Below are positions 1 to 64,000 of a stretch of 64,000 nucleotides of DNA, in pieces; position 1 is the stretch's first letter, and every line of letters begins with the position of its first letter. Below the pieces are notes generated by a model that did not search any database, was not told the origin of the DNA, and was given only the letters and a program-made list of their open reading frames with translations. The translations under genes were made by a program, and so were the position numbers. Source of the stretch: Ferrovibrio sp. MS7 (GTDB taxonomy: Bacteria > Pseudomonadota > Alphaproteobacteria > Ferrovibrionales > Ferrovibrionaceae); NCBI RefSeq assembly GCF_038404985.1, contig NZ_JBBKBA010000002.1:806001-870000 (forward strand), given 5' to 3'.

Positions 1-111
1 TGGATAAATATACTAATTATAACAAATATATATTCCGAGGCTTGAAAAGCAGGGGCCGTATCGGACGCGCCCTGCCGCATGAGTCTGCCTGACAGAACGA
101 AGTGGGCTCCA
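1..111. other. AT-rich intergenic edge, no gene recognised
   Basis: The first 40 bases are strikingly AT-rich compared with the rest of the window. No convincing coding frame is present. The stretch lies beyond the terminator of the first operon, so it is probably the promoter or spacer of a gene to the left of the window. That is inference from position only. Confidence 0.4.
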
Positions 112-154
112 CCAATAAAAAATGCGCGGTCCGGAACATCTGCCCAGACCGCGC
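112..154 (-). terminator. Rho-independent terminator of the Rieske operon
   Basis: Read on the minus strand there is a stem GCGCGGTCTGG / CCGGACCGCGC (11 pairs, one G-U, positions 124-154) with a 9-base loop, followed directly by ATTTTTTATT. It starts about 20 bases after the stop codon of the Rieske gene. GC-rich stem plus U-run is the classic intrinsic terminator, and it marks the end of the minus-strand operon that begins near 8.8 kb. Confidence 0.9.
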
Positions 155-172
155 GCTGGATTGTTGCCCGCC

Positions 173-1177
173 TCAGCGGATGAATTCAGAAGACGGATGC
201 GCCCGCGGATAGCCGCGCAGATATTGCAGGAAACGGGCAAGCGAACGGTCGCCCGGGGTCAGCATGCCTTCACGGAAGCTGATGCCATCAAGCAATTCCC
301 AGTCTTCCGAGATGGTGCGCTTGCTCACCACCAGCAGGTTTTCGAGCTGCTCACGCGCCTGCGGCCCCTTCAGCACCATGTTGCAATTGAACACCATGTT
401 GTGGCCGGGCCGCGGCAGGCCGAAGCCAGTGATGGTGCCACGCCAGAAATCGCCATACTTGCCCCAGCGGTAGAAAATGCTGGTGCCACGGATGGCGGCG
501 GTATTCTCCATCGGCACATTGCCCTGGTGCACTGCCTTGTAGGGGAACTCGACGCCGTAATCGTGCCAGATCATCAGTTCATGCGGGTCGGAGACCTGGA
601 ACTGCATCTTGTGCACGACCTTGAGATGCTGAATATCCGGCGTGTTGGCGGCAAATACCCAAGGGTCTGAGCGCAACGGACGCTCCGCCTTGTAGTTCAG
701 CATCTCCATTTCATCGTCGGCGTAGGGGAAATCCGGCAATTCAAACAGCGGCTCCTCGCCGTTGAACACCCAGATAATGCCGTAGCGTTCGCGGGTCGGG
801 AACTTGAACAGGCAGGCGCGCGGCGGCGGCCGGTCGCCGATGCCGGTTTTCACGCATTTGCCAGTGGCATCATATTCCCAATGATGGAAAGCGCACTGGA
901 TGCGGCCATCGACGATGCGGCCGGCGGAAAGATCGGCGCCGACATGCGGGCAATAGGCGCTGAGCGCTACCACGGTGCCACCGGGCTCACGGTAGACCAC
1001 GATGCGGCCATCGAGGAAATCCAACCCCAGCGGCCGCTCCGCATGCAGGTCGGTGGCCAATGCCACCGGAAACCAGGATTGCGAGAACACGCCATTCTCG
1101 CCTTCCGCCGGCAGGCGGCGCGAAGCCAGGCTGCCGCGCTTGGGTGCCTGGTTAGAGCTGCTGGTATGATCCGCCAT
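173..1177 (-). CDS. Rieske non-heme iron oxygenase, alpha subunit type
   Basis: 334 residues. The N-terminal Rieske [2Fe-2S] domain shows Cys76-Pro-His78 and Cys95-x2-His98. The catalytic domain has the full mononuclear iron motif NTPDIQHLKVVH (Asp181, His184, His189) with the bridging Asp seen in ring-hydroxylating oxygenases. Length fits the one-component-like terminal oxygenases of the phthalate dioxygenase or O-demethylase branch, which need a separate reductase; none is encoded next to it. It is the last gene of the operon, after glyoxalase and RidA-like genes, and is followed by a strong terminator. Substrate unknown; an aromatic or N-heterocyclic compound, or a demethylation, is inferred from the neighbouring molybdenum hydroxylase. 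Confidence 0.9.
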   Translation of the reverse strand: MADHTSSSNQAPKRGSLASRRLPAEGENGVFSQSWFPVALATDLHAERPLGLDFLDGRIVVYREPGGTVVALSAYCPHVGADLSAGRIVDGRIQCAFHHWEYDATGKCVKTGIGDRPPPRACLFKFPTRERYGIIWVFNGEEPLFELPDFPYADDEMEMLNYKAERPLRSDPWVFAANTPDIQHLKVVHKMQFQVSDPHELMIWHDYGVEFPYKAVHQGNVPMENTAAIRGTSIFYRWGKYGDFWRGTITGFGLPRPGHNMVFNCNMVLKGPQAREQLENLLVVSKRTISEDWELLDGISFREGMLTPGDRSLARFLQYLRGYPRAHPSSEFIR

Positions 1178-1201
1178 GATGTTTCCGCTCTCCGCTTGTC
1201 T

Positions 1202-1651
1202 CTAGTCGCGCTGGATCAGCTCGATCTTGTAGCCATCCGGATCCTCGATGAAAGCGATCACCGTGGGGCTGAACTTCATCGGGCCGGGGGCACGGGTGAT
1301 CTTCACCCCGAAATCCGCCAGCTCGGCGCAGGTGGCATAGATATCGCGCACCGCTATGGCGATATGGCCATAGGCGGTGCCGATCTCGTAGCCATCGGCA
1401 TTGTCCCAGTTATGGGTCAATTCCAGCACCGTGTTGCCACTTTCATCGCCATAGCCGATGAAGGCCAGGGTGAATCGCCCGGAGGGATAATCCTGGCGGC
1501 GCAGCAGGCGCATGCCGAGCGCCCCGATGTAGAATTCCAGCGACTTCTGCAGGTTCTTCACCCGCAGCATGGTGTGCAGGATACGCACCGGCCGTTGCGC
1601 CAGCCGGTACGGCACCTCCACCACTTCCGCTTCTTCCGTATTGTAATCCAT
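1202..1651 (-). CDS. gloA: Glyoxalase I (lactoylglutathione lyase), VOC fold
   Basis: 149 residues, about 20 longer than E. coli GloA at the N terminus. The VOC metal site is complete: His26, Glu77 (VLELTHNW), His96 (GTAYGHIA) and Glu144 (YKIEL). The EDPDGYKIEL tail is typical of GloA, which converts the methylglyoxal-glutathione hemithioacetal to S-lactoylglutathione using Ni or Zn. It lies between the RidA-like and Rieske genes in one operon with short gaps. Because it sits in a catabolic operon, it may act on a pathway aldehyde rather than as the housekeeping enzyme; that is inference. Confidence 0.85.
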   Translation of the reverse strand: MDYNTEEAEVVEVPYRLAQRPVRILHTMLRVKNLQKSLEFYIGALGMRLLRRQDYPSGRFTLAFIGYGDESGNTVLELTHNWDNADGYEIGTAYGHIAIAVRDIYATCAELADFGVKITRAPGPMKFSPTVIAFIEDPDGYKIELIQRD

Positions 1652-1677
1652 CGGTCATCCTCCCCGGGCGGGGCTGT

Positions 1678-2064
1678 TTACTTCACCGCGATCGCTTCGA
1701 TCTCGACCTTCCATTCCGGCTTCACCAGGCCGGAGACATAGACCAGCGTGGAGGCCGGCTTGTGGCCCTTCAGCACGTCCTTGCGGATATCGACGAAGGC
1801 CGGATAGTCGGCGCGGTCGACCAGGAAGATGGTGGTCTTGACGATGTTGTTCAGCGTCATGCCGGCATCGGCCAGGATGGCTTCGATATTGCTCCAGACC
1901 TGACGGGTCTGGGTGCTGAAATCCGGCGAGCAGACGCCCTTGGCATCAATGCCGATCTGGCCGGAGATGTAGAGCGTTTCGCTGCCGCCGACATCGAGCA
2001 TGCCGTTGGTGTAGGCCGCCGGGGCGCCGCCCATGGATTCCGGATTGATCGCCTTGACAGTCAT
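1678..2064 (-). CDS. RidA/YjgF-family protein lacking the catalytic Arg
   Basis: 128 residues, normal for the family, with the trimer-forming core and the C-terminal VEIEAIA signature. In canonical RidA, Arg105 binds the substrate carboxylate during 2-aminoacrylate hydrolysis. Here the PARS motif reads PAST, giving Ser105 instead of Arg. Family members without this Arg (Rid groups outside RidA proper) are generally not imine deaminases of the standard type and often sit in catabolic operons. Start is the ATG after a GGAG-like site. It lies between the importer permease and glyoxalase genes. Confidence 0.85.
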   Translation of the reverse strand: MTVKAINPESMGGAPAAYTNGMLDVGGSETLYISGQIGIDAKGVCSPDFSTQTRQVWSNIEAILADAGMTLNNIVKTTIFLVDRADYPAFVDIRKDVLKGHKPASTLVYVSGLVKPEWKVEIEAIAVK

Positions 2065-2145
2065 AATAGTCTCCTTCGTGTTTTACCGTTCGAACACACC
2101 ATACTCCCCACGCCCGCAGTGGCGTGAATGAGCAATTCTCCGTCT

Positions 2146-2167
2146 AGGCCCATGCTTGATTGGGCCT
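2146..2167 (-). terminator. Possible weak hairpin after the permease gene
   Basis: AGGCCCA / TGGGCCT, a 7-bp inverted repeat with an 8-base loop, lies 4 bases after the permease stop on the minus strand. There is no U-run, so it may attenuate or stabilise RNA rather than terminate. Confidence 0.3.
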
Positions 2168-2171
2168 TACT

Positions 2172-2963
2172 TCATGCGGTTTCCGCCTGCGTCGAGGCAC
2201 GCGGACGGCCACCATCCCAGAACACCACCTTGGCCTGAATGACGCGGATCACCGTGGTTGCCACGATGCCGACAAAAGCCAGCGAGATGATCGCGGCGAA
2301 CATGGTGGCGACATCGAAATTCAGCGTGGAAGACTGGATCAGGTAGCCTAGGCCCTTCTGCGCCGCGATGAATTCGGCAACCACCGCACCGATCAGTGCC
2401 AGTACCACGGAAATCTGCAGGCCGGCAAAGATGGAACTGGCCGCCGTCGGCAGCTTGACGTTGAAGAAGATCGACAAGCGCGAGGCGCGGCAGGCGCGGT
2501 AGAGATCCAGCAAATCCTGGTTCGCGGCGCGCAAGCCAGTAACGCTGTTGACGAAAGTGGGGAAGAAGCAGATCAGCGCCACCATGACGATCTTCGAGGC
2601 CGGGCCGAAGCCGAACCACACGATCAGCAGCGGCGCTAATGCCGCCTTGGGCATGGATTGCAGGCTGATGATGAAAGGATAGACCAGGCGATCGATGATG
2701 CGCGATTCCGCCACCAGTGCGCCGAGCACCAGGGCCGCCGTGCAGCCGATGGCATAGCCCACCACCATTTCATAGAGCGTGATGCCGAGATGCGGCCAGA
2801 AACGGCCGCCGGCATAGCCGATCCACAAGGTCTTGGCCACATCCAGCGGCCCCGGCAGCAGATAGGCCGGCACCGCGAACCAGTCGATGGCATTGTGCCA
2901 GAAGACGAAGAACAGCGACATCGAGAGCACGGGCAGGCCGTATTGCAGCATTCCATTCTTCAT
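2172..2963 (-). CDS. ABC importer permease (SsuC/TauC family)
   Basis: 263 residues with about six hydrophobic segments and the BPD_transp_1 EAA-type loop near the middle. The closest type is the nitrate/sulfonate/taurine/NMT1 permease family. The chosen ATG at 2963 has AAGGAG ten bases upstream; a longer open frame to 3212 only overlaps the ATPase gene and reads as shadow sequence. Works with the ATPase and periplasmic binding protein encoded immediately upstream. Substrate is not evident. Confidence 0.9.
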   Translation of the reverse strand: MKNGMLQYGLPVLSMSLFFVFWHNAIDWFAVPAYLLPGPLDVAKTLWIGYAGGRFWPHLGITLYEMVVGYAIGCTAALVLGALVAESRIIDRLVYPFIISLQSMPKAALAPLLIVWFGFGPASKIVMVALICFFPTFVNSVTGLRAANQDLLDLYRACRASRLSIFFNVKLPTAASSIFAGLQISVVLALIGAVVAEFIAAQKGLGYLIQSSTLNFDVATMFAAIISLAFVGIVATTVIRVIQAKVVFWDGGRPRASTQAETA

Positions 2964-2983
2964 GGTCGGCGCACTCCTTGAGG

Positions 2984-3787
2984 TCAATCGATGGCGCCAT
3001 GGCTGCCGAACAGCCCGCGCAAGTAGTTGCAGATGGCGGCGAATTGCGGCTCGCCCATCGACTGGACACGGCGCGGCCGCGGGATATCCACGGTGATGGT
3101 TTCCATCACCTGGCCCGGGCGCGACGACAACACGATGATGCGGTCGGCCAGGAACACGGCCTCGGGAATCGAATGGGTGATGAACAGCACTGATTTGCGC
3201 GCCTGCCACCACAGCGACTGCAATTCCAGGGTCATATGCTCGCGCGTCATCGCATCCAGCGCGCCAAAGGGTTCATCCATCAGCAACAAGGTCGGGTTAT
3301 GCACCAGGCCGCGCGCGATGCCGACGCGCTGCTGCATGCCGCCGGAAAGCTCATAGGGATGATGCTGGGCGAATTTCGCCAGGCCCACCAGTTCGAGCAA
3401 TTCCTCGGCCCGCTTGCGGCCGGCTTCCAGCGGCAGTTTCAGGCTGCGGATCGGCACCAGCACGTTTTCCAGCACCGTCTTCCACGGCAACAGGGTCGGC
3501 TGCTGGAACACGATGCCGACATCCTGGCGTGGCCCATCGACCGGTTTGCCGCCCAACATCACGCGCCCCTTGGTCGGCGGCAGCAGGCCGGAGGCAATAC
3601 GCAGCAAAGTGGACTTGCCGCAGCCCGAAGGCCCCAGCACGGCGACGAATTCGCCGCTGCCTACCTCGAGCGACACCTCCTGCAAAGCAGTGAGGTTGCC
3701 GCGCGAGGAGGCATAGGTGACGGTGAGGCCATCGACAACGAGATGGCCTTCACCGGACGCAGGTACAGATACTTTGCTCACTTCCAC
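2984..3787 (-). CDS. ABC importer ATPase (SsuB/TauB family)
   Basis: 267 residues. Walker A GPSGCGKST (52-60), signature LSGGMQQR (147-154) and Walker B LLLMDEP (167-173) are all intact, so it should be an active ATPase. The FQQPTLLPW Q-loop is typical of the nitrate/sulfonate subfamily. Its start overlaps the end of the upstream binding-protein gene by 10 bases, and the permease follows after 20 bases, so the three are translated together. Confidence 0.93.
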   Translation of the reverse strand: MEVSKVSVPASGEGHLVVDGLTVTYASSRGNLTALQEVSLEVGSGEFVAVLGPSGCGKSTLLRIASGLLPPTKGRVMLGGKPVDGPRQDVGIVFQQPTLLPWKTVLENVLVPIRSLKLPLEAGRKRAEELLELVGLAKFAQHHPYELSGGMQQRVGIARGLVHNPTLLLMDEPFGALDAMTREHMTLELQSLWWQARKSVLFITHSIPEAVFLADRIIVLSSRPGQVMETITVDIPRPRRVQSMGEPQFAAICNYLRGLFGSHGAID

Positions 3788-4875
3788 GCCTTCGCTTGGG
3801 CTTCGACTGCCGCAGAGTCGAACTTGTTGTATTCCGGCACCAGCGCGTTCGTGTAGAGCGAGGAGAGCGGGATATTCTCATCCGTCACTTCGCCGCCGGC
3901 CTTCAGCGCCGCGATCAGCACAGTCCAGTCGCGTTCGGCATATTCACCCCAGCGCTTTGGCTGGCCCGGCGCGAAATAGCCGATATTCTGCATGCGCGGC
4001 ACCATGATCGCGAGTTCCTTGCGCAGGATCTCTTCTTCCGTGCCCACCTTCGGCTTCTGCTCCGGATAATGCTTCCAGAAGGCCTTGAGGCAACCTTCGT
4101 AATTGGCGATACAGGCCACCGAGCCCTTGGAGGCGGCGCGGCCGAAACGGGCGATCAGGCCCGGATTATCCTTCAGCAGCGCATCCGTCACCTCGAAGCC
4201 ATGGCTGGAAACGCCCTGGAACTGCGCCGGGTATTCCAGGCGGCGCAGCGGCGTACCTGCCACTTCCAGCGAGGCATGCGCGCTTTCCCACAGGTTCAAC
4301 ATCTGGATCTGGTCGGAGCGCAGCGCCTCGAAGGCCTGCACACCGAAGCCGACCGCCAGCACCTTCACCTGATCCCACGGCACGCCGGCGGCCGCCAGGA
4401 TGGCGCGGGTGGTGTAGACATTGCCCGAGCCGAGCGAGACGATGCCGATGGTCTTGCCCCGCAGGTCGGCCACGGTCTTCACCGGGCTGTTGGCGGTGAC
4501 GGCGAATTCCCACACCGAATTGCGCAGGTAATTGTAGACGAACTTGAGCGGGAAATTCGCCTTGCCCGGCTGGCGTGCGATCACCAGCGGCTCAAGGCTG
4601 GCACCGGCAGCCTGGATCTGGTTGCTCAGCAGCTGCGGGATGATCACCGCCGAACCGGCCAGCGGCACCATCTGCATATCGATGTTTTCCTGGTCGAAAT
4701 AGCCCAGTTCCTTGGCAAACACGAAGTTCGCGATAGCCGAGCTGATCGCCGAAGGCACGCCATAGACGAACTTGTCCTTGGCCTGGGCAGCCGCATCGGA
4801 AAGCGCGGTAGATACCATGGCGGCGGCACCAACGGCCATCACACCCAGTTTGCGGAACGACTTCGACTGCATCAT
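3778..4875 (-). CDS. ABC importer periplasmic binding protein (NMT1/SsuA-like)
   Basis: 365 residues from the ATG at 4875, which has AAGGAG at the right distance; an ATG one codon later is also possible. The N terminus is a Sec signal (basic KSFRK, hydrophobic core, AAAQA cleavage site). The body has the NMT1/OpuAC fold seen in SsuA-like proteins, with the DLRGKTIGI motif. This family binds sulfonates, nitrate, pyrimidine precursors or aromatic acids. Its position after the molybdenum-hydroxylase gene suggests it brings in that enzyme's substrate or a precursor. Confidence 0.88.
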   Translation of the reverse strand: MMQSKSFRKLGVMAVGAAAMVSTALSDAAAQAKDKFVYGVPSAISSAIANFVFAKELGYFDQENIDMQMVPLAGSAVIIPQLLSNQIQAAGASLEPLVIARQPGKANFPLKFVYNYLRNSVWEFAVTANSPVKTVADLRGKTIGIVSLGSGNVYTTRAILAAAGVPWDQVKVLAVGFGVQAFEALRSDQIQMLNLWESAHASLEVAGTPLRRLEYPAQFQGVSSHGFEVTDALLKDNPGLIARFGRAASKGSVACIANYEGCLKAFWKHYPEQKPKVGTEEEILRKELAIMVPRMQNIGYFAPGQPKRWGEYAERDWTVLIAALKAGGEVTDENIPLSSLYTNALVPEYNKFDSAAVEAQAKAWK

Positions 4876-4903
4876 CTCTGCTTCTCCTTTGCTGCTGATC
4901 CGA

Positions 4904-7900
4904 TCAATGCCCGGTTGCCTGGGTCGCGATGGCGGCCAGGCTGCGGGCGACAAGTGTTTGCAAGAGCGGCACCTTGGCCGCATTCTCGCGCAAGGGCAGC
5001 GCGCCATCGGCGCAATGGCTGGCAGCGGCCCGAATGGCATCCTCCGTCATGCGTTGGCCAAGCAGGCGGCTTTCGACCGGCTTGGCGCGCATCGGCAGCG
5101 GCGCCACGCCGCCATAAGCCATGCGCAGGCTTTGCACCCTGCCATCAGCCGCGACATCTGCCACTACTGCCACGCTGGCTTCGGCGAAATCGCCGCGCCA
5201 CATGGCGAATTTCTCGAAATGCTGGCGCAGCCCGGCTGCGGCCAGCGGCAGATGCAGCGCCACCAGCATCTCATCGGCAGCCAGCGCGGTTTCGCCGGAC
5301 CAGCGGTAAAACTCTTCCATGGCAATGAAGCGCGTGCCCTGCGGCCCCAGCGCCTCGGCGCGCGCCCCCAGCGCCACCAGCATAGGTGCTGCATCGGCAA
5401 CGCAGGGCGCGGCACAGCGGCCCGCGCCCATGATGGAATGATGCCGGCTGTCGCCCAGCACGGCATAGCAGGGGCAGGTGGCGCCGCCATGCTTGTAGCA
5501 TTGCTTGGCCGAGCGGAAGAACCAGCAGCGCTTCTCCTGGCAGAGATCGCCGGCCAGCGTGGCGACATGGCGGATCTGCTGCGTCGCGGTCTGGCGCAGG
5601 CCTTCCGCCAGCAGCGGGAAATGCCGCCGCACCAGCGGATCACGGATGATCGCGGACAGCGTGGTGCCGGCGCCGATACGCAAGGCGTCGCCTTGCTCGG
5701 TCACGCCACGCAGTGCCGTGATGCCGCTGATATCGATCACCAGGCGCGGCGCATAGACGCCCTGGCGCATGCCAGGCTGCAGATCGGTGCCGCCGGCCAT
5801 CAGCTTGGCCTCGCCCTTGGCCTCCGCCAGCAGTGACAGCGCCACGCCGATTTCGCGCGCCGGCACGAACTCGCTTTTGCGCGGCTGCTTCACCGGACGG
5901 CCGATTGCGGCACCGAGTTTCTTGAGGCCGGGAAACAGCACCGTGGGATAAAGCGCGCGGGCGGTGGCGACTTCCAGGTTATAGGGCCGCATCCAGGGCC
6001 GGGTCTGCGGCATCGCGCCGTCGCGGCGCACCAGGGCATCCAGGATCTTCTGCGGTGTAATCGGCAGGCTGGTGAACTGTATGCCGGTGGCGTCCGTAAT
6101 GGCATTGGCAATTGCCGCCACGGTCATGTTGATCGGATGCTCGCCGCCGGCCTTGGCGCCGAAGGGGCCATTCGGCTCCCCGGTCTCGATGAAGGCCATC
6201 TCGATATTCGGCGTCTGGAAGATGCGCGGCACCTTGTAGCTGATCAGCGACGCATTCACCGGTTCGCCGTCGTCGAAAACCAACTCTTCCTGCAAGGCCA
6301 TGCCGATGCCCTGCAGGATCCCGCCCTGCACCTGGCCTTCCAGCGCCAGCGGGTTGATCACCCGGCCGATATCCTGCACCGACACGATCTTGAGGATCGT
6401 CACCGCACCCGTGCCGGGATCGACCTCCACTTCGACTGCGAGCGCACCGAAACCATAGGCCGGGGCATAATGGCCGTAGCCGGTCTTGGGATCGGCGCGC
6501 GGCAGTTCGATATCGTGGCGGCCCACCACTTTCAGTGGCGCTTCCGCAGCGGCGAATTCGGCCAGGCTCATGCGGCGGGAATTGTCGCCGCGCAGGCCGG
6601 CAATGCCATCGCGGAAATCGATATCCTCCGACACGGCAGCCCAGCGTTCGGCCAGCCGCGCCTTGATTGCCGCCACCATTTCCTTGCCGGCAACGATGGC
6701 GGCGGCACCGCTGACGAAAGTGACGCGCGAGGCGGCGCTGCCGAGATCGTCGGGCGCGTTCTCGGTATCCATGTGCAGCACATCAAAGCAGCCGAGGTCG
6801 ACATCCATCGCCTCGGCGGCGAATTGCGCCAGCACGGTATTCTGCGCCGTGCCGCAATCGGCGGTCTGGGTGCCAAGCAGGATGCGGCCATCGGGGCGCA
6901 GTTCCAGCGACACATTGGCGAAATTACCCTCCGGATAGAGCACGCCGACGCTGGGATTGATCATCGCCGCGATACCGAGGCCGCGCCACGGCTTGCGATT
7001 CTTGCTCTTTTCCGCCCAGCCGATGCGGCGGCCGGCTTCCGCGATGCATTCAGCCATGGCGCAACTGCCGATTTTCCAGCCCAGCGGCGTGGTGTCGCCT
7101 GGCCGGTTGGCGATCTGCAGGCGGTATTCCAGGCGGTCGCGGCCAAGCTTGCGGGCAATCTCGTCGATCTGGGTCTCGATGGCCCAGATGATCTGCGGCG
7201 CCCCCATGCCGCGATAGGAACCGCCTGGCACCTTGTTGGTATAGACCAGCTTGCCATCGAAGCCGGCAGCGCCGACCCGGTAGAGATTGCAGGTGCGCTG
7301 GCGCACCGCCGAGATATAAGCCGGGCCCATCATGGTATAGGCGCCGTTATCGACATAATACTGTGTGCGACGGCCCAGGATGCTGCCATCGGCGGCAACG
7401 GCGGTGGATACCGTCATTGTCTTCGGATGATCGGTCTTGCCGCTGATGAATTCCTCGCGGCGGTCGAGCACGATCCGTACTGGCCTGCCGGCCTTGAACG
7501 AGAGCAAAGCCGCCACCGCCACCGGCTCGGGCGATTGCGACTTGCCGCCGAAGCCGCCGCCGATTCCTGATGCACGGATCACCACCTGCTGCAGCGGCAG
7601 GCCGAGCACATGCGCTACTTCCTTGCGGGCGAAGAACGGCGCCTGGCTGCCGGTCCAGATCTGCATCTGGCCGCTGGCCGCGTCATACTCGGCAACAACC
7701 GCATTGGTTTCCATGCAGATCGGCGCCACGGCACCGTGGGAGAATGTATTGCTCACCACCACGGCGGCATCGCGGAAAGCGGCATCGAGATCGCCGAACA
7801 CCGCTTCGGCATGCTGCGCCACATTGGCCGGCAGGTTATTCCTCTGCGGATGCAGCAGCGGCGCATCGGCGGCCAGCGCCGCTTCCGGTTCGAAAACCGG

Positions 7901-8290
7901 GGCTAAGGGCTCATAGGTGATGCGGATGGCTTGCAGTGCCGCGCGAGCCTGTTCCAGGCTTTCCGCCGCCACCGCCGCCACATCCTCGCCCTTGTAGCGC
8001 ACGGTATCCAGGGCGAGCGGATAGCGGTCGGCATAGACCGCGCCGAAATTGATGTATTGCCCGCCAGGATAATCGCGGCCACATACCACGGCATGCACAC
8101 CGGGCATGCCTGCCGCTGCGCTCAGGTCGATTGAGACAATCCTGGCATGGGCATGCGGGCTGCGCAGGATCAGTCCGTGCAGCATGCCCGGCCGCACGAT
8201 ATCCTGGGTATAGGCAAGCTGGCCGGTGGCCTTGGCTTCTGCATCCAGGCTCGGCATACGCCGGCCGATATGGCGGAAATGCTGTGTCAT
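4904..8290 (-). CDS. Xanthine dehydrogenase-family fusion: molybdopterin subunit + FAD subunit
   Basis: 1128 residues in one uninterrupted frame. Residues 1 to about 755 are a molybdopterin-binding large subunit (GIGGGFGGK near 242-250; GAKAGGE with the presumed catalytic Glu717). Residues about 805-1128 are an FAD subunit (AGGTDL at 832-837). These are normally separate proteins. The FAD part carries seven cysteines between 917 and 963, resembling the extra [4Fe-4S] loop of the 4-hydroxybenzoyl-CoA reductase beta subunit (family knowledge). The ATG overlaps the stop of the [2Fe-2S] gene (ATGA), so both are translated together. It should hydroxylate or reductively dehydroxylate an aromatic or N-heterocyclic ring; substrate unknown. 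Confidence 0.9.
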   Translation of the reverse strand: MTQHFRHIGRRMPSLDAEAKATGQLAYTQDIVRPGMLHGLILRSPHAHARIVSIDLSAAAGMPGVHAVVCGRDYPGGQYINFGAVYADRYPLALDTVRYKGEDVAAVAAESLEQARAALQAIRITYEPLAPVFEPEAALAADAPLLHPQRNNLPANVAQHAEAVFGDLDAAFRDAAVVVSNTFSHGAVAPICMETNAVVAEYDAASGQMQIWTGSQAPFFARKEVAHVLGLPLQQVVIRASGIGGGFGGKSQSPEPVAVAALLSFKAGRPVRIVLDRREEFISGKTDHPKTMTVSTAVAADGSILGRRTQYYVDNGAYTMMGPAYISAVRQRTCNLYRVGAAGFDGKLVYTNKVPGGSYRGMGAPQIIWAIETQIDEIARKLGRDRLEYRLQIANRPGDTTPLGWKIGSCAMAECIAEAGRRIGWAEKSKNRKPWRGLGIAAMINPSVGVLYPEGNFANVSLELRPDGRILLGTQTADCGTAQNTVLAQFAAEAMDVDLGCFDVLHMDTENAPDDLGSAASRVTFVSGAAAIVAGKEMVAAIKARLAERWAAVSEDIDFRDGIAGLRGDNSRRMSLAEFAAAEAPLKVVGRHDIELPRADPKTGYGHYAPAYGFGALAVEVEVDPGTGAVTILKIVSVQDIGRVINPLALEGQVQGGILQGIGMALQEELVFDDGEPVNASLISYKVPRIFQTPNIEMAFIETGEPNGPFGAKAGGEHPINMTVAAIANAITDATGIQFTSLPITPQKILDALVRRDGAMPQTRPWMRPYNLEVATARALYPTVLFPGLKKLGAAIGRPVKQPRKSEFVPAREIGVALSLLAEAKGEAKLMAGGTDLQPGMRQGVYAPRLVIDISGITALRGVTEQGDALRIGAGTTLSAIIRDPLVRRHFPLLAEGLRQTATQQIRHVATLAGDLCQEKRCWFFRSAKQCYKHGGATCPCYAVLGDSRHHSIMGAGRCAAPCVADAAPMLVALGARAEALGPQGTRFIAMEEFYRWSGETALAADEMLVALHLPLAAAGLRQHFEKFAMWRGDFAEASVAVVADVAADGRVQSLRMAYGGVAPLPMRAKPVESRLLGQRMTEDAIRAAASHCADGALPLRENAAKVPLLQTLVARSLAAIATQATGH

Positions 8291-8811
8291 TCGGCCACGC
8301 TGCGGCGCAAAGCATCCACAGCTTCCAGCAGCTTCACATAACCGGAGCAGCGGCAGATGTTGCCCTGCAGCGCCTCCAGCACCGCCATTTCCTCCGGTTG
8401 AGGATCGGCAGAGAAAAGCGCGAATAGCGACATTGTGACGCCGGGCGTACAGTAACCGCACTGAAAAGCGCCAAAGTCTTTCAAAGCTGCCTGAATTGGA
8501 TGCAGCGCACCATCCTGCGACAAACCTTCGATGGTGACGACCTCTGCGCCATCGAGCCGATGCAGCGGCAACAGGCATGAACAGACCGCATCGCCATTCA
8601 CCACGATGGTGCAGGCACCGCATTCACCATTGCCGCAACCGATCTTGGTGCCTTTTAGATCAAGCACATCGCGCAAAAAAGCCGCCACTGCCATGCGCTG
8701 CTCACCACGCAACTGCACAACAGCGCCATTGATGCGGGTTTCACCCCAGGCATCACGGTGCCGGGCATCGTCGATTGTCACAGGCGACGCGATGGGTATG
8801 GCTGGTTGCAA
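8287..8811 (-). CDS. [2Fe-2S] small subunit of molybdenum hydroxylase (CoxS/HcrC type)
   Basis: 174 residues from the TTG at 8811, chosen because GAGG lies 8 bases upstream; a GTG at 8781 gives 164 residues and is the main alternative. Longer frames run into the regulatory region. Two [2Fe-2S] motifs are complete: the plant-ferredoxin-like CGNGECGAC plus a later Cys, and the C-terminal CGYC with CRC. It passes electrons between the molybdenum and FAD sites of the fused subunit encoded next. It is the first gene of the operon, divergent from the LysR gene. Confidence 0.9.
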   Translation of the reverse strand: MQPAIPIASPVTIDDARHRDAWGETRINGAVVQLRGEQRMAVAAFLRDVLDLKGTKIGCGNGECGACTIVVNGDAVCSCLLPLHRLDGAEVVTIEGLSQDGALHPIQAALKDFGAFQCGYCTPGVTMSLFALFSADPQPEEMAVLEALQGNICRCSGYVKLLEAVDALRRSVAE

Positions 8812-8864
8812 TCGTCTTACCTCGCTGTTGCAGCAAGGCTCCGTTATTGTGACACGCGTCGCAA

Positions 8865-8879
8865 CCAAATAATATTTGG
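8865..8879. promoter_or_regulatory. Palindromic operator candidate between LysR and its target operon
   Basis: CCAAATAATATTTGG is a perfect 7-bp inverted repeat around one central A. It sits in the 130-base divergent region between the LysR gene and the molybdenum-hydroxylase operon and is AT-rich in a GC-rich setting. LysR proteins usually bind an interrupted palindrome here. The minus strand reads TATTAT inside it, a possible -10. Confidence 0.55.
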
Positions 8880-8942
8880 CCTTGCCCAACCCAAACCCTG
8901 GCCCCAACAGAGGCTGGCGCCGACAGAGACTGGAGTATGTGC

Positions 8943-9908
8943 ATGCGCCGCAAACTTCCGCCGCTGAATGCACTGAAGGCATTCGAGACTGCCGCGCGCG
9001 TCGGCAGTTTCGCGAAAGCCGCGCAGGAATTGCTGGTGACGCAGACCGCCGTCAGCCATCAGGTGAAGATCCTGGAGCAGTTTCTCGATTGCACCCTGTT
9101 CCAGCGCCTGCCGAACGGCCTGGTGCTGACACCGGAAGCCAAGACCATCCTGCCGCTGGTATCGCAGGGCTTCGATCTATTCGAGGAAGCCGTGTGGCTG
9201 CTGCCGAAAGGCAAAGTGGCGGAAGCCGACATCCTGGTGATCAGTGCCCTGCCTTCCTTCACCCAGGAATGGCTGCTGCCGCGTCTGGTGCAGTTCCGTG
9301 CCGCGCATCCGGAAATCGACGTGCTGGTGCAGACCGATTACCGCATGGTGGATCTGGCCGCCGACACAGTGGATATCGCCATACGCTTCGGGCGCGGCGA
9401 TTTCGGCGAGGATCTGGATGTCGCCCTGCTCGCCAATGAAACCGTGACGCCGGTCTGCAGCCCCGCCTTGCTGCAGGCAGAAGGCGACAAGCCGCTGGAA
9501 CGCCGCGACCTGGCCAAATTCACCCTGCTGCATTCGTCGGTGCGCATGGTGCATGAACCATGGATTTCCTGGGCGCCGTGGCTCGAGGAAATCAAAGTGA
9601 AGCAGAAGGCCAGCGCCCAGGGGCCGAAATACAGTGATCCGCTGCTGATCCTGCGCGCCGCCAGCGCCGGCGGCGGCATGGCACTGGGCCGCTCCATGCT
9701 GATCCAGGATCACTTGGCCTCGGGCCGCCTGGTCAAGCCCTTCCCCGATTGGGAAAAACCGATCCTGTCGTCTTACTATGTTGTCTCAAGCAAGAAGAAG
9801 ACAAAGCTCGACAAGGTGCGCATCTTCCGCGAATGGGTGCTGGAAGTGGCGCGTTCGGAAGAGCACGACCGCAACTTCGATCGCAGCTTCGGCCGTGCTT
9901 TCGCCTGA
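8943..9908 (+). CDS. LysR-family transcriptional regulator (GcvA-like)
   Basis: 321 residues. The N-terminal winged helix-turn-helix matches the GcvA subgroup (LPPLNALKAFETAAR, then VTQTAVSHQVKILE). The remainder is a periplasmic-binding-fold effector domain. The ATG at 8943 is preferred to the one at 8937 because GGAG is 7 bases from it. It is divergent from the molybdenum-hydroxylase, importer and Rieske operon and is the likely local regulator, responding to a pathway compound (inferred from arrangement). Confidence 0.92.
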   Translation: MRRKLPPLNALKAFETAARVGSFAKAAQELLVTQTAVSHQVKILEQFLDCTLFQRLPNGLVLTPEAKTILPLVSQGFDLFEEAVWLLPKGKVAEADILVISALPSFTQEWLLPRLVQFRAAHPEIDVLVQTDYRMVDLAADTVDIAIRFGRGDFGEDLDVALLANETVTPVCSPALLQAEGDKPLERRDLAKFTLLHSSVRMVHEPWISWAPWLEEIKVKQKASAQGPKYSDPLLILRAASAGGGMALGRSMLIQDHLASGRLVKPFPDWEKPILSSYYVVSSKKKTKLDKVRIFREWVLEVARSEEHDRNFDRSFGRAFA

Positions 9909-9916
9909 GACAGCCC

Positions 9917-10627
9917 TCAGTCCTTGAACTCGATACCCTGCGTCTTCAGCCAGTCCATCCAGCCCGGCATCCAGGGGCGGTGCGGCCGCACCTTGTAATA
10001 CGGGATCATCGGCTTGTAGTGATCGAAGGCCTCGCGCAGCATGTCCACCGCATCCGGCGACCCGGCGCGCTTCGGCGCGAAATCCACCCGCAGGTCGGTG
10101 CGGCCATAGGCTTCGGTATCGTAGACGATCAGGCAGGATGAACGATGCCCGCCGGCATCACCGCCGGCATCGCGCCCGGCAGTGATCACGCGCATCAGGC
10201 GTTCCTCGAACAGCTCGCCGGCACTGTCATGCCAGGCCTTGTCCATCGCCGGCACCACCTGGTCGGTGGTCAGCAGATTGCCCATCACCAGATAGCCTTC
10301 GCCGGTGATAGCGGCACTGTGAACCTTGCATTCCGTGCCGGTATGCACGGCGGCACGGCCATGGCGGTCGACGATGCCGACCTGGCGCCAGGCCCAGCCA
10401 TCGTCGCTGCCCTCGATCTCGGCCAGCACCTTCTTCGGCGCATGGCCCAGGGTGAGCAATTCAATCGCCAGCGGCCCGAGGCCCGGATCGGTATAGGCCT
10501 GGCTGCTCACGGCGCCGACATTGGCACGGATGAACGGGCAGCGCGCGCCCACCGATAGCGGGTTGGTGGCCTGCGCCACACCCAGCAGGCCGGTTTCCAT
10601 GTCTCTTGCAACAACAGTAAAAGTCAT
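9917..10627 (-). CDS. DUF1028 family protein
   Basis: 236 residues, normal for the family. Conserved signs include the start MTFTVVARDMETGLLGVA, the GAVSSQAYTDPGLGP segment, TGTEC, GNLL and the AGGDAGGHRSS stretch. The fold is thought to be Ntn-hydrolase-like, but no reaction is established. It is the last gene of the IclR-M24-Pot-amidohydrolase operon, starting one base after the amidohydrolase stop, and converges with the LysR gene. A hydrolytic role on the imported compound is inference from the company of two other hydrolases. Confidence 0.85.
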   Translation of the reverse strand: MTFTVVARDMETGLLGVAQATNPLSVGARCPFIRANVGAVSSQAYTDPGLGPLAIELLTLGHAPKKVLAEIEGSDDGWAWRQVGIVDRHGRAAVHTGTECKVHSAAITGEGYLVMGNLLTTDQVVPAMDKAWHDSAGELFEERLMRVITAGRDAGGDAGGHRSSCLIVYDTEAYGRTDLRVDFAPKRAGSPDAVDMLREAFDHYKPMIPYYKVRPHRPWMPGWMDWLKTQGIEFKD

Positions 10628-10628
10628 C

Positions 10629-11531
10629 TCACTCCGCTCCCATCAAACGCGCAGCCGTGCCGCCCAAGAATTCCATTCGCTGATCCATGGTCCAGAAACC
10701 GGCATGCTTGCGGATACTGTCCACCGCCTGCCGGTATTTGAACTTGTCCTCGAACCACGGCCAGTCCGTACCCCACATCATCCGCCCGGTGCCTACCGCT
10801 GCCGCGACATTACGCAGGCGGCCGAGATAATTCGGGAACGGATATTCAGTCTCGTCATCCCAGATCTCGCCGACGAAGCCGCAGCCCATGATGACATTGG
10901 CATGCTTGTCGGCCAGCCGGCGCACCTGATCCCAGCGCGGCGTAAGCGGGTCGACACAGCCGGCCTGCATCAGCACCAGCGGCAAGCCCGGCAACAATTG
11001 CAGCAGGCGGTCAAGCTGTTCCAGATATTCCTCAAGCGTGTAGGAATCAGGTGGCCGCAAGGTCTGGAAGGAAAGCAGCAGCACTTTGCCCTGCGCCATG
11101 ATCTCGCGGCAGACGGCAATAAAGGCTTCATCCAGCAGGTTGACCTGGATATAGGCGGCAAATACCTTGACGCCCGAGGCGCCATCGGCGAAATCGCGCC
11201 GCACCTGCGCCAGGATGTCATGGCGCTTGGGGTTCTTCAGCGTGTTGAACCAGTAGAAGCGCTCCGGATAGCGGCGGAAACCGAGCAGGCTGTATTTCCG
11301 CCCACCGCTGTAATCCTCGAGATCGAAGCCCTTGCGGCTGCTGCCCCACTGAATGTCCTCGGCGTCGTAGCTGATCAGGAAAGCCTTGTCGACGCCGGCA
11401 TACTCCATCTCGGCTACCAAAAGGTCCGGCGACTGTTCGCACCAGGTATAATGCTTGATCATCGACATCTGCGGATTCACCGCGCCGTTGCGGGCGAAAC
11501 GCAGCGGATGGGTTTCGATATCGATGATCAT
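10629..11531 (-). CDS. Amidohydrolase-fold (amidohydrolase_2) protein
   Basis: 300 residues with the TIM-barrel layout of the amidohydrolase_2 family. The first metal motif reads DIETHP (Asp4, His8) rather than the usual DxHxH, and the strand that usually supplies a His reads LVLMQAG. The late Asp is kept in WGTDWPW. So only part of the usual metal site is visible, and metal use is uncertain. The family includes decarboxylases and hydrolases of aromatic and lactone compounds. The start overlaps the stop of the PotA-like gene (ATGA). Confidence 0.8.
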   Translation of the reverse strand: MIIDIETHPLRFARNGAVNPQMSMIKHYTWCEQSPDLLVAEMEYAGVDKAFLISYDAEDIQWGSSRKGFDLEDYSGGRKYSLLGFRRYPERFYWFNTLKNPKRHDILAQVRRDFADGASGVKVFAAYIQVNLLDEAFIAVCREIMAQGKVLLLSFQTLRPPDSYTLEEYLEQLDRLLQLLPGLPLVLMQAGCVDPLTPRWDQVRRLADKHANVIMGCGFVGEIWDDETEYPFPNYLGRLRNVAAAVGTGRMMWGTDWPWFEDKFKYRQAVDSIRKHAGFWTMDQRMEFLGGTAARLMGAE

Positions 11532-12637
11532 GCGGCCCCCTTGCCATCGCCGAAGCGGTCATCATGGGCCAGCAGGCGCAGATCAGCGGCCTTCCAGCCG
11601 AAATTCACCGTATCGCCCTCGGCCCCCTGGAACAGCCCCGGGCAATCGGCATGCAATGTCAGGCCGTTCATCGCGATACCGACACGCGATACACCGCCGA
11701 GATAGGCCAGATCGACCACCTTGCCGCTGGCGGCGAAATCCGCTCCGCCAACCGCCGCGCCGAGCAGCACATGTTCAGGCCGGATCGAGAGCAGCACCCG
11801 CTGCTGTGCCTGCGGCTGGAAGCCGGCGGCAATGCTGCCGCGCATGGCGCCCAGAGCCGTGGTCACGCTGCCTTCATCGCCCCGGCGCATACCGAACTCG
11901 CCCGGCAGGATATTCGCCTCGCCGATAAAATCCGCGACATAGGCAGTCTGGGGAAAGCGGTAGATATCCGCCGGCGTGCCTTGCTGCACGATGCGGCCCT
12001 GGTCCATCACCACGATGGCATCGGAGAGGAACATCGCCTCAGCCTGATCATGGGTGACATAAACGAATGTGATGCCGACCTCGCGCTGCAGCTTCTTCAA
12101 CTCATTCTGCATATGCTTGCGCATCTTGAGATCGAGCGCGCCGAGCGGCTCGTCCAACAGCAGCACGCGCGGACGCGTCACCAGCGCGCGGGCCAGCGCC
12201 ACGCGCTGTTGCTGGCCGCCAGACATCTGGCGCGGGTATTTGGCGATATGATCCGTGAGGCCGAGCAGGGCAATTATTTCCCTCACCCGTGTCGTGATAT
12301 CGGCCTTCGGCAGCTTCTGCATGCGCAAGCCGAAGGCGACATTCTCGGCCACCGTCATATGTGGGAACAATGCGTAATTCTGGAACACCATGCGGGTGGG
12401 ACGCGCCGCGCCAAGATCGGCGGACAGATGCTGCCCGGCCACCAGGATATTGCCTGAGTCCGGGTATTCCAGTCCGCCGATCATGCGCAACGTAGTGGTC
12501 TTGCCGCAGCCGGAGGGTCCGAGCAGGGTGACGAAATGGCCGCGCTCGACGGTTAGATCGATACCATCGACCGCGACAAAGCTGCCGAAGCGCTTGAATA
12601 CTGCTTGCAGTTCGACATCCACCACTTTCGCCACCAC
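11528..12637 (-). CDS. ABC importer ATPase (PotA/FbpC type, spermidine/putrescine-like)
   Basis: About 369 residues. Walker A GPSGCGKTT, signature MSGGQQQRVALARAL, Walker B VLLLDEPLGALD and a C-terminal TOBE domain are present, as in PotA. The start is one of three consecutive GTG codons (12640, 12637, 12634); 12637 is placed best relative to GAGG. No good ATG exists before the conserved VDVELQAVFKRFG. It powers the two permeases and the binding protein encoded upstream in the same operon. Confidence 0.88.
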   Translation of the reverse strand: MVAKVVDVELQAVFKRFGSFVAVDGIDLTVERGHFVTLLGPSGCGKTTTLRMIGGLEYPDSGNILVAGQHLSADLGAARPTRMVFQNYALFPHMTVAENVAFGLRMQKLPKADITTRVREIIALLGLTDHIAKYPRQMSGGQQQRVALARALVTRPRVLLLDEPLGALDLKMRKHMQNELKKLQREVGITFVYVTHDQAEAMFLSDAIVVMDQGRIVQQGTPADIYRFPQTAYVADFIGEANILPGEFGMRRGDEGSVTTALGAMRGSIAAGFQPQAQQRVLLSIRPEHVLLGAAVGGADFAASGKVVDLAYLGGVSRVGIAMNGLTLHADCPGLFQGAEGDTVNFGWKAADLRLLAHDDRFGDGKGAA

Positions 12638-12656
12638 CACTCTCCCTCTTGCTACG

Positions 12657-13751
12657 TCAGGCCGCCTTGACCTCGTTCCAGATCTCGTTCCACCGCGACT
12701 TGTCCTTCGGGATATCCTTGAACACGAGGCGGCCGACATTGTTGATGTCGATGCCAAGATCCTTGATCAGCTGCGGCTCCAGGCGGGCAATCGCCGCCTT
12801 GGAAGCCGGCGCATAGCGGGTGTTGCGGGCCATGAACTCGCCGTATTCCGGGCTGAGCGTGAAGTTGGCGTATTCCTCCACCAGCTTGATCTTGGTGGTG
12901 CCCTTCACCGGCGTGATCGACTCGTTCCAGCCGATAGCGCCCTCCTTCGGCCACACCCAGCCGGCATCCACGCCAGCCTTCAGCAGCGGCGCGATGATGG
13001 CCAGGAAGGCCCAGGACACCACCACCTCACCAGAGGCCAGCAGGTTCTGCACATCGGCGACGTTCTTCCAGTAGGCGCGTACCAGCGGCTTCTGCGAGAT
13101 CAACAGCTTCTTGACCTCCTGCAGTTCCTTTTCCTCCATGGAATAGGGCTTTTTGATACCGAGATGCAGCGCGGCCACCGCCAGGGTATCCTCCGGCTCG
13201 TCGCGCATGGCGATGCGGCCCTTGTATTTCGGGTCGAACAAAGCCGAGAGCGAGTCCAGATCGCCCGTCACCTTGCGGTTGAAGGCCATGGCATTGGCGC
13301 CCCACACGAAGGGGATGCCATAGAGCTTGCCATCGACGCGCCACTGCGGCGAAGTGGCGAACTGCTCGAAGATATCCTTGGTGTTGGGCAGGGCCGCCGG
13401 ATTCAGCGGCTCGATCAGGCCAGCCTTCACGGCGGGCTCGATATAGTTCTGCACCGGTACGATCATGTCGTAGAGCTTGGTACCGCCGCCACGCAGCTTG
13501 GCCATCATCTCGTCCGAGCTGCTGTAGAAGGTCGGCCTCAGCTCCAGGTTTAGCTTGTCCTTGGCGTCCTTGACGAATTCACCGCCGCCCCAGGACGACC
13601 AGGTGAACAGGTTCAGCGACCTGTCCTGCGCCAGTGCCTCGCGCAGGCCAGCCGGCATTGCCGCCATCAGGCCGGAGGCGGCCATCAGCCGCAGCATGCC
13701 ACGTCGGCTCATGTTGCTGGGCAGCAGCATGTTGAAGGTTTCGCGTTCCAT
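12657..13751 (-). CDS. ABC importer binding protein (PotD-like), Tat-type signal
   Basis: 364 residues from the ATG at 13751, with AAGGAG 8 bases upstream. The N terminus has SRRGMLRLMAASGLMAA, a twin-arginine export signal, so it is probably folded before export. The remainder is a polyamine-type solute-binding protein (LNLFTWSSWGGGEFVKD). Such proteins often bind amino compounds or opines other than polyamines. It lies between the permease pair and the ATPase gene. Confidence 0.88.
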   Translation of the reverse strand: MERETFNMLLPSNMSRRGMLRLMAASGLMAAMPAGLREALAQDRSLNLFTWSSWGGGEFVKDAKDKLNLELRPTFYSSSDEMMAKLRGGGTKLYDMIVPVQNYIEPAVKAGLIEPLNPAALPNTKDIFEQFATSPQWRVDGKLYGIPFVWGANAMAFNRKVTGDLDSLSALFDPKYKGRIAMRDEPEDTLAVAALHLGIKKPYSMEEKELQEVKKLLISQKPLVRAYWKNVADVQNLLASGEVVVSWAFLAIIAPLLKAGVDAGWVWPKEGAIGWNESITPVKGTTKIKLVEEYANFTLSPEYGEFMARNTRYAPASKAAIARLEPQLIKDLGIDINNVGRLVFKDIPKDKSRWNEIWNEVKAA

Positions 13752-13800
13752 TTGGTGATCTCCTTTTCTTTTCTGTCTGCTTTGAAATGATGAACTCATG

Positions 13801-14589
13801 TCAACGCTGTTGCGCACGCCGCAGCGACAACTCGGCCACGACGGCAAATAAGCCGCTTACCACCACCGTGATCGTGGCGATGGCATTCAGTTCCGGCGTG
13901 ATGCCGAAGCGCAATTTCGACCAGATGACCATCGGCAGCGTGTTGTCGTTGCCGGTGGTGAAGAAGGTGACGACTACCTCATCGAAGGAAAGGGTGAAGG
14001 ACATCAGCGCGGCGGCAACGATGGCCGGGCGCAGGAAGGGCAAGGTGATCTCGCGGAACACCGTGAAGGCATTGGCGCCGAGATCCCAGGCCGCCTCTTC
14101 CAGCACGCGGTCGAAGCCCACCAGGCGCGCGAGCGTGATAAGGATGACATAGGGCAAGGTCATCACCACATGGCCGCCGATTACCGTGAGCAGAGACAGG
14201 TCGATGCTCAGCAGGTTGTAGAAGGTGAGCAGTGCGATGCCGATGATAAGGCGCGGCACCATCATCGGCAGCAGTGCGAAGGCGCGCAGCCCACCGGCCA
14301 GCTTGCCGCCATAGCGGTGAATGCCGACGGCGCCGGCGATGCCGAGCGTGGTGGAAATGCATACCGTGGCCAGCGCGATGATCAGGCTGTTGACCAGCGC
14401 TTCGTGGATCGACTTGTCCTGCAGCAGCTTGGCATACCAGCTCAAGGTGAAGCCGCTCAGGGGAAAGCGGCTGATCGCCGAGTTGTTGAAGGAAAAGACG
14501 GCAACGACGACCAGCGGCGCAAACAGGAACAGCAGGATCAGGCCGGTCCAGGTGCCAAGCAGGTATTTGCTGGTGTCGCGCCGGATCAT
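13801..14589 (-). CDS. ABC importer permease (PotC type)
   Basis: 262 residues with about six membrane segments and the EEAAWDLGANAFTVFREI loop that contacts the ATPase. The ATG overlaps the stop of the PotB-type gene (ATGA). It pairs with that protein to form the membrane channel. Confidence 0.9.
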   Translation of the reverse strand: MIRRDTSKYLLGTWTGLILLFLFAPLVVVAVFSFNNSAISRFPLSGFTLSWYAKLLQDKSIHEALVNSLIIALATVCISTTLGIAGAVGIHRYGGKLAGGLRAFALLPMMVPRLIIGIALLTFYNLLSIDLSLLTVIGGHVVMTLPYVILITLARLVGFDRVLEEAAWDLGANAFTVFREITLPFLRPAIVAAALMSFTLSFDEVVVTFFTTGNDNTLPMVIWSKLRFGITPELNAIATITVVVSGLFAVVAELSLRRAQQR

Positions 14590-15431
14590 GCGACACCTCT
14601 CGGCTTGCCATAGCGCAGGCTGAGGGCGGCGAGCGCGAAGATGATCCCCATCAGGGTCAACGCCAGGGCGGAACCGAAGGGGTATTCATAGGCGACACCG
14701 AATTGCTGCGCGATGATGCTGCCGATCATGATGCTGCGGGTACCGCCAAGCAGTTCCGGGGTGACGAAGGCGCCCATGGACGGGATGAACACGAACAGGC
14801 AGCCGCTGACGATGCCAGGCAGGCTGAGCGGCAGAATCACCGAGAGGAAGGTGCGGACCTTGCCGCCGCCAAGATCCCAGGCGGCTTCCAGCAGGCTGGG
14901 GTCGATCTTTTCCAGCACGGCATAGAGCGGCAGGATCAGATACGGCATGTAGATATGCACCAGCGCAATGGTGACGGCGAAATCGGAATAGAGCAGGCCG
15001 GTAATCGGCTCCGAGATGATGCCAAGGCCGAGCAATGCCTGATTGATCACGCCCTGGGTGCCGAGAATCAGCATCCAGGCATAGGTACGCACCAGATAGC
15101 TGGTCCAGAGTGGCAGCACGATCAGCAGCAGCAGGGTGAGCTTGAACCGCTTCACCTTGCGCGCCAGGAAATAGGCCACCGGATAGCCGATCAGCAGCGA
15201 CAGGCAGGTGACATAAAGCGACAGCTTGATGGTGCGCAGGAACACGCCGGTATAAAGCGGCCCGCTGATCTTCTGGTAATTGCGCAACGTGAAATCGGCC
15301 ACGATCTGGTAATCCACGACGCGCCAGAAGCTGTAGAGCACCATGGTCAACATCGGCAGGATGAAAAAGACCACGAGCCACAGCTTCGGCGCGGCGAGGA
15401 AGGACAATTTTGTGGCGAGCCCGGCGCGCAT
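14586..15431 (-). CDS. ABC importer permease (PotB type)
   Basis: 281 residues, about six membrane segments, with the LLEAAWDLGGGKVRTFLSVILP coupling region (shown in part) and the usual long first periplasmic loop. It starts 4 bases after the M24 peptidase stop. Together with the PotC-type permease, PotA-type ATPase and Tat-exported binding protein it makes a complete importer whose substrate is probably the compound handled by the M24, amidohydrolase and DUF1028 enzymes. Confidence 0.9.
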   Translation of the reverse strand: MRAGLATKLSFLAAPKLWLVVFFILPMLTMVLYSFWRVVDYQIVADFTLRNYQKISGPLYTGVFLRTIKLSLYVTCLSLLIGYPVAYFLARKVKRFKLTLLLLIVLPLWTSYLVRTYAWMLILGTQGVINQALLGLGIISEPITGLLYSDFAVTIALVHIYMPYLILPLYAVLEKIDPSLLEAAWDLGGGKVRTFLSVILPLSLPGIVSGCLFVFIPSMGAFVTPELLGGTRSIMIGSIIAQQFGVAYEYPFGSALALTLMGIIFALAALSLRYGKPRGVA

Positions 15432-15435
15432 GCGG

Positions 15436-16686
15436 TCAGACCACCGCCGCCGCCATGAAATCGTCGTAGATCAGCGACTTGCTGTTATTGGTCAGCCTTT
15501 CGCAGCCGGTCTCGGTGACGACCATGGTGTCTTCGCAGAGCATGCCCTGCACACCCTGCATGTAGTAGCCGACCTCGACATTCAGCGACATGCCGGGCCG
15601 CAGGCCGCCCTCCACCGAAGGCATCAGGAAGGCCGAGGTGGCGGGATCGGAAATCGTCACCACCGGCGGATCGTAAACGCTGATGCCGATGCCATGGCCG
15701 CAATGGAAGCGGTCGAAATCCTCGAGCCCCAGCGTCTTGCCCGGCTTCATCGCCGCCCGGTAGATGTCGCGCACATCGGCTCCGGGCTTGATCAGCGCGA
15801 TGGCATCCTCGACGCCGCTTGACAGCGCATCCCACAGGCGCTGCTGCTGCAAGCTCGGCTTGCCGCCATAGACCACGGCGCGGGCCGTGTCGGAATGATA
15901 GTAGTCGTAGGTGCAGCCAATGTCGTAGCGGACGATATCGCCCTTCTCGATCGGCTTCTCCGACACCAGCATATGCGGATAGGAGCTGCGGCTGCCGCTG
16001 CCCATCAGCATGAAGGTAGGCTTGCCCTTCAGTTCCGCGATCTTGACGTTGTAGGCATGCACAATCTCGCTTTCGCGCACGCCCGGCTTGATCAGGCCAT
16101 AAGCATGGTTCACCGCCAGTTCGGTGATGCGGGAAGCCATGCGCAGGCGCTGGATTTCATCCGGCGTCTTGATCATACGGATTTCCCACCACATCGGGTT
16201 GCCGGCGATAATGTCGGCATTGGGGAAACGCTGCTTCAATTCCCAGAAGATGAAGGGCGACATGCCGAGTTCATCGACAGCGATGCGGCTGTTCTGCAGG
16301 CCACGCGACTCAATGGCGGCGATCAGGCCTTCAAGCGCTCGGCTGACAATGCTGGCACGCTCCAGCAGCGCCTTGCCGGCCTTGCCCACCGCATCCATCT
16401 CGTTGCCCTGGGCCGGGCCGCGCTTGAACGGGCTGAAGATATAGATGTCCTCGATCCACACCTTGCCATCGACGATGGCCTCCAGCTCCAGGCTCGGCGC
16501 GATCAGCGAGGCCTTGGGCTTATGGTTCGGGGTGAAGATCGAATAGACTTGGAAACCCTTGTTGATCCAGTGGGTGACGCATTCATAGTCACTGGCATAC
16601 ATCACATTTTCCGGCGAGGTGGCGATCAGCGCCTCCACCCCGGCCCGGGCCATGACTTCCTCTGCACGCGCCTGATTGAACAACAT
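15436..16686 (-). CDS. M24 family metallopeptidase (creatinase/Xaa-Pro peptidase-like)
   Basis: 416 residues: a creatinase N-terminal domain (about 1-150) and a pita-bread catalytic domain. All five metal ligands of M24 peptidases are visible: Asp255, Asp266, His331 (HCGHGIG), Glu371 and Glu385. It should bind two divalent metals and cleave an amide or Xaa-Pro-like bond, or act on a small amidine as creatinase or ectoine hydrolase do. The ATG at 16686 shares a base with the IclR stop (TGATG) and has AAGGAG upstream. Position as the first enzyme after the regulator suggests a key catabolic step. Confidence 0.9.
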   Translation of the reverse strand: MLFNQARAEEVMARAGVEALIATSPENVMYASDYECVTHWINKGFQVYSIFTPNHKPKASLIAPSLELEAIVDGKVWIEDIYIFSPFKRGPAQGNEMDAVGKAGKALLERASIVSRALEGLIAAIESRGLQNSRIAVDELGMSPFIFWELKQRFPNADIIAGNPMWWEIRMIKTPDEIQRLRMASRITELAVNHAYGLIKPGVRESEIVHAYNVKIAELKGKPTFMLMGSGSRSSYPHMLVSEKPIEKGDIVRYDIGCTYDYYHSDTARAVVYGGKPSLQQQRLWDALSSGVEDAIALIKPGADVRDIYRAAMKPGKTLGLEDFDRFHCGHGIGISVYDPPVVTISDPATSAFLMPSVEGGLRPGMSLNVEVGYYMQGVQGMLCEDTMVVTETGCERLTNNSKSLIYDDFMAAAVV

Positions 16687-17528
16687 CAACGCTTCTCCTT
16701 GGCTTTGCGTGTTGCCGCTTTGGTTTTCACCGGTTTGGCGTCGATCTTGACGGCTTCCGCCGGATGGCCGGCCAGCTCGCCCGACAATTGGGCAGCGGCG
16801 GTTTTCACGATGGCGATGAAGCCGTCCACCTTGGCATCCGGCATGCGGAAGGCCGGAGCCGAAATCGCCAAGCTGGCAATCACCTGGCCATCGGCGCCAT
16901 AAATCGGCGCACCGACCGAGCGCGAACCTGGCGTGATTTCGGAATCGCTGAAGCCATGGCCGAGGCGACGGATCTTCGCCAGTTCGGCGCGCAGCTTGGT
17001 GGGATCGACGATGGTGTTGGGGGTGTAGCGTTTCAGCGCCTTGCGGGCGATGAGCTGCTCGATGAACTGGCTCGGCTGGAAAGCCAGCATCACCTTGCCG
17101 ACGCAGCCGGCATTGAGCGGAAAGGTATCACCGGTGGAAACCGTGAAACGCATGGCCTGCGGGCTGTCGATACAATCGATGCAGAGGCCGTGATTGCCTT
17201 CCACTACGCACAGGCTGACGGTCTCGCCGGTGCTGTCCACCAGCCGCTGCAGGTAAGGCCGGGCCAGTTGTTTCAAGGCGTTATTCGCGCCGCCCTTGGG
17301 CGCAAGCTGCAGGATCAGGGCGCCGATGCTGTAGCGGCCGCTGGCCGTATCATGGCTCAGCACACCGGCCTTCGCCATCGTCGCCAGCAGGCGGTGCACC
17401 ACGCTTTTATGCAGGCCGAGATGCGCCGCCAGATCGGTCGGGCCCCAGCTATCCGCCTTGGTGAAGGCACGCAGAATAGCCGCGGCGCGGGCGACAGACT
17501 GGATATCGGAATAGCTGCGTTCGGGCAT
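16686..17528 (-). CDS. IclR-family transcriptional regulator
   Basis: 280 residues from the ATG at 17528; a GTG at 17546 would add six. N-terminal winged helix (SVARAAAILRAFT, then LHKSVVHRLLATM), then the IclR effector domain (LNAGCVGKVMLAF and SRSVGAPIY). A Lys/Ala-rich tail follows. It is the first gene of the M24-Pot-amidohydrolase-DUF1028 operon and overlaps the peptidase start, so it probably controls its own operon. Confidence 0.9.
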   Translation of the reverse strand: MPERSYSDIQSVARAAAILRAFTKADSWGPTDLAAHLGLHKSVVHRLLATMAKAGVLSHDTASGRYSIGALILQLAPKGGANNALKQLARPYLQRLVDSTGETVSLCVVEGNHGLCIDCIDSPQAMRFTVSTGDTFPLNAGCVGKVMLAFQPSQFIEQLIARKALKRYTPNTIVDPTKLRAELAKIRRLGHGFSDSEITPGSRSVGAPIYGADGQVIASLAISAPAFRMPDAKVDGFIAIVKTAAAQLSGELAGHPAEAVKIDAKPVKTKAATRKAKEKR

Positions 17529-17570
17529 CGCTCCAGGCCAATTCACGATAAAACCACACGTCTCAGGATA

Positions 17571-17585
17571 AGAGACGCCGTCTCT
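17571..17585. promoter_or_regulatory. Operator candidate upstream of the IclR operon
   Basis: AGAGAC-GCC-GTCTCT is a perfect 6-bp inverted repeat with a 3-base centre, about 45 bases before the IclR start. A further GTCTC lies at 17560-17564. IclR proteins usually bind short palindromes near their own promoter. The rest of 17547-17794 shows no gene; an AT-rich TATTTTTAAAA run follows the palindrome. Confidence 0.5.
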
Positions 17586-17794
17586 ATTTTTAAAAGCTTG
17601 CAGAAGATTCCGCCGCGGCGCAAACGATTTCTGTCAAACAACCGCAACATGCGCGCATAAGGAGATGCAGTGTTTCGATGATCGCCCGTCGCGATGCCAA
17701 CCCCTGCCGCATTCCGTTGCATCTGCGCGCAATTACAGCGTTCTTGCCGCACGACAAGCACGGACTCGGCTAAAGCGCAGGAATGTTGGGGGTT

Positions 17795-19009
17795 TTAGCG
17801 CGATGCCAGCCAGGACAGGATGCCGTTGCCGGCGGCAATGCCGCAAGCCATGCAGCCCTGCAGCAGGTAACCGCCTGTCGGTGCTTCCCAATCCAGCATT
17901 TCGCCAGCAACGAAAACACCGGGCTTCTGCCGCAGCATCAGGCCGCTATCCACCTCATGCAGCGCAATGCCGCCAGCCGTGGAGATGGCGCGCTCGATGC
18001 CGAAGGGCGCGGTGAGCCGCAGCGGCAGAGACTTGATCAGCCCGTCGAGGGGCTGGCCGGCGCTGTCGCCATGCAGGACTTCCTGCAGCAGGCCAATCGC
18101 CACGGGCAGGAGACCGATCCGTTTGCGGAGGAAATTCGCCAGCGAAGCACCACGCCGCGGTTCCGCCACCAGGCGCGCCACCTCGCGGCCATCTAGGTCC
18201 GGGCGCAGGTCGAGATACAGCGTCGCCGCACCATCGCGAGCAATCGCCCCGCGCAGCAGGCTGGAGAGAGCATAGACGGCGCCGCCCTCGATGCCGGCGG
18301 CGGTGATCACCGCTTCACCGCGCCGCGTGACATTGCCGAATTGCAGCGCAATGCGCTTAAGCGGCTGACCGGCATGGCGCTGGCGGAAGATGTCGCTCCA
18401 GGCAACCTGAAAACCGCAATTCGCTGGCTGCAGCGGCGCGATGGCGATGCCCGGCAGCAAGGCGGTCCAGCCGCCATCGGCACCCAGCCGGGGCCAGGAG
18501 GCGCCGCCGAGTGCCAACAGGGTCGCGTCCGCTTGCTGGCGCCGGCCATCGGCAAAGCAAAGCGCACCCCCCTCGTCCCAGCCGGTCCATTCGGCGCGGG
18601 TCACGATCTCTACGCCTAAGCCGTTCAACCGCGCCAGCCAGGCGCGCAGCAAGGGGCTGGCCTTCATGGCTTCCGGAAACACCCGCCCGCTGCTGCCGAT
18701 AAATGTCGGCTGCCCCAAGCCCAGGCACCAGTCGCGGAGTGCTGCCGGCGGGAAAGCCTCGATCAATCGCGCCATCCAGGCAGCGGCTTCGCCATAGCGC
18801 GCCTTGAAACCGTCCAGCGGTTCGGAATGGGTGATGTTGAGGCCGCCGCGCCCGGCCATCAGCAGCTTGCGCCCAACGCTGGGCATGCGCTCGAACAGAA
18901 GCACGCGCGGGCCGCCCGATCCCAGGGCAGCCGCGATCACTTCAGCCGCCATCAGCCCGGCCGGGCCGCCGCCGATGATGGCTACAGTCTTGTCTTGCAA
19001 TCCAGGCAT
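17795..19009 (-). CDS. HI0933-like FAD-dependent flavoprotein (TIGR03862 type)
   Basis: 404 residues. Rossmann FAD motif IGGGPAGLMAAE near the start, the conserved GRKLLMAGRGGLNITHSE segment, and the C-terminal FVAGEMLDWEAPTGGYLLQGC region. This family of putative NAD(P)/FAD oxidoreductases (HI0933/BaiN group) is widespread and mostly uncharacterised. It appears to stand alone: two hairpins separate it from the gene upstream, and IclR diverges in function downstream. Confidence 0.88.
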   Translation of the reverse strand: MPGLQDKTVAIIGGGPAGLMAAEVIAAALGSGGPRVLLFERMPSVGRKLLMAGRGGLNITHSEPLDGFKARYGEAAAWMARLIEAFPPAALRDWCLGLGQPTFIGSSGRVFPEAMKASPLLRAWLARLNGLGVEIVTRAEWTGWDEGGALCFADGRRQQADATLLALGGASWPRLGADGGWTALLPGIAIAPLQPANCGFQVAWSDIFRQRHAGQPLKRIALQFGNVTRRGEAVITAAGIEGGAVYALSSLLRGAIARDGAATLYLDLRPDLDGREVARLVAEPRRGASLANFLRKRIGLLPVAIGLLQEVLHGDSAGQPLDGLIKSLPLRLTAPFGIERAISTAGGIALHEVDSGLMLRQKPGVFVAGEMLDWEAPTGGYLLQGCMACGIAAGNGILSWLASR

Positions 19010-19030
19010 TGGCAGCGGTCAGAACATCAT

Positions 19031-19047
19031 GTCCCGGGGGCCGGGAC
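19031..19047. repeat. Short perfect inverted repeat before the flavoprotein gene
   Basis: GTCCCGG-GGG-CCGGGAC, 7-bp arms with a 3-base centre, about 20 bases before the flavoprotein start and directly after a longer hairpin. It could be part of a tandem terminator or a regulatory element in the flavoprotein leader. Confidence 0.4.
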
Positions 19048-19067
19048 TTCCGCCGCCTTTGTAGGGG

Positions 19068-19100
19068 CAGGCTGGGGGAATTACAAATCCCCCCAGCCTG
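19068..19100 (-). terminator. Hairpin after the 2-oxoacid:ferredoxin oxidoreductase gene
   Basis: CAGGCTGGGGG / CCCCCAGCCTG, a perfect 11-bp stem with an 11-base loop, begins 4 bases after the oxidoreductase stop on the minus strand. There is no U-run, so termination may be partial or need Rho. Confidence 0.55.
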
Positions 19101-19103
19101 ATC

Positions 19104-22100
19104 TCAACCCGCCGACCGGTGGAACTGGTTCAGTGCCGTCAGGCGCAGCGGCCTGGCTGCCGCCATGGCGGCTTCCTTCACCGGGCCATAGCCCCGGATC
19201 GCATCCGGGATTGCCGCCCAGGCGGTGGCGGCCTGCAGATTGCGCGCAGAAAGCTGAGCAATGATCAGCGCCAGGTCGGCTTCATACTCGGCGATTAGCT
19301 GGCGCTCCGAGCGGCGCTCCTCGGTACGGCCGAAAGGATCCAGCGCCGTGCCGCGCAGCCACTTGAAGCCGGCCAGCAGCCGCATCGCCGGGAAAATCCA
19401 CGGGCCGAACTTGATCTTGCGCGGCCGGCCGGTTTCCGGGTCGGGACGCGACAGCAGCGGCGGCGCCAGGTAGAGCGACAGCTTCACATCGCCCTGCATC
19501 GTCTCCGACAAATCGTGGCGCCATGGCGTTTCAGCATAAAGCCGCGCCACTTCGTATTCATCCTTGTAGGCCATCAGCTTGGCCAGATTCCGCGCCACCG
19601 CCAGGGTGAAAGCCTGCGAACCAGGGCTGGCGGCCTGTTCGGCACGCTGCGCCTTCTCCACCCAGGCCGCATAGCGCTGCGCCAGGGCCGCATTCTGATA
19701 GCGCGTAAGATGCGCCACGCGATGCGCCACGATCCCCTCCAGGGTATCGGGTATAGCCGTTTCCGGCTGCGGCGCCGGCAGCAGCACTTCGGGCTCGATA
19801 GCAGCCACGCGACCGAGATCGAAGGCATCGAGATTGAACTGAACGGCGGCACCGTTCAGTTCGATGGCACGGCGGAGTGCAGCCAGCGGCAGCGGCAGCC
19901 AACCCTTCTGGTAGGCAAAGCCGACCAGCAGCATGTTGGCGCCGATCTTGTCACCCAGCAGGCGCTCGGCCACCTCGCCGGCATCAATGCTGATGGTTTC
20001 CAACGTGCGGTCACGCAGCTTGGCCACCAATGCGCCGGTATCGATGCGGTAGTCGCGGTCGGCCTGGAAGGCAGCCGTCGGCTCGATATTACCGTTGAGC
20101 AAGGCCCGGGTGCGCTGAGGCGCGCAGGTCTTGATGCCATCGGGGCTGGCGGCCGTCACCATGTCGCAGCCGAGGATCAGGTCGGCCTCGGCGGGGCCGA
20201 CCAGCGAGCCCTTCAGCGCCGCCGGGCTGGCGGCAAGGCGAAGATGACTGAACACCGCGCCGCCCTTCTGCGCCAGGCCGGTCATGTTGTAGCTGTTCGC
20301 CCCCATGCCGACCAGATTGGCCGCCATCGCCAGCACGCTGCCGATGGTGACGACGCCGGTGCCGCCGACGCCGGTGGTCAGCACATTGCATTCCGCCATC
20401 GCCGCCGGCGCCACTTCGGGCAGGGAAGCGAAACGGCTGCGGTCGAGCACGCTCGACTTCTTGCGCATCTCGCCACCCTCGACAATCACGAAGGACGGGC
20501 AGAAGCCCTCGATGCAGGAGGTATCCTTGTTGCAGCTCGACTGGTCGATACGGCGCTTGCGGCCAAAGGCAGTTTCCTTCGGCTGGATCGAAACGCAATT
20601 GGACTGCACGGTACAGTCGCCGCAGCCTTCGCAAACTGCCTCGTTGATGAATACCCTCAGCGCCGGGTCCGGCATCAGCTTGCGCTTGCGGCGGCGACGC
20701 TTCTCGGCGGCGCAGACCTGCTCGTAGACCAGCACGGTGACGCCGGGGATGGCGCTCAATTCCTGCTGCACCCGCGCCAGTTCGGCACGCGGCACCACGG
20801 ATACACCCGGCACGCTCACCGCCGTACGGGCCAGGTCATCGGTCACCACCATGCAGCGGGCGATATCCTCGGCCAGCACCTGGCGCACGATCATCTCGGT
20901 GCTCAGCGCGCCTTCCACCGGCTGGCCGCCGGTCATCGCCACGGCATCATTGGCAAGAATCTTGTAGGTGATGTTCACGCCCGCCTGCACTGCGGCGCGG
21001 ATCGCCAGCAGGCCGGAATGGGAATAGGTGCCGTCGCCCAGATTCTGGAACACATGGCGCGTCTTGGTGAAATGGGACAGGCCGATCCAGTTGGTGCCTT
21101 CCGCACCCATCTGCACCGGCTTCAGCGTGCTGCGGTTCATCCACATCGCCATCGAGTGACAGCCGATGCCGGACATCGCCACCGAACCTTCCGGCACCTT
21201 GGTGGAGGAGTTATGCGGACAGCCAGAACAAAAATACGGCAGCCGCTTCGGCTGCGCTGGATCGATTGCCGCCGGCTTGGCCACAGCAATGCGTTCGCCA
21301 GCTTGGCGCAAAGCGGTATCGGCCAGCCCCAGCGCCTCCAGCCGGCGCAGCAAAGCAGCCGCGATGGTGGCAGGAACAAGCTGCACGTCGGACGGCAGCA
21401 AGGCTTCGCCCTGCGGATCGTTCTTGCCGGAGAAACGCGGCGCGTCCTTGTCGTTGATCAGCAGCTTCGCCGCCTGATCCTCGATGAAGGCGCGCTTCTC
21501 TTCGACGAACAGCAATTCCTCGCAGCCAGCCGCAAAGCCGCGCAGGCCCACCGGCTCCAGCGGCCAGATCAGGCCGACCTTGTAGACCGAGAGGCCGAGC
21601 GTGCGGGCGCGATCCTCGTCGATCCCCAGCAGGGCCAGGGCATCGACCAGATCGGTGTAAGCCTTGCCGCTGGTGACAATGCCGAGCCGCGCGCCGGCCG
21701 CGCCGAGGCGGCGGCGGTCGAGCGGGTTGGCGCGGGCATAATCATGCACGCGCGGCAGCCGGTGGCGGATCACCACGGTCTCGTCGCGCTGCGGGCCGTA
21801 ATCCGGCTGCGGCCGGATATCGACGCCATCATCCGGCGCATTCGGCGCCAGGATCGCCGGGCCGCCCGGCAGCACCGGCACGGTGGCGGTGGTTTCCACC
21901 GTCTCGTTCACGGTCTTGAGCCCGACCCAGAGGCCGGTATAGCGCGACATTGCCCAGCCATGCAGGCCGTATTCGAGGATTTCCTCGACATTGGCCGGAT
22001 AAAGCACCGGGATCAGGTTGGCTGCCAGGGCCTGCTCGCTCTGATGCGCCACGGTGGAAGACTTGCCGGGGTGATCGTCGCCGAACACCACCAGCACGCC

Positions 22101-22520
22101 ACCATGTTCGGTGGTGCCGGCATAATTGCCATGCTTGAACGGGTCGCCGGAGCGGTCGACGCCCGGCCCCTTGCCGTACCACATGGAGAATACGCCATCG
22201 ACGGTCTTGCCCGGCAGGCTGTCAAGCTGCTGCGTGCCCCAGACAGAGGTGGCGGCGAGGTCTTCATTGACGCCAGGCTGGAACACGATGCCGGCCTGCT
22301 TCAGTTCGTCGCGCGCCTGCCACAACGCCATGTCGAAGCCGCCCAGCGGCGAACCGCGATAGCCGGAAACGAAGCCGGCGGTGTTGAGGCCGGCCTTGCG
22401 GTCACGCTCGCGCTGGGTCAGCAGCAGGCGGACCAGCGCCTGGGTGCCGCTCAGGAACAGCACGCCGGATTCCTGCGTGTAGCGGTCTTTCAGTGAAACG
22501 TCACGCAGTGCAATGGTCAC
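19104..22520 (-). CDS. Indolepyruvate:ferredoxin oxidoreductase family protein (fused IorA-IorB type)
   Basis: 1138 residues. The N-terminal half is the TPP-dependent alpha/beta part (TPP-site segment with GIGCHSMAMW). A cysteine cluster CEGCGDC near residue 627, followed by further cysteines up to GFCPS, binds [4Fe-4S]. The C-terminal half is the gamma domain (TTGVGGTGVVTIG). Such fused enzymes oxidatively decarboxylate aryl- or branched-chain 2-oxoacids to acyl-CoA, reducing ferredoxin. It is the last gene of the operon with CoA-transferase, acyl-CoA dehydrogenase and hydratase, so its acyl-CoA product could feed or join that route. Confidence 0.92.
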   Translation of the reverse strand: MTIALRDVSLKDRYTQESGVLFLSGTQALVRLLLTQRERDRKAGLNTAGFVSGYRGSPLGGFDMALWQARDELKQAGIVFQPGVNEDLAATSVWGTQQLDSLPGKTVDGVFSMWYGKGPGVDRSGDPFKHGNYAGTTEHGGVLVVFGDDHPGKSSTVAHQSEQALAANLIPVLYPANVEEILEYGLHGWAMSRYTGLWVGLKTVNETVETTATVPVLPGGPAILAPNAPDDGVDIRPQPDYGPQRDETVVIRHRLPRVHDYARANPLDRRRLGAAGARLGIVTSGKAYTDLVDALALLGIDEDRARTLGLSVYKVGLIWPLEPVGLRGFAAGCEELLFVEEKRAFIEDQAAKLLINDKDAPRFSGKNDPQGEALLPSDVQLVPATIAAALLRRLEALGLADTALRQAGERIAVAKPAAIDPAQPKRLPYFCSGCPHNSSTKVPEGSVAMSGIGCHSMAMWMNRSTLKPVQMGAEGTNWIGLSHFTKTRHVFQNLGDGTYSHSGLLAIRAAVQAGVNITYKILANDAVAMTGGQPVEGALSTEMIVRQVLAEDIARCMVVTDDLARTAVSVPGVSVVPRAELARVQQELSAIPGVTVLVYEQVCAAEKRRRRKRKLMPDPALRVFINEAVCEGCGDCTVQSNCVSIQPKETAFGRKRRIDQSSCNKDTSCIEGFCPSFVIVEGGEMRKKSSVLDRSRFASLPEVAPAAMAECNVLTTGVGGTGVVTIGSVLAMAANLVGMGANSYNMTGLAQKGGAVFSHLRLAASPAALKGSLVGPAEADLILGCDMVTAASPDGIKTCAPQRTRALLNGNIEPTAAFQADRDYRIDTGALVAKLRDRTLETISIDAGEVAERLLGDKIGANMLLVGFAYQKGWLPLPLAALRRAIELNGAAVQFNLDAFDLGRVAAIEPEVLLPAPQPETAIPDTLEGIVAHRVAHLTRYQNAALAQRYAAWVEKAQRAEQAASPGSQAFTLAVARNLAKLMAYKDEYEVARLYAETPWRHDLSETMQGDVKLSLYLAPPLLSRPDPETGRPRKIKFGPWIFPAMRLLAGFKWLRGTALDPFGRTEERRSERQLIAEYEADLALIIAQLSARNLQAATAWAAIPDAIRGYGPVKEAAMAAARPLRLTALNQFHRSAG

Positions 22521-22541
22521 AATGCCACCCTGTATAGTCGC

Positions 22542-23729
22542 TTATTTCTGGCCGAGATTGACCGCGCCGACTGCCGCCAGCGCATCCACATCGGCATCGC
22601 TCCAGCCGGCCTCGCGCAGCACCTCGCGCGTATCGCCGCCCAGCGTTACCGGCATGCGACGGAGCGCCGGTGCCTCGCCGTCATAGCGCACCGGATGCGC
22701 CAGCACAGTGGCGGTCTCGCCCTTGACGGTGAATTGCTGCAGGCACTGGTTATGCTGCACCTGCGGATCGGCGCGGATATCGTCGTAATTCTGCACCTTG
22801 GCATACCACAGCGCATGCGGCGCCAGCGCCTTATCCAGGCGCGCATAGGTCCAGCCTTTCAGTTCCTCGCCCAGCACGCCCATGAAGGCATCGCGGTTCT
22901 TCATGCGGTCGCCGGCCAGCGCCACCAGTTCGGCATTGCCGATGGCACCGGCGAATTGCTCGATATCGCCGCCCAGGCTGATCACCGCATGGCAATCGGC
23001 CAGCTTGTAGACACCATAGGGCGCCGGCAGGAACCAGGAAGCCAGGCGGGAATCGCGCTGGAAACGCTCCGGGCTGCGATTGCCGGAGAAATACGCCGCC
23101 ATCGACTCGGTCTGCAGGTCCAGGCCGGCATTGAGCAGGTTCGACTCGATCTTGGTGCCCTGGCCGGTGCTGAGCTTTTTCACAAAAGCGGCGGTGATCG
23201 CCATCGCCATCAGGGCGGCGGCATGCTGATCGACAATCGGCACGCCGGGCACGGTCGGCGCACTTTGCAGGTCGCCAGTAACGGCGATCAGGCCGCAGCG
23301 CGCCTGCACCAGCAGATCCTGGCCGGGTTCCTTGGCCATTGGACCCGACGACCCCCAGCCGGAAGCGGAGGCATAGATGATGTCAGGCTTGATTGCCTTC
23401 ACCGCGTCGTAGCCGAAGCCGAGGCGTTCCAGCACGCCGCCGCGGTAATTCTCCAGCAGTACATCGGCCTGGCGGATCAGGGAGTGGATCACCTCCCGGC
23501 CCTTGTCGCTCTTGAGATCGACCGAGATCGAACGCTTGTTGCGGTTCACCGCGAAGAAGCTGGCGCTCAAGCCTTGGATGAATACCTGATCGGCGCCATA
23601 GCCGCGCTCGAAAGCACCGGCAATCGGCTCGATCTTCACGACATCGGCACCCATGTCCGCCAGATACTGCGATGCCGCAGGACCCTGCACGAAATGAGTG
23701 AAACTCAGCACCTTCATCTTGCCAAGCAT
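22542..23729 (-). CDS. Class III CoA-transferase (CaiB/BaiF family)
   Basis: 395 residues. The catalytic Asp of the family is Asp167 in GVPIVDQHAA; the N-terminal VLSFTHFVQGPAASQYLADMG (shown in part by family) and ADVVKIEP motifs are typical. It moves CoA between a donor acyl-CoA and a carboxylic acid such as carnitine, bile acids, oxalate or aryl acids. It sits between the acyl-CoA dehydrogenase and 2-oxoacid oxidoreductase genes, which fits activating an acid for dehydrogenation. Confidence 0.93.
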   Translation of the reverse strand: MLGKMKVLSFTHFVQGPAASQYLADMGADVVKIEPIAGAFERGYGADQVFIQGLSASFFAVNRNKRSISVDLKSDKGREVIHSLIRQADVLLENYRGGVLERLGFGYDAVKAIKPDIIYASASGWGSSGPMAKEPGQDLLVQARCGLIAVTGDLQSAPTVPGVPIVDQHAAALMAMAITAAFVKKLSTGQGTKIESNLLNAGLDLQTESMAAYFSGNRSPERFQRDSRLASWFLPAPYGVYKLADCHAVISLGGDIEQFAGAIGNAELVALAGDRMKNRDAFMGVLGEELKGWTYARLDKALAPHALWYAKVQNYDDIRADPQVQHNQCLQQFTVKGETATVLAHPVRYDGEAPALRRMPVTLGGDTREVLREAGWSDADVDALAAVGAVNLGQK

Positions 23730-23756
23730 GGCGATACTCCTGGTTCCGACCGCGTA

Positions 23757-24920
23757 TTACAGGCTCATCCGGCCGTTTTTCAGCAGGCTGCGGGCAATGA
23801 TCATGCGGTGGATGTCGGAGGCGCCGTCGAAGATGCGATAGACGCGAGCATCGCGGTAAAGCTGCTCCAGCGGCATTTCGCGGCAATAGCCCATGCCGCC
23901 GAAAATCTGCACCGCCTTGTCAGCAACACGGCCCAGCATCTCGGAAGCGTAATACTTCACCATCGAGACCTTCTCGCGCGGGTCGCGGTCCTGGTCGGTC
24001 TCCCAGGCGGCATTCAGCACCATCATGCGGGTGGCGAAAATCTCGGTGGCCATGTCGGCCAGCATCGCCTGCACCATCTGGAACTCGCCCAGCGTCTGGC
24101 CGAACTGCTTGCGCTCGTTGGCATAGTCGATGCACTTCTGCATCAGCTTGCGCGCCATGCCGACCGAACGGCCGCCAACCATGCCAAGCCGCACCCGGTT
24201 GATGGTGGAAAGCGCCTGGAACAGACCGGTGCCTTCGGCGCCCAGCATCTGCGATTTCGGCAACCGCACATCCTCGAAGATCAGTTCGGAATGATTGGTG
24301 CCGCGCAGGCCCATCATGTATTGCGTGCGGCCGACGGTGAAGCCCGGCGTGCCCTTGTCGACCAGGAAGGCGCTGATGCCCTTGGCGCCCTTCGACGGAT
24401 CGGTGACAGCGGTGATAATGAAGGCATGCGCCACATCGGCATCGCTGATGAAATGCTTCGAGCCGTTGAGGATGAAGTCGTCGCCATCGCGCTTGGCGGC
24501 GGTCTTGATGCCGGCGGCATCCGAGCCGGCATTCGGCTCGGTCATGCCCAGCGCGACATTGATCTCGCCCCGAACCGCCGGGAGCAGATACTTCTCGCGC
24601 TGCTCGCCAACGCAATTCACCAGCGAACCGGGAATGGCGCCGAAGGCGCGGCGCACCAGGGCATCCTTGGTGAAGCCGAACTCCTCTTCGCAGAGGCACA
24701 TATCTACGGTGCTGAGGCCGCCGCCGCCCACATCCTCGGGCATGCCCATGGCGAACAGGCCCATTTCCTTGGCCTTGTTGCGCAGCTCCTGCGCCAATTC
24801 CGGGCGCACAACCTGGATTTCCTCGACCTCGGCTTCGTGCGGCGCCAGTTCCTTCTGGATGAAGCGGCGCAGCGAGTCGAGCACCATCTGGGTTTCGGCG
24901 GGAATGGAGAAATCGATCAC
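23757..24920 (-). CDS. Acyl-CoA dehydrogenase
   Basis: 387 residues from a GTG at 24920 with AAGGAT 8 bases upstream; longer frames upstream overlap the hydratase gene. The three ACAD domains are recognisable (GMTEPNAGSDAAG flavin-contact loop; QIFGGMGYCREMPLEQLYRDAR). The catalytic-base position, usually Glu in YEGT, is Asp365 in FDGAS, as in the ACAD10/11-like branch. It introduces an alpha-beta double bond into an acyl-CoA and passes electrons to ETF. Operon with hydratase upstream and CoA-transferase downstream. Confidence 0.92.
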   Translation of the reverse strand: MIDFSIPAETQMVLDSLRRFIQKELAPHEAEVEEIQVVRPELAQELRNKAKEMGLFAMGMPEDVGGGGLSTVDMCLCEEEFGFTKDALVRRAFGAIPGSLVNCVGEQREKYLLPAVRGEINVALGMTEPNAGSDAAGIKTAAKRDGDDFILNGSKHFISDADVAHAFIITAVTDPSKGAKGISAFLVDKGTPGFTVGRTQYMMGLRGTNHSELIFEDVRLPKSQMLGAEGTGLFQALSTINRVRLGMVGGRSVGMARKLMQKCIDYANERKQFGQTLGEFQMVQAMLADMATEIFATRMMVLNAAWETDQDRDPREKVSMVKYYASEMLGRVADKAVQIFGGMGYCREMPLEQLYRDARVYRIFDGASDIHRMIIARSLLKNGRMSL

Positions 24921-24958
24921 GGGACTATCCTTGGATTGAGAGAAACAGCGGCAGCCTG

Positions 24959-25768
24959 TCAGGCGCCGAACACCTTGCGGTCGAGCTTGTCGCGCCACTG
25001 GGCCGGACGCTTCTCGGCGAAGGCGGTGACGCCTTCCTTGAAATCGCCGGTCTGCGACAACGCCTCGCTGAGATCCAGGCTGCGCTGGATCGCTTCGGCT
25101 TCCGGCAAGTCGACGGCGTTCTGCAACGCGGTCTTGCAGGCGAAGGCGGCCTGGGCCGGGCCTTCCGCCAGGCGGGTGGCAAGCTCGCGGGCCAGTGCAA
25201 GCGCGCCGCCCTTGGGCGCGATGCGGTTGATCAGGCCCCAAGCCAGCGCCGTCTCGGCATCGATCATGTCGCCCAGCAGCATCATTTCCTTGGCGCGCCC
25301 CATGCCGATGCGGTTGGTGACGCGCACGGTGCCGCCGCTGCCCGGAAAACCGCCGAGCTTCACTTCCGGCAAGCCCATGCGGGCATTGGCGGAGGCCACG
25401 ATCAGGTCACAGCCGCTGGCCAGTTCCAGGCCGCCGCCCAGCGCCAGGCCCTCGATGGCAGCAACCGTCGGCTTGGGGAAATGCGCCACCTGACCATAGG
25501 TGTCGTTTTCCTTGCCCAATTTTTGCGAAACAATGCCCTGCTCAGCGATCAGGCGCGGAAATTCCTTGATATCGGAACCGGCGCAGAAGGCGCGGTCGCC
25601 CTCGCCGCACAGCACCAGGGCGCCGATGCCCGGATCGGCGGCCAGCTCGTTGAGCGCGGCGCTCATCTGCCGGGTCAGGCCCAGCGTCACCACATTCATC
25701 GGCGGATTGACGAGAAACAGCGTCGCCACCCGGCCATGGGTTTCGACGCGGACTTTTTGATCACTCAT
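24959..25768 (-). CDS. Enoyl-CoA hydratase/isomerase
   Basis: 269 residues, crotonase fold. Oxyanion-hole segments FCAGSDI and GGGLELASGCD are present, and both catalytic glutamates are kept: Glu115 and Glu135 (GLPEVKLGGFPG). So it should be an active hydratase on 2-enoyl-CoA. First gene of the operon hydratase, acyl-CoA dehydrogenase, CoA-transferase, 2-oxoacid oxidoreductase. GGAGG lies upstream of the ATG. It diverges from the DUF1330 gene across a shared operator-like repeat. Confidence 0.93.
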   Translation of the reverse strand: MSDQKVRVETHGRVATLFLVNPPMNVVTLGLTRQMSAALNELAADPGIGALVLCGEGDRAFCAGSDIKEFPRLIAEQGIVSQKLGKENDTYGQVAHFPKPTVAAIEGLALGGGLELASGCDLIVASANARMGLPEVKLGGFPGSGGTVRVTNRIGMGRAKEMMLLGDMIDAETALAWGLINRIAPKGGALALARELATRLAEGPAQAAFACKTALQNAVDLPEAEAIQRSLDLSEALSQTGDFKEGVTAFAEKRPAQWRDKLDRKVFGA

Positions 25769-25793
25769 CTTCGGTTTCCTCCTGGCCCGGGAA

Positions 25794-25821
25794 ATTGACG
25801 TATACTGACTTGCACGTCAAT
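25794..25821. promoter_or_regulatory. Inverted repeat in divergent promoter (site C of shared motif)
   Basis: ATTGACGT and ACGTCAAT form perfect 8-bp arms 12 bases apart, between the hydratase operon and the DUF1330/DapA-like genes. The core TACTGACTTGCACGTCAA (25803-25820) matches 15 of 18 bases of the element upstream of the MaoC operon at 36351-36368. Likely a repressor operator, TetR-type by size. Confidence 0.6.
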
Positions 25822-25926
25822 CAGTTTTTTGCCACCTTGTGTCTAGCCGGGGTCCGGCCCCGGCCTTTGCCGGCTCTGCCCGCCGCACCGGTTCTGTCCG
25901 ATGTTCTGCAAAAGGAAACGTTGAGA

Positions 25927-26214
25927 ATGGCCGCAATCGTGGTTGCCAAGGTCCGGGTCACCGATCCGGAGAAATACGAATCGTATAAACCGCTCGCCAA
26001 GGTGGCGATCGAGGCTTTCGGCGGGCGCTACCTGGTGCGCGGCGCCGACCCGGTGATGATCGAGGGCGAAGCCAGCCCGGTGCGCTATGTCGTGGTCGAG
26101 TTCGACTCGGTCGAAACCGTGAAGCGTTTCTATGACTCGCCGGAATACCGCAAGGCGCGCGACGCCCGCGCCGGCGCTGCCATCGCCGAAATAACTGCCC
26201 TGCAGGGCATCTGA
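25927..26214 (+). CDS. DUF1330 domain protein
   Basis: 95 residues from the ATG at 25927, preceded by AAAGGAA. The dimeric alpha-beta barrel fold of DUF1330 is indicated by VAKVRVTDPEKYESY, the IEGE turn and VVVEFDSVETVKRFYDSPEY. No reaction is established for the family. It begins a plus-strand pair with the DapA-like gene, 11 bases apart, divergent from the acyl-CoA operon. Confidence 0.85.
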   Translation: MAAIVVAKVRVTDPEKYESYKPLAKVAIEAFGGRYLVRGADPVMIEGEASPVRYVVVEFDSVETVKRFYDSPEYRKARDARAGAAIAEITALQGI

Positions 26215-26225
26215 AGGAGAAAACC

Positions 26226-27155
26226 ATGCCCCGGCTGAAATATGACTGCTCTGGCGTCATTCCCGCCTGCCTGCTGCCGCTGCACGATGATCTGAGCATC
26301 GACGAGAAGAACTACCGCAAGCATATCCGCGAAGTCGGCTCGACGCGCGGCGTCGCCGCGCTGACCGTGAACGGCCATGCCTCCGAAGTATCGTCCTGCA
26401 CCTTCGAGGAGCAGGAAAAGCTGCTGGATCTGGCGCTGGCGGAAGTCGGCGACCGCGTGCCGCTGGTGAACGGCATCTATGCCGAAAGCGGCATGGAAGC
26501 CGTGCGCCTGGCGCGCATGGCCGATGCCAAGGGCGCTTCCGCGCTGCTGGTGTTCCCGCCGAATGTGTTCATGCTCGGCTCGCGCCCGGAGATGGTGGTG
26601 GATCACTACCGCCGCATCGCCGATGCCACCGACCTGCCGCTGATCATCTTCCAGTTCCCGGTCAGCCTGCCGGTGACCTACAGCCACGACGTGCTGCTGC
26701 GGCTGATCCAGGAAATCCCCAGCATCAAGGCCATGAAGGATGCCTGCGGCGATCCGGCGCGGCATGAGATGACGGTGCGGGCACTGCAATCCGATAGCCG
26801 CCCATTCCATGTGCTGACCACCCACAGCGCCTGGCTGCTCTCCTCCCTGGTGGTGGGCTGCAACGGCCTGCTCTCGGGTGCCGGCAGCACCATCGCCGAT
26901 CTGCAGGTGGAGTTGTTCGAGGCGGTGCGCGGCAACGACCTGGCCAAGGCCAAGGCGGTGGCGGCCCGCATCTACCACACCACCCATGCCTTCTACGGCC
27001 CGCCGGCCGTGGACATGCATAACCGCATGAAAGAGGCCCAGGTGATCCTCGGTCGCTTGCCTTCCGCTGCGGTACGTCCGCCGCTGCAGAAGCTCGGTGC
27101 CGCCGAGATAGACCGCATCCGCCAGCACCTCAAGGCTGCCGGCATCGAACGCTGA
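26226..27155 (+). CDS. DapA-family aldolase/hydratase, not a true dihydrodipicolinate synthase
   Basis: 309 residues, TIM barrel. The Schiff-base lysine is Lys171 (IKAMKDACGD). Two hallmarks of real DapA differ: the TTGE pyruvate-binding motif reads HASE (51-54), and the catalytic-relay Tyr in YNVP is Phe142 (FQFP). So it probably keeps pyruvate- or oxoacid-dependent Schiff-base chemistry on another substrate. GAAGGAG precedes the ATG. A strong UUCG hairpin follows. Aldol cleavage of a catabolic intermediate is inference. Confidence 0.88.
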   Translation: MPRLKYDCSGVIPACLLPLHDDLSIDEKNYRKHIREVGSTRGVAALTVNGHASEVSSCTFEEQEKLLDLALAEVGDRVPLVNGIYAESGMEAVRLARMADAKGASALLVFPPNVFMLGSRPEMVVDHYRRIADATDLPLIIFQFPVSLPVTYSHDVLLRLIQEIPSIKAMKDACGDPARHEMTVRALQSDSRPFHVLTTHSAWLLSSLVVGCNGLLSGAGSTIADLQVELFEAVRGNDLAKAKAVAARIYHTTHAFYGPPAVDMHNRMKEAQVILGRLPSAAVRPPLQKLGAAEIDRIRQHLKAAGIER

Positions 27156-27162
27156 TCCGGGC

Positions 27163-27192
27163 CACCGGAGGCGGCTTCGGCTGCCTCCGGTG
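27163..27192 (+). terminator. Hairpin with UUCG tetraloop after the DapA-like gene
   Basis: A 13-pair stem (CACCGGAGGCGGC / GCTGCCTCCGGTG, one G-U) closes on TTCG with a C-G closing pair, an exceptionally stable tetraloop. It starts 8 bases after the stop. No U-run follows, so it may act as a Rho-dependent stop or 3-prime end protector. Confidence 0.65.
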
Positions 27193-27206
27193 ATTGCACC
27201 TGGCGG

Positions 27207-27240
27207 CGAAAACTGCGATTATTTTGTGAAACGGTTTTCG
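27207..27240. promoter_or_regulatory. Inverted repeat upstream of the TetR gene
   Basis: CGAAAAC and GTTTTCG form perfect 7-bp arms 20 bases apart, ending 12 bases before the TetR start. The inner GAAACGGTTTTC is also near-palindromic. The region between is AT-rich and could hold the promoter; autoregulation by the TetR protein would fit. Confidence 0.4.
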
Positions 27241-27251
27241 AGAGTTGCCCT

Positions 27252-27905
27252 GTGCAAACTGACAATAACAGTGCCGGCCAGACCATGCGCAACCAGATCA
27301 AAATGGTGGCCGAGGAATTGCTGGTCAAGCATGGCTATCGCGGCCTCAGCTTCCGCCAGATCGCCGAAATCCTGAACACCACCCGCGCCAACCTGCATTA
27401 CCATTTCGGCAGCAAGGAAGGCTTGGTGGAGGAAGTGCTGGAGGATTACTCCACCAGCACCATGAACCGCTACCGCGACGTGCTGACCGACACCACCACG
27501 ACGCTGCGGACCAAGATCGATGCCATCATCAAGCTCAACCGCGAGCGCTACCAGAAATACAATCCCGATGGCGACCACGGCCATCCGTGGAGCCTGATGA
27601 CCCGGCTGCGCTCCGACAGCGATGCGCTGAACGACAAGATGCGCAACCGGCTGCAGGGCGTGATGCGCGAATTCGAGATGCTGGTTGCCGTCGGCGTGCG
27701 CGCCGCGGTGCAGTCCGGCGAATTGCAGCCCGATACGCCGCAGCAGCAGATCGTGATTCAGCTTGTCACCATCATCCACTATGCCGGCCTGGTGACGCGC
27801 GACAACGGCAAGTTCGGCCGTCTCACCGACCTGTGGGATGCGACGCTGACCGTGATCGAGCGCGCCTACAGCCACAAGCCAGCGGCCAAGAGCCGCAAGG
27901 GCTGA
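27252..27905 (+). CDS. TetR-family transcriptional regulator
   Basis: 217 residues from a GTG at 27252; the ATG at 27285 is an alternative. N-terminal helix-turn-helix GLSFRQIAEILNTTRANLHYHFGSKEGL (shown in two parts by family: SFRQIAEIL and ANLHYHFGSKEGL). The remaining helices form the ligand domain. It lies in the middle of the acyl-CoA gene group, convergent with the acyl-CoA ligase gene (3-base gap). It is the best local candidate to bind the three related operator-like sites at 25.8, 34.2 and 36.35 kb. Confidence 0.9.
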   Translation: MQTDNNSAGQTMRNQIKMVAEELLVKHGYRGLSFRQIAEILNTTRANLHYHFGSKEGLVEEVLEDYSTSTMNRYRDVLTDTTTTLRTKIDAIIKLNRERYQKYNPDGDHGHPWSLMTRLRSDSDALNDKMRNRLQGVMREFEMLVAVGVRAAVQSGELQPDTPQQQIVIQLVTIIHYAGLVTRDNGKFGRLTDLWDATLTVIERAYSHKPAAKSRKG

Positions 27906-27908
27906 GCC

Positions 27909-29552
27909 TTACGCCTTAGCCATCAGGCTGCGCAGCTCAATGCCCGCCGCTTTGCGATCCCAGGTATCGGCGGTGATGCCGGCGGCACGCAGTTGCACCT
28001 TCATGATCTTCTGCGTCGGCGTGCGCGGCATCGCCGGCAGGATCTCGATATAGCGCGGCACCATGTGGTGCGGCAGGCACTGCGCCAGGAAAGCCAGCAA
28101 TTCCAGCGGCTGTAATGCTGCGCCGGGACGCAACACCACGCAGAGCTTCACATCGTCGTCGGAAACGAATTCGGAGGGCACGCCGATTGCGGCGCTTTCC
28201 AGCACCGCCGCATGGGCATTGGCCGCCACTTCGATATCGTAGGATGAGATATTCTCCGCCCGGCGCCGGATGCGGTCGCCCAGCCGGTCGGCGAAATAGA
28301 CCCAGCCATCGGCATCGATATAGCCGCTGTCGCCGCTATGGAACCAGAGATTCCGCCAGGCCTTCAGCGTCGCCTGCGGGTTGGCGTAATAGCCCGGGCT
28401 GACGATCCAGGGCAGCTTCGGCCGCAGCACGAATTCGCCCACTTGGCCCGGCGGCAGCGGCTGGTCGGTCTCCGGATCGACAACCTGGAATTCGTACCAT
28501 TCCTCACGGATGCGGCCGCAGGAGCCTGGCCGCAAGGCTTCGTCATAGGGATGCCAGCAGGGAATATTCACTTCCGTCATGCCCCAGGTCTCGATCCCCT
28601 TCACGCCGAAACGGCGCTCGAAATCCACCGCGATATGTTTCGGGAAGGGCGAGGTGCCGATGCGGGTGAGCCGCGTGTCGGCATCATCAGGCCGCTCGGG
28701 CTCGGCATAGATCATTTCCAGCAGCGGGCCATGGCCGATGCTCACCGTGGCGCCGCACTCGCGTACCCGGCGCAGCCAGTCGGCGGCCGAGAATCGCAGA
28801 TCCAGACTTACTTTTGCGCCAGTAAGGATCGCGGCATAGATGGCGCAGAAACGCGGCGACATGTGAAACAGCGGATGGGCGCAATAGTAGATGTCGTCGC
28901 CCGTCACCCGCATGCCTTCCGCGCTCTGGCGCGCGGTAAGGAAGGCCTGGGCATGGGTCACCATCACCCCCTTGGAGGGGCCGGTGGTGCCGGACGTGAA
29001 CAGGATCGAGCAGAGATCGCTATGGGCGGCGCCGGGCGGCTGCCAATCGGTCGGACGCGGCTCTCTCAAGGGCGTAAAAGCCGTGACCGGCTTGCCGCCG
29101 ATTTCCGCCGGCAGCGGTTCGGCAGCGGAATGGGCCAGGATACGGGCAAGGCGCGGCATCGCGGCCGCGCTCGCCGCCAGCACCGGCAGCAAACCCGCCT
29201 CGGCGATCATCACCTCGGCCTCGACCAAGTTGACGGCATGCTCCAGCGGCTTGCCGCTGAAGGCGGGATTGATCGGGGCGTCGATGGCACCAAGCAGATC
29301 GATACCGAACCACAGCAGCACCGCTTGGTCGGAATTGCCGGCAAAGGTCGCAACCCGGTCACCGGCCCGGATGCCGAGGCGATGCAGATACCAGGCGATA
29401 TCCAGAGCCCGCGTGTAGGCGTCAACGAAACTCAGGGCGGGCTGTCCCGCGAAAGCGAGAAATGGCGCGCCGGGGGTTTGCCCGGCACGCCATTCCAAAA
29501 CCCGGTCCAGGGACCATTCCTGTGGCGCAAAATCGAGATAGCTGGCTTTCAC
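27909..29552 (-). CDS. AMP-forming acyl-CoA synthetase (CaiC-like)
   Basis: 547 residues. The adenylate-forming P-loop FTSGTTGPSKGVMVTH and the later GMTE and hinge region YFADRLGDRIRRRAENIS are present. The C-terminal catalytic Lys region is TPTQKIMKVQLR. Family members activate carboxylic acids to acyl-CoA, and the closest type is crotonobetaine/carnitine-CoA ligase-like. It is the last gene of the Liv-type importer operon, about 50 bases after the binding-protein gene, so it probably activates the imported acid. Confidence 0.92.
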   Translation of the reverse strand: MKASYLDFAPQEWSLDRVLEWRAGQTPGAPFLAFAGQPALSFVDAYTRALDIAWYLHRLGIRAGDRVATFAGNSDQAVLLWFGIDLLGAIDAPINPAFSGKPLEHAVNLVEAEVMIAEAGLLPVLAASAAAMPRLARILAHSAAEPLPAEIGGKPVTAFTPLREPRPTDWQPPGAAHSDLCSILFTSGTTGPSKGVMVTHAQAFLTARQSAEGMRVTGDDIYYCAHPLFHMSPRFCAIYAAILTGAKVSLDLRFSAADWLRRVRECGATVSIGHGPLLEMIYAEPERPDDADTRLTRIGTSPFPKHIAVDFERRFGVKGIETWGMTEVNIPCWHPYDEALRPGSCGRIREEWYEFQVVDPETDQPLPPGQVGEFVLRPKLPWIVSPGYYANPQATLKAWRNLWFHSGDSGYIDADGWVYFADRLGDRIRRRAENISSYDIEVAANAHAAVLESAAIGVPSEFVSDDDVKLCVVLRPGAALQPLELLAFLAQCLPHHMVPRYIEILPAMPRTPTQKIMKVQLRAAGITADTWDRKAAGIELRSLMAKA

Positions 29553-29605
29553 CGAAACCCCGCGACGCTAGCGCCCTCAGTAAAGTCCCTGGACCCGTAC
29601 TGGCA

Positions 29606-30748
29606 TTACTTGACGGTGACGAACTTGCCGCCTCGGATTTCCACGGTGATCAGCGTGTCGGCGAACACGCCTTCATGCTGGTCCTTGGAATAGCAGAGGT
29701 TGCCGTCCAGATAGGTGCCGGTGTAGTTGCAGATGGTTTCCAGCGCATCGCGGATCTTCGGACCCGTCGGCTTGCCATCGACGCGACGCAGCGCCTCGGC
29801 GGCGGCGAGGAAGCCGGTGGAACCGATCAGCTCGGCATAGCCCTTCGGGGTCTTGCCGCCATCGACGATCAGCTTGCCCAGTTCCTTCTGGCGCTCGGAC
29901 GGATCGTCCCAGTTGCCGATGGACACGATCTGGATGCCTTCGCCGGCCGGGCCGGCGGCATCGAGGAAGGGCCGCTGGTTGAGGCTGCCGGTGCCGACGA
30001 TCGGCGCCTTGATGCCGACCTGGCGGGCGGCACGCATGAAGGCGGCGCCCAAAGCCGGGGCCGAAGTCTTCAGCAGCACCACATCCGGGTTGGAATTGCG
30101 GATATTGGTAGCAGCGGCAGTGAGGTCGATGGCGTTGAGCGGCGCGGCCACGGCGGCGGCGATCTCGACGTTGCGCTCCTTCGACAGCGCGGCGGCACGC
30201 TTCATGCCGGCCTCACCATAGGCATCTTCCTGGTACATGATGGCGATGCGCTTGTGGCCGGGCTTGAACACGCCGCGATCCAGGATGGCATCGACGATCA
30301 GGGTGTCGCTTGGCGCGGTGCGGAAGATCCACGGCCAGAAGCTGTTTTCCTTCGAGGTCGCCGGGATGGTGCCGACCGGCGCCAGCACCGGAACGCTGTT
30401 GGCCATGGCGATCGGCATCAGCGCCAGGGTGCCGGTGCCGATGGTGGAGCCGAGGATGGCGACCACGCCGTCCTGGCGGATCAGCTTGGTGGCGCAGCGC
30501 GCGGCTTCGGTCGGGTTGGTCTGGTCATCGCAGAGAATCAGGTCGATCTGCGCGCCCTTGATGCCGCCTTCCTTGTTCACCTTGTTGGTGAGGATTTCAA
30601 CGATATCGCGTTCCGGCACGCCAAACGGCGCCGCCGGGCCGCTGAGGCTGTAGATGCCGCCGATCTTGATCTTGTCTTGCGCCAACGCGCCGCCGGCCAC
30701 AAGGCCGAAAGCGGCGATGCCCGCCAGCAGGGTGGTGATACGCTTCAT
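29606..30748 (-). CDS. Liv-type ABC importer binding protein
   Basis: 380 residues from the ATG at 30748 with AGGAGAGG upstream. Signal peptide MKRITTLLAGIAAFGLVAGGALAQ in the mature frame (cleaved after ALA). The body is a periplasmic type I binding protein of the branched-chain amino acid family (IKIGGIYSLSGPAAPFG). With an acyl-CoA ligase beside it, an aromatic or fatty carboxylate is a more likely ligand than an amino acid, but that is inference. Confidence 0.9.
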   Translation of the reverse strand: MKRITTLLAGIAAFGLVAGGALAQDKIKIGGIYSLSGPAAPFGVPERDIVEILTNKVNKEGGIKGAQIDLILCDDQTNPTEAARCATKLIRQDGVVAILGSTIGTGTLALMPIAMANSVPVLAPVGTIPATSKENSFWPWIFRTAPSDTLIVDAILDRGVFKPGHKRIAIMYQEDAYGEAGMKRAAALSKERNVEIAAAVAAPLNAIDLTAAATNIRNSNPDVVLLKTSAPALGAAFMRAARQVGIKAPIVGTGSLNQRPFLDAAGPAGEGIQIVSIGNWDDPSERQKELGKLIVDGGKTPKGYAELIGSTGFLAAAEALRRVDGKPTGPKIRDALETICNYTGTYLDGNLCYSKDQHEGVFADTLITVEIRGGKFVTVK

Positions 30749-30785
30749 ATTCCTCTCCTTCTCGGTTTTCTTGAATGCGTGTGAA

Positions 30786-31544
30786 TTATCCGTTCGCCGT
30801 GCCCAGGAAGGCTTCGGCGAGTTCCTCCGGATTGCGTAGATCCTCCTTGCCGCCCTGGCGCACGAGATGGCCGTGCGACAGCACCACGTAGCGTTCGGCA
30901 ACGCGGGCAGCGAAGGGGACATTCTGTTCGGCAAGCAGCAGCGCCAGGCCGCTGTTCTTCAGGATGTTGAAGGCATTCTCCAGAATGTCGAACACCATCG
31001 GGGCAAGGCCCTGGGTCGGCTCGTCCAGCAGCAGCACCTGCGGCTTGCGCCCCAGCGCCATGCCGATGGCGAGCATCTGCTGTTCACCGCCGCTGAGCAC
31101 ACCGGCCATGGCATCGGCGCGCTGCTTCAGGATCGGGAACAGGCTGAGGATCAGTTCGCGCTGTGCCCCGCGGTCCTGCACCGGCAGCAGCCGCAGGCCG
31201 ACATCGATATTCTCTTCCACCGACATGGTGGGGAAGATGTTGCCGCGCCGCTCCGGCACGAAGGCGATGCCATGGGAAGCACGCTTATGCGCGCTCATGC
31301 CGCCGATCTCGGTACCACGTACCTTCACATCGCCGGCACCGCTGATGATGCCGGAAACCGCACCGAGCATGCTGCTCTTGCCGGCGCCGTTCGGCCCCAG
31401 CACGGCCAGCATCTCGCCCGGATAGAGGTCGAAATCCACCTCTTCCACCACGGTGATGCGGCTGTAGCGCGCCGTGATGCCGCGGCAGGTCATGACCGGA
31501 GCGGCCTGCGCCTGGCCGGTCGCAATAGTCGCCGTCGCGTTCAT
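30786..31544 (-). CDS. Liv-type ABC importer ATPase (LivF type)
   Basis: 252 residues. Walker A GPNGAGKSS, signature LSGGEQQMLAIGMAL and Walker B VLLLDEPTQGLAP are intact. A short Ala/Thr-rich N terminus precedes the domain. The ATG overlaps the LivG-type stop (ATGA). Dimerises with the LivG-type ATPase to drive the importer. Confidence 0.93.
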   Translation of the reverse strand: MNATATIATGQAQAAPVMTCRGITARYSRITVVEEVDFDLYPGEMLAVLGPNGAGKSSMLGAVSGIISGAGDVKVRGTEIGGMSAHKRASHGIAFVPERRGNIFPTMSVEENIDVGLRLLPVQDRGAQRELILSLFPILKQRADAMAGVLSGGEQQMLAIGMALGRKPQVLLLDEPTQGLAPMVFDILENAFNILKNSGLALLLAEQNVPFAARVAERYVVLSHGHLVRQGGKEDLRNPEELAEAFLGTANG

Positions 31545-32302
31545 CGGCCGGTGCTCCCCAGATAGATGTCGATGAAGGCCTTGTCGCGGGCGATCACATC
31601 GGGGGCGCCCTGGATCAGCATGCCGCCCTCCTTGAGCACCAGCACGTCCTCGGCCAGTTCGCGGATGAGGTTGAAGTTATGCTCCACCAGCAGCACGCCC
31701 ACGCCGCGCTCGGCCAGGCGGCGGACTTCGGCACCCAGCATGCGCTGTTCGTCGCGGGCGAGGCCGGCGGCCGGTTCATCCAGCAGGATGTATTTCGGGT
31801 CGTTGGCCATGGCGCGCGCCACTTCCACCAGGCGCACACGGCCCATCGGCAGCTCGCTCATCTGCAAGCTGCGGAATTCCGCCAGCTTGAGATCGGCGAG
31901 GATCTCGTCGCAGCGGGCGCGGAAGCCCGCTTCCTCACGCGAAGCCGAAGGCAGCCGCAGGATGGCGGAGACAAAGCCGGCACGCTTGACCGGATAGAAG
32001 CCGCACATCACTGCCTCCTCCACCGTCACCTTCGGATCGAAGCGCGGCGTCTGGAAGGTGCGGGCGAGACCACGGCCGATGCGGGCGAAGGGCGGCAGGT
32101 TGTCCACCACCTCGTCATCCACCACGATGGTGCCGGTGGTCGGCTTCACCATGCCGGTGATGGCATTGAACAATGTGCTCTTGCCGGAGCCATTCGGCCC
32201 GATCACCGCCAGGATCTTGCCACGCTGCACCGTGGTCGAGACATCCTTGAGGGCGGTGACGCCGCCAAACTGCACCGTCACGTTCTTGGCTTGAATGGTC
32301 AT
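31541..32302 (-). CDS. Liv-type ABC importer ATPase (LivG type)
   Basis: 253 residues from the ATG at 32302, which overlaps the LivM-type stop (ATGA). Walker A GPNGSGKST and Walker B YILLDEPAAGL are intact. The signature segment reads LPMGRVRLVEVARAM, so the usual LSGGQ core is replaced by LPMGR, typical of a divergent LivG group. Longer reading frames upstream are shadow. Confidence 0.9.
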   Translation of the reverse strand: MTIQAKNVTVQFGGVTALKDVSTTVQRGKILAVIGPNGSGKSTLFNAITGMVKPTTGTIVVDDEVVDNLPPFARIGRGLARTFQTPRFDPKVTVEEAVMCGFYPVKRAGFVSAILRLPSASREEAGFRARCDEILADLKLAEFRSLQMSELPMGRVRLVEVARAMANDPKYILLDEPAAGLARDEQRMLGAEVRRLAERGVGVLLVEHNFNLIRELAEDVLVLKEGGMLIQGAPDVIARDKAFIDIYLGSTGR

Positions 32303-33267
32303 GCGGCAACTCCACGCACCGGTTTGCCGGCGCGGGCGCGGCTGGCAAACAGCTTCTTCCAGTTGGTGCCCAGCACGCCGTTCGGCGCGACCAGCAGCAC
32401 CAGGATCAGCACCGAGCCGAAGATCATGCCCTGGGTTTCCGCCGCCGGCAGATACAGCGTGATCAGCGTGAGGAACGCCGCACCGAGGATCGGGCCGAGG
32501 AAAGTGGAGGCGCCGCCGATCACCGCCATCAGCAGGATCTTGATCGAGACATGCATGGTCAGCGAATCCGGGCCCATATAGGTGAGGTGATGGGCATAGA
32601 GCCAACCAGCGAGGCCGGCCACCGAGGCCGAGAGCGCGAAGTAGAGCGCCAGCAAAGCCGGCACGTTGACGCCATCGGCGGTGGCACGCAGCGGATCATG
32701 CTGCGCGGTGCGCACAGCGCGGCCGATGGCCGAGCTGGTCAGGTTGGCATACAGCACCAGCACCAGCGCCACGACCAGCCAGCTCAGCACATGCATCGAC
32801 TGGATGGTGGGAGCGAACCACAGCGGCGGAATGCCGGAGAGGCCGATATAGCCGCCGGTGAAGCTGCCGCCCTCGCGGATCGCCAGTTCCAGCACCAGGC
32901 AGAGCAGCAGCGTCGCAATCGACAGCGGCAGCGGCGACAGCCGGGTGATGGCGCGGGCCATCGGATAGGCCAGCAGCATCGGCAGGATCAGCGCCAGCAC
33001 CAGGCCGACCAGCGGCGACATGCCATAGCGAGTGGTGACGATGCTGGTGGCGAAGGCGCCGATGGAGCCGAAGGCAGCCGGCGCCATGGAGAGGATGCCG
33101 GCCTGGCCATAGGCCATGCCGACCGACAGCGAGAGCAGCGAGAAGATCGCCACCATCACGGAATTATCGAGCCAGAACGGGCTGCCGATGATCAGCGGCG
33201 TCAGCGCCGCGATGATAGCCAGGATGATCAGCGCCGGCTTGCAGCGTTGCAGCAGGGTGCCTTGCAT
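32299..33267 (-). CDS. Liv-type ABC importer permease (LivM type)
   Basis: 322 residues, about nine to ten membrane segments. SVGMAYGQAGILSMAPAAFG near residue 50 is the LivM-type GQxSLG region, and GGASTFLGPILGA lies near the end. ATG at 33267 shares a base with the LivH-type stop (TGATG). Charged C terminus. Confidence 0.9.
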   Translation of the reverse strand: MQGTLLQRCKPALIILAIIAALTPLIIGSPFWLDNSVMVAIFSLLSLSVGMAYGQAGILSMAPAAFGSIGAFATSIVTTRYGMSPLVGLVLALILPMLLAYPMARAITRLSPLPLSIATLLLCLVLELAIREGGSFTGGYIGLSGIPPLWFAPTIQSMHVLSWLVVALVLVLYANLTSSAIGRAVRTAQHDPLRATADGVNVPALLALYFALSASVAGLAGWLYAHHLTYMGPDSLTMHVSIKILLMAVIGGASTFLGPILGAAFLTLITLYLPAAETQGMIFGSVLILVLLVAPNGVLGTNWKKLFASRARAGKPVRGVAA

Positions 33268-34121
33268 CACACGCGCCCTCCCGTGGCGGCAATCTGGTTC
33301 ATCCGGCCGAGCGACAGGATGACGAAGATGAAGACCAGCGGGATGGCATTGGCCCAGGCGCCGGGCAGATAGCCGGCACTGACCGCCTGCACCACGCCGA
33401 TGATCAGGCCACCGGCAAAACCGCGCAGCGGGCTGCGCATGCCGAAGATGATCGCCGAGCCGAAGCCCCAGATGGTGAGGTTGAACGCCGTGCTGTAATC
33501 GGCACCGGTGGTGTAGAGGATCAGCACGCCGGCGGTGCCGGCCAGCAGGCCGCCCAGCAGGTAGGTGGAGAACCAGATCAGCCGCACCGGAATGCCGTTC
33601 AGCGCGGCACCGACCGGATTGACGGCGCTGGCGCGCATGGAGCGGCCAAACGGCGTTTTCTGCAGCACCACGAACAGGCAAGCCAGGATGGCAACGCAAA
33701 CCGTGATGTTGATGCCCATCTGCGGGCTGATGCGGATGCCGGCGATGTTCCAGAAGGTCTCGAACGGCTGCCGGATCATCGGGCTGGTGCCGAATAACGT
33801 CAGGATGAAGGATTCAAGGAAGGTGGCGAGGCCGAAGGTGCCAAGCACCGCGATCACATGATCCACCGCGCCGGGGCGGTTGAGCCGCATCGAGATGACA
33901 CCGACCACGCCGGAAGCCAACACGGCGGAGGCAATCGCCAACACCACGCCGGCGGGGCCGCCAGTGACATACATTATCGCCGCCGCCAGCACGGCATAGG
34001 CGCCAAGCGCCACGTCCACCGAACCGGTGGTGACGAAAAGCAGGCTGACCGGAAAGGCCAGCAGGCCGTACGTGACCCCGAGCAAGGCGCCACGCAAAAG
34101 ATACTCCGCAAGCTCGAACAC
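33267..34121 (-). CDS. Liv-type ABC importer permease (LivH type)
   Basis: 284 residues, about eight membrane segments, with the LivH hallmark LLFVTTGSVDVALGAY near residue 30. It is the first gene of the operon LivH, LivM, LivG, LivF, binding protein, acyl-CoA ligase, and lies just downstream of a 30-base palindrome in its promoter region. GGGAGGG precedes the ATG. Confidence 0.9.
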   Translation of the reverse strand: MFELAEYLLRGALLGVTYGLLAFPVSLLFVTTGSVDVALGAYAVLAAAIMYVTGGPAGVVLAIASAVLASGVVGVISMRLNRPGAVDHVIAVLGTFGLATFLESFILTLFGTSPMIRQPFETFWNIAGIRISPQMGINITVCVAILACLFVVLQKTPFGRSMRASAVNPVGAALNGIPVRLIWFSTYLLGGLLAGTAGVLILYTTGADYSTAFNLTIWGFGSAIIFGMRSPLRGFAGGLIIGVVQAVSAGYLPGAWANAIPLVFIFVILSLGRMNQIAATGGRV

Positions 34122-34170
34122 TGTGTTCCCTCCCTGCAGCCGTTGTTCCAGGACCGGCTACGTCTTTTTT

Positions 34171-34200
34171 ATTTATACTTACTCGTAAGTAAGTATAAAT
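34171..34200. promoter_or_regulatory. 30-base near-perfect palindrome (site A), liv operon operator
   Basis: ATTTATACTTACT and AGTAAGTATAAAT are perfect 13-bp arms around CGTA. It lies 50 bases before the LivH-type start, just downstream of a TTGACA at 34211-34216 on the minus strand. The inner ACTTAC-TC-GTAAGT is itself palindromic and the 18-base core shares 12 positions with the site upstream of the MaoC operon. Strong repressor-operator candidate. Confidence 0.75.
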
Positions 34201-34254
34201 AGTCATAGCCTGTCAAGACCCCAATTCCGCTGCCGCGGTATCGGGGCCGGTTTT

Positions 34255-35028
34255 TCAGTTCATCCACAATCCGCCGGTGACGTTGATCGACTGGCCGGTC
34301 ATGTAGGACGCCTGTTCCGAAACCAGGAACGCCACCACATTGGCGATGTCCTGCGGTTGTCCTAACCGGCCAAGCGGAATCAGATGCACGCGCTCCGCCG
34401 CGGGCGGCAGGCCCTTGGCAAGCGCTTCTGCATCGGCCTGCTCGCGCATCCGGGTATTGGTGATGGTGCCGGGGCAAACGGCATTCACGCGAATTCCGGA
34501 TTTAGCGAGATCGAGGGCCATGGATTGTGTCATGCCGATCAGCGCGAATTTCGACGCGCAATAGGCCAGCGACATCGGCCGCCCGGATTTGCCGAACCAT
34601 GAAGCAATATTGATGATTCGGCCGCCACCGCTTTCGATCATCATCGGCACCATGGTGTGGCAGCAATTAAAGGTCCCGCGCACATTGACCTGCATGGTGT
34701 AATCAAAATCTTCCGGCGTGCCGTCGATGATCGAAGCAACCTGCCCTATACCGGCACCATTGATCAAGATGCGGGGCGCCGCGCCGAATTCATTGCGCAG
34801 TTTAGCGGCAGCAGCACGCACTGCCGCCAAATCACTCACATCAACCTTGCCGACACTAACTGTTGCACCCTGCCCGCTTAACTCGCCGGCGAGCGCCTCA
34901 AGGCCGGTTGCATCGACATCCCACAATGCCACCTTGCAGCCTTCCTTGGCCAAACGCTGCGCGATGCTCTTGCCGATACCGCTGGCGGCACCCGTTACAA
35001 CCGCCACATCACCTGAATACTCATACAT
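34255..35028 (-). CDS. Short-chain dehydrogenase/reductase (SDR)
   Basis: 257 residues, classical SDR. NAD(P) motif TGAASGIG, NGAG, the catalytic Ser in INIAS and the YCASK catalytic pair are all present, and Asp in LWDVD after strand 2 suggests NAD. Typical of 3-hydroxyacyl-CoA or cyclic-alcohol dehydrogenases. Last gene of the operon MaoC hydratase, FabG-like SDR, SDR. Confidence 0.9.
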   Translation of the reverse strand: MYEYSGDVAVVTGAASGIGKSIAQRLAKEGCKVALWDVDATGLEALAGELSGQGATVSVGKVDVSDLAAVRAAAAKLRNEFGAAPRILINGAGIGQVASIIDGTPEDFDYTMQVNVRGTFNCCHTMVPMMIESGGGRIINIASWFGKSGRPMSLAYCASKFALIGMTQSMALDLAKSGIRVNAVCPGTITNTRMREQADAEALAKGLPPAAERVHLIPLGRLGQPQDIANVVAFLVSEQASYMTGQSINVTGGLWMN

Positions 35029-35054
35029 CGTGCTGTTCCTGGAAATTACGCCGT

Positions 35055-35861
35055 TTACGTACGGCGGATATGGATGCCGCCATCGACATGGAACGCGTGG
35101 CCGGTGCTGTAGGGCAACAAGCCCGCCGCGAGCACACCAACCGTGCGGCCGATATCATCGGCTTCGCCCCAGCGCGCCAGCGGAAAACCACGGCCCTTCA
35201 CCCAGCCATCGTACTTCTCGAATACATCGGCGGTCATGTCGGTGCGGATGATGCCGGGGCGGATTTCATGCACCGCAATGCCGTGTTCCGCCAACCGCAA
35301 CGCAAACAGCGTCGACATCATGGCGATGCCGGATTTCGAGATGCAGTAATCGGCCTGCGCGGCCGTGGCGATCACCGCATTGCCCGACGATATGAAGATG
35401 ATCGAGCGGCTGGGCCGCGTCGCGTCACCCGCCGGCTCTGCGATCATGCGTTTGGCGATGCGCTGCGTGAGGAAGAACGAGCCGCGCAGATTGACATCGA
35501 TCAGGCGGTCGAAACTTTCGACCGGGATCTCCAGCATGTCGCCGCGATACTGGGTCTGCACGCCGGCATTGTTGACCAGGCAGCTTAAAGGTCCGAAAGC
35601 GCCACAGGCTTCGTCCACCATGCGCTGATGCTGCGCCAGGTCAGCGACATTGCCCGTCACGAAAGCGGCCTTGCCGCCGCGCTCGGCGATGCCGGCCAGC
35701 GTTTCCTCCGCCGAGGCATCACGTTCGAGGTCGTTCACCACCACGTCGAAGCCCTGCTCGGCCAGCGCATAGGCGATGGCGCGGCCGATGCCGCGGCGGC
35801 CACCGGTGACAAAAGCCGCGCGGCGCTGAGTGGTGCCGAGCTTCCCGGATTCGCCGCTCAC
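35055..35861 (-). CDS. SDR, 3-oxoacyl-ACP/CoA reductase-like (FabG-like)
   Basis: 268 residues. TGGRRGIGRAIA nucleotide-binding motif, NNAG, catalytic Ser in FISSGNA and the YCISK pair. The GGRRGIG and VNDLERD pattern resembles the FabG-like 3-ketoacyl reductase group. The start overlaps the MaoC-type stop (ATGA). A MaoC hydratase followed by two SDRs suggests hydration of an enoyl-CoA and oxidation of the 3-hydroxy product. Confidence 0.9.
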   Translation of the reverse strand: MSGESGKLGTTQRRAAFVTGGRRGIGRAIAYALAEQGFDVVVNDLERDASAEETLAGIAERGGKAAFVTGNVADLAQHQRMVDEACGAFGPLSCLVNNAGVQTQYRGDMLEIPVESFDRLIDVNLRGSFFLTQRIAKRMIAEPAGDATRPSRSIIFISSGNAVIATAAQADYCISKSGIAMMSTLFALRLAEHGIAVHEIRPGIIRTDMTADVFEKYDGWVKGRGFPLARWGEADDIGRTVGVLAAGLLPYSTGHAFHVDGGIHIRRT

Positions 35862-36313
35862 TTGGCAACTCCCTGCTGCGGCACCCAGCGCATGATATGC
35901 ACCGCGCTGGAAACCACGGTGCCGCTCTGGTTCGTAACCGTCACGTCAGAGAGGGTGCGAAAACGCTCGGCCTCGATCTTGGCGATGGTGTAGGTGATGG
36001 TCACAGTGTCGCCGAAGAATACCGGCGCCATGAAGCGCACGCGGTCGTAGCCCTGCGAAACCGGCGTGAAACCGACATATTTATGCACATGCGGGGTGAA
36101 CATCAGTGTCGAGGCGGTGGACATGAAGCCCATCGAGAGTACGCCATGGGCGATGCGGTGGCCGAAGGCCGACTTCTTCATAAACTCTTCATTGCAGTGC
36201 ACATCCGACAGATCGCCGGTGATGCCGGCGAAAAGGTAGACGTCGCTTTCGCTGACAGTCTTGGAAAATTGCACCTTGTCGCCAATGGCGACATGGAAAT
36301 CCGCCTCTTGCAT
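35858..36313 (-). CDS. MaoC-like (R)-specific enoyl-CoA hydratase
   Basis: 151 residues, hot-dog fold. The R-hydratase 2 motif is clear: AGITGDLSDVHCNEEFM with catalytic Asp and His, then IAHGVLSMGF. It hydrates 2-enoyl-CoA to (R)-3-hydroxyacyl-CoA. First gene of its operon, directly behind a good sigma-70-type promoter at 36340-36368 with an operator-like element inside. Confidence 0.92.
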   Translation of the reverse strand: MQEADFHVAIGDKVQFSKTVSESDVYLFAGITGDLSDVHCNEEFMKKSAFGHRIAHGVLSMGFMSTASTLMFTPHVHKYVGFTPVSQGYDRVRFMAPVFFGDTVTITYTIAKIEAERFRTLSDVTVTNQSGTVVSSAVHIMRWVPQQGVAK

Positions 36314-36339
36314 TGCTTCCTCCCAATGAGACGGTGGCC

Positions 36340-36368
36340 CTTATAAAGCTTACTTACATGCAGGTCAA
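36340..36368 (-). promoter_or_regulatory. Sigma-70 promoter of the MaoC operon with embedded operator (site B)
   Basis: On the minus strand TTGACC and TATAAG are separated by exactly 17 bases. The spacer region contains TACTTACATGCAGGTCAA (36351-36368, plus strand), related to sites at 25.8 and 34.2 kb. A repressor bound here would cover the -35 and spacer. The GlcD-like gene diverges 35 bases away, so it may share control. Confidence 0.75.
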
Positions 36369-36402
36369 TATCTGCTATTAGGGGCGGACCTGGAGGAGAC
36401 CT

Positions 36403-37815
36403 ATGGCCAACAACGCACGCCCCCCGATAGACCCGGCAGCCCTGGTGCGGCTGTCCGAAACACTGCAAACGCGCTTTGCCAACCGCTTCAGCACGGCAGA
36501 AGCGGTATGCCGGCAACATGCCAGCCAGCTCACCTGGATGCCGAGCCAGCCGCCAGATGCCGTGGTCTTCGCCGAAAGCACCGAGGAAGTGGCGGAAATC
36601 GTGCGGCTTTGCGCCGCTGATGCGGTGCCGGTGATCGCTTTCGGCTCCGGCTCGTCCTTCGAGGGCCATGTCAATGCGCCGCATGGCGGCATCTGCATCG
36701 ACTTGAGCGGCATGAAGCGGATCATCGCGGTGAATGCCGAGGATCTCGATTGCGTGGTGCAACCAGGCGTCACCCGCGTCACCCTCAATGAATATCTACG
36801 CGATACGGGGTTGTTCTTTCCCATCGATCCCGGCGCCGATGCCTCGCTCGGCGGCATGGCGGCAACGCGCGCCAGCGGCACCAACGCGGTGCGCTATGGC
36901 ACCATGAAGGACAATGTGATCGCGCTGACCGCCGTGCTGCCCAATGGCGATATCGTGCGCACGGCACGGCGCGCGCGCAAAAGCTCGGCCGGCTACGACC
37001 TCACGCGGCTTTTTGTCGGTTCGGAAGGCACGCTCGGCATCATCACCGAACTGGTGCTGCGGCTCTCGCCGATTCCGGAAGCGGTGGCGGCGGCGATCTG
37101 CCCCTTCCCCAGCGTACGCGCCGCCTGCGACGCGGTAATCGCCACCATCCAGAGTGCCCTGCCGGTGGCACGGATCGAATTGCTCGACGAAGTGACCGTG
37201 GGTGCGGTGAACCGCCATTCCGGCCTCTCGCTGCAGGAATCGCCGCTGCTGCTGCTGGAATTCCACGGCACACCCGATGGCGTCGCCGAACAGTCGCGCC
37301 GCTTCGGTGAAATCGCCGAAATGTTTGAGGGCGGACCCTTTGAATGGTCGGATAAACCGGAGGAGCGCTCGCGGTTGTGGAAGGCACGCCATGATGCCTA
37401 TTGGGCCTGCGTCGGCCTGCGACCCGGCGCGCGGCCGATTCCCACCGATGTCTGCGTACCGATCTCGCGGCTAGCCGATTGCGTCGAGGCAACCAAGCAG
37501 GACATCCAGGCACTGGGCCTGATCGCGCCGGTGGTCGGCCATGTCGGCGATGGCAACTTCCATGTCCAGCCGATGGTGGACATGGACAACCCGGCCGAAG
37601 TCGAGACGGTAATGCAGTTCGTGCGCCGCATGGTGGAGCGCGCCATAGCCATGGACGGCACCTGCACCGGCGAGCATGGCATCGGCCAGGAAAAGCAGAA
37701 ATACCTGCCGCTGGAACACGGCGAGGAAACCCTGGCGCTGATGCGCCTGATCAAGCGTTCCGTGGACCCGCAGAACATCATGAATCCCGGTAAGATGCTG
37801 GAGTATTACGCATGA
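36403..37815 (+). CDS. FAD-linked oxidase, D-lactate/glycolate dehydrogenase-like (GlcD/Dld type)
   Basis: 470 residues. Residues about 45-225 form the PCMH FAD-binding domain (VIAFGSGSSFEGHV; LFVGSEGTLGIITELV). The C-terminal domain has GHVGDGNFHVQP with the metal/substrate His and TCTGEHGIGQEK. Members oxidise D-2-hydroxyacids, passing electrons to quinone or cytochrome. GGAGGAG precedes the ATG. The stop overlaps the AroE-like start (ATGA), so a D-2-hydroxyacid may be part of the same pathway. Confidence 0.92.
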   Translation: MANNARPPIDPAALVRLSETLQTRFANRFSTAEAVCRQHASQLTWMPSQPPDAVVFAESTEEVAEIVRLCAADAVPVIAFGSGSSFEGHVNAPHGGICIDLSGMKRIIAVNAEDLDCVVQPGVTRVTLNEYLRDTGLFFPIDPGADASLGGMAATRASGTNAVRYGTMKDNVIALTAVLPNGDIVRTARRARKSSAGYDLTRLFVGSEGTLGIITELVLRLSPIPEAVAAAICPFPSVRAACDAVIATIQSALPVARIELLDEVTVGAVNRHSGLSLQESPLLLLEFHGTPDGVAEQSRRFGEIAEMFEGGPFEWSDKPEERSRLWKARHDAYWACVGLRPGARPIPTDVCVPISRLADCVEATKQDIQALGLIAPVVGHVGDGNFHVQPMVDMDNPAEVETVMQFVRRMVERAIAMDGTCTGEHGIGQEKQKYLPLEHGEETLALMRLIKRSVDPQNIMNPGKMLEYYA

Positions 37816-38705
37816 CCTCTCCCCTCTCCGACACCCTGCTGCATCTGGCGCCGCAGCGCGCCGGCTCGGCCAACTTCGTCGATGGCCGCACGCGGCTTTA
37901 TGGCATCCTCGGCCATCCCATCGCCCAGGCGCGCTCGCCCGAGACCGTGACCTATGAACTGCGCCGGCGCGGCGAGAATGCTATTCTTTTGCCGATCCAT
38001 ATTCAGCCTGAGGATTTCGACGCGGTGTTCCCGCAATTGCTCAAGCTGGTGAACCTGGATGGTCTGGTGGTGACGGTGCCGCACAAGACGCGGATCGCGC
38101 CGCATCTGCGCCATATCGGCCCGATGGCCCGGATCAGCCACAGCATCTCGGTGATCGCCCGCACCAGGGATGACCAGTGGGTCGGCGAGATGTTCGATGG
38201 CGTCGGCTGTGTTGCCGCCATCGAGCGGCGTGGCGTACGCATGCCGGGCAAACGGGTACAGTTGCTGGGTGCCGGCGGCGCCGGTGCCGCCATCGGCGCA
38301 GAGCTGGCGCGCAAGGGCGTAGCTGCCTTGCGCGTTGTCGAGCCGCAGGTGCAGCGTGCCGAGGATCTGGCACGCGGCCTCGCCGCCGCCTATCCAGCGC
38401 TGAATGTCAGCATCGGGCCGTCACGGCTCGACGATATCGACCTGCTGATCAATGCCAGCCCGATCGGCATGCTGGATGAGAATGCCGCGCCGATCGACGT
38501 GACCTCGATCCCGGCCAATGTGGTGGTGATGGATGCGATCATGGACCCGGACCGCACCAAGCTGCTGCGCATCGCGCAAGCCAGCGGCTGTCTCACGGTC
38601 TATGGCCGCGAGATGCTCGATTCGCAGATCGTGCGGGTTTGCGATTTCCTGCTCAGGGCGCGGCAGCACGATGTGAAGGACTTCGTGCTGCACCCCGATA
38701 CTTAA
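37812..38705 (+). CDS. Shikimate dehydrogenase-like protein with altered substrate site
   Basis: 297 residues, AroE fold: substrate domain, then NAD(P) domain with GAGGAGAAIG near 153-162. The catalytic Lys92 (VPHKT) and Asp129 (MFDG) are kept, as is Ser42. But the first Ser of the shikimate-binding SxS is Ala40 and the NT pair that binds the shikimate carboxylate and hydroxyls is replaced (ISHSISV). So it probably reduces or oxidises another cyclic polyol or hydroxyacid. Overlaps the oxidase gene by four bases; hairpin follows. Confidence 0.87.
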   Translation: MTSPLSDTLLHLAPQRAGSANFVDGRTRLYGILGHPIAQARSPETVTYELRRRGENAILLPIHIQPEDFDAVFPQLLKLVNLDGLVVTVPHKTRIAPHLRHIGPMARISHSISVIARTRDDQWVGEMFDGVGCVAAIERRGVRMPGKRVQLLGAGGAGAAIGAELARKGVAALRVVEPQVQRAEDLARGLAAAYPALNVSIGPSRLDDIDLLINASPIGMLDENAAPIDVTSIPANVVVMDAIMDPDRTKLLRIAQASGCLTVYGREMLDSQIVRVCDFLLRARQHDVKDFVLHPDT

Positions 38706-38712
38706 GGCCACT

Positions 38713-38750
38713 GCAAGCTGATCGTCAGGCAAACCTGACGATCAGCTTGC
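38713..38750. terminator. Perfect 17-bp hairpin between convergent genes
   Basis: GCAAGCTGATCGTCAGG and its exact reverse complement flank CAAA. It starts 8 bases after the AroE-like stop and covers the last codons and stop (38725-38727) of the opposing reductase gene, so it can fold in both transcripts. No U-run on either side. Likely bidirectional terminator or mRNA 3-prime stabiliser. Confidence 0.7.
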
Positions 38751-39741
38751 CGAAATTGCGCCCCTGCAACAGGCCGATGAAGGCTTCGGGGGCTTTTTCC
38801 AGGCCATCAACGATATCCTCGCGCACCTGCAGCGTGCCATTCGCCACCAGGGGCGTGGCATATTCCAGGAACTCATCGCGATAGGCGGCGAAATCGGTGA
38901 CGATGAAGCCGCGCAGCAGCAGCCGTTTCACCAACACATCACGCATCAGGGCAGTCATCGGCGTTTCGCCATCGGCAGCATTGCCGAGATTGTATTGCGA
39001 GATCAGGCCGCAGACCGGAATCCGCGCGAAATCGTTGAGCAGCGGGATCACCGCATCCCACACCTTGCCACCGACATTCTCGAAATAGACATCGATACCC
39101 TGCGGACAGGCAGCGGCGAGCTTTTCCTTCAGTGCCGAGTCGCGGTGATCCAGCGCCACATCGAATTTCAGCACTTCCAGCGCATAGGCGCATTTCTCAG
39201 GCCCGCCGGCAATCGCCACCGTGCGGCAGCCTTGCAGCCGCGCCAATTGCCCGACCATGGCGCCGACAGGGCCGGTGGCCGCCGCCACCACCACGGTCTC
39301 GCCGGCTTTCGGCTGGCCGATCTTCATCAGGCCGGCATATGCCGTGAAGCCCGGCATGCCGAGGGCGCCCAGCATGGTGGAAAGCGGCGCCGATGCCGCA
39401 TCCACCTTGCGCAATCCCGCCGCCGGCAGCACGGCATAATCCTGCCAGCCGCCCGCGCCCACCACCATGTCGCCAGGCTTGTAATCCGGGCTTTCCGAGC
39501 GGATCACCTCGCCGACCGTGGTGCCGACCATCACCTCGCCCAAGCCCACCGGGCGGGCATAGGATTTGGCATCGTTCATGCGCCAGCGCATATAGGGATC
39601 GAGCGAGAGATACCGCGTGCGGCAGAGCACTTCGCCGGGAGCGACCTGCTGCGGCAAAGGCGCCGTCTCCAGCCGGAAATCCCCAACACTCGGTTCGGCC
39701 GCCGGGCGCCGCGCCAACACCCATTTCCGGTTCTCAGACAT
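38725..39741 (-). CDS. NADP-dependent oxidoreductase, MDR superfamily (CurA-like)
   Basis: 338 residues from the ATG at 39741 with GGAGG five bases upstream. N-terminal GroES-like domain (LSLDPYMRWRMND), then a Rossmann domain with AATGPVGAMVGQLA and DVYFENVGGKVWD, the hallmark of the prostaglandin/alkenal reductase group. No zinc ligands. Reduces alpha-beta double bonds of enones with NADPH. Its upstream region has a loose version of the shared operator. Confidence 0.92.
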   Translation of the reverse strand: MSENRKWVLARRPAAEPSVGDFRLETAPLPQQVAPGEVLCRTRYLSLDPYMRWRMNDAKSYARPVGLGEVMVGTTVGEVIRSESPDYKPGDMVVGAGGWQDYAVLPAAGLRKVDAASAPLSTMLGALGMPGFTAYAGLMKIGQPKAGETVVVAAATGPVGAMVGQLARLQGCRTVAIAGGPEKCAYALEVLKFDVALDHRDSALKEKLAAACPQGIDVYFENVGGKVWDAVIPLLNDFARIPVCGLISQYNLGNAADGETPMTALMRDVLVKRLLLRGFIVTDFAAYRDEFLEYATPLVANGTLQVREDIVDGLEKAPEAFIGLLQGRNFGKLIVRFA

Positions 39742-39774
39742 CTTTCCTCCATGCATTTCCTGCCCGAGAGGTAG

Positions 39775-39796
39775 GACTTGCACAGGAGTAAGTCAA
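39775..39796. promoter_or_regulatory. Loose operator-like element upstream of the CurA-like gene (site D)
   Basis: GACTTGCAC followed 8 bases later by GTCAA contains both halves of site C (GACTTGCAC-GTCAA) but further apart. Flanking GACTT and AAGTC form a 5-bp inverted repeat. Weak alone; notable only because of the related sites. Confidence 0.3.
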
Positions 39797-39826
39797 TGCA
39801 CTGCCAGCAGCGGTGAAGCTGGCCAG

Positions 39827-40483
39827 CTAGTAACTGCTGATCTCCGGTTGCCACTCGGCGGGATTGCCTGCGGCCTTCAGATAGGCCGCCGCAATGCGGT
39901 CTGGATCATGCGGTGTATTCGGCGCGATGAAGCCGCCGACAGTGACGCTGGCAACCCGGATCTGGCTGGTGCGCAGTTCCTTATCAAGGCTGACGCAAAG
40001 ATTGCGCCCGGCGGCCTTGCTGGCGGCGAGGCTCGAGAATTTCGGCGACGGGTTCACTGCAAAAGCGCCGCTGGTATAGAAGATGAAGCCACCGCCCTGT
40101 TGACGCATCGGCGCCACGGCAGCCTGCGCGGCGGCCAAGAAGCCGACGCAGTTGATCTGGAAATCCGCGGCGAGCCGCTCCGGCGTGGTTTCCAGCGCCA
40201 GGCCTGGCTGCAGGTTGGCGGCATTGTAGACCAAGGTCTGCACCGGCCCCAGTTCACGCTGCAAAGATTGCAGCGCACTAAGCAAGGCCGGCACATCGGC
40301 GACGTCCGCCGCGGCTTGAGCAATTTTCGCTGACGCCGGCAGGCTGGCGGCATAGCCGGCCAGCGCTTCGGCACGGCGGGCTACCATGCCAACGGCATAG
40401 CCCGCCGCGGCATAAGCGCGGCAAAGCGCGAGGCCAAGGCCGGGCCCGACGCCGATGACGATGCAGACCGGTGCGGTGCGCAT
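39827..40483 (-). CDS. Atypical SDR lacking the catalytic Tyr
   Basis: 218 residues. The nucleotide site GVGPGLG (11-17), NAAN and Ser138 (YTSGA) are recognisable and Arg36-37 suggest NADP. At the YxxxK position the protein reads L152-AAS-K156, so the proton-donating Tyr is missing while the Lys is kept. It may bind nucleotide without classical catalysis or use another residue. Its start shares a base with the acyl-CoA ligase stop (TGATG). Confidence 0.85.
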   Translation of the reverse strand: MRTAPVCIVIGVGPGLGLALCRAYAAAGYAVGMVARRAEALAGYAASLPASAKIAQAAADVADVPALLSALQSLQRELGPVQTLVYNAANLQPGLALETTPERLAADFQINCVGFLAAAQAAVAPMRQQGGGFIFYTSGAFAVNPSPKFSSLAASKAAGRNLCVSLDKELRTSQIRVASVTVGGFIAPNTPHDPDRIAAAYLKAAGNPAEWQPEISSY

Positions 40484-42021
40484 CAGCCCTGCCCCGATTT
40501 CTTCAGCCGCTCGCGCAGCTCGGTCTTCAGCACCTTGCCGTAGTTGTTCTTCGGCAGGGCCTCGACATGCACATATTCCTTGGGCCGCTTGAAGCGGGCG
40601 ATATTATCGAGGCAGACCTGCTCCAGTGTGGCATTGCTGAGTTCACGGCCCGGTCGCGGTACCACGAAAGCCACCACTTCCTCGCCCCAATCGGCATGCG
40701 GCCGGCCAACCACCGAGACTTCCAGTACATCCGGATGCAGCAGCAGCACCTCCTCGACCTCGCGGGGATAGATGTTGGAGCCACCCGAGATGATCATATC
40801 CTTGGAACGGTCCTTGAGCGTGAGGAAGCCTTCCTCATCGAAAGTGGCGAGGTCGCCGGTATGCAGCCAGCCATCGCGCAAGGATGTGGCATTGGCAGTC
40901 GGGTTGTTCCAGTAACCGCTCATGGTGACATCCGAGCGGCAGATCACCTCGCCGATCTCGCCCGGCGGCAGGTCGCGGCCATCAGGATCGACCACGCGGA
41001 CTTCGACACCGGTGCGCGGGATGCCCACGGAAGCCAGGCGCTGTTCATAGCGTGGGTGCTTGCTGTCGGCATGCATCTCCTTCGACAGGCAGGAAATGGT
41101 GTTCGGTGTTTCGCCCTGGCCATAGCCCTGCCACATGCGCGGGCCGAACGTGGCCAGCGCGCGCTTGAGGTCTTCGAGATACATCGGCGCACCGCCATAG
41201 AAGATAGTGCGGATATTCTCCACCTTCGCCTTGGCGCTACCGGCATCGTTCACCATGCGAGTGAGCATGGTTGGCGCAGTGAAGAAGGTGCAGGAGGGAT
41301 ACAGGCCGATCAGGTCGAACATCTCATCGACATCGAAACCCTGGCTATCCGGGATGACGTGATGCGAGCCTTTGGCGATATGCGGGATGGCATAAAGCCC
41401 GGTAGCATGCGAGAGCGGCGCGGCATGGATCATGCTGTCGGCAGGCGTCAGGTAATCGACATCGGCATAATAGCGCAACACCATGGCCAGCAGGCTGGCA
41501 TGGGTCAGGGTCGCGCCCTTCGGCTTGCCGGTGGTGCCACTGGTGTAGAACAGCCATGCCGGCTGGTTGCCGGGCACGATCTCCAACGCCATCGGATCAT
41601 GGCGGCGCAGGGCGGCGAAATCGGCGCTATCAACATCGATGATGCGGCACAGGCCCGGAATATCACCGGCAATCGGTGCCATCGCCGAGGCGATATCGGC
41701 ATCGACGAAGCAATATTGCACGCCGCAATTCTCCAGAATGAAGGCAATCTCGCGCGCATGCAGCTTGGCGTTCATCGGCACGGCGCAAAGGCCGGCATGC
41801 CAGCAGGCCCACATCAGCTCGATATATTGCGGGCAATTCTTCATTGCCATGCCAATGCGGTCGCCCGGCTTCAGGCCAGGCAAGGCGCGCAGGCCGGCAG
41901 CCATCCGCACCGCCGTCTGTTGCAGGCTGCCATAGCTGTGGATACGGCGTTCGCCAAAGCTCAAGGCCGGATTATCGGCGAAGCTCAGGGCAGTGGCGTG
42001 CAGCAGGCGGGCGATGCTCAT
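40483..42021 (-). CDS. AMP-forming acyl-CoA synthetase (long-chain fatty acid-CoA ligase-like)
   Basis: 512 residues. P-loop FYTSGTTGKPKGATLTH, QGYGQGETPN, GWLHTGDLATFD and the hinge LKDRSKDMIISGG are present, with the catalytic Lys in NNYGKVLKTELR. Full-length and intact. Activates a carboxylic acid to acyl-CoA through acyl-AMP. Follows the thiolase gene in the second Liv-type importer operon, again linking import to CoA activation. Confidence 0.93.
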   Translation of the reverse strand: MSIARLLHATALSFADNPALSFGERRIHSYGSLQQTAVRMAAGLRALPGLKPGDRIGMAMKNCPQYIELMWACWHAGLCAVPMNAKLHAREIAFILENCGVQYCFVDADIASAMAPIAGDIPGLCRIIDVDSADFAALRRHDPMALEIVPGNQPAWLFYTSGTTGKPKGATLTHASLLAMVLRYYADVDYLTPADSMIHAAPLSHATGLYAIPHIAKGSHHVIPDSQGFDVDEMFDLIGLYPSCTFFTAPTMLTRMVNDAGSAKAKVENIRTIFYGGAPMYLEDLKRALATFGPRMWQGYGQGETPNTISCLSKEMHADSKHPRYEQRLASVGIPRTGVEVRVVDPDGRDLPPGEIGEVICRSDVTMSGYWNNPTANATSLRDGWLHTGDLATFDEEGFLTLKDRSKDMIISGGSNIYPREVEEVLLLHPDVLEVSVVGRPHADWGEEVVAFVVPRPGRELSNATLEQVCLDNIARFKRPKEYVHVEALPKNNYGKVLKTELRERLKKSGQG

Positions 42022-42036
42022 GGCTGCCTCTCCTTC

Positions 42037-43275
42037 TTACTGGCGCGAAAGAATGGTGATACAGGCCACGGCTTCCTCGAAGCCATGGAAGCCGCCGCCA
42101 TTCTCGGCAATGGCGAAGCGGGCTTTTTCCACCTGGCGGTCGCCGGCCTCATGGCGGAGCTGGGTCACCAGTTCGTGAATCTGCCCGAGACCGGTGGCGC
42201 CAATGGGATGGCCCTTGGATTCCAGGCCGCCCGAGGTGTTGATCGGGATGCGGCCGCCCAGGCTGGTCTCGCCGCGCTCGGCAATCCAGCCGCCCTGGCC
42301 GAATTCGCAGAAACCGAGATTCTCCGCCTGCACCACTTCGGCGAAGGCGGAGGCATCATGCACTTCCGCCACCGAGATATCCTTCGGGCCGATGCCGGCA
42401 ATGTTGTAGGCCTTCTTGGCGGCGATATGGCAGACATGCTTCTCGACTTCTTCCGCCTTGCGGTCGGCGCCTGTAGCCAGCACGCAGGCATCGACCTTCA
42501 CCGCACGGCTGCGGTCGAAGCGGTCCAGCATATCCTCGCGGACTAGAATGGCGGCAGCGGCGCCGTCACTGATCGGCGCACACATCGGCAAGGTCAGCGG
42601 CCAGGAGATCATGCGCGAAGCCAGCACCTCTTCGATGCTCATACCATTGCGGTATTGCGACAGCGGGTTGAGCATCGAATGATTATGGTTCTTCGCCGCC
42701 ACGGCAGCGATCTGGCGCTCGGTGGAGCCGAAGGTCTTCATGTGGAAACGTGCCAGCGAGGCATACACATCCATGAACACGCTGCGCATATTGGCCTGAG
42801 CCTGGCGCTCCGGCGGCGGCTCTATGCCCTCGCCAAGCTCCAGCAGCGCCTTGGTCAGGGTAGGCACGTTATGCACGTCCCAGGCACCGTTGAACACGTT
42901 GAAGCTCTTAGTCTTGTCGGCGTCGTACATCTTCTCGGCACCCACCGCCAGCACCACATCGGCGGCACCGGCCTTGAGATGCAGGCAGGCGTTATGCAAT
43001 GCCGTGGAGGCACTGGCACAGGCATTCTCCACATTCACCACCGGGATGCCGCCGATGCCCATGTCGCGCAACGCCACCTGGCCGCCAACCATGTACTGGC
43101 CGTCAATCGCCGCCTGTGAAGCATTGGCGAAATAGGCTGCCTGGATATCCTCCTTGGCCAGGCCGGCATCCTGCAGCGCCGCCGACACGGCTCCGCGGGT
43201 AAGGTCCTTCATCGACTGGTCGAGGAACTTGCCAAACGGCGTCATGCCGATGCCGACAATATAGATATCGCTCAT
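42037..43275 (-). CDS. Thiolase-family protein (acetyl-CoA acetyltransferase/SCP-x thiolase-like)
   Basis: 412 residues. The nucleophilic Cys86 lies in VENACASAST, His in HDASAFAE and GHPIGATGL near the end; these fit the SCP2-type lipid-transfer thiolases rather than FadA. The last conserved Cys region reads FEEAVACITIL. Cleaves 3-oxoacyl-CoA with CoA, or condenses acyl-CoAs. Between LivF-type and ligase genes in one operon, 22 bases after the ATPase start region. Confidence 0.9.
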   Translation of the reverse strand: MSDIYIVGIGMTPFGKFLDQSMKDLTRGAVSAALQDAGLAKEDIQAAYFANASQAAIDGQYMVGGQVALRDMGIGGIPVVNVENACASASTALHNACLHLKAGAADVVLAVGAEKMYDADKTKSFNVFNGAWDVHNVPTLTKALLELGEGIEPPPERQAQANMRSVFMDVYASLARFHMKTFGSTERQIAAVAAKNHNHSMLNPLSQYRNGMSIEEVLASRMISWPLTLPMCAPISDGAAAAILVREDMLDRFDRSRAVKVDACVLATGADRKAEEVEKHVCHIAAKKAYNIAGIGPKDISVAEVHDASAFAEVVQAENLGFCEFGQGGWIAERGETSLGGRIPINTSGGLESKGHPIGATGLGQIHELVTQLRHEAGDRQVEKARFAIAENGGGFHGFEEAVACITILSRQ

Positions 43276-43297
43276 TTTTCTTCTCCGTCCGGGGGGA

Positions 43298-44008
43298 TCA
43301 ACCGAGATAGCGTTCGATCAGCTTGGGGTCGCGCAGCAGGTCCGGCGCCGGGCCGGACAGCGCAATGCGGCCGTTCTGCAACACATAGCCGTGGTCGGCG
43401 ATCTTCAGCGCCATGAAGGCCACCTGCTCCACCAGCAGGATGGTGACGCCGGCCGCCGCAAGTTCACGCAGCGCGCCAAAGATCAGCGACACGATCTGCG
43501 GCGCCAGACCGAGCGAGGGCTCGTCGAGCATCAACAGTTTTGGCTTCATCATCAACGCACGGGAGACGGCCAGCATCTGCTGCTCGCCACCCGAAAGCGA
43601 ACCGCCGGGAATGCCGCGCCGCTGCTTCAAGACCGGGAAGCGCTGAAACTCGCGCTCGAGCAATTCCTCGATCTCTGTGGCCTGCAGACCAAGGCTGCCG
43701 GCGCCGATACGCAGGTTATCCTCGACACTGAGGCCGGTGATGATCTGGCGCCCCTGCGGCACTTGCACCAGGCCGGAACGGGCCAGCAGATGCGCCGGTT
43801 CGGCACCAATATCGCGGCCATCGAAATGCAGGCTGCCCTGGCGCAGCGGCAGCAGCCGCGACACGGCGCGCAGCAGCGTGGTCTTGCCGGCACCATTGGC
43901 GCCAACCACCGCCACCAGGGCGCCGGCGGCGATTTCCAGGTCGATGCCATGCAGGATGGTGTTTTCGCCGATCGCAACATGCAGGTCGCGGGCTTTGAGA
44001 ATGCTCAT
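43298..44008 (-). CDS. Liv-type ABC importer ATPase (LivF type), second system
   Basis: 236 residues from the ATG at 44008, which shares a base with the upstream stop (TGATG); AGGAGG lies just ahead. Walker A GANGAGKTT, signature LSGGEQQMLAVSRAL and Walker B LLMLDEPSLGLAP are intact. Partner of the ATPase domain in the fused LivM-LivG-type protein. Confidence 0.92.
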   Translation of the reverse strand: MSILKARDLHVAIGENTILHGIDLEIAAGALVAVVGANGAGKTTLLRAVSRLLPLRQGSLHFDGRDIGAEPAHLLARSGLVQVPQGRQIITGLSVEDNLRIGAGSLGLQATEIEELLEREFQRFPVLKQRRGIPGGSLSGGEQQMLAVSRALMMKPKLLMLDEPSLGLAPQIVSLIFGALRELAAAGVTILLVEQVAFMALKIADHGYVLQNGRIALSGPAPDLLRDPKLIERYLG

Positions 44009-45765
44009 CACGCCTCCTGCCCGAGATAGGCGGTGATCACCGCCTCGTTGCGCTGCACCTCGGCCGGCGTGCCTTCGCCGATCTTGCGGCCGTAATCCAG
44101 CACCGATACGCGGTCGGACACGCCCATGACGAAAGTCATGTTGTGCTCGACCAGCAGGATCGTCACCCCGAGCGACTTCAAGCGGCGGATCACCGCCATG
44201 ATTTCAATCATTTCGCCTTCATTGAGGCCAGCAATCGGCTCGTCCAACAGCAGCAAGGTCGGCTGCTGCGCCAGCGCGCGGGCCAGTTCGCAAAGTTTAC
44301 GGTGGCCATAGGCGAGATCGCCCGGCAGCGAATCGGCAAACCGCTCGATGCCGAAAAAGGCCAACAGCCGCAGAGCCTCGGCGCGCTCGGCACGCGCCTC
44401 CTCGCCGCTGACCAGCCAGCGCAGCCAGCCCGTTACCATGCCCTGGCGGCGCCTGAGGCCGAGCATGACATTCTCAGCCACGCTAAGCGTGCCGATAAGC
44501 TGCAGGTTCTGAAAAGTGCGGGTAAGGCCATGCGCGGCGCGGCGATGCGCCGGCAGGCTGGTCACGTCCGTGCCCCGGTAGAGGATGCTGCCCTTGTTGG
44601 CGGCATAAAGCCCGGCGATGACATTGATCAGCGTGCTTTTGCCGGCGCCATTGGGGCCGATCAGGGCATGTACACTGCCCGGCATCACCTGGATCGAGAC
44701 ATCATTCACCGCCACCAGGCCGGCATAGGACTTGGTGACATTGCGCAGTTCCAGGATTGGCCCGGCATTATTCGCTGCTTCGATACGCGGCAGCTCCGCC
44801 TCGCCGGACTGCGCCGGTGCAGCTCCCCGCTTAGGCAACAGACGCTTGCGCAGGGATTCGAAGGCACCAGTGGCGCCGCCGGGGAAGAACAGCATCACGC
44901 CCAGCAGGATGCCGCCGAAGATGAAGTAGGAAATCTCATACAGGCCGGCGGTGAGCTGGTTCAACAGCACCAGTATCAGCGCACCGACCACGCCACCATA
45001 GGGGTGGCCCAGGCCACCGATCACCACGGCAATCAGCAGCGAGATTGAGCGATCGAGACCGAAGGCATCGCTGCTGATATAGCCGGACTGATGCACAAAG
45101 AAGAAGCCGGCCAGACCAGCCAGCAGGGCGGCGAAAACGAAAATGCCGGCACGCCAGAGCGCGGCATTGATGCCGACCGTGAGCGCGAAACTCTCGCTTT
45201 CCTTGATGGCATGCAGATTACGGCCGATACGCGACTGCATGATGTAGTCGTTGACCATCTGCACCAACAGCAGGGTGATACCGATGGCCCAGAGGAAATA
45301 GGTGGCGCCATTGCGGAAATCGCCGAAATTGAGCTGCGGCACGCCGATCAGGCCCATTGAACCGCCGGTAAGATCGACCCAGCGCTGTGCCAGGATTTCG
45401 ACGATATAGCCAAAAGCCAGCGTGACCATGGCGAGGTAATGCGTCCGCGCCCGCAGAGCCACAAGACCGAGCAGCACGCCGGCAAGGCCGGCCAGCATCA
45501 GACCGACCGGCAGGCTGGCCCAGAGCGGCCAGCCATGTTTGGTCGCCAGCACACCGGAGCCATAGGCCGACAGCGCGAAGAAGCCGGCCTGGCCGAGCGA
45601 AAGCTGACCGGAAAGGCCGAGCAGGATATTCAGGCCGATGGCGGCGATGGCAATGATCGCGATATCGGTGCTGAGGTGGATGAAGAAGTCATTCGGCGCG
45701 AGATAGGGCAAGGCCAGAATGACGATCAGGGCAATGATATAGCGCAGGTGCCGCATGATACTCAC
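44008..45765 (-). CDS. Fused Liv-type permease-ATPase (LivM + LivG)
   Basis: 585 residues. Residues 1 to about 300 form a LivM-type permease (LLGLSGQLSLGQAGFFALSAYG, shown by family; about nine membrane segments). After a charged linker, residues about 335-585 form a LivG-type ATPase with GPNGAGKST, AYGHRKLCELARAL and LLLLDEPIAGLN. The signature core reads LAYGHRK instead of LSGGQ, as in other LivG proteins. GTG at 45765 overlaps the LivH-type stop (GTGA); an ATG at 45756 is possible. Confidence 0.92.
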   Translation of the reverse strand: MSIMRHLRYIIALIVILALPYLAPNDFFIHLSTDIAIIAIAAIGLNILLGLSGQLSLGQAGFFALSAYGSGVLATKHGWPLWASLPVGLMLAGLAGVLLGLVALRARTHYLAMVTLAFGYIVEILAQRWVDLTGGSMGLIGVPQLNFGDFRNGATYFLWAIGITLLLVQMVNDYIMQSRIGRNLHAIKESESFALTVGINAALWRAGIFVFAALLAGLAGFFFVHQSGYISSDAFGLDRSISLLIAVVIGGLGHPYGGVVGALILVLLNQLTAGLYEISYFIFGGILLGVMLFFPGGATGAFESLRKRLLPKRGAAPAQSGEAELPRIEAANNAGPILELRNVTKSYAGLVAVNDVSIQVMPGSVHALIGPNGAGKSTLINVIAGLYAANKGSILYRGTDVTSLPAHRRAAHGLTRTFQNLQLIGTLSVAENVMLGLRRRQGMVTGWLRWLVSGEEARAERAEALRLLAFFGIERFADSLPGDLAYGHRKLCELARALAQQPTLLLLDEPIAGLNEGEMIEIMAVIRRLKSLGVTILLVEHNMTFVMGVSDRVSVLDYGRKIGEGTPAEVQRNEAVITAYLGQEA

Positions 45766-46661
45766 CGCACATCCGCCTTGGCTTCACCGAACAGACCGGA
45801 TGGCTTCACGATCAGCACCACCAGGGCCAGGATGAAAGGATAGAGGTCGCCAAAGGCAGAGTCGAAATAGTTCGAGAAGCCTTCCACCAGGCCGAAGGCG
45901 ATGCCGGCGATCAGGATGCCGACCGGATTGACGAAGCCGCCGATGCTGACCACGGCAAAACCCTTGAGGATGAACAGCAGGCCCATATGTGCCTGCACCG
46001 TGGTGATCGGGCCGGCCAGGATGCCGCAGGTGGCGGCGAGCATCGCCATGATGGCATAGGAGCCGATCACGGCACGGCGTACATTGATGCCAAGCAGGGC
46101 TGCGGTGCTCTTGTCGAACGACACGGCGGCGATTTCCTTGCCCCAGCGGGCGCGGAACAGGAACCAGTAGAACACCGCCACTACCAGCAAGGCGATGCCG
46201 GCAACAATCAGTTCTTCCATGTAGAAGCCGGCGCCGAATACCTGCACCACCTTCTTGTCGCCGGCCGAGAAGAGCGGCGGCGAGTAGAAGCGCGACTTGC
46301 CCCAGATGAGCTGTGCGGCATTCTGCAACAGCATGCCGAAGCCCATGGTGGTGAGAATCCATGCCAGACTGCCGCCGCTGCCGGCGAGCTGTTTCTCCAG
46401 TGGCTTGATAGCGATGCGTTCCAGCAGCACACCCAAAGCCACCAGCAGCAACAGCACCAGCGGCACCACCGCCAGCAGCGGATAACCAGCGAGCAGCAGC
46501 GCCATGGCGGCAAAGGAGGCGATCATAAGGAAATCGCCCTGGCCAAAATTCAGCGCACGGGTGGTGAGAAATGTGATCAGCAGCCCCTTCCCCATCAGGG
46601 TATAGAGGCTGCCCATGGCGATGCCGGAAATCAGCACCTGGGTAAAATCAGTGAACTTCAT
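45762..46661 (-). CDS. Liv-type ABC importer permease (LivH type), second system
   Basis: 299 residues from the ATG at 46661; ribosome site weak. About eight membrane segments, with FLTTRALNFGQGDFLMIASF near residue 30 marking the LivH family and GGFVNPVGILIAGIAFGL near the end. Followed by overlap with the fused permease-ATPase gene. Confidence 0.9.
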   Translation of the reverse strand: MKFTDFTQVLISGIAMGSLYTLMGKGLLITFLTTRALNFGQGDFLMIASFAAMALLLAGYPLLAVVPLVLLLLVALGVLLERIAIKPLEKQLAGSGGSLAWILTTMGFGMLLQNAAQLIWGKSRFYSPPLFSAGDKKVVQVFGAGFYMEELIVAGIALLVVAVFYWFLFRARWGKEIAAVSFDKSTAALLGINVRRAVIGSYAIMAMLAATCGILAGPITTVQAHMGLLFILKGFAVVSIGGFVNPVGILIAGIAFGLVEGFSNYFDSAFGDLYPFILALVVLIVKPSGLFGEAKADVR

Positions 46662-46733
46662 CGCACCACGCCAGAACCGCAGGAACGGAAGTGGGCGGTG
46701 CCTGCCGTAATCGGCACACACCGCCCACCAGGG

Positions 46734-47870
46734 TTACTTCAGCTTGACCACGCGGCCATTGCGCCACACACCGAGGAACACGTTCTCGGCATCGAGGCAT
46801 TCATGGTCCTTGGCGCCAAACGGCTTTGCCGGAGTGCCCGACACCGCCTTGAAGTCGTTGATATCCTCCAGCGCTTTCTGCAGCTTCAGCGGATCGGCGC
46901 CAGCCTTGTCGACGGCCTGCAGCAGCAGCTTCATGCCGTCGTAGCCCAGCGCGGCCACCACCGGCCAACGGTACTTGTCGCCATATTCGGCCTTCATTTT
47001 GGTATCGAAAGCCTGTGCCTTGGGATCGGCGAGATCGAGCGCCTGGCCCATCACCGTGCCTTCAATGGCTTCCTTGCCGACAATGTTGAGCACCATCTGC
47101 GACGACAGGCCCCAGTTGCCGGCAATCACCGGCTTGTAGTCGATCTTCGGCATGGAACGGTAGACCAGTTCCAGGCTGTCGTGGAACAGCAGCACCAGCT
47201 CGGCACCGGCATTCTTCAGCTTCAGCATCTGCGGCGTCAGGTCGGTGACATTTGGCGCGCCGCTTTCCACGGCCACCAGCTCCATGCCCCGCTCCTTCAT
47301 GCCCTTCTGCACTTCACCTGCGGCAAACATGCCGTAGCCATTGGTGCCATGCAGCAGGCCGACTTTCTTGAACGACTTCACGCCCCAATCGAGCATCGCG
47401 TCGATCTGGAATTTCTCCACCATCGAGCAGCGGTAGATGAAGCTCGGCGACTGGTCGATGAATTTCGCCGTGATGTCGGTGGCAATGGCCGGGCCGGCCA
47501 TCAGCGGAATCTTGGCCTGCTGCAGCATCGGCGCAAAAGCCGCGACATTGCCGCTGTTCACAGTGCCGATCACCGCCGAAACCTTGTCATTGGCGATCAG
47601 GCGCTGCACCAGCGACACCGCACGCTGCGGATTCGCTTCGTCGTTATAGACGATGAATTCGATCTTATGCTTCGGGTTGGCGGCGTTGTATTCCTTGAGC
47701 GCCATCTCGTTGCCCTGGAGATACGACTCGCCGAAATCGACGATTGCCGGGGCACCGCTCAGGCCCTGCACCGCGCCGATCCGCACTGTCTCGGCGCGAA
47801 CATCGGCAGCACTCATCCACATCGAAAGCGCGGCAATACCCGCCGCGGAAAGGCTCAGCGCCTTGCTCAT
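46734..47870 (-). CDS. Liv-type ABC importer binding protein, second system
   Basis: 378 residues with a signal peptide (hydrophobic LSAAGIAALSMWMSAADVRAE). Type I periplasmic fold (VRIGAVQGLSGAPAIVDFGESY, shown by family). First gene of the operon binding protein, LivH, LivM-G fusion, LivF, thiolase, ligase, SDR. GGAGGAAAC precedes the ATG. The association with CoA enzymes suggests a carboxylic acid ligand. Confidence 0.9.
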   Translation of the reverse strand: MSKALSLSAAGIAALSMWMSAADVRAETVRIGAVQGLSGAPAIVDFGESYLQGNEMALKEYNAANPKHKIEFIVYNDEANPQRAVSLVQRLIANDKVSAVIGTVNSGNVAAFAPMLQQAKIPLMAGPAIATDITAKFIDQSPSFIYRCSMVEKFQIDAMLDWGVKSFKKVGLLHGTNGYGMFAAGEVQKGMKERGMELVAVESGAPNVTDLTPQMLKLKNAGAELVLLFHDSLELVYRSMPKIDYKPVIAGNWGLSSQMVLNIVGKEAIEGTVMGQALDLADPKAQAFDTKMKAEYGDKYRWPVVAALGYDGMKLLLQAVDKAGADPLKLQKALEDINDFKAVSGTPAKPFGAKDHECLDAENVFLGVWRNGRVVKLK

Positions 47871-47933
47871 TCCCGTTTCCTCCGTTTTATGCCATCGGTG
47901 GCAAATCCAGGGGAACGCAACCGCTTCCTGAAA

Positions 47934-47949
47934 GTGAACCGTGGTTCAC
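47934..47949. promoter_or_regulatory. Perfect 16-bp palindrome upstream of the second Liv operon
   Basis: GTGAACCGTGGTTCAC, 7-bp arms around GT, 64 bases before the binding-protein start. TGAAC-N4-GTTCA is a common TetR-type operator form; the adjacent TetR gene (48137-48805) is the obvious candidate binder. The rest of the 266-base spacer has no gene. Confidence 0.65.
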
Positions 47950-48083
47950 CAAGCGTAAATTATGGTTCTTGAAGAAAGCAATCGGAATCTTCGAACAATA
48001 TTTGGTGCGACGCAGCATGGCGTTATATGTGCGCTACGGCGCGGAGTACCGGGCGTATGCAAATGGAATCAGCCTGCCGCATC

Positions 48084-48110
48084 GACTGAATGGCGCGGCG
48101 CCATTCAGTC
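48084..48110 (-). terminator. Perfect 13-bp inverted repeat after the TetR gene
   Basis: GACTGAATGGCGC-G-GCGCCATTCAGTC lies 26 bases beyond the TetR stop on the minus strand. It would fold into a strong hairpin but lacks a U-run. It separates the TetR gene from the Liv-type operon; an operator role is possible because of the near-perfect symmetry. Confidence 0.5.
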
Positions 48111-48136
48111 ACACAACCCTTAATCCGGTATTCGTG

Positions 48137-48805
48137 CTATTTCTTGCGCTTGAGTGTCGGCTTGCGCGCCGGTTGGGCGACGGCTTTTTGCGGTGCACGC
48201 AGACTGGCGGCAAAGACTTCCACCATGCCATCAGCGACTTCGCGGGCGCTCCATGCGCCCTTCGGATTATACCAGCGCGACAGCCAGTTCACCGATCCCA
48301 TGATGGTAAGGATCGTCATGCGCGGGTCGCACTCCCGTATGCTGCCATCAGCAATGCCTTCGGTGACGAAGCCACGCAAGGTGCGCTCGAAATGATCGCG
48401 GCGGCGGGTGATTTCACGGCGCTGGTCGGTCTGCAATGCTTCCAGATCAGTCAGCGCGCCGCCGGTGATACTGCTATCGGCATAGGTGGCGAGGAAATGA
48501 TGCAGGGCCAGTAGGGTCTTTTCCAGGCCGTCCTTGCCGTGGCGCTTGCCGTGGCGTAGCGCCGCCTCACCCAGATCCATGGTGTGGCAATGCTGGATGT
48601 AGAGGATCTCTTCCTTGCTGGAAATATAGCGATAGAGCGCGGCTTTTGTGACGCCGAGCGTGGCGGCGATATCCGCCATCGACGTGGTATGAAAGCCCTG
48701 GCGGCGGAAAGCATCGGCCGCCTTCTTGATCAAAACATCACGCTTGAGCTGATGCCGCTGTGCCGGATCCGGCACCACATTCCCCCAGGTCTTCTTACCC
48801 GCCAT
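48137..48805 (-). CDS. TetR-family transcriptional regulator
   Basis: 222 residues from the ATG at 48805; upstream frame sequence overlaps the next promoter. Helix-turn-helix TSMADIAATLGVTKAALYRYISSKEEIL (two parts: SMADIAATLGV and KAALYRYISSKEEIL). The ligand domain is followed by a basic tail (KPTLKRKK). It sits between the second Liv-type operon and the divergent hydratase gene at 48918, so may control one or both; the 16-bp palindrome favours the former. Confidence 0.9.
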   Translation of the reverse strand: MAGKKTWGNVVPDPAQRHQLKRDVLIKKAADAFRRQGFHTTSMADIAATLGVTKAALYRYISSKEEILYIQHCHTMDLGEAALRHGKRHGKDGLEKTLLALHHFLATYADSSITGGALTDLEALQTDQRREITRRRDHFERTLRGFVTEGIADGSIRECDPRMTILTIMGSVNWLSRWYNPKGAWSAREVADGMVEVFAASLRAPQKAVAQPARKPTLKRKK

Positions 48806-48917
48806 GCCGCCTGCCACTCTTATCGGTTCTTGTTCTGCGGACCATAAAGCCTTGGCAGCACGCTGTCTATTCGCCAGGATGGCGCCCCCTGGACAGAATA
48901 AAAACGGAGGAAACATC

Positions 48918-49711
<794 letters not shown>

Positions 49712-49715
<4 letters not shown>

Positions 49716-50518
49716 CCGCGTTTCGGCGGGCGCGGTCCCCAGATATTGCCGCGCCCGGTGAAGCCGCCATCCACGGTCACGACCGTGCCGCTAACATAGG
49801 CGGCGCGCTCGGAGACCATGAAGGCCACCACATCGGCGATTTCTTCCGGCGTCGCGGCGCGTCCGATGGGCAGGAAATCGAGCAACTCCTGCCAGCGTTC
49901 GGCATCGCCCAGCACGTCGGCGGCCCGCGGTCTCAACAAGCTGACCAGACGATCCGTCGCCACCAGGCCGGGATTGACTGCCAGCACCCGGATACCCTGC
50001 TCCACACTTTCGCCGCCGAGCGCACGGGTGAAAGCCATCAGCGCGGCATTGCCGGTGCTGCCGGCGATATAGGGGCCATCCGGCCGCTCGCCGGCCATGC
50101 CGATGACATTGAGGATGGTACCCTGGCGCCGCGCCGCCATGGCGCGATAAACCGCGCGCGTAAGGTTGATATAGCCAAAGACCTTGAGGTCCCAGGCGGC
50201 ACGCCAGGTCGGCTCATCCACCGCCAGCAGGTCGCCACCCGGAATGCTGCCGGCATTGTTGATCAGGATATCCAGATGCCCGGCATCTGCCGCCAACTGC
50301 TCCGCCACACCCGGCGCCCCGACATCGGCGGCGATGATTTCAACCCGGCCATTATAGCGCGCATGCAGCGCCTGCTGCGCCCCAGCCAATGCCGCGCCCG
50401 ATCGCCCGACCAGCAGCAGATCGCAGCCCTCTTCGGCTAGAACCCTGGCCGTCGCCAGGCCGATACCCTTGGAGCCGCCGGTGATCAGGGCGCGGCGCCC
50501 ACGCAATTGCAGATCCAT
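49712..50518 (-). CDS. Atypical SDR lacking the catalytic Lys
   Basis: 268 residues from the ATG at 50518, GGGAGGG upstream. TGGSKGIG (13-20), NNAG and Tyr150 are present, but YxxxK reads Y150-IAG-S154 and the Ser strand reads LNVIG, so Lys and Ser of the triad are missing. The GSTGNAAL pattern recurs in a subgroup of SDRs, so this is probably a real variant rather than decay. Last gene of the molybdenum-hydroxylase/Pot operon. Confidence 0.85.
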
Positions 50519-50610
50519 GTTCCCTCCCAGCGCCCGCCGCATTCGGCGACAAGCGTCATGCGGCTATATAGCGCGCTCGGCAGGAAACAGGAAAGAGTGC
50601 CAGCTCAGTA

Positions 50611-51231
50611 TCAACTCTTGGGGCGAGGCCCCCAGGCACCGCCGCTCTGGCTGACGATCGGCCCGAGCTGCGCGTAATTCGGCCCGGCGATGCGGCAGAT
50701 CGGCTGCAGCCGCTCGGTGCGGATCTTGCCGCTTTCATAGAGATCGTCGCGAATATGGAAGCAGACCACCTCGCCGACATGGAACTCAGTGCAGGCGGTG
50801 CCGAACTCGATCAACTGGCTGAAGCGGCATTCCAGGCTGACCGGCACATCGCGCAGGCGCGGCGCCGCGATACATTCGCCGGGCAACGTGGCCAGGCCCA
50901 GCTCCTCCACCTCGCTCACCTCGGTGGGGTACTCGAACGAGCTGGCATGCACTGTGGCGATCATACTGTCATTGGCGATATTGACAGTGAATTCGCCGCG
51001 CTCGCGGATATTCCGGGCGGTATCCTTGAGTCGCAGCTTGTCACCGCGCCCGATGCTGATGCCGAGCATCGGCGGTTCGCTGGAAACAAAGGTGAAGCAA
51101 CTGAACGGCGCCAGGTTGACATGGCCGGCTTCACTCAAAGAAGTGACCCAGGCAATCGGCCGCGGCACCACCACGCCGGTAAGCAGCTTGTAGGTCTGGT
51201 CGCGATCGATATCGCTCGGCAGGATACGCAT
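50611..51231 (-). CDS. Flavin reductase-like FMN-binding protein (split barrel)
   Basis: 206 residues. The split-barrel FMN fold is indicated by VVVPRPIAWVTSLSEAGHVNLAPFS (family start), FTFVSSEPPMLGISIGRG and the late FHVGEVV. These proteins reduce free flavin for a partner monooxygenase or bind FMN themselves. Ten bases after the molybdopterin subunit gene. The luciferase-like monooxygenase at 60524 is a possible partner. Confidence 0.88.
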   Translation of the reverse strand: MRILPSDIDRDQTYKLLTGVVVPRPIAWVTSLSEAGHVNLAPFSCFTFVSSEPPMLGISIGRGDKLRLKDTARNIRERGEFTVNIANDSMIATVHASSFEYPTEVSEVEELGLATLPGECIAAPRLRDVPVSLECRFSQLIEFGTACTEFHVGEVVCFHIRDDLYESGKIRTERLQPICRIAGPNYAQLGPIVSQSGGAWGPRPKS

Positions 51232-51241
51232 TGTCTACCCC

Positions 51242-53509
51242 TCAGCTCGCCATCGCCATATGCCGCACCACCTTCTCGGCGGTGATCGGCAGGTCCGAAA
51301 CACGGCAGGCAGCGGCAGCCACCGCATTTGCTAGAGCCGCCGGCGGTTCGATCACCGGCGGCTCGCCCACGCCCTTGGCGCCAAAGGGGCCGACCTCGCT
51401 CGGACATTCCACCAGGATGGAGCGCACGCGCGGTGCGTCCATTGCCGTCGGCATCTTGTAATCGGTGAGGTTGGCATTCGCCACATGGCCGTCGCGGTAG
51501 ACGATCTCTTCCGACAAGGCCTGGCCGATACCCTGCATCACGCCGCCCTCGATCTGGCCCTCGATATAGAGCGGGTTGATGGCGAAGCCGACATCCTGCG
51601 CCACGACATAGTCATTGATCTGGATTTCGCCGGTCTCTTGATCGACCGAGACATCCACGGCATGGGCATGGAAGCTCGGCGAATTCAGCGTGGTGATCAC
51701 CAGGTTGCGGCCGCGCTTCGGATCGTAGGGCGTCGGCGGCGCGATGAAGGTGCCATGGGCAATCAGGCCGCCGCCGGATAATTGCAGCGCTTTGGCGATT
51801 TCCGCCAGCGTGATCGACTTGTCGCCGCCGCTGACCACGCCATCAACCAGACTGAGGCCTTCGGCAGGCACACCGAGCTTCGGCGCCGCCGCCTGGAATA
51901 TCTGCTGGCGCAGTTTCTCCACGGCATTGATGCAGGCATTGCCGACCGCAAAGGCGGTGCGGCTGCCCTGGGCGCCATGGTCGAACGGCGTCGCGGTGCT
52001 GTCGGCGCTGACGATATCGATATCATCAAGCTTCACACCCAATGCTTCGGCCAGCACCTGGGCGGCGCCGGTGAGCGCACCGGTGCCGATTTCGGCACAG
52101 CCGGTATTCATCACCACCTTACCTTCGGGGTTGATCTTGACATAGACGCCCGAAGAGCCGGAGGTTGTGGTCCACCAGCCGCAGGCTAGGCCCTTGCCAC
52201 GTCCGTTGCCGTCACGGCGCTGCGACCAGCCAATGGCATCGGCGGCCTTGCGCAGGCATTCCTCCAGGCTGACCTTGGCCACCACCTGGCCGTTCGGCGC
52301 CGTATCGCCATCGCGCAGGATATTGCGCAGGCGGAATTCCAGCGGATCCAGGCCGATGCCGGCGGCGATAATGTCCATCTGCGATTCGACGGCGAAATTC
52401 GCCTGCGGCCCGGAAGGCGCGCGGAACGAGCCGGTCGGCGCCTTGTTGGTGTAGACCGCCAGGCCCTCGATGGAGATGTTCGGAATGCGGTAGGGACCAG
52501 CCAGGATCAGGGCAGAGCTGGAACCGACACCGACGCCGGAGCCGGACGTGGCCCCAGTATCGACAATGATGCGGCCCTGCTTTGCCAGAATCCGACCGTC
52601 TCGGCTGACGCCGGTTTTCAGTTCGATCACCACCGGCTGGCGCGAATAGGCGGTGGCCATCTCTTCTTCGGTGGTGGTCACCATCTTCACCGGCCGGCCG
52701 CAGGCTTTCGCCATCACCGCGACATAATGCTCGACCCCAAGGCGCAGCTTGCCGCCGAAACCGCCGCCGATCACGGTGCAGATCACCCGCACCTGGGCCG
52801 CCGGCACTTTCAGGATTTCGGCCAGCGTGCTTTGCGCCTCAAAGGGCAACTGCGTGTTGGACCAGACTGTAAAGCGCCCATCGCGATCCCACTGCGCCAC
52901 TGCGGCGCGCGGCTCGGTATAGCCGGGATGCACCATGTTGGTGGTGAAGCGGTTGGTGAAAATATGATCCGAAGCAGCAAAGCCGGCTTCGATGTCACCG
53001 ACCGACAGCAGCGACTGGTTCGATACATTGCCCTGGCGCAGCACGGTCGGCATCGCCTGGTATCCCAGCAAATCCGGATGCACCAGCGGCGCATTGGCCT
53101 GCAAAGCCACTTCGACATCGAATACCGCCGGCAGCGGCTCATACTCGATCTCGATAGCCGCAGCGGCAGCTTCTGCCTCGGCGGCGCTACGCGCCACCAC
53201 GCCGGCAATCGGCTGGCCGACATGGCGTACGGTATCGAGGGCGAATACCTCCATATCCTTGATGAAGGAGCCATAGCGCGCACAGGGCACATCCGCCGCC
53301 GTGACGATGGCGCGCACGCCGGGCATCTGGCGTGCTTTATCCAGGCGCAGGGCACGGATGCGGGCATGCGGCACCGTGCTGCGGCAGAGTTTGCCATGCA
53401 GCATACCAGGCAGGGCAAAATCCGTGCCGTAGATTGCGCGGCCCGTCACCTTGCCCATTGCATCGAAGCGCGGCAGGGACTTGCCCACCACCTTGTAATC
53501 AGACGCCAT
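51242..53509 (-). CDS. Xanthine dehydrogenase-family molybdopterin-binding subunit
   Basis: 755 residues from the ATG at 53509 with GAGG five bases upstream (a GTG one codon earlier is weaker). Domain 1 ends near residue 130; the molybdopterin domains have GGGFGGKLRLG, FRAPSGPQ and the catalytic-Glu motif FGAKGVGEP near the C terminus. Its two small partners are encoded at 56-58 kb in the same operon, separated from it by the importer genes. Substrate unknown; CoxL-type active-site Cys loop is absent. Confidence 0.92.
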   Translation of the reverse strand: MASDYKVVGKSLPRFDAMGKVTGRAIYGTDFALPGMLHGKLCRSTVPHARIRALRLDKARQMPGVRAIVTAADVPCARYGSFIKDMEVFALDTVRHVGQPIAGVVARSAAEAEAAAAAIEIEYEPLPAVFDVEVALQANAPLVHPDLLGYQAMPTVLRQGNVSNQSLLSVGDIEAGFAASDHIFTNRFTTNMVHPGYTEPRAAVAQWDRDGRFTVWSNTQLPFEAQSTLAEILKVPAAQVRVICTVIGGGFGGKLRLGVEHYVAVMAKACGRPVKMVTTTEEEMATAYSRQPVVIELKTGVSRDGRILAKQGRIIVDTGATSGSGVGVGSSSALILAGPYRIPNISIEGLAVYTNKAPTGSFRAPSGPQANFAVESQMDIIAAGIGLDPLEFRLRNILRDGDTAPNGQVVAKVSLEECLRKAADAIGWSQRRDGNGRGKGLACGWWTTTSGSSGVYVKINPEGKVVMNTGCAEIGTGALTGAAQVLAEALGVKLDDIDIVSADSTATPFDHGAQGSRTAFAVGNACINAVEKLRQQIFQAAAPKLGVPAEGLSLVDGVVSGGDKSITLAEIAKALQLSGGGLIAHGTFIAPPTPYDPKRGRNLVITTLNSPSFHAHAVDVSVDQETGEIQINDYVVAQDVGFAINPLYIEGQIEGGVMQGIGQALSEEIVYRDGHVANANLTDYKMPTAMDAPRVRSILVECPSEVGPFGAKGVGEPPVIEPPAALANAVAAAACRVSDLPITAEKVVRHMAMAS

Positions 53510-53545
53510 CACTGCCTCGCTGCCTGGCCCAAACCGCGGCGCGGC

Positions 53546-54346
53546 TCAGGTAATCCGTTTCACACCCACCATACGGTCGATCAGCAGCACGAAGGCGGTG
53601 GTGCCGATCATCATCAGCGCCGCGATGGCCGAAACCGTCGGATCGACGCGGCTTTCGATATAGAAGTAGATTTCCACCGGCAGGGTGGAGTTGCTTTGCG
53701 ACAGAAAGGCCGTCGCGGTGAAGTTGTCGAACGACACCACGAAACAGAAGAAGCTGGCGGCGAAGATACCGGTCTTGATCTGCGGCAGCGTGACGAGGAA
53801 GAAAGCCTTGAACGGCGAGGCGCCAAGCCCGACAGCCGCCTCTTCCAGCGTCGGGCTGATCCGGGCCAGCGAGGCGCGGATCACGCGCACGGCGTAAGGC
53901 AGGGTCAGCACGCAATGCAGGATTACCAGATTGGTGGATTTCTCGATGAAATCGGTGCGGGCGGCAAAGATCAGGAAGGACAGGCCGACAATCACCTGCG
54001 GCACGATCAGCGGCGACATCAGCACCGCGTCTATGGCTTCGCGGCCACGGAAGCGGTAGCGGGTGAGCGCCAGGGCCGACAAGGTGCCGAGCGTCATGGC
54101 ACAGACGCCGGAAATCAACGCCAGCGCAATCGAGCGGTAGAAGGGCAGCTTGAAATCCGGCTGATTGAACACATTCTCGAACCATTTCAGCGAGAATCCA
54201 TCCGGCGGGAATGTGGCACGGGTGGTGGAACTGAAGGCGCTGAAGAAAGTGATGACCAGCGGCGCCGTGATCCACAGCAGGACCACCACAGCAATCACCG
54301 TGCTGACACGATAGAGCGGATCGCTGCTATTCACGGCGCTCCTCAT
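53546..54346 (-). CDS. ABC importer permease (PotC type), second system
   Basis: 266 residues, about six membrane segments, with EEAAVGLGASPFKAFFLV as the ATPase-coupling loop. The ATG overlaps the PotB-type stop (ATGA). Membrane partner of the next upstream permease. Confidence 0.9.
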   Translation of the reverse strand: MRSAVNSSDPLYRVSTVIAVVVLLWITAPLVITFFSAFSSTTRATFPPDGFSLKWFENVFNQPDFKLPFYRSIALALISGVCAMTLGTLSALALTRYRFRGREAIDAVLMSPLIVPQVIVGLSFLIFAARTDFIEKSTNLVILHCVLTLPYAVRVIRASLARISPTLEEAAVGLGASPFKAFFLVTLPQIKTGIFAASFFCFVVSFDNFTATAFLSQSNSTLPVEIYFYIESRVDPTVSAIAALMMIGTTAFVLLIDRMVGVKRIT

Positions 54347-55176
54347 CGGTTGCCTCCCGGCAGCAAACGTGCGCCGATACTGTTGATACCGAATACCACC
54401 GTCAGGCTGATCAGCAGTGTGACCACGGCAGCCGTGCCGGACAGCGCGTAATTGAAGCCGACAATGGCCTGGTCGTAGATCAGGTTGCCAATCATCTTGA
54501 AGATGCTGCCGCCGAGCAGCGACGGCGTCAGGTAGGCTGTGAAGCAGAAGACGAAGGAGAGCACGGTGCCGCCGACCACGCCGGGCGCGCTGAGCGGCAG
54601 GGTGACGCGCAGGAAGGCCTGCAGCGGCGTGGCGCCAAGGCTGCGCGCAGCCTCTTCATAGCGGCTACTGACATTCTGCAGCACCGAGCTGATCGGGAAT
54701 ACCATCAACGGCAGCGCCGAGGCGAACAGGCCGATGGCAACGCCGAGTTCATTATACATCAGCTTTACCGGCGCATCGATCAGGCCCATTGCCTTGAGGC
54801 CACGATTGATCACGCCATTGTTGCCGAGCATCAGCATCCAGCCATACATCTTCACGACATAGATCGAGAAAAACTGGATCGCCAAGGTAAGGGTGATGAA
54901 AGTGGCGAAGCGGCGGCTGCCCCGGCTCATCACATAAGCGATGGGGTAGCCAGCCAGCAGCACGATCAGCGTGACATAGCTGGCTATACGCACCGAACGC
55001 CACAGGTAGGTGCGGAAATGACCATCAGCGGCGAAGCTGACAAAATTGGCAAGAGTGAAATCGCCGGCAGCATTACGCATACTCAGCGACAGCACAGTGG
55101 TGAGCGCCGCAAAGAAGAAGACCAGCAGGATGAGGGCCGGGCCGACAAGCAGCAGGGGCCGCAAATTCCAGCGCAT
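54343..55176 (-). CDS. ABC importer permease (PotB type), second system
   Basis: 277 residues, about six membrane segments; coupling loop YEEAARSLGATPLQAFLRV. GGAGGAG-like site before the ATG. Follows the binding-protein gene by 33 bases in the operon. Confidence 0.9.
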   Translation of the reverse strand: MRWNLRPLLLVGPALILLVFFFAALTTVLSLSMRNAAGDFTLANFVSFAADGHFRTYLWRSVRIASYVTLIVLLAGYPIAYVMSRGSRRFATFITLTLAIQFFSIYVVKMYGWMLMLGNNGVINRGLKAMGLIDAPVKLMYNELGVAIGLFASALPLMVFPISSVLQNVSSRYEEAARSLGATPLQAFLRVTLPLSAPGVVGGTVLSFVFCFTAYLTPSLLGGSIFKMIGNLIYDQAIVGFNYALSGTAAVVTLLISLTVVFGINSIGARLLPGGNR

Positions 55177-55209
55177 TAAATCTCCTCCTTCGCGACGCTC
55201 ATATTCACC

Positions 55210-56232
55210 TTACTGGATCACTTCACGGTCATACTGGCTGATGATGGTCGACATATTGTCGGCCATGTGGCCGTAATCCATCGGATAGGCGCCGTCCAGA
55301 TTGCTCAGGATCGACTGCACCACTTCCGGGCCCTTGGCCTTCTTGTTGGCCGGCAGCGCGCCGAAGGCTTCGGCAAGCTGTGCCTGCACCGGCTCGGAGA
55401 GCAGGAAGTTGACAAAATCCTCGGACTGTTTGACGCGCGGGCCGGCGACGATGGTGAGCGGGGTTTCCGCCACCAGCAGCGGCTTGCTCGGCACCACGAA
55501 ACCGTAATTGCTGCCCGGCTTGATATAGCTGATCACGTTCGGCAGCACACCCCAGGCGATCAGGCCGACTTCACCGGCTTCGAGCAGGCGGATCGACTGC
55601 ACGTTGTTGGTGAAGAAAGTGACGATGCTGGGCCGCAGCGTCTTCAGCTTGGCATAGCCCGGCGCCAGGTTCTTTTCACTGCCACCGGCCAGCAAGGCCG
55701 CCATGGTGGGGAAGTAACCCGGATCGAAGCTGGCCGCCGGCGCGCCGATCTTGCCCTTCAGGCGGGGGTCCCACAGGTCTTCCCACTTGGTCGGCTCGAA
55801 CGGCACCAGATCCTTGCGATAGAAGATGCCGCGCAGCGACACCCAGGCGGTAACGCCATGGGAGAAGATCAGCGGCGCATTAATATTGGCGGTGTTAGGG
55901 ATGCGCGCCTTGTCGATCGGCACTATCACGCCTTCCTTCACCGCGCGCTGGTAGTTGATCATGTTGGTGGACCAGATATCCACCTCGGGCTTCGCCTTCT
56001 GGGCGATGAGACGGGCAACGCCTGCCTCGCCGGCACCCTGGGCCACGACGCTGACCGGCTGCTTGGTCATTGCCTCGTAATCCTTGGCCAGCTTCTCGAA
56101 GGTCTGCTGCCACACGCCGCCCCAGGTCATGAAGACCAGCGGCTTTTCCTGCGCCGTGGCGCCGAAACTGAACGTCATGCCGGCCAATGCGGCCGCCAGC
56201 GCGAATTTCTTGATCATCGTTGTCCCCTTCAT
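55210..56232 (-). CDS. ABC importer binding protein (Pot-type, family 1)
   Basis: 340 residues from the ATG at 56232 (AAGGAG, 7 bases); an ATG at 56217 also has a purine-rich site. Sec signal with FALAAALAGMTFSFGATAQ. The body (FMTWGGVWQQTFEKLAKDYE family region; VSVVAQGAGEAGVARL) resembles PotD/Fe-type binding proteins. Delivers the operon's substrate to the two permeases and PotA-type ATPase. Confidence 0.88.
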   Translation of the reverse strand: MKGTTMIKKFALAAALAGMTFSFGATAQEKPLVFMTWGGVWQQTFEKLAKDYEAMTKQPVSVVAQGAGEAGVARLIAQKAKPEVDIWSTNMINYQRAVKEGVIVPIDKARIPNTANINAPLIFSHGVTAWVSLRGIFYRKDLVPFEPTKWEDLWDPRLKGKIGAPAASFDPGYFPTMAALLAGGSEKNLAPGYAKLKTLRPSIVTFFTNNVQSIRLLEAGEVGLIAWGVLPNVISYIKPGSNYGFVVPSKPLLVAETPLTIVAGPRVKQSEDFVNFLLSEPVQAQLAEAFGALPANKKAKGPEVVQSILSNLDGAYPMDYGHMADNMSTIISQYDREVIQ

Positions 56233-56304
56233 GGCCCTGCTCCTTTGTTGCTATCGGCGAATACTGGTTGTTGTCCTACAATCCCTGTTCGTCCCTTCGA
56301 CGCT

Positions 56305-56787
56305 TTATGGTCGCACCTGTGCCATCTGGCGGGCGGCGCGCCCGACGGCATCGACAATTTTCTGATAACCAGTGCAACGGCAGAGCGTGCCGGCGAGGCC
56401 CTCGCGGATCGCCGCCTCGTCAGGCAGCGGATTGGCGTCCAGCAAAGCCTTGGCGCTGAGCAGCATGCCGGGAATACAATAGCCGCATTGCACCGCGCCG
56501 CCCTCGATGAAGGCCAGCTGCAGCGGATGCAGTTCGCCGCCCTGCGCCAATCCTTCGATGGTGGTGACGGAACTGCCCTGGCATTGCAGCGCCAGGGTGA
56601 TGCAGGAATTCACCGCTTTGCCATCCAGCAGCACGGTGCAGACGCCGCATTCCGCTTCCAGGCAGTTGGTCTTGGTGCCGGTGAGGCCGAATTCCTCGCG
56701 TAGCAATTCCAGCAGTGACATGCCGGCGGGAATCTCCGCGTCGTAGCGCTCGCCGTTGATGGTGAGAGACAGGGCGTGGCGACTCAT
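56305..56787 (-). CDS. [2Fe-2S] small subunit of molybdenum hydroxylase (CoxS type)
   Basis: 160 residues. All eight cluster cysteines are present: Cys42, 47, 50 and 62, then Cys101, 104, 136 and 138. The first loop reads NCLEAECGVC rather than the usual GCGxGxCGAC. Overlaps the FAD-subunit stop by four bases (ATGA). Partner of the FAD subunit just upstream and the molybdopterin subunit at 51-53.5 kb. Confidence 0.93.
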   Translation of the reverse strand: MSRHALSLTINGERYDAEIPAGMSLLELLREEFGLTGTKTNCLEAECGVCTVLLDGKAVNSCITLALQCQGSSVTTIEGLAQGGELHPLQLAFIEGGAVQCGYCIPGMLLSAKALLDANPLPDEAAIREGLAGTLCRCTGYQKIVDAVGRAARQMAQVRP

Positions 56788-57656
56788 GGCGCCAACCTTT
56801 CCAGACAGGCCATGACGGCGCGCGGCACCAGTGCGGCGATCAGCCGGCGGCGATAATCGGCGGAAGCCCGCACATCGCTGAGCGGTGTGGCCTGGGCCGC
56901 CGCCGCTTCGCCTGCCCGCTTCAGCAAAGTTGGATCGCGTGGCTGGCGGTGCAGCAATGCTTCGGCTTCGCTGGCGCGGAAGGCCACCGGTGCCGCAGCG
57001 CCGATGGCGATGGCGACCTGGCCGTAATCCGAGGTGCTAGCGCCAACAATCCGCACCGCCACGGAGATCAGAGAAATCTCCATGGCGCGACGACGACCGG
57101 CCTTGATGAAGGCGGTGGCACCGCTCTTGCCCGGCATGGCGAAACGCACCCGGGTGAGCAATTCATCCTGGGCTCGCGCGGTGCGACCCGGCCCGAGCAG
57201 GAAATCGTTGAGCTTCAGCCAGCGTCGGCCAGCCGGTCCGGCAAGCTCCACCTCGGCGCCCAACGTGAGAAGCTGTGGCAACAGGTCCGCCGCCGGCGAG
57301 GCATTGCAGATATTGCCGCCGATGGTGCCGGCATTGCGCACCTGGTGGCCACCGATGACGCGCGCACTTTCGATCAGGCCCAGCATGGCTGGCTCGGCCG
57401 CGAAATAGTCTTCGAGCTGCTTATGCGTCAGCAACGCGCCGAGCGTCACGTTGTCGCCGTCGCGCTCGATCTGCTTCAGTTCATCCAAAGCCTGCAGGCT
57501 GATGACATGGCTCGGCTGGCGTGACTTGCGCCGCATCTGGATCACCAGATCGGTGCCGCCGGCGATGAAACTGGCCGCAGGCCCGAACCGGCCGGCCAGC
57601 GCAATACCCTCGGCGATGCTCTGCGGTTCGGAATAATCGAAGGCCATCGCCGTCAT
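56784..57656 (-). CDS. FAD-binding subunit of molybdenum hydroxylase (CoxM type)
   Basis: 290 residues. AGGTDL (32-37) and the TIGGNICNASPAAD loop bind FAD, and the CO_deh_flav C-terminal domain follows. There is no extra cysteine loop, unlike the FAD part of the region A fusion. ATG at 57656 with GAGG 8 bases upstream. Ten bases after the peptidase E gene. Confidence 0.92.
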   Translation of the reverse strand: MTAMAFDYSEPQSIAEGIALAGRFGPAASFIAGGTDLVIQMRRKSRQPSHVISLQALDELKQIERDGDNVTLGALLTHKQLEDYFAAEPAMLGLIESARVIGGHQVRNAGTIGGNICNASPAADLLPQLLTLGAEVELAGPAGRRWLKLNDFLLGPGRTARAQDELLTRVRFAMPGKSGATAFIKAGRRRAMEISLISVAVRIVGASTSDYGQVAIAIGAAAPVAFRASEAEALLHRQPRDPTLLKRAGEAAAAQATPLSDVRASADYRRRLIAALVPRAVMACLERLAP

Positions 57657-57666
57657 TGCGCCCGCC

Positions 57667-58374
57667 TCACTCTGCCGCCGCGCGCAGGTCGAGCGGCAGG
57701 CTTTCGCCGGCAGTCAGCCAATGCGGCGGCTGGCCACGCCGGAACAGCTTGGCACGGCCACGGCCCACCACTTTGGCACTACCCTGCTCAATGCGGATCG
57801 CGGTGGATTCCTCCACGCCCAGCACCGGGTTGGCATTCACCGCATGGTACTCGCGGATACGGTCATCGCGGGTTTCGCTGCCCGGCGCCATGGTCGGATC
57901 GGTTTCCAGGTAATGCGGATTGAGCGTCCAGGGCACCAGGCCCATGGCATCGAAGCGGGTGGCGCCCACCACATTCCAGTCATTGGTGCAGAGGATGTTG
58001 AAGCCGGCAATGTTGCTGCCGGCGCTGGTGCCGATATAGGGCATGCCGCGACGCACGCGTGCATTCAGTGCCACAAGCGCGCCGCATTCGCGCAGCCGCT
58101 GCAGCAAGGCATAGGTGTTGCCGCCACCGACGAACACCGCCTCTGCCGCCTCGATCCGTGCCGGCAACGCGGCATCGGCCTGGAAATGCTCGGCCACCAC
58201 GCCGATACCACGCAAGGCATCGGCGGCGGCAGCATAGCGGCTCTCGGCATCACCTAAGCGCGCGGCGGTGATGTAGCCGAGTCGGCGCACGGGGCCGAGA
58301 AAATCAGCAATCTCGGGCAGATATTCCTGCAGGAAAGGACGGCCTGAATTGCTGATCAGCAGCGCGCGAATCAT
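57667..58374 (-). CDS. pepE: Peptidase E (alpha-aspartyl dipeptidase), S51 family
   Basis: 235 residues. The nucleophile elbow GTSAGSN gives Ser117; His154 (LNPHYLE) and an Asp near 132-142 complete the expected triad. VFVGGGNTYALL is the family's oxyanion region. Classical PepE removes N-terminal Asp from dipeptides. Its presence inside this importer/hydroxylase operon suggests an aspartyl- or amide-linked substrate. The start overlaps the PotA-type stop (ATGA). Confidence 0.88.
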   Translation of the reverse strand: MIRALLISNSGRPFLQEYLPEIADFLGPVRRLGYITAARLGDAESRYAAAADALRGIGVVAEHFQADAALPARIEAAEAVFVGGGNTYALLQRLRECGALVALNARVRRGMPYIGTSAGSNIAGFNILCTNDWNVVGATRFDAMGLVPWTLNPHYLETDPTMAPGSETRDDRIREYHAVNANPVLGVEESTAIRIEQGSAKVVGRGRAKLFRRGQPPHWLTAGESLPLDLRAAAE

Positions 58375-59531
58375 GTTTCAAGCCGATCATCGCGGAACAG
58401 CCGGGCATCCTCCGGACGCCAGGCAAGCGTCACTTCATCGCCAGCCATTGCCGGCGTGTGCAGATCGGCCGGCGCATCAACACGCAGCAGCAGGTCGCCA
58501 CCCAGGCCGACCTGATACTTGATCGTGGTGCCGACAAAGACGGAATTGACCACCTTGCCGCGCATGGCATTGCGCCCCGCCGGCAACGGCGCGGCGGCCG
58601 GCGCGATCTGGATGCGTTCGGGCCGTAGCAGAAGCTGCACCGCACCATCGCCGTGCTGGCCGGCCTGGGCGAAGGTGCCAGCCACACCATCCAGTTCGAT
58701 CCGGCTGGCGCCATCGCCACGACCGACAACCCGGCCGGACAGCATATTGGCGGTGCCGATGAATTCAGCCACGAAGCGATGCGCCGGGAAATCATAGACC
58801 TGACGCGGCGTATCAACCTGCAGGATGGCGCCCTGGCTCAGCACCGCGATGCGGTCGGAGAGCGACAGTGCTTCTTCCTGGTCGTGGGTGACAAAGATCG
58901 TGGTGATGCCGAAACGGCGCTGCAATTCGCGCAATTCGAACTGCATGTCGCCGCGCAACTGCTTGTCCAGGGCCGCCAGCGGTTCATCCAGCAGCAGCAC
59001 CGACGGGTTGAAGACCAGCGCACGCGCCAGCGCGACACGCTGCTGCTGGCCGCCGGAAAGCTGCGATGGATAGCGGTGGCCCAGGGCAGCGAGTTGAAGC
59101 TGGCCCAGGATGCGCTGCACCTGCGGCGCGATCTCGGCCTTGGGCACCGACCGCATCTTCATGCCGAAGGCGATATTCTCGGCCACGGTCATATGCGGAA
59201 ACAGGGCATAATCCTGGTAGACCATGCCGATATTGCGCCGGTTCGGCGGCACACCGATCACTGACTGGCCGCCGATGCGGATATCGCCGGCTGCCGGCAT
59301 CACGAAGCCGGCCACGGCGCGCAAGGTGGTGGTCTTGCCGCAGCCGCTGGGGCCGAGCAGCGAGAGGAATTCGCCACGCCGGACATGCAGCGAAAGGTCG
59401 CGCACCGGCATCGTGTCGCCATAGGCGACAGATATACTGTCGATATTCACATCAACGGGAACAATGGCACGGCCATCGGCACCGGTATTGCCGATGCTGA
59501 GCGACGCGCCCTCCAGCGACGGGGCGTTCAT
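58371..59531 (-). CDS. ABC importer ATPase (PotA type), second system
   Basis: 386 residues from the ATG at 59531. Walker A GPSGCGKTT, signature LSGGQQQRVALARAL, Walker B VLLLDEPLAALD and a C-terminal TOBE domain. An unusual N-terminal extension of about 25 residues precedes the ATPase domain. First gene of the ten-gene operon; the other importer parts lie four genes downstream. Confidence 0.9.
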   Translation of the reverse strand: MNAPSLEGASLSIGNTGADGRAIVPVDVNIDSISVAYGDTMPVRDLSLHVRRGEFLSLLGPSGCGKTTTLRAVAGFVMPAAGDIRIGGQSVIGVPPNRRNIGMVYQDYALFPHMTVAENIAFGMKMRSVPKAEIAPQVQRILGQLQLAALGHRYPSQLSGGQQQRVALARALVFNPSVLLLDEPLAALDKQLRGDMQFELRELQRRFGITTIFVTHDQEEALSLSDRIAVLSQGAILQVDTPRQVYDFPAHRFVAEFIGTANMLSGRVVGRGDGASRIELDGVAGTFAQAGQHGDGAVQLLLRPERIQIAPAAAPLPAGRNAMRGKVVNSVFVGTTIKYQVGLGGDLLLRVDAPADLHTPAMAGDEVTLAWRPEDARLFRDDRLET

Positions 59532-59675
59532 TGCCCGCCCCCACGGCGCCAACGCGCCTGGCTCGAAATCCGGTCTGCTACCGCCAACCGCCACCCCCAC
59601 AAAGCACAGTCACCGGATGCGCCGGCATCGCCCTGTATGCCCGCCGACGTTACTCGATTGCCAGCAGGCCGACGC

Positions 59676-59704
59676 ACTATCCTGTATACGGTATTCATTG
59701 TCAA
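59676..59704 (-). promoter_or_regulatory. Promoter of the Pot/molybdenum-hydroxylase operon with embedded GTATAC operator core
   Basis: On the minus strand TTGACA (59699-59704) and GATAGT (59676-59681) are exactly 17 bases apart. Between them lies GTATAC (59684-59689) within CCGTATACAGG, a typical core for GntR/FCD operators. The GntR gene starts 105 bases away in the other direction, so binding here would block the operon promoter. The rest of 59532-59809 shows no gene. Confidence 0.7.
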
Positions 59705-59809
59705 ACAGGAAAATTCACATCATTTCTCTTTTATCTCATTCAAAACAATGATAATAATGGCCGAACTCGGTTACAGAACCCTACCACTATTTGCATTCTG
59801 GATACATCA

Positions 59810-60517
59810 ATGCTGGAAGAGACCTTCAAGCTGCCCCGGCGTGAGCCGACCTGGAAAGGCGTCTACCGCAATCTGCGGCTGGCGATCCTGAATCGCAGTC
59901 TTCCGCCGGAAACCCGATTGATCGAAGTGGATCTCTCGCAGGCCATGGGGGTCAGCCGCACGCCGCTGCGCGAGGCCCTGGCCAAGCTGGCGCAGGACGG
60001 CCTGATCCGCAGCGCCGAACGCGGCGGTTATGTCGTGACCGATCCGCGCCAGGATCTTGCCGACGCCTATCACCTGCGCGCCGCCATCGAGGGCTATGCG
60101 GCGCGGCTGGCGGCCGAGAACATCACCAATGCCGAAATCCAGCGCCTGCGCGAAAATGTCGCCGCCAATATGGCGATCGACCTTTCCGATACCCGACGCC
60201 GCGCCGAACTGAATCTGGAATTCCACCAGATCGTGGCCCATGCCTCGCGCGCGCCGCGGATTATCCAGGCCTTCGACAATCAGCGCGAATTCATCTTCAC
60301 CGACGAAGACATGCAGATCCACACCCTGGATGCCTGCCGCCAGTTCGTGCGCGAGCATGAAATCCTGGTGGATGCGCTGGAATTGCGTGATGGCGACAAG
60401 GCTGACCGCATCGTGCGGGCGCATCTGCATCGCGCCGTCGGCCTGCTGCTCGACAATGGGCGCGACGCCATGTCCGCAAGCAAGGGCAAGAAATCCTCCG
60501 ACGCCGAGGCCGCGTAA
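59810..60517 (+). CDS. GntR-family regulator (FadR/FCD subgroup)
   Basis: 235 residues from the ATG at 59810; earlier frame sequence is AT-rich promoter. N-terminal winged helix (LAILNRSLPPETRLIEVDL, then GVSRTPLREALAKLAQDGLI in part). The FCD all-helical effector domain has the metal-ligand pattern around NLEFHQIV and VREHEILVDAL. FCD regulators usually sense small organic acids. Divergent from the ten-gene operon and followed directly by the luciferase-like gene, so it may control both. Confidence 0.92.
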   Translation: MLEETFKLPRREPTWKGVYRNLRLAILNRSLPPETRLIEVDLSQAMGVSRTPLREALAKLAQDGLIRSAERGGYVVTDPRQDLADAYHLRAAIEGYAARLAAENITNAEIQRLRENVAANMAIDLSDTRRRAELNLEFHQIVAHASRAPRIIQAFDNQREFIFTDEDMQIHTLDACRQFVREHEILVDALELRDGDKADRIVRAHLHRAVGLLLDNGRDAMSASKGKKSSDAEAA

Positions 60518-60523
60518 GAAATC

Positions 60524-61531
60524 ATGAAGCTGGGTATCGCCGTTCTGCCGAAGCTGCCGTTCACGGATTTTATCCGCCTGGGCCAGGAATGTGAAAAAAG
60601 CGATCTCTCGCTCTGGGTACCAGACGAGCGTTTTTTCCGTGATGTTTTCGTTTCGCTGGCCGCCTTGGCTACCAATACCAGCAAGGTGAGCTTGGGCAGC
60701 GGCGTCACCGATCCCTTCATCCGCCACCCGCTGCTCACTGCCGCCGGGATGGCCTCGCTGGATGAATTATCCGGCGGCCGCGCCATTCTCGGCATCGGCG
60801 CCGGCGTCAGCGGTTTCGACGCGCTTGGCATCAAGCGCCATGCCCCGGCCACGGCTTTGCGCCAGACCATCGACCTCTGCCGCCGCTTCTGGGCCGGCGA
60901 GGCCATCACCCAGCTTGAAGGCCCGGTTTATGCCAAGGCCGCCCAGCTCAATTTCACGGCTCCGCGCCAGATCCCTGTATACATTGCCGGACGTGGCCCT
61001 AAGGTGCTGGCGCTCGGCGGCGAAGTGGCCGAAGGCGTCATTATCGGCCATTTCACCTCTGAACGCGGCCTCGGCTCGGCACAGGACCAGATCAGTGCGG
61101 GCATCAAAAAGCGCTCGCCGGATCGTGGTCGGCCGGAAATCGCCGTCTGGGCCTATACCTCGGTGTCGAAGGACGGCGATGCCGCCCGCGCGGCGGTGAA
61201 GCCGGCCATCGGCCGCACCATCCGCTCCACGCCGGAGGCGCTCGAGATTCTGGGCGAGAACGCACCGCGTCTGCTCGAGGAACTGGAGCGCTTCGGCTAT
61301 GCACGCTCGCCGGAATACGATCAGGCGATGCGCGATACGGTAAGCGACTCGCTCACCGCACAGCTTTCCATCTCCGGCACGCCGCAGGAATGCATCGACC
61401 GCATCCGTGCCATCCGCGCCTGCGGCATCGACAATGTGATTGTCCTGCCCTACCCGGCCGCCGGCATGAGCATTCCTGAAATGACGGCCCTGTTCTGCAG
61501 CGACGTGCTGCCGAGCGTGCGCGACATCTGA
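60524..61531 (+). CDS. LLM-class flavin-dependent oxidoreductase (luciferase-like)
   Basis: 335 residues, TIM-barrel luciferase-like fold. LGSGVTDPFIRHPLLTAAGMASLDELSGGR (family region) and GIGAGVSGFDALG are the flavin/F420-binding landmarks. Resembles the methylenetetrahydromethanopterin reductase-like group; in proteobacteria these mostly use FMNH2 or F420. Six bases after GntR. The flavin reductase at 50.6 kb could supply reduced FMN. Confidence 0.9.
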   Translation: MKLGIAVLPKLPFTDFIRLGQECEKSDLSLWVPDERFFRDVFVSLAALATNTSKVSLGSGVTDPFIRHPLLTAAGMASLDELSGGRAILGIGAGVSGFDALGIKRHAPATALRQTIDLCRRFWAGEAITQLEGPVYAKAAQLNFTAPRQIPVYIAGRGPKVLALGGEVAEGVIIGHFTSERGLGSAQDQISAGIKKRSPDRGRPEIAVWAYTSVSKDGDAARAAVKPAIGRTIRSTPEALEILGENAPRLLEELERFGYARSPEYDQAMRDTVSDSLTAQLSISGTPQECIDRIRAIRACGIDNVIVLPYPAAGMSIPEMTALFCSDVLPSVRDI

Positions 61532-61556
61532 GCGACAGCAGCAAGGGGCAGCGGCC

Positions 61557-62483
61557 ATGACGATGCGGCAAGTGATTGATGCTTTCGAGCTGCTGGACTC
61601 AGCGCTGATCGATGGCCCGGCGGTGGCCGAGTTCCTGCGTGGCCAGGGCGCCGAGGATATCCGCGTCGAGCGCATGACCTCGGAGAAGCATCACACCGAT
61701 TTCATGCAGATCCGCATTCCAGGCCGCAATAAAGCTGCGCCGGTACTCGGCATCATCGGCAAGCTTGGCGGCATCGGTGCCAGGCCGGCCCAGGTCGGCA
61801 TGGTTTCCGATGCCGATGGCGCCATCGCCGCCGTGGCCGCCGCCGCCAAGCTTGCCACCATGGCGGCCAAGGGCGACCGGCTGGAAGGCGATGTGATCAT
61901 CTCCACCCATATCTGCCCGGCGGCGCCGACCCGGCCGCATCAGCCGGTGCCCTTCATGTCGGCCCCGGTGGACCGCGTGAAGCTCGGCCGCGCCGAACTG
62001 CACCCAGACATGAATGCGGTGCTGAGCATCGATACCTCGCGCGGCAACCGCGTGGTCAACCACAAGGGCATCGCCATCACGCCGACGGTGCGCCAGGGCT
62101 ATATCCTTCCCGTCAGCCGCGACCTGACCGACATCCTGGAAATCGTCACCGCCGAACCTGCCGTGGTGATGCCGCTGAGCACCCAGGACATCACGCCCTA
62201 TGCCAACAACCTCTACCACATCAACTCGATCCTGCAGCCCTCGGTCTATACCGACAAACCGGTGGTAGGCGTGGCGGTGACGGCGCGCGTGGCGGTTCCT
62301 GGCAGCGCCACCGGTGCGACACAACTCGACGATATCGAGAAATCGGTACGCTTCTCGATTGAAGTGGCGAAGAATCTCGGGCGCGGCATCTGCGCCTTCC
62401 ATGACGAAACCGAATTTGATCGCCTGCAGGCGCTCTATGGCTCGATGCAGCATCTGCAGACAGCGGGGAAAGCTATTCCGTGA
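61557..62483 (+). CDS. DUF1177 family protein
   Basis: 308 residues, the length usual for DUF1177, with family landmarks TSEKHHTDFMQIRIPG, VSDADGAIAAVAAAAKL and IISTHICPAAPTRPHQP. No reaction is established. His and Asp residues in these motifs could bind metal, as in M20/M42-type peptidases; that is inference. AAGGGG site upstream. Its stop overlaps the GTG start of the [2Fe-2S] subunit (GTGA), so it belongs to the same operon as a molybdenum hydroxylase. Confidence 0.82.
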   Translation: MTMRQVIDAFELLDSALIDGPAVAEFLRGQGAEDIRVERMTSEKHHTDFMQIRIPGRNKAAPVLGIIGKLGGIGARPAQVGMVSDADGAIAAVAAAAKLATMAAKGDRLEGDVIISTHICPAAPTRPHQPVPFMSAPVDRVKLGRAELHPDMNAVLSIDTSRGNRVVNHKGIAITPTVRQGYILPVSRDLTDILEIVTAEPAVVMPLSTQDITPYANNLYHINSILQPSVYTDKPVVGVAVTARVAVPGSATGATQLDDIEKSVRFSIEVAKNLGRGICAFHDETEFDRLQALYGSMQHLQTAGKAIP

Positions 62484-62944
62484 ATCTGACTTTGCAGGTC
62501 AACGGCCAGGAACACGGTGTCGATGCCGAGCCGTTGACCCCGCTGGCCCGCGTGCTGCGCGAGCAGCTTGGCCTGCGCGGCACCAAGATCGGCTGCGGCA
62601 ATGGCGAATGCGGCGCCTGCACCGTCTGGCTCGATGGCCAGGCGGTATGCTCCTGCCTCTATCCGGTCTATCGCGCCGCTGATGGCGAGATCACCACCAT
62701 TGAGGGCCTGGCCGATGCCGGGCGACTGAATGCCCTGCAGCAGGCCTTCATCGATCACGGCGCAACGCAATGCGGCTTCTGCACCGCCGGCATGATCATG
62801 GCGGCCTGCGCCCTGCTGGCACGCAATCCACAGCCGACCGAGGCCGATGTGATACATGGCCTCACCGGCAATATCTGCCGCTGCACCGGCTATCGCCAGA
62901 TCATTGCGGCAGTGCTTAGCGTGGCAGAGCGGGGCGCCGTATGA
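62480..62944 (+). CDS. [2Fe-2S] small subunit of a third molybdenum hydroxylase
   Basis: 154 residues from a GTG at 62480. All eight cluster cysteines present: Cys39, 44, 47, 59 and Cys98, 101, 133, 135. The first loop GTKIGCGNGECGAC is identical to that of the region A small subunit, showing close paralogy. Overlaps the large-subunit start (ATGA). Confidence 0.93.
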   Translation: MNLTLQVNGQEHGVDAEPLTPLARVLREQLGLRGTKIGCGNGECGACTVWLDGQAVCSCLYPVYRAADGEITTIEGLADAGRLNALQQAFIDHGATQCGFCTAGMIMAACALLARNPQPTEADVIHGLTGNICRCTGYRQIIAAVLSVAERGAV

Positions 62945-64000
62945 TGCAGGTGTTGCCGCGCGAAGTCGGTCGCCGCATCCCGCAGAAGGGTGCGAAGCAG
63001 CGCGTGCGCGGCGAAGCCCGCTTCACTCATGATATCAGCCTGCCCGGCATGCTGACAGCGGCGGTGCTGCGCAGCCCACATGCCCATGCCCGCATTCTGG
63101 AGATCGACACCTCGGCAGCACGCGCCCTGCCCGGCATCCATGCAGTGATCACCGCCGCCGATTTCCCCGGCCGGCGCTACCAGCAGCTTGGCGGCAGCTA
63201 TGCCGACCGCTTTCCGCTGGCGGTCGATGTGGTGCGTTTCCAGGGCGAGGAAGTGGCCGCCGTGGCCGCCGACAGCATGGAACTGGCGCAGCAGGCCCTG
63301 CGCCTGATCCGCGTCAGCTATGAACCGCTGCCCGCATTGCTGACGCCGGAAGCCGCGCTGGCGGAAGATGCACCGGCGCTGCATGAAGCAGCCAATATGG
63401 CCGGCGGCCGTAACCTGGCGATCCGCTTCCGCTGCGATTACGGTGCCATCGACCAGGCTTTCGCCGAAGCCGCCCATGTCTTCGAGGATGAATTCAGCCA
63501 TGGCGTGGTGGTGCCCGCCTGCATGGAAACCAATGCCACGGTGGCGAGTTTCGAGGCGAATAGCGGCGACCTGACACTGTGGACCGCCACCCAGGCACCG
63601 TATTTCATCCGCAAGGAAGTGGCCCATGTGCTCGGCCTTGAGGTCGAACGCGTGCATATCCGGGGCGTCGAGGTCGGCGGTGGTTTCGGCGGCAAATCGA
63701 AGATCTGTGAGCAGGAAGCCCTGGCCGCGCGGCTTTCGGTCGCCACCGGCCGCCCGGTACGGTTGCTGCTGGACCGCCGCGAGGAATTCATCAGCGGCAA
63801 GACCGACCATGCCAAGCGCATCCGCATCCGCACGGCGGTTGCGGCCGATGGCACCATCCTCGGCCGCTCGACCTCATTGCAGATCGACAATGGCGCCTAT
63901 ACCGCCTATGCGCCCACCTATGTCGGCGCCTCGCGCCAGCGCACCACCTGCCTCTACCGGGTGAAGACCGCGCATTACGATTGCGACCTCGTCTATACCA
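62941..64000 (+). CDS. Xanthine dehydrogenase-family molybdopterin subunit, cut by window edge
   Basis: Open from the ATG at 62941 (overlapping the previous stop) through the end of the window, at least 353 codons with no stop. The translation has SPHAHARI, the VEVGGGFGGKSK molybdopterin motif, then LDRREEFISGKTDH. It aligns along its length with residues 1-350 of the region A fusion (for example ACMETNA/ICMETNA, RKEVAHVLGL, DRREEFISGKTDH). Whether an FAD domain is fused or separate cannot be seen. Completes a third enzyme with the adjacent [2Fe-2S] subunit. Confidence 0.92.
   Translation, partial: MMQVLPREVGRRIPQKGAKQRVRGEARFTHDISLPGMLTAAVLRSPHAHARILEIDTSAARALPGIHAVITAADFPGRRYQQLGGSYADRFPLAVDVVRFQGEEVAAVAADSMELAQQALRLIRVSYEPLPALLTPEAALAEDAPALHEAANMAGGRNLAIRFRCDYGAIDQAFAEAAHVFEDEFSHGVVVPACMETNATVASFEANSGDLTLWTATQAPYFIRKEVAHVLGLEVERVHIRGVEVGGGFGGKSKICEQEALAARLSVATGRPVRLLLDRREEFISGKTDHAKRIRIRTAVAADGTILGRSTSLQIDNGAYTAYAPTYVGASRQRTTCLYRVKTAHYDCDLVYT

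Follow-up and report, generated by a model that had tools for sequence, protein, structure and literature searches.

Three promoters of a catabolic gene cluster in Ferrovibrio sp. MS7 share an 18-base operator-like dyad, and sequence comparison makes it very probable that all three sites (A, B and C) are read by TetR1, the TetR-family regulator encoded among them (Table 1). Within the window, by which we mean the whole 64,000-nucleotide stretch analysed, a sequence-only reading had pointed to TACTGACTTGCACGTCAA at 25803, TACTTACATGCAGGTCAA at 36351 and a palindrome at 34171 as versions of one 18-base motif. We found all three where it placed them and reproduced its match counts (15/18 for A against B, 12/18 for the palindrome core against B), and the promoter setting that it described, with A and B divergent and C tandem, also holds. 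The motif is indeed shared by the three promoters, but in a different register: what is conserved is an 8-2-8 dyad with the consensus TKACTTRC-NN-GYAAGTMA. Operator A lies 37 and 103 bases from its flanking start codons, operator B 36 and 35 bases from its own, and operator C 53 bases from the permease start codon. A consensus scan found no sigma-70-like promoter at A, B or C, so overlap of the operators with promoters is assumed.

Table 1 Genes and predicted regulatory sites of the cluster, in window coordinates
Feature	Position	Strand	Sequence or remark
Indolepyruvate:ferredoxin oxidoreductase-type enzyme (IOR)	19104..22520	-	last gene left of operator A
Type III (CaiB-like) CoA-transferase	22542..23729	-	
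Acyl-CoA dehydrogenase	23757..24914	-	start set by eye
Enoyl-CoA hydratase/isomerase (ECH)	24959..25768	-	first gene left of operator A
Operator A	25802..25823 (dyad 25806-25823)		TGACTTGC-AC-GTCAATCA; divergent promoter region, ECH (-) / DUF1330-DHDPS-tetR (+)
DUF1330 protein	25927..26214	+	first gene right of operator A
DHDPS-family enzyme	26226..27155	+	
Perfect inverted repeat, 10 bp	27163..27192	+	between DHDPS gene and tetR
TetR1, TetR-family regulator	27252..27905	+	recognition helix TTRANLHYHFG; third gene right of operator A
AMP-forming acyl-CoA ligase	27909..29552	-	last gene of importer operon
Candidate fourth operator	28808..28825		inside acyl-CoA ligase gene; rare codons ACT and GTA kept
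Branched-chain-amino-acid-type ABC importer	29606..34121	-	binding protein, two ATPases, two permeases
Operator C	34175..34192		ATACTTAC-TC-GTAAGTAA, within 30-base palindrome 34171-34200; upstream of ABC importer/acyl-CoA ligase operon (-), tandem promoter
SDR, SDR and MaoC-like genes	34255..36313	-	leftwards from operator B
Operator B	36350..36367		TTACTTAC-AT-GCAGGTCA; divergent promoter region, MaoC (-) / GlcD-like oxidase (+)
GlcD-like FAD oxidase and AroE-like protein	36403..38705	+	rightwards from operator B

The cluster, including its TetR gene, recurs in two other Ferrovibrio genomes (L040 and L041) and in an Ideonella MAG (L042). Of the 18 window genes that run from IOR to ShDHN, 16 were found in unchanged order in the MAG and two, IOR and GlcD, were not found. 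The block is conserved between an alphaproteobacterium and a betaproteobacterium, and the dyad is kept at the same three promoters: the 18 bases of operator A are identical in all four clusters, the dyad of operator C is present in all four, and operator B is present in each of the three clusters whose contig reaches the site, forming a perfect 8-2-8 palindrome in L042. Because the window, L040, L041 and L042 share one cluster, these sites do not represent independent origins. The proposal that 19-38 kb forms one coordinated unit is borne out by this comparison of block, gene order and sites, and its uptake-and-breakdown pathway is probably switched as one unit.

Searches that drew genomes evenly and scored few candidates per genome added no TetR1 homologue of more than 45% identity, whether among the matches scored in 398 genomes of the phylum, 385 of the class and 299 of the Ideonella family or in a plasmid collection. 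Homologues of the DHDPS-family enzyme (52-60% identity) occur in 28 other Alphaproteobacteria of the 385 searched, and the six loci inspected carry other gene sets. Of 18 proteins compared with NCBIfam (best 25 families shown for each; the importer ATPases and one permease were not among the 18), only IOR, the two SDR proteins and a zinc-type dehydrogenase next to them in the window scored above the cut-off of a model. In the PDB, the DHDPS and AroE-like proteins matched only broad families. For the acyl-CoA dehydrogenase, the longest open reading frame is 23757-25241, with Pfam domains from residue 115 onward. The inverted repeat upstream of tetR has no T-run and reads as a possible hairpin.

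The motif is real as judged by its conservation, rather than by the pairwise match of A and B. That match, which the earlier reading cited, is near chance among the intergenic 18-mers of the window: across 20 intergenic regions (2,414 bases, with gene calls partly greedy), 15 pairs reached 15/18, two of them being registers of A-B and the other 13 falling into four unrelated alignments, while ten shuffles of these regions gave 0-5 such pairs (mean 2.4). We rejected the pairwise match as proof, since the four unrelated alignments reach 15-16/18. When the 64-kb window is scored with a matrix derived from the Ideonella versions of the three sites, its three best places are C (24.4), B (23.2) and A (22.3); in 20 simulated 64-kb sequences the best place averaged 12.7 and never exceeded 16.4. 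If Ideonella A is left out of the matrix, C (22.7) and B (22.6) remain first and second and A drops to 17.2, so the score of A depends on its orthologous site. In coding sequence the motif is not as frequent: the best window site there, at 28808, scores 12.8 bits against 22-24 at the promoters. This site scores 15.1 bits in L040 and L041 and 22.1 in L042, and is a candidate fourth, intragenic operator.

Across the whole genome, exact matches to TACTKACNTGCANGTCAA occur at A and B only, with none at one mismatch, and four places lie within two mismatches of the dyad pattern, three of which are A, B and C. At up to three mismatches there is no excess over a reversed-pattern control in either genome scanned (27 places against 35 in this genome, 15 against 15 in the other). 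Among the 27 places, A, B and C score 23.1-26.9 bits with a matrix partly trained on them, and the next scores 17.9. A regulon beyond the cluster is not supported: the other places score at most 17.9, and two of the better ones lie in a second CoA cluster (L181) with TetRs of its own. Scoring covered the places that differ from either of two patterns at no more than three bases, and the 3-kb loci surrounding most such places, so that members with weaker sites could be missed.

The 30-base palindrome around C has perfect 12-base arms and a 6-base spacer. We rejected it as the functional unit, as its outer arms are altered in the two other Ferrovibrio genomes and Ideonella retains the inner dyad only. 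A second register 4 bases away scores at all three window sites (25802, 34179 and 36354); at A it is a weaker dyad at 25802-25819, to the left of the main one. This register may be a by-product, because the half-site (TTACTTAC, for example) itself has a 4-base period. It also recalls QacR and CprB, TetR proteins that, in the cited extract, bind as two dimers (PMC4150764); a QacR-like pair of TetR1 dimers on each operator is conceivable.

TetR1 matches the TetR_N helix-turn-helix family (PF00440; 47.1 bits, cut-off 24) and TetR_C_13 (35.1 bits, cut-off 27). It is 66% identical to the TetR of the Ideonella MAG, and the helix-turn-helix and its recognition helix are identical between Ferrovibrio and Ideonella. 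A structure model from 48 sequences (44 of 75 listed distant homologues and four orthologues) has nine helices, a pLDDT of 89.4 and a TetR fold with a C-terminal ligand domain; an earlier model from 4 sequences was discarded (pLDDT 51). The best fold match is 3on4_B (Z 19.5, rmsd 2.8 over 183 residues), and the fold search returned general TetR matches only, with no hint of a ligand. The role as regulator that the sequence-only reading gave to the gene at 27252 gains from its conservation with the cluster and from homologues elsewhere that carry the same operator.

Those homologues come from loci fetched solely by TetR homology (32-44% identity). The site was present with 8 of the 10 that have the TetR1 helix type and with 1 of the 80 others (Fisher 5e-9). 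This helix type was defined once the sequences had been seen, coincides with the ten closest homologues and includes some close relatives, namely two Mesorhizobium plasmids and three genomes that belong to a single genus. The site-bearing loci are a Paraburkholderia plasmid, the two Mesorhizobium plasmids, and G210, G601, G996, G972 and G917. Two of the ten have no site within their own 19.5-kb locus; in G831 and G922 the tetR locus is without the site, and one lies ~70 bases upstream of the DHDPS match elsewhere in the genome. At the DHDPS loci of five genomes outside the set of TetR1 matches, by comparison, none scores above 10.5 bits. Two further helix-type homologues have the site more than 5 kb from tetR. 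No site was found at the DHDPS gene adjoining tetR in G996 or at the DHDPS locus of G972. Sequence comparison supports the dyads, their conservation and the way they co-occur with TetRs of this type. We tentatively propose, with somewhat less than even confidence, that TetRs with the helix (T/V/I)T(R/T)(A/T)N(L/I)H(Y/H)HFG form a regulator class whose members all read the operator TKACTTRC-NN-GYAAGTMA, in seven lineages besides the studied cluster and ahead of differing uptake and catabolic genes, and that the Ferrovibrio and Ideonella cluster has in addition an intragenic ligase operator, kept by means of rare codons. No prior description of such a class was found among the titles and abstract openings searched.

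It is hardly credible that the likeness of A, B and C is chance similarity between AT-rich promoter stretches: the near-chance match of A and B by itself would allow it, but conservation across two classes, the cross-species prediction and the homologue test contradict it. That another regulator, either the second TetR of the window (TetR2, at ~48.6 kb) or an unlinked one, reads the sites with TetR1 as a mere neighbour is a more serious reading, though we consider it quite improbable. The genome has 39 TetR_N matches, and the L181 cluster holds two TetR genes, one with the helix GVTKPALYYYVTNKQ, as well as divergent promoters that carry two weaker look-alikes of the dyad, so other TetRs may read operators of a related kind. 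Against this, the site accompanies TetR1-type proteins even where the surrounding genes differ. We rejected TetR2, which has a different recognition helix, GVTKAALYRYISSKE; a search of the eight stretches fetched for the three related clusters found no homologue of it at E 1e-3.

A reading in which TetR1 binds the same sites as an activator or a dual regulator, or represses jointly with its ligand, differs in sign only, and is unlikely, if slightly less so than a different reader. The better fold matches include the LuxR and HapR structures, although matches to TetR-family structures are general, and the position of the sites is no proof of repression because no promoter hexamers could be placed. 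On the other side, 35-103 bases separate the sites from start codons, and two of the sites occupy short gaps between divergent genes; TetRs adjoining such gaps were, according to the cited extract, mostly repressors, although tetR was itself among the divergent genes there (PMC3511530).

We favour TetR1 as a repressor, and infer its binding, sign, ligand and substrate as follows. A TetR1 dimer is predicted to bind each 18-base dyad and would repress both divergent promoters and the importer-ligase promoter: with operators near start codons, the bound protein would keep RNA polymerase from the enzyme and importer-ligase operons, and since tetR comes third in the operon to the right of operator A, TetR1 would limit its own synthesis. 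On entry and activation of the substrate, a pathway CoA-thioester or the acid itself would bind TetR1 and release the DNA, derepressing the 19-38 kb unit; it is the enzymes that suggest an acyl-CoA as the signal. As a switch of an ordinary kind, the system is well supported.

By analogy, it may work like MbdR, the TetR repressor of the 3-methylbenzoate (mbd) cluster of Azoarcus sp. CIB, as described in extracts of PMC4424350. In both, a TetR repressor encoded within the cluster would act at several of its operators, the targets would include the operon for an ABC importer and a CoA ligase, and the regulator's own promoter would be under control as well (that of mbdR there, that of the tetR1 operon here). 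The 18-base MbdR dyad ATAC-N10-GTAT has the same spacing as TKAC-N10-GTMA but differs in its outer bases from window A (TGAC-N10-ATCA, or ATAC-N10-GTCA in the other register), B (TTAC-N10-GTCA) and C (ATAC-N10-GTAA). The extra MbdR operator in the importer-ligase operon lies between genes, whereas here the candidate falls within the gene for the ligase. No benzoyl-CoA reductase family is among the Pfam hits from 17.8 to 38.7 kb (E up to 1e-5), and no MbdR-named chain among 60 shown of 148 PDB sequences matching the TetR1 profile. PsrA and PsrA-like TetRs, in the extract cited, likewise repress acyl-CoA genes, in fatty-acid degradation (PMC10304680), and TetR1 has a weak match to a Vibrio PsrA model of NCBIfam (41.9 bits, cut-off 300), but their operator G/CAAAC-N2-4-GTTTG/C is unrelated to the TKACTTRC-like half-sites. 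LiuQ and FadP, TetRs of branched-chain amino-acid and fatty-acid degradation that the source extract calls unique to betaproteobacteria, resemble TetR1 in kind of regulator and pathway, and their regulons were found by comparative genomics (PMC5343134). Among the titles and abstract openings listed in paper searches, none concerned this operator or cluster.

These analyses assign a regulator, an operator and target promoters to the catabolic cluster. They also make its substrate findable, because whichever compound frees the operator of TetR1 is likely to be that substrate or the corresponding CoA ester, and the pairing of helix and operator may serve to predict which genes TetR proteins control in other Proteobacteria.

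The sequence-only reading had taken three promoters with a common 18-base motif, together with a nearby TetR gene, as signs that 19–38 kb form one coordinated system. The three sequences are present in the window (G000:C2, 806001-870000) as described. The 15-of-18 agreement between sites A and B is real but unremarkable on its own: 15 pairs of 18-mers taken from different intergenic regions agree at least as well, 13 of which fall in four unrelated alignments, and shuffling ten times produced 0–5 such pairs. Because such agreement is not unusual by itself, the case for the motif rests on other evidence, and conservation, cross-prediction and homologue loci bear out the proposed motif, regulator (TetR1) and unit, for which the original evidence was too thin alone.

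Features of the cluster and related loci, with gene order by Pfam and distances from site to gene start
Feature	Coordinates	Leftward	Rightward	Distance (bases)
Operator A	25806-25823	IOR-type oxidoreductase, CaiB CoA-transferase, acyl-CoA dehydrogenase, enoyl-CoA hydratase	DUF1330, DHDPS-family enzyme, TetR1	37 and 103
Operator C	34175-34192	ABC importer, acyl-CoA ligase		53 (importer)
Operator B	36350-36367	MaoC, SDR, SDR	GlcD-like oxidase, AroE-like protein	36 and 35
Candidate fourth site (weaker dyad inside acyl-CoA ligase gene; recurs in L040, L041, L042)	28808-28825
Perfect 10-bp inverted repeat	27163-27192
livH end	33276-33296
First SDR gene, codons 91-97	34738-34758
P. caribensis plasmid group	L155:13301-19377
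Look-alike dyads, second CoA cluster	L181:6359-6376 and L181:12467-12484 (G000:C1, about 1,617,858 and 1,623,966)

We searched a genome-contig collection for TetR1 by peptide patterns and kept 80 loci, among which three close orthologues (90, 89 and 66% identical) all have the same cluster. Of the 18-gene stretch running from IOR through ShDHN, an Ideonella MAG (L042) has 16 genes in unchanged order, at 65–82% identity, with no IOR or GlcD found above 45% identity. In intergenic alignments, operator A comprises 18 identical bases in all four clusters within a less conserved surrounding region, the operator C dyad is present in all four, and that of operator B in all three whose contig reaches that far. 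Operator B is a perfect 8-2-8 palindrome in Ideonella; several bases of the Ideonella B and C sites differ from those in the window and their symmetry is nonetheless kept, as expected of a protein-binding dyad. No sigma-70 consensus promoter was found at operators A, B or C. Between the DHDPS gene and tetR lies a perfect inverted repeat without a T-run; in the two further Ferrovibrio genomes another inverted repeat takes its place.

When a symmetric matrix built from the three Ideonella sites only was scored at all window positions, the best three were C (24.4 bits), B (23.2) and A (22.3), in that order, followed by overlapping registers of the same sites at ranks 4–6; the best score that any of 20 simulated sequences of 64 kb reached was 16.4. 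When the matrix was restricted to Ideonella B and C, the top two places still went to C and B, and A fell to 17.2. The Ideonella genome (5.1 Mb) has 15 places within three mismatches of TGACTTRCNNGYAAGTCA, four of which (A, B, C and the ligase-internal site) lie within 10.6 kb, and the window's own genome (4.58 Mb; G+C 63%) has 27 within three mismatches of TKACTTRCNNGYAAGTMA. With the reversed pattern as control, the counts were 15 and 35, respectively, so the loose three-mismatch count is itself without excess. B and C differ from TKACTTRCNNGYAAGTMA at one base and A at two, and the single further place in the own genome with at most two mismatches scores 11.6 with the nine-site matrix. Elsewhere in this genome, a second cluster for CoA catabolism and import (L181), which has two TetR genes, carries weaker dyads of similar form in two of its divergent promoters (16.3 and 17.9 bits). 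These may be a related operator that a different TetR recognises.

To ask which protein reads the site, we scored the nine-site matrix on loci fetched solely through TetR protein similarity. On a Paraburkholderia caribensis plasmid (L155), one dyad precedes a MaoC gene and a second separates tetR from a CoA-transferase gene. On two Mesorhizobium plasmids, a dyad precedes the tetR match by about 110 bases, beside a divergent RidA-family gene; the annotated tetR start on one is further upstream and would take in the dyad. Among other genomes, G210 has an exact 20-base match to site A (ATACTGACTTGCACGTCAAT) upstream of tetR. A perfect palindrome precedes a MaoC-like gene in G972, and another stands 33 bases before an ATG in G917. 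In two more genomes the site is far from tetR: nearly 6 kb away in G601, ahead of a TauD-family ORF, and about 9 kb away in G996, close to where a binding-protein ORF starts. No site was found in the DHDPS/tetR gap of G996, at the DHDPS locus of G972 or at the tetR loci of G831 and G922; the latter two genomes carry one at a DHDPS locus elsewhere (19.0 and 19.8 bits). We then sorted the homologues by recognition helix, excluding the three training orthologues and TetR1 itself. Of the 10 with the type (T/V/I)T(R/T)(A/T)N, which came from homologue searches of the phylum, the Ideonella family, the class and a plasmid collection, 8 have a site scoring 17 bits or more in their locus, versus 1 of 80 others (77 further loci of the peptide-pattern set and three from the class search); for sites no more than 1.5 kb away from the tetR match, the counts are 6 of 10 versus 0 of 80. 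The helix type was defined after the sequences were seen and coincides with the ten closest homologues, among which the two Mesorhizobium plasmids are closely related and G996, G831 and G922 belong to one genus. Ferrovibrio and Ideonella have the same TetR1 recognition helix. The P. caribensis plasmid also groups MaoC, a 39%-identical TetR, CoA-transferase, AroE-like (35%; annotated as ThiF) and DHDPS-family genes with its two predicted operators, perhaps as a cousin pathway.

The counterparts of the ligase-internal dyad score 15.1 bits in L040 and L041 (other Ferrovibrio genomes) and 22.1 in L042, using a matrix from the window's sites. Some of its codons are rare yet kept (ACT, 6.6% of Thr; GTA, 4.3% of Val; 16 cluster genes counted), and in a heuristic test on overlapping seven-codon windows its rare-codon conservation ranked 2nd of 3,759 against L040 and 25th of 4,431 against L042. 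The top rank in both comparisons went to the livH end, whose rare codons GGA GGG are kept in L040 and L042, probably because the livM ribosome-binding site lies there. In the window, the ligase-internal site reaches 12.8, on a par with simulated maxima (mean 12.7), and it is thus only a candidate. Rare codons are also unusually well kept, in the comparison with L040, in a stretch of the first SDR gene.

The predicted arrangement is the one expected of a local TetR repressor that limits its own synthesis. The TetR1 fold model has the standard TetR fold, and its fold-search matches gave no ligand hint. By analogy with MbdR, the signal would most simply be a CoA-thioester of the imported acid; PMC4424350 describes MbdR as a repressor released by 3-methylbenzoyl-CoA, with several operators, one of them within an importer-ligase operon.

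Counting the own genome, TetR1 was found in 3 of 18 genomes from the family. We found no TetR1 in a same-species genome of 72% completeness, and neither TetR1 nor a DHDPS homologue at 1e-80 in three same-genus genomes; the cluster is therefore patchy. It may move as a unit, which its presence in a betaproteobacterium fits. Taken together, these comparisons of sequence make a well-supported case that the cluster is a new regulon of a familiar type.
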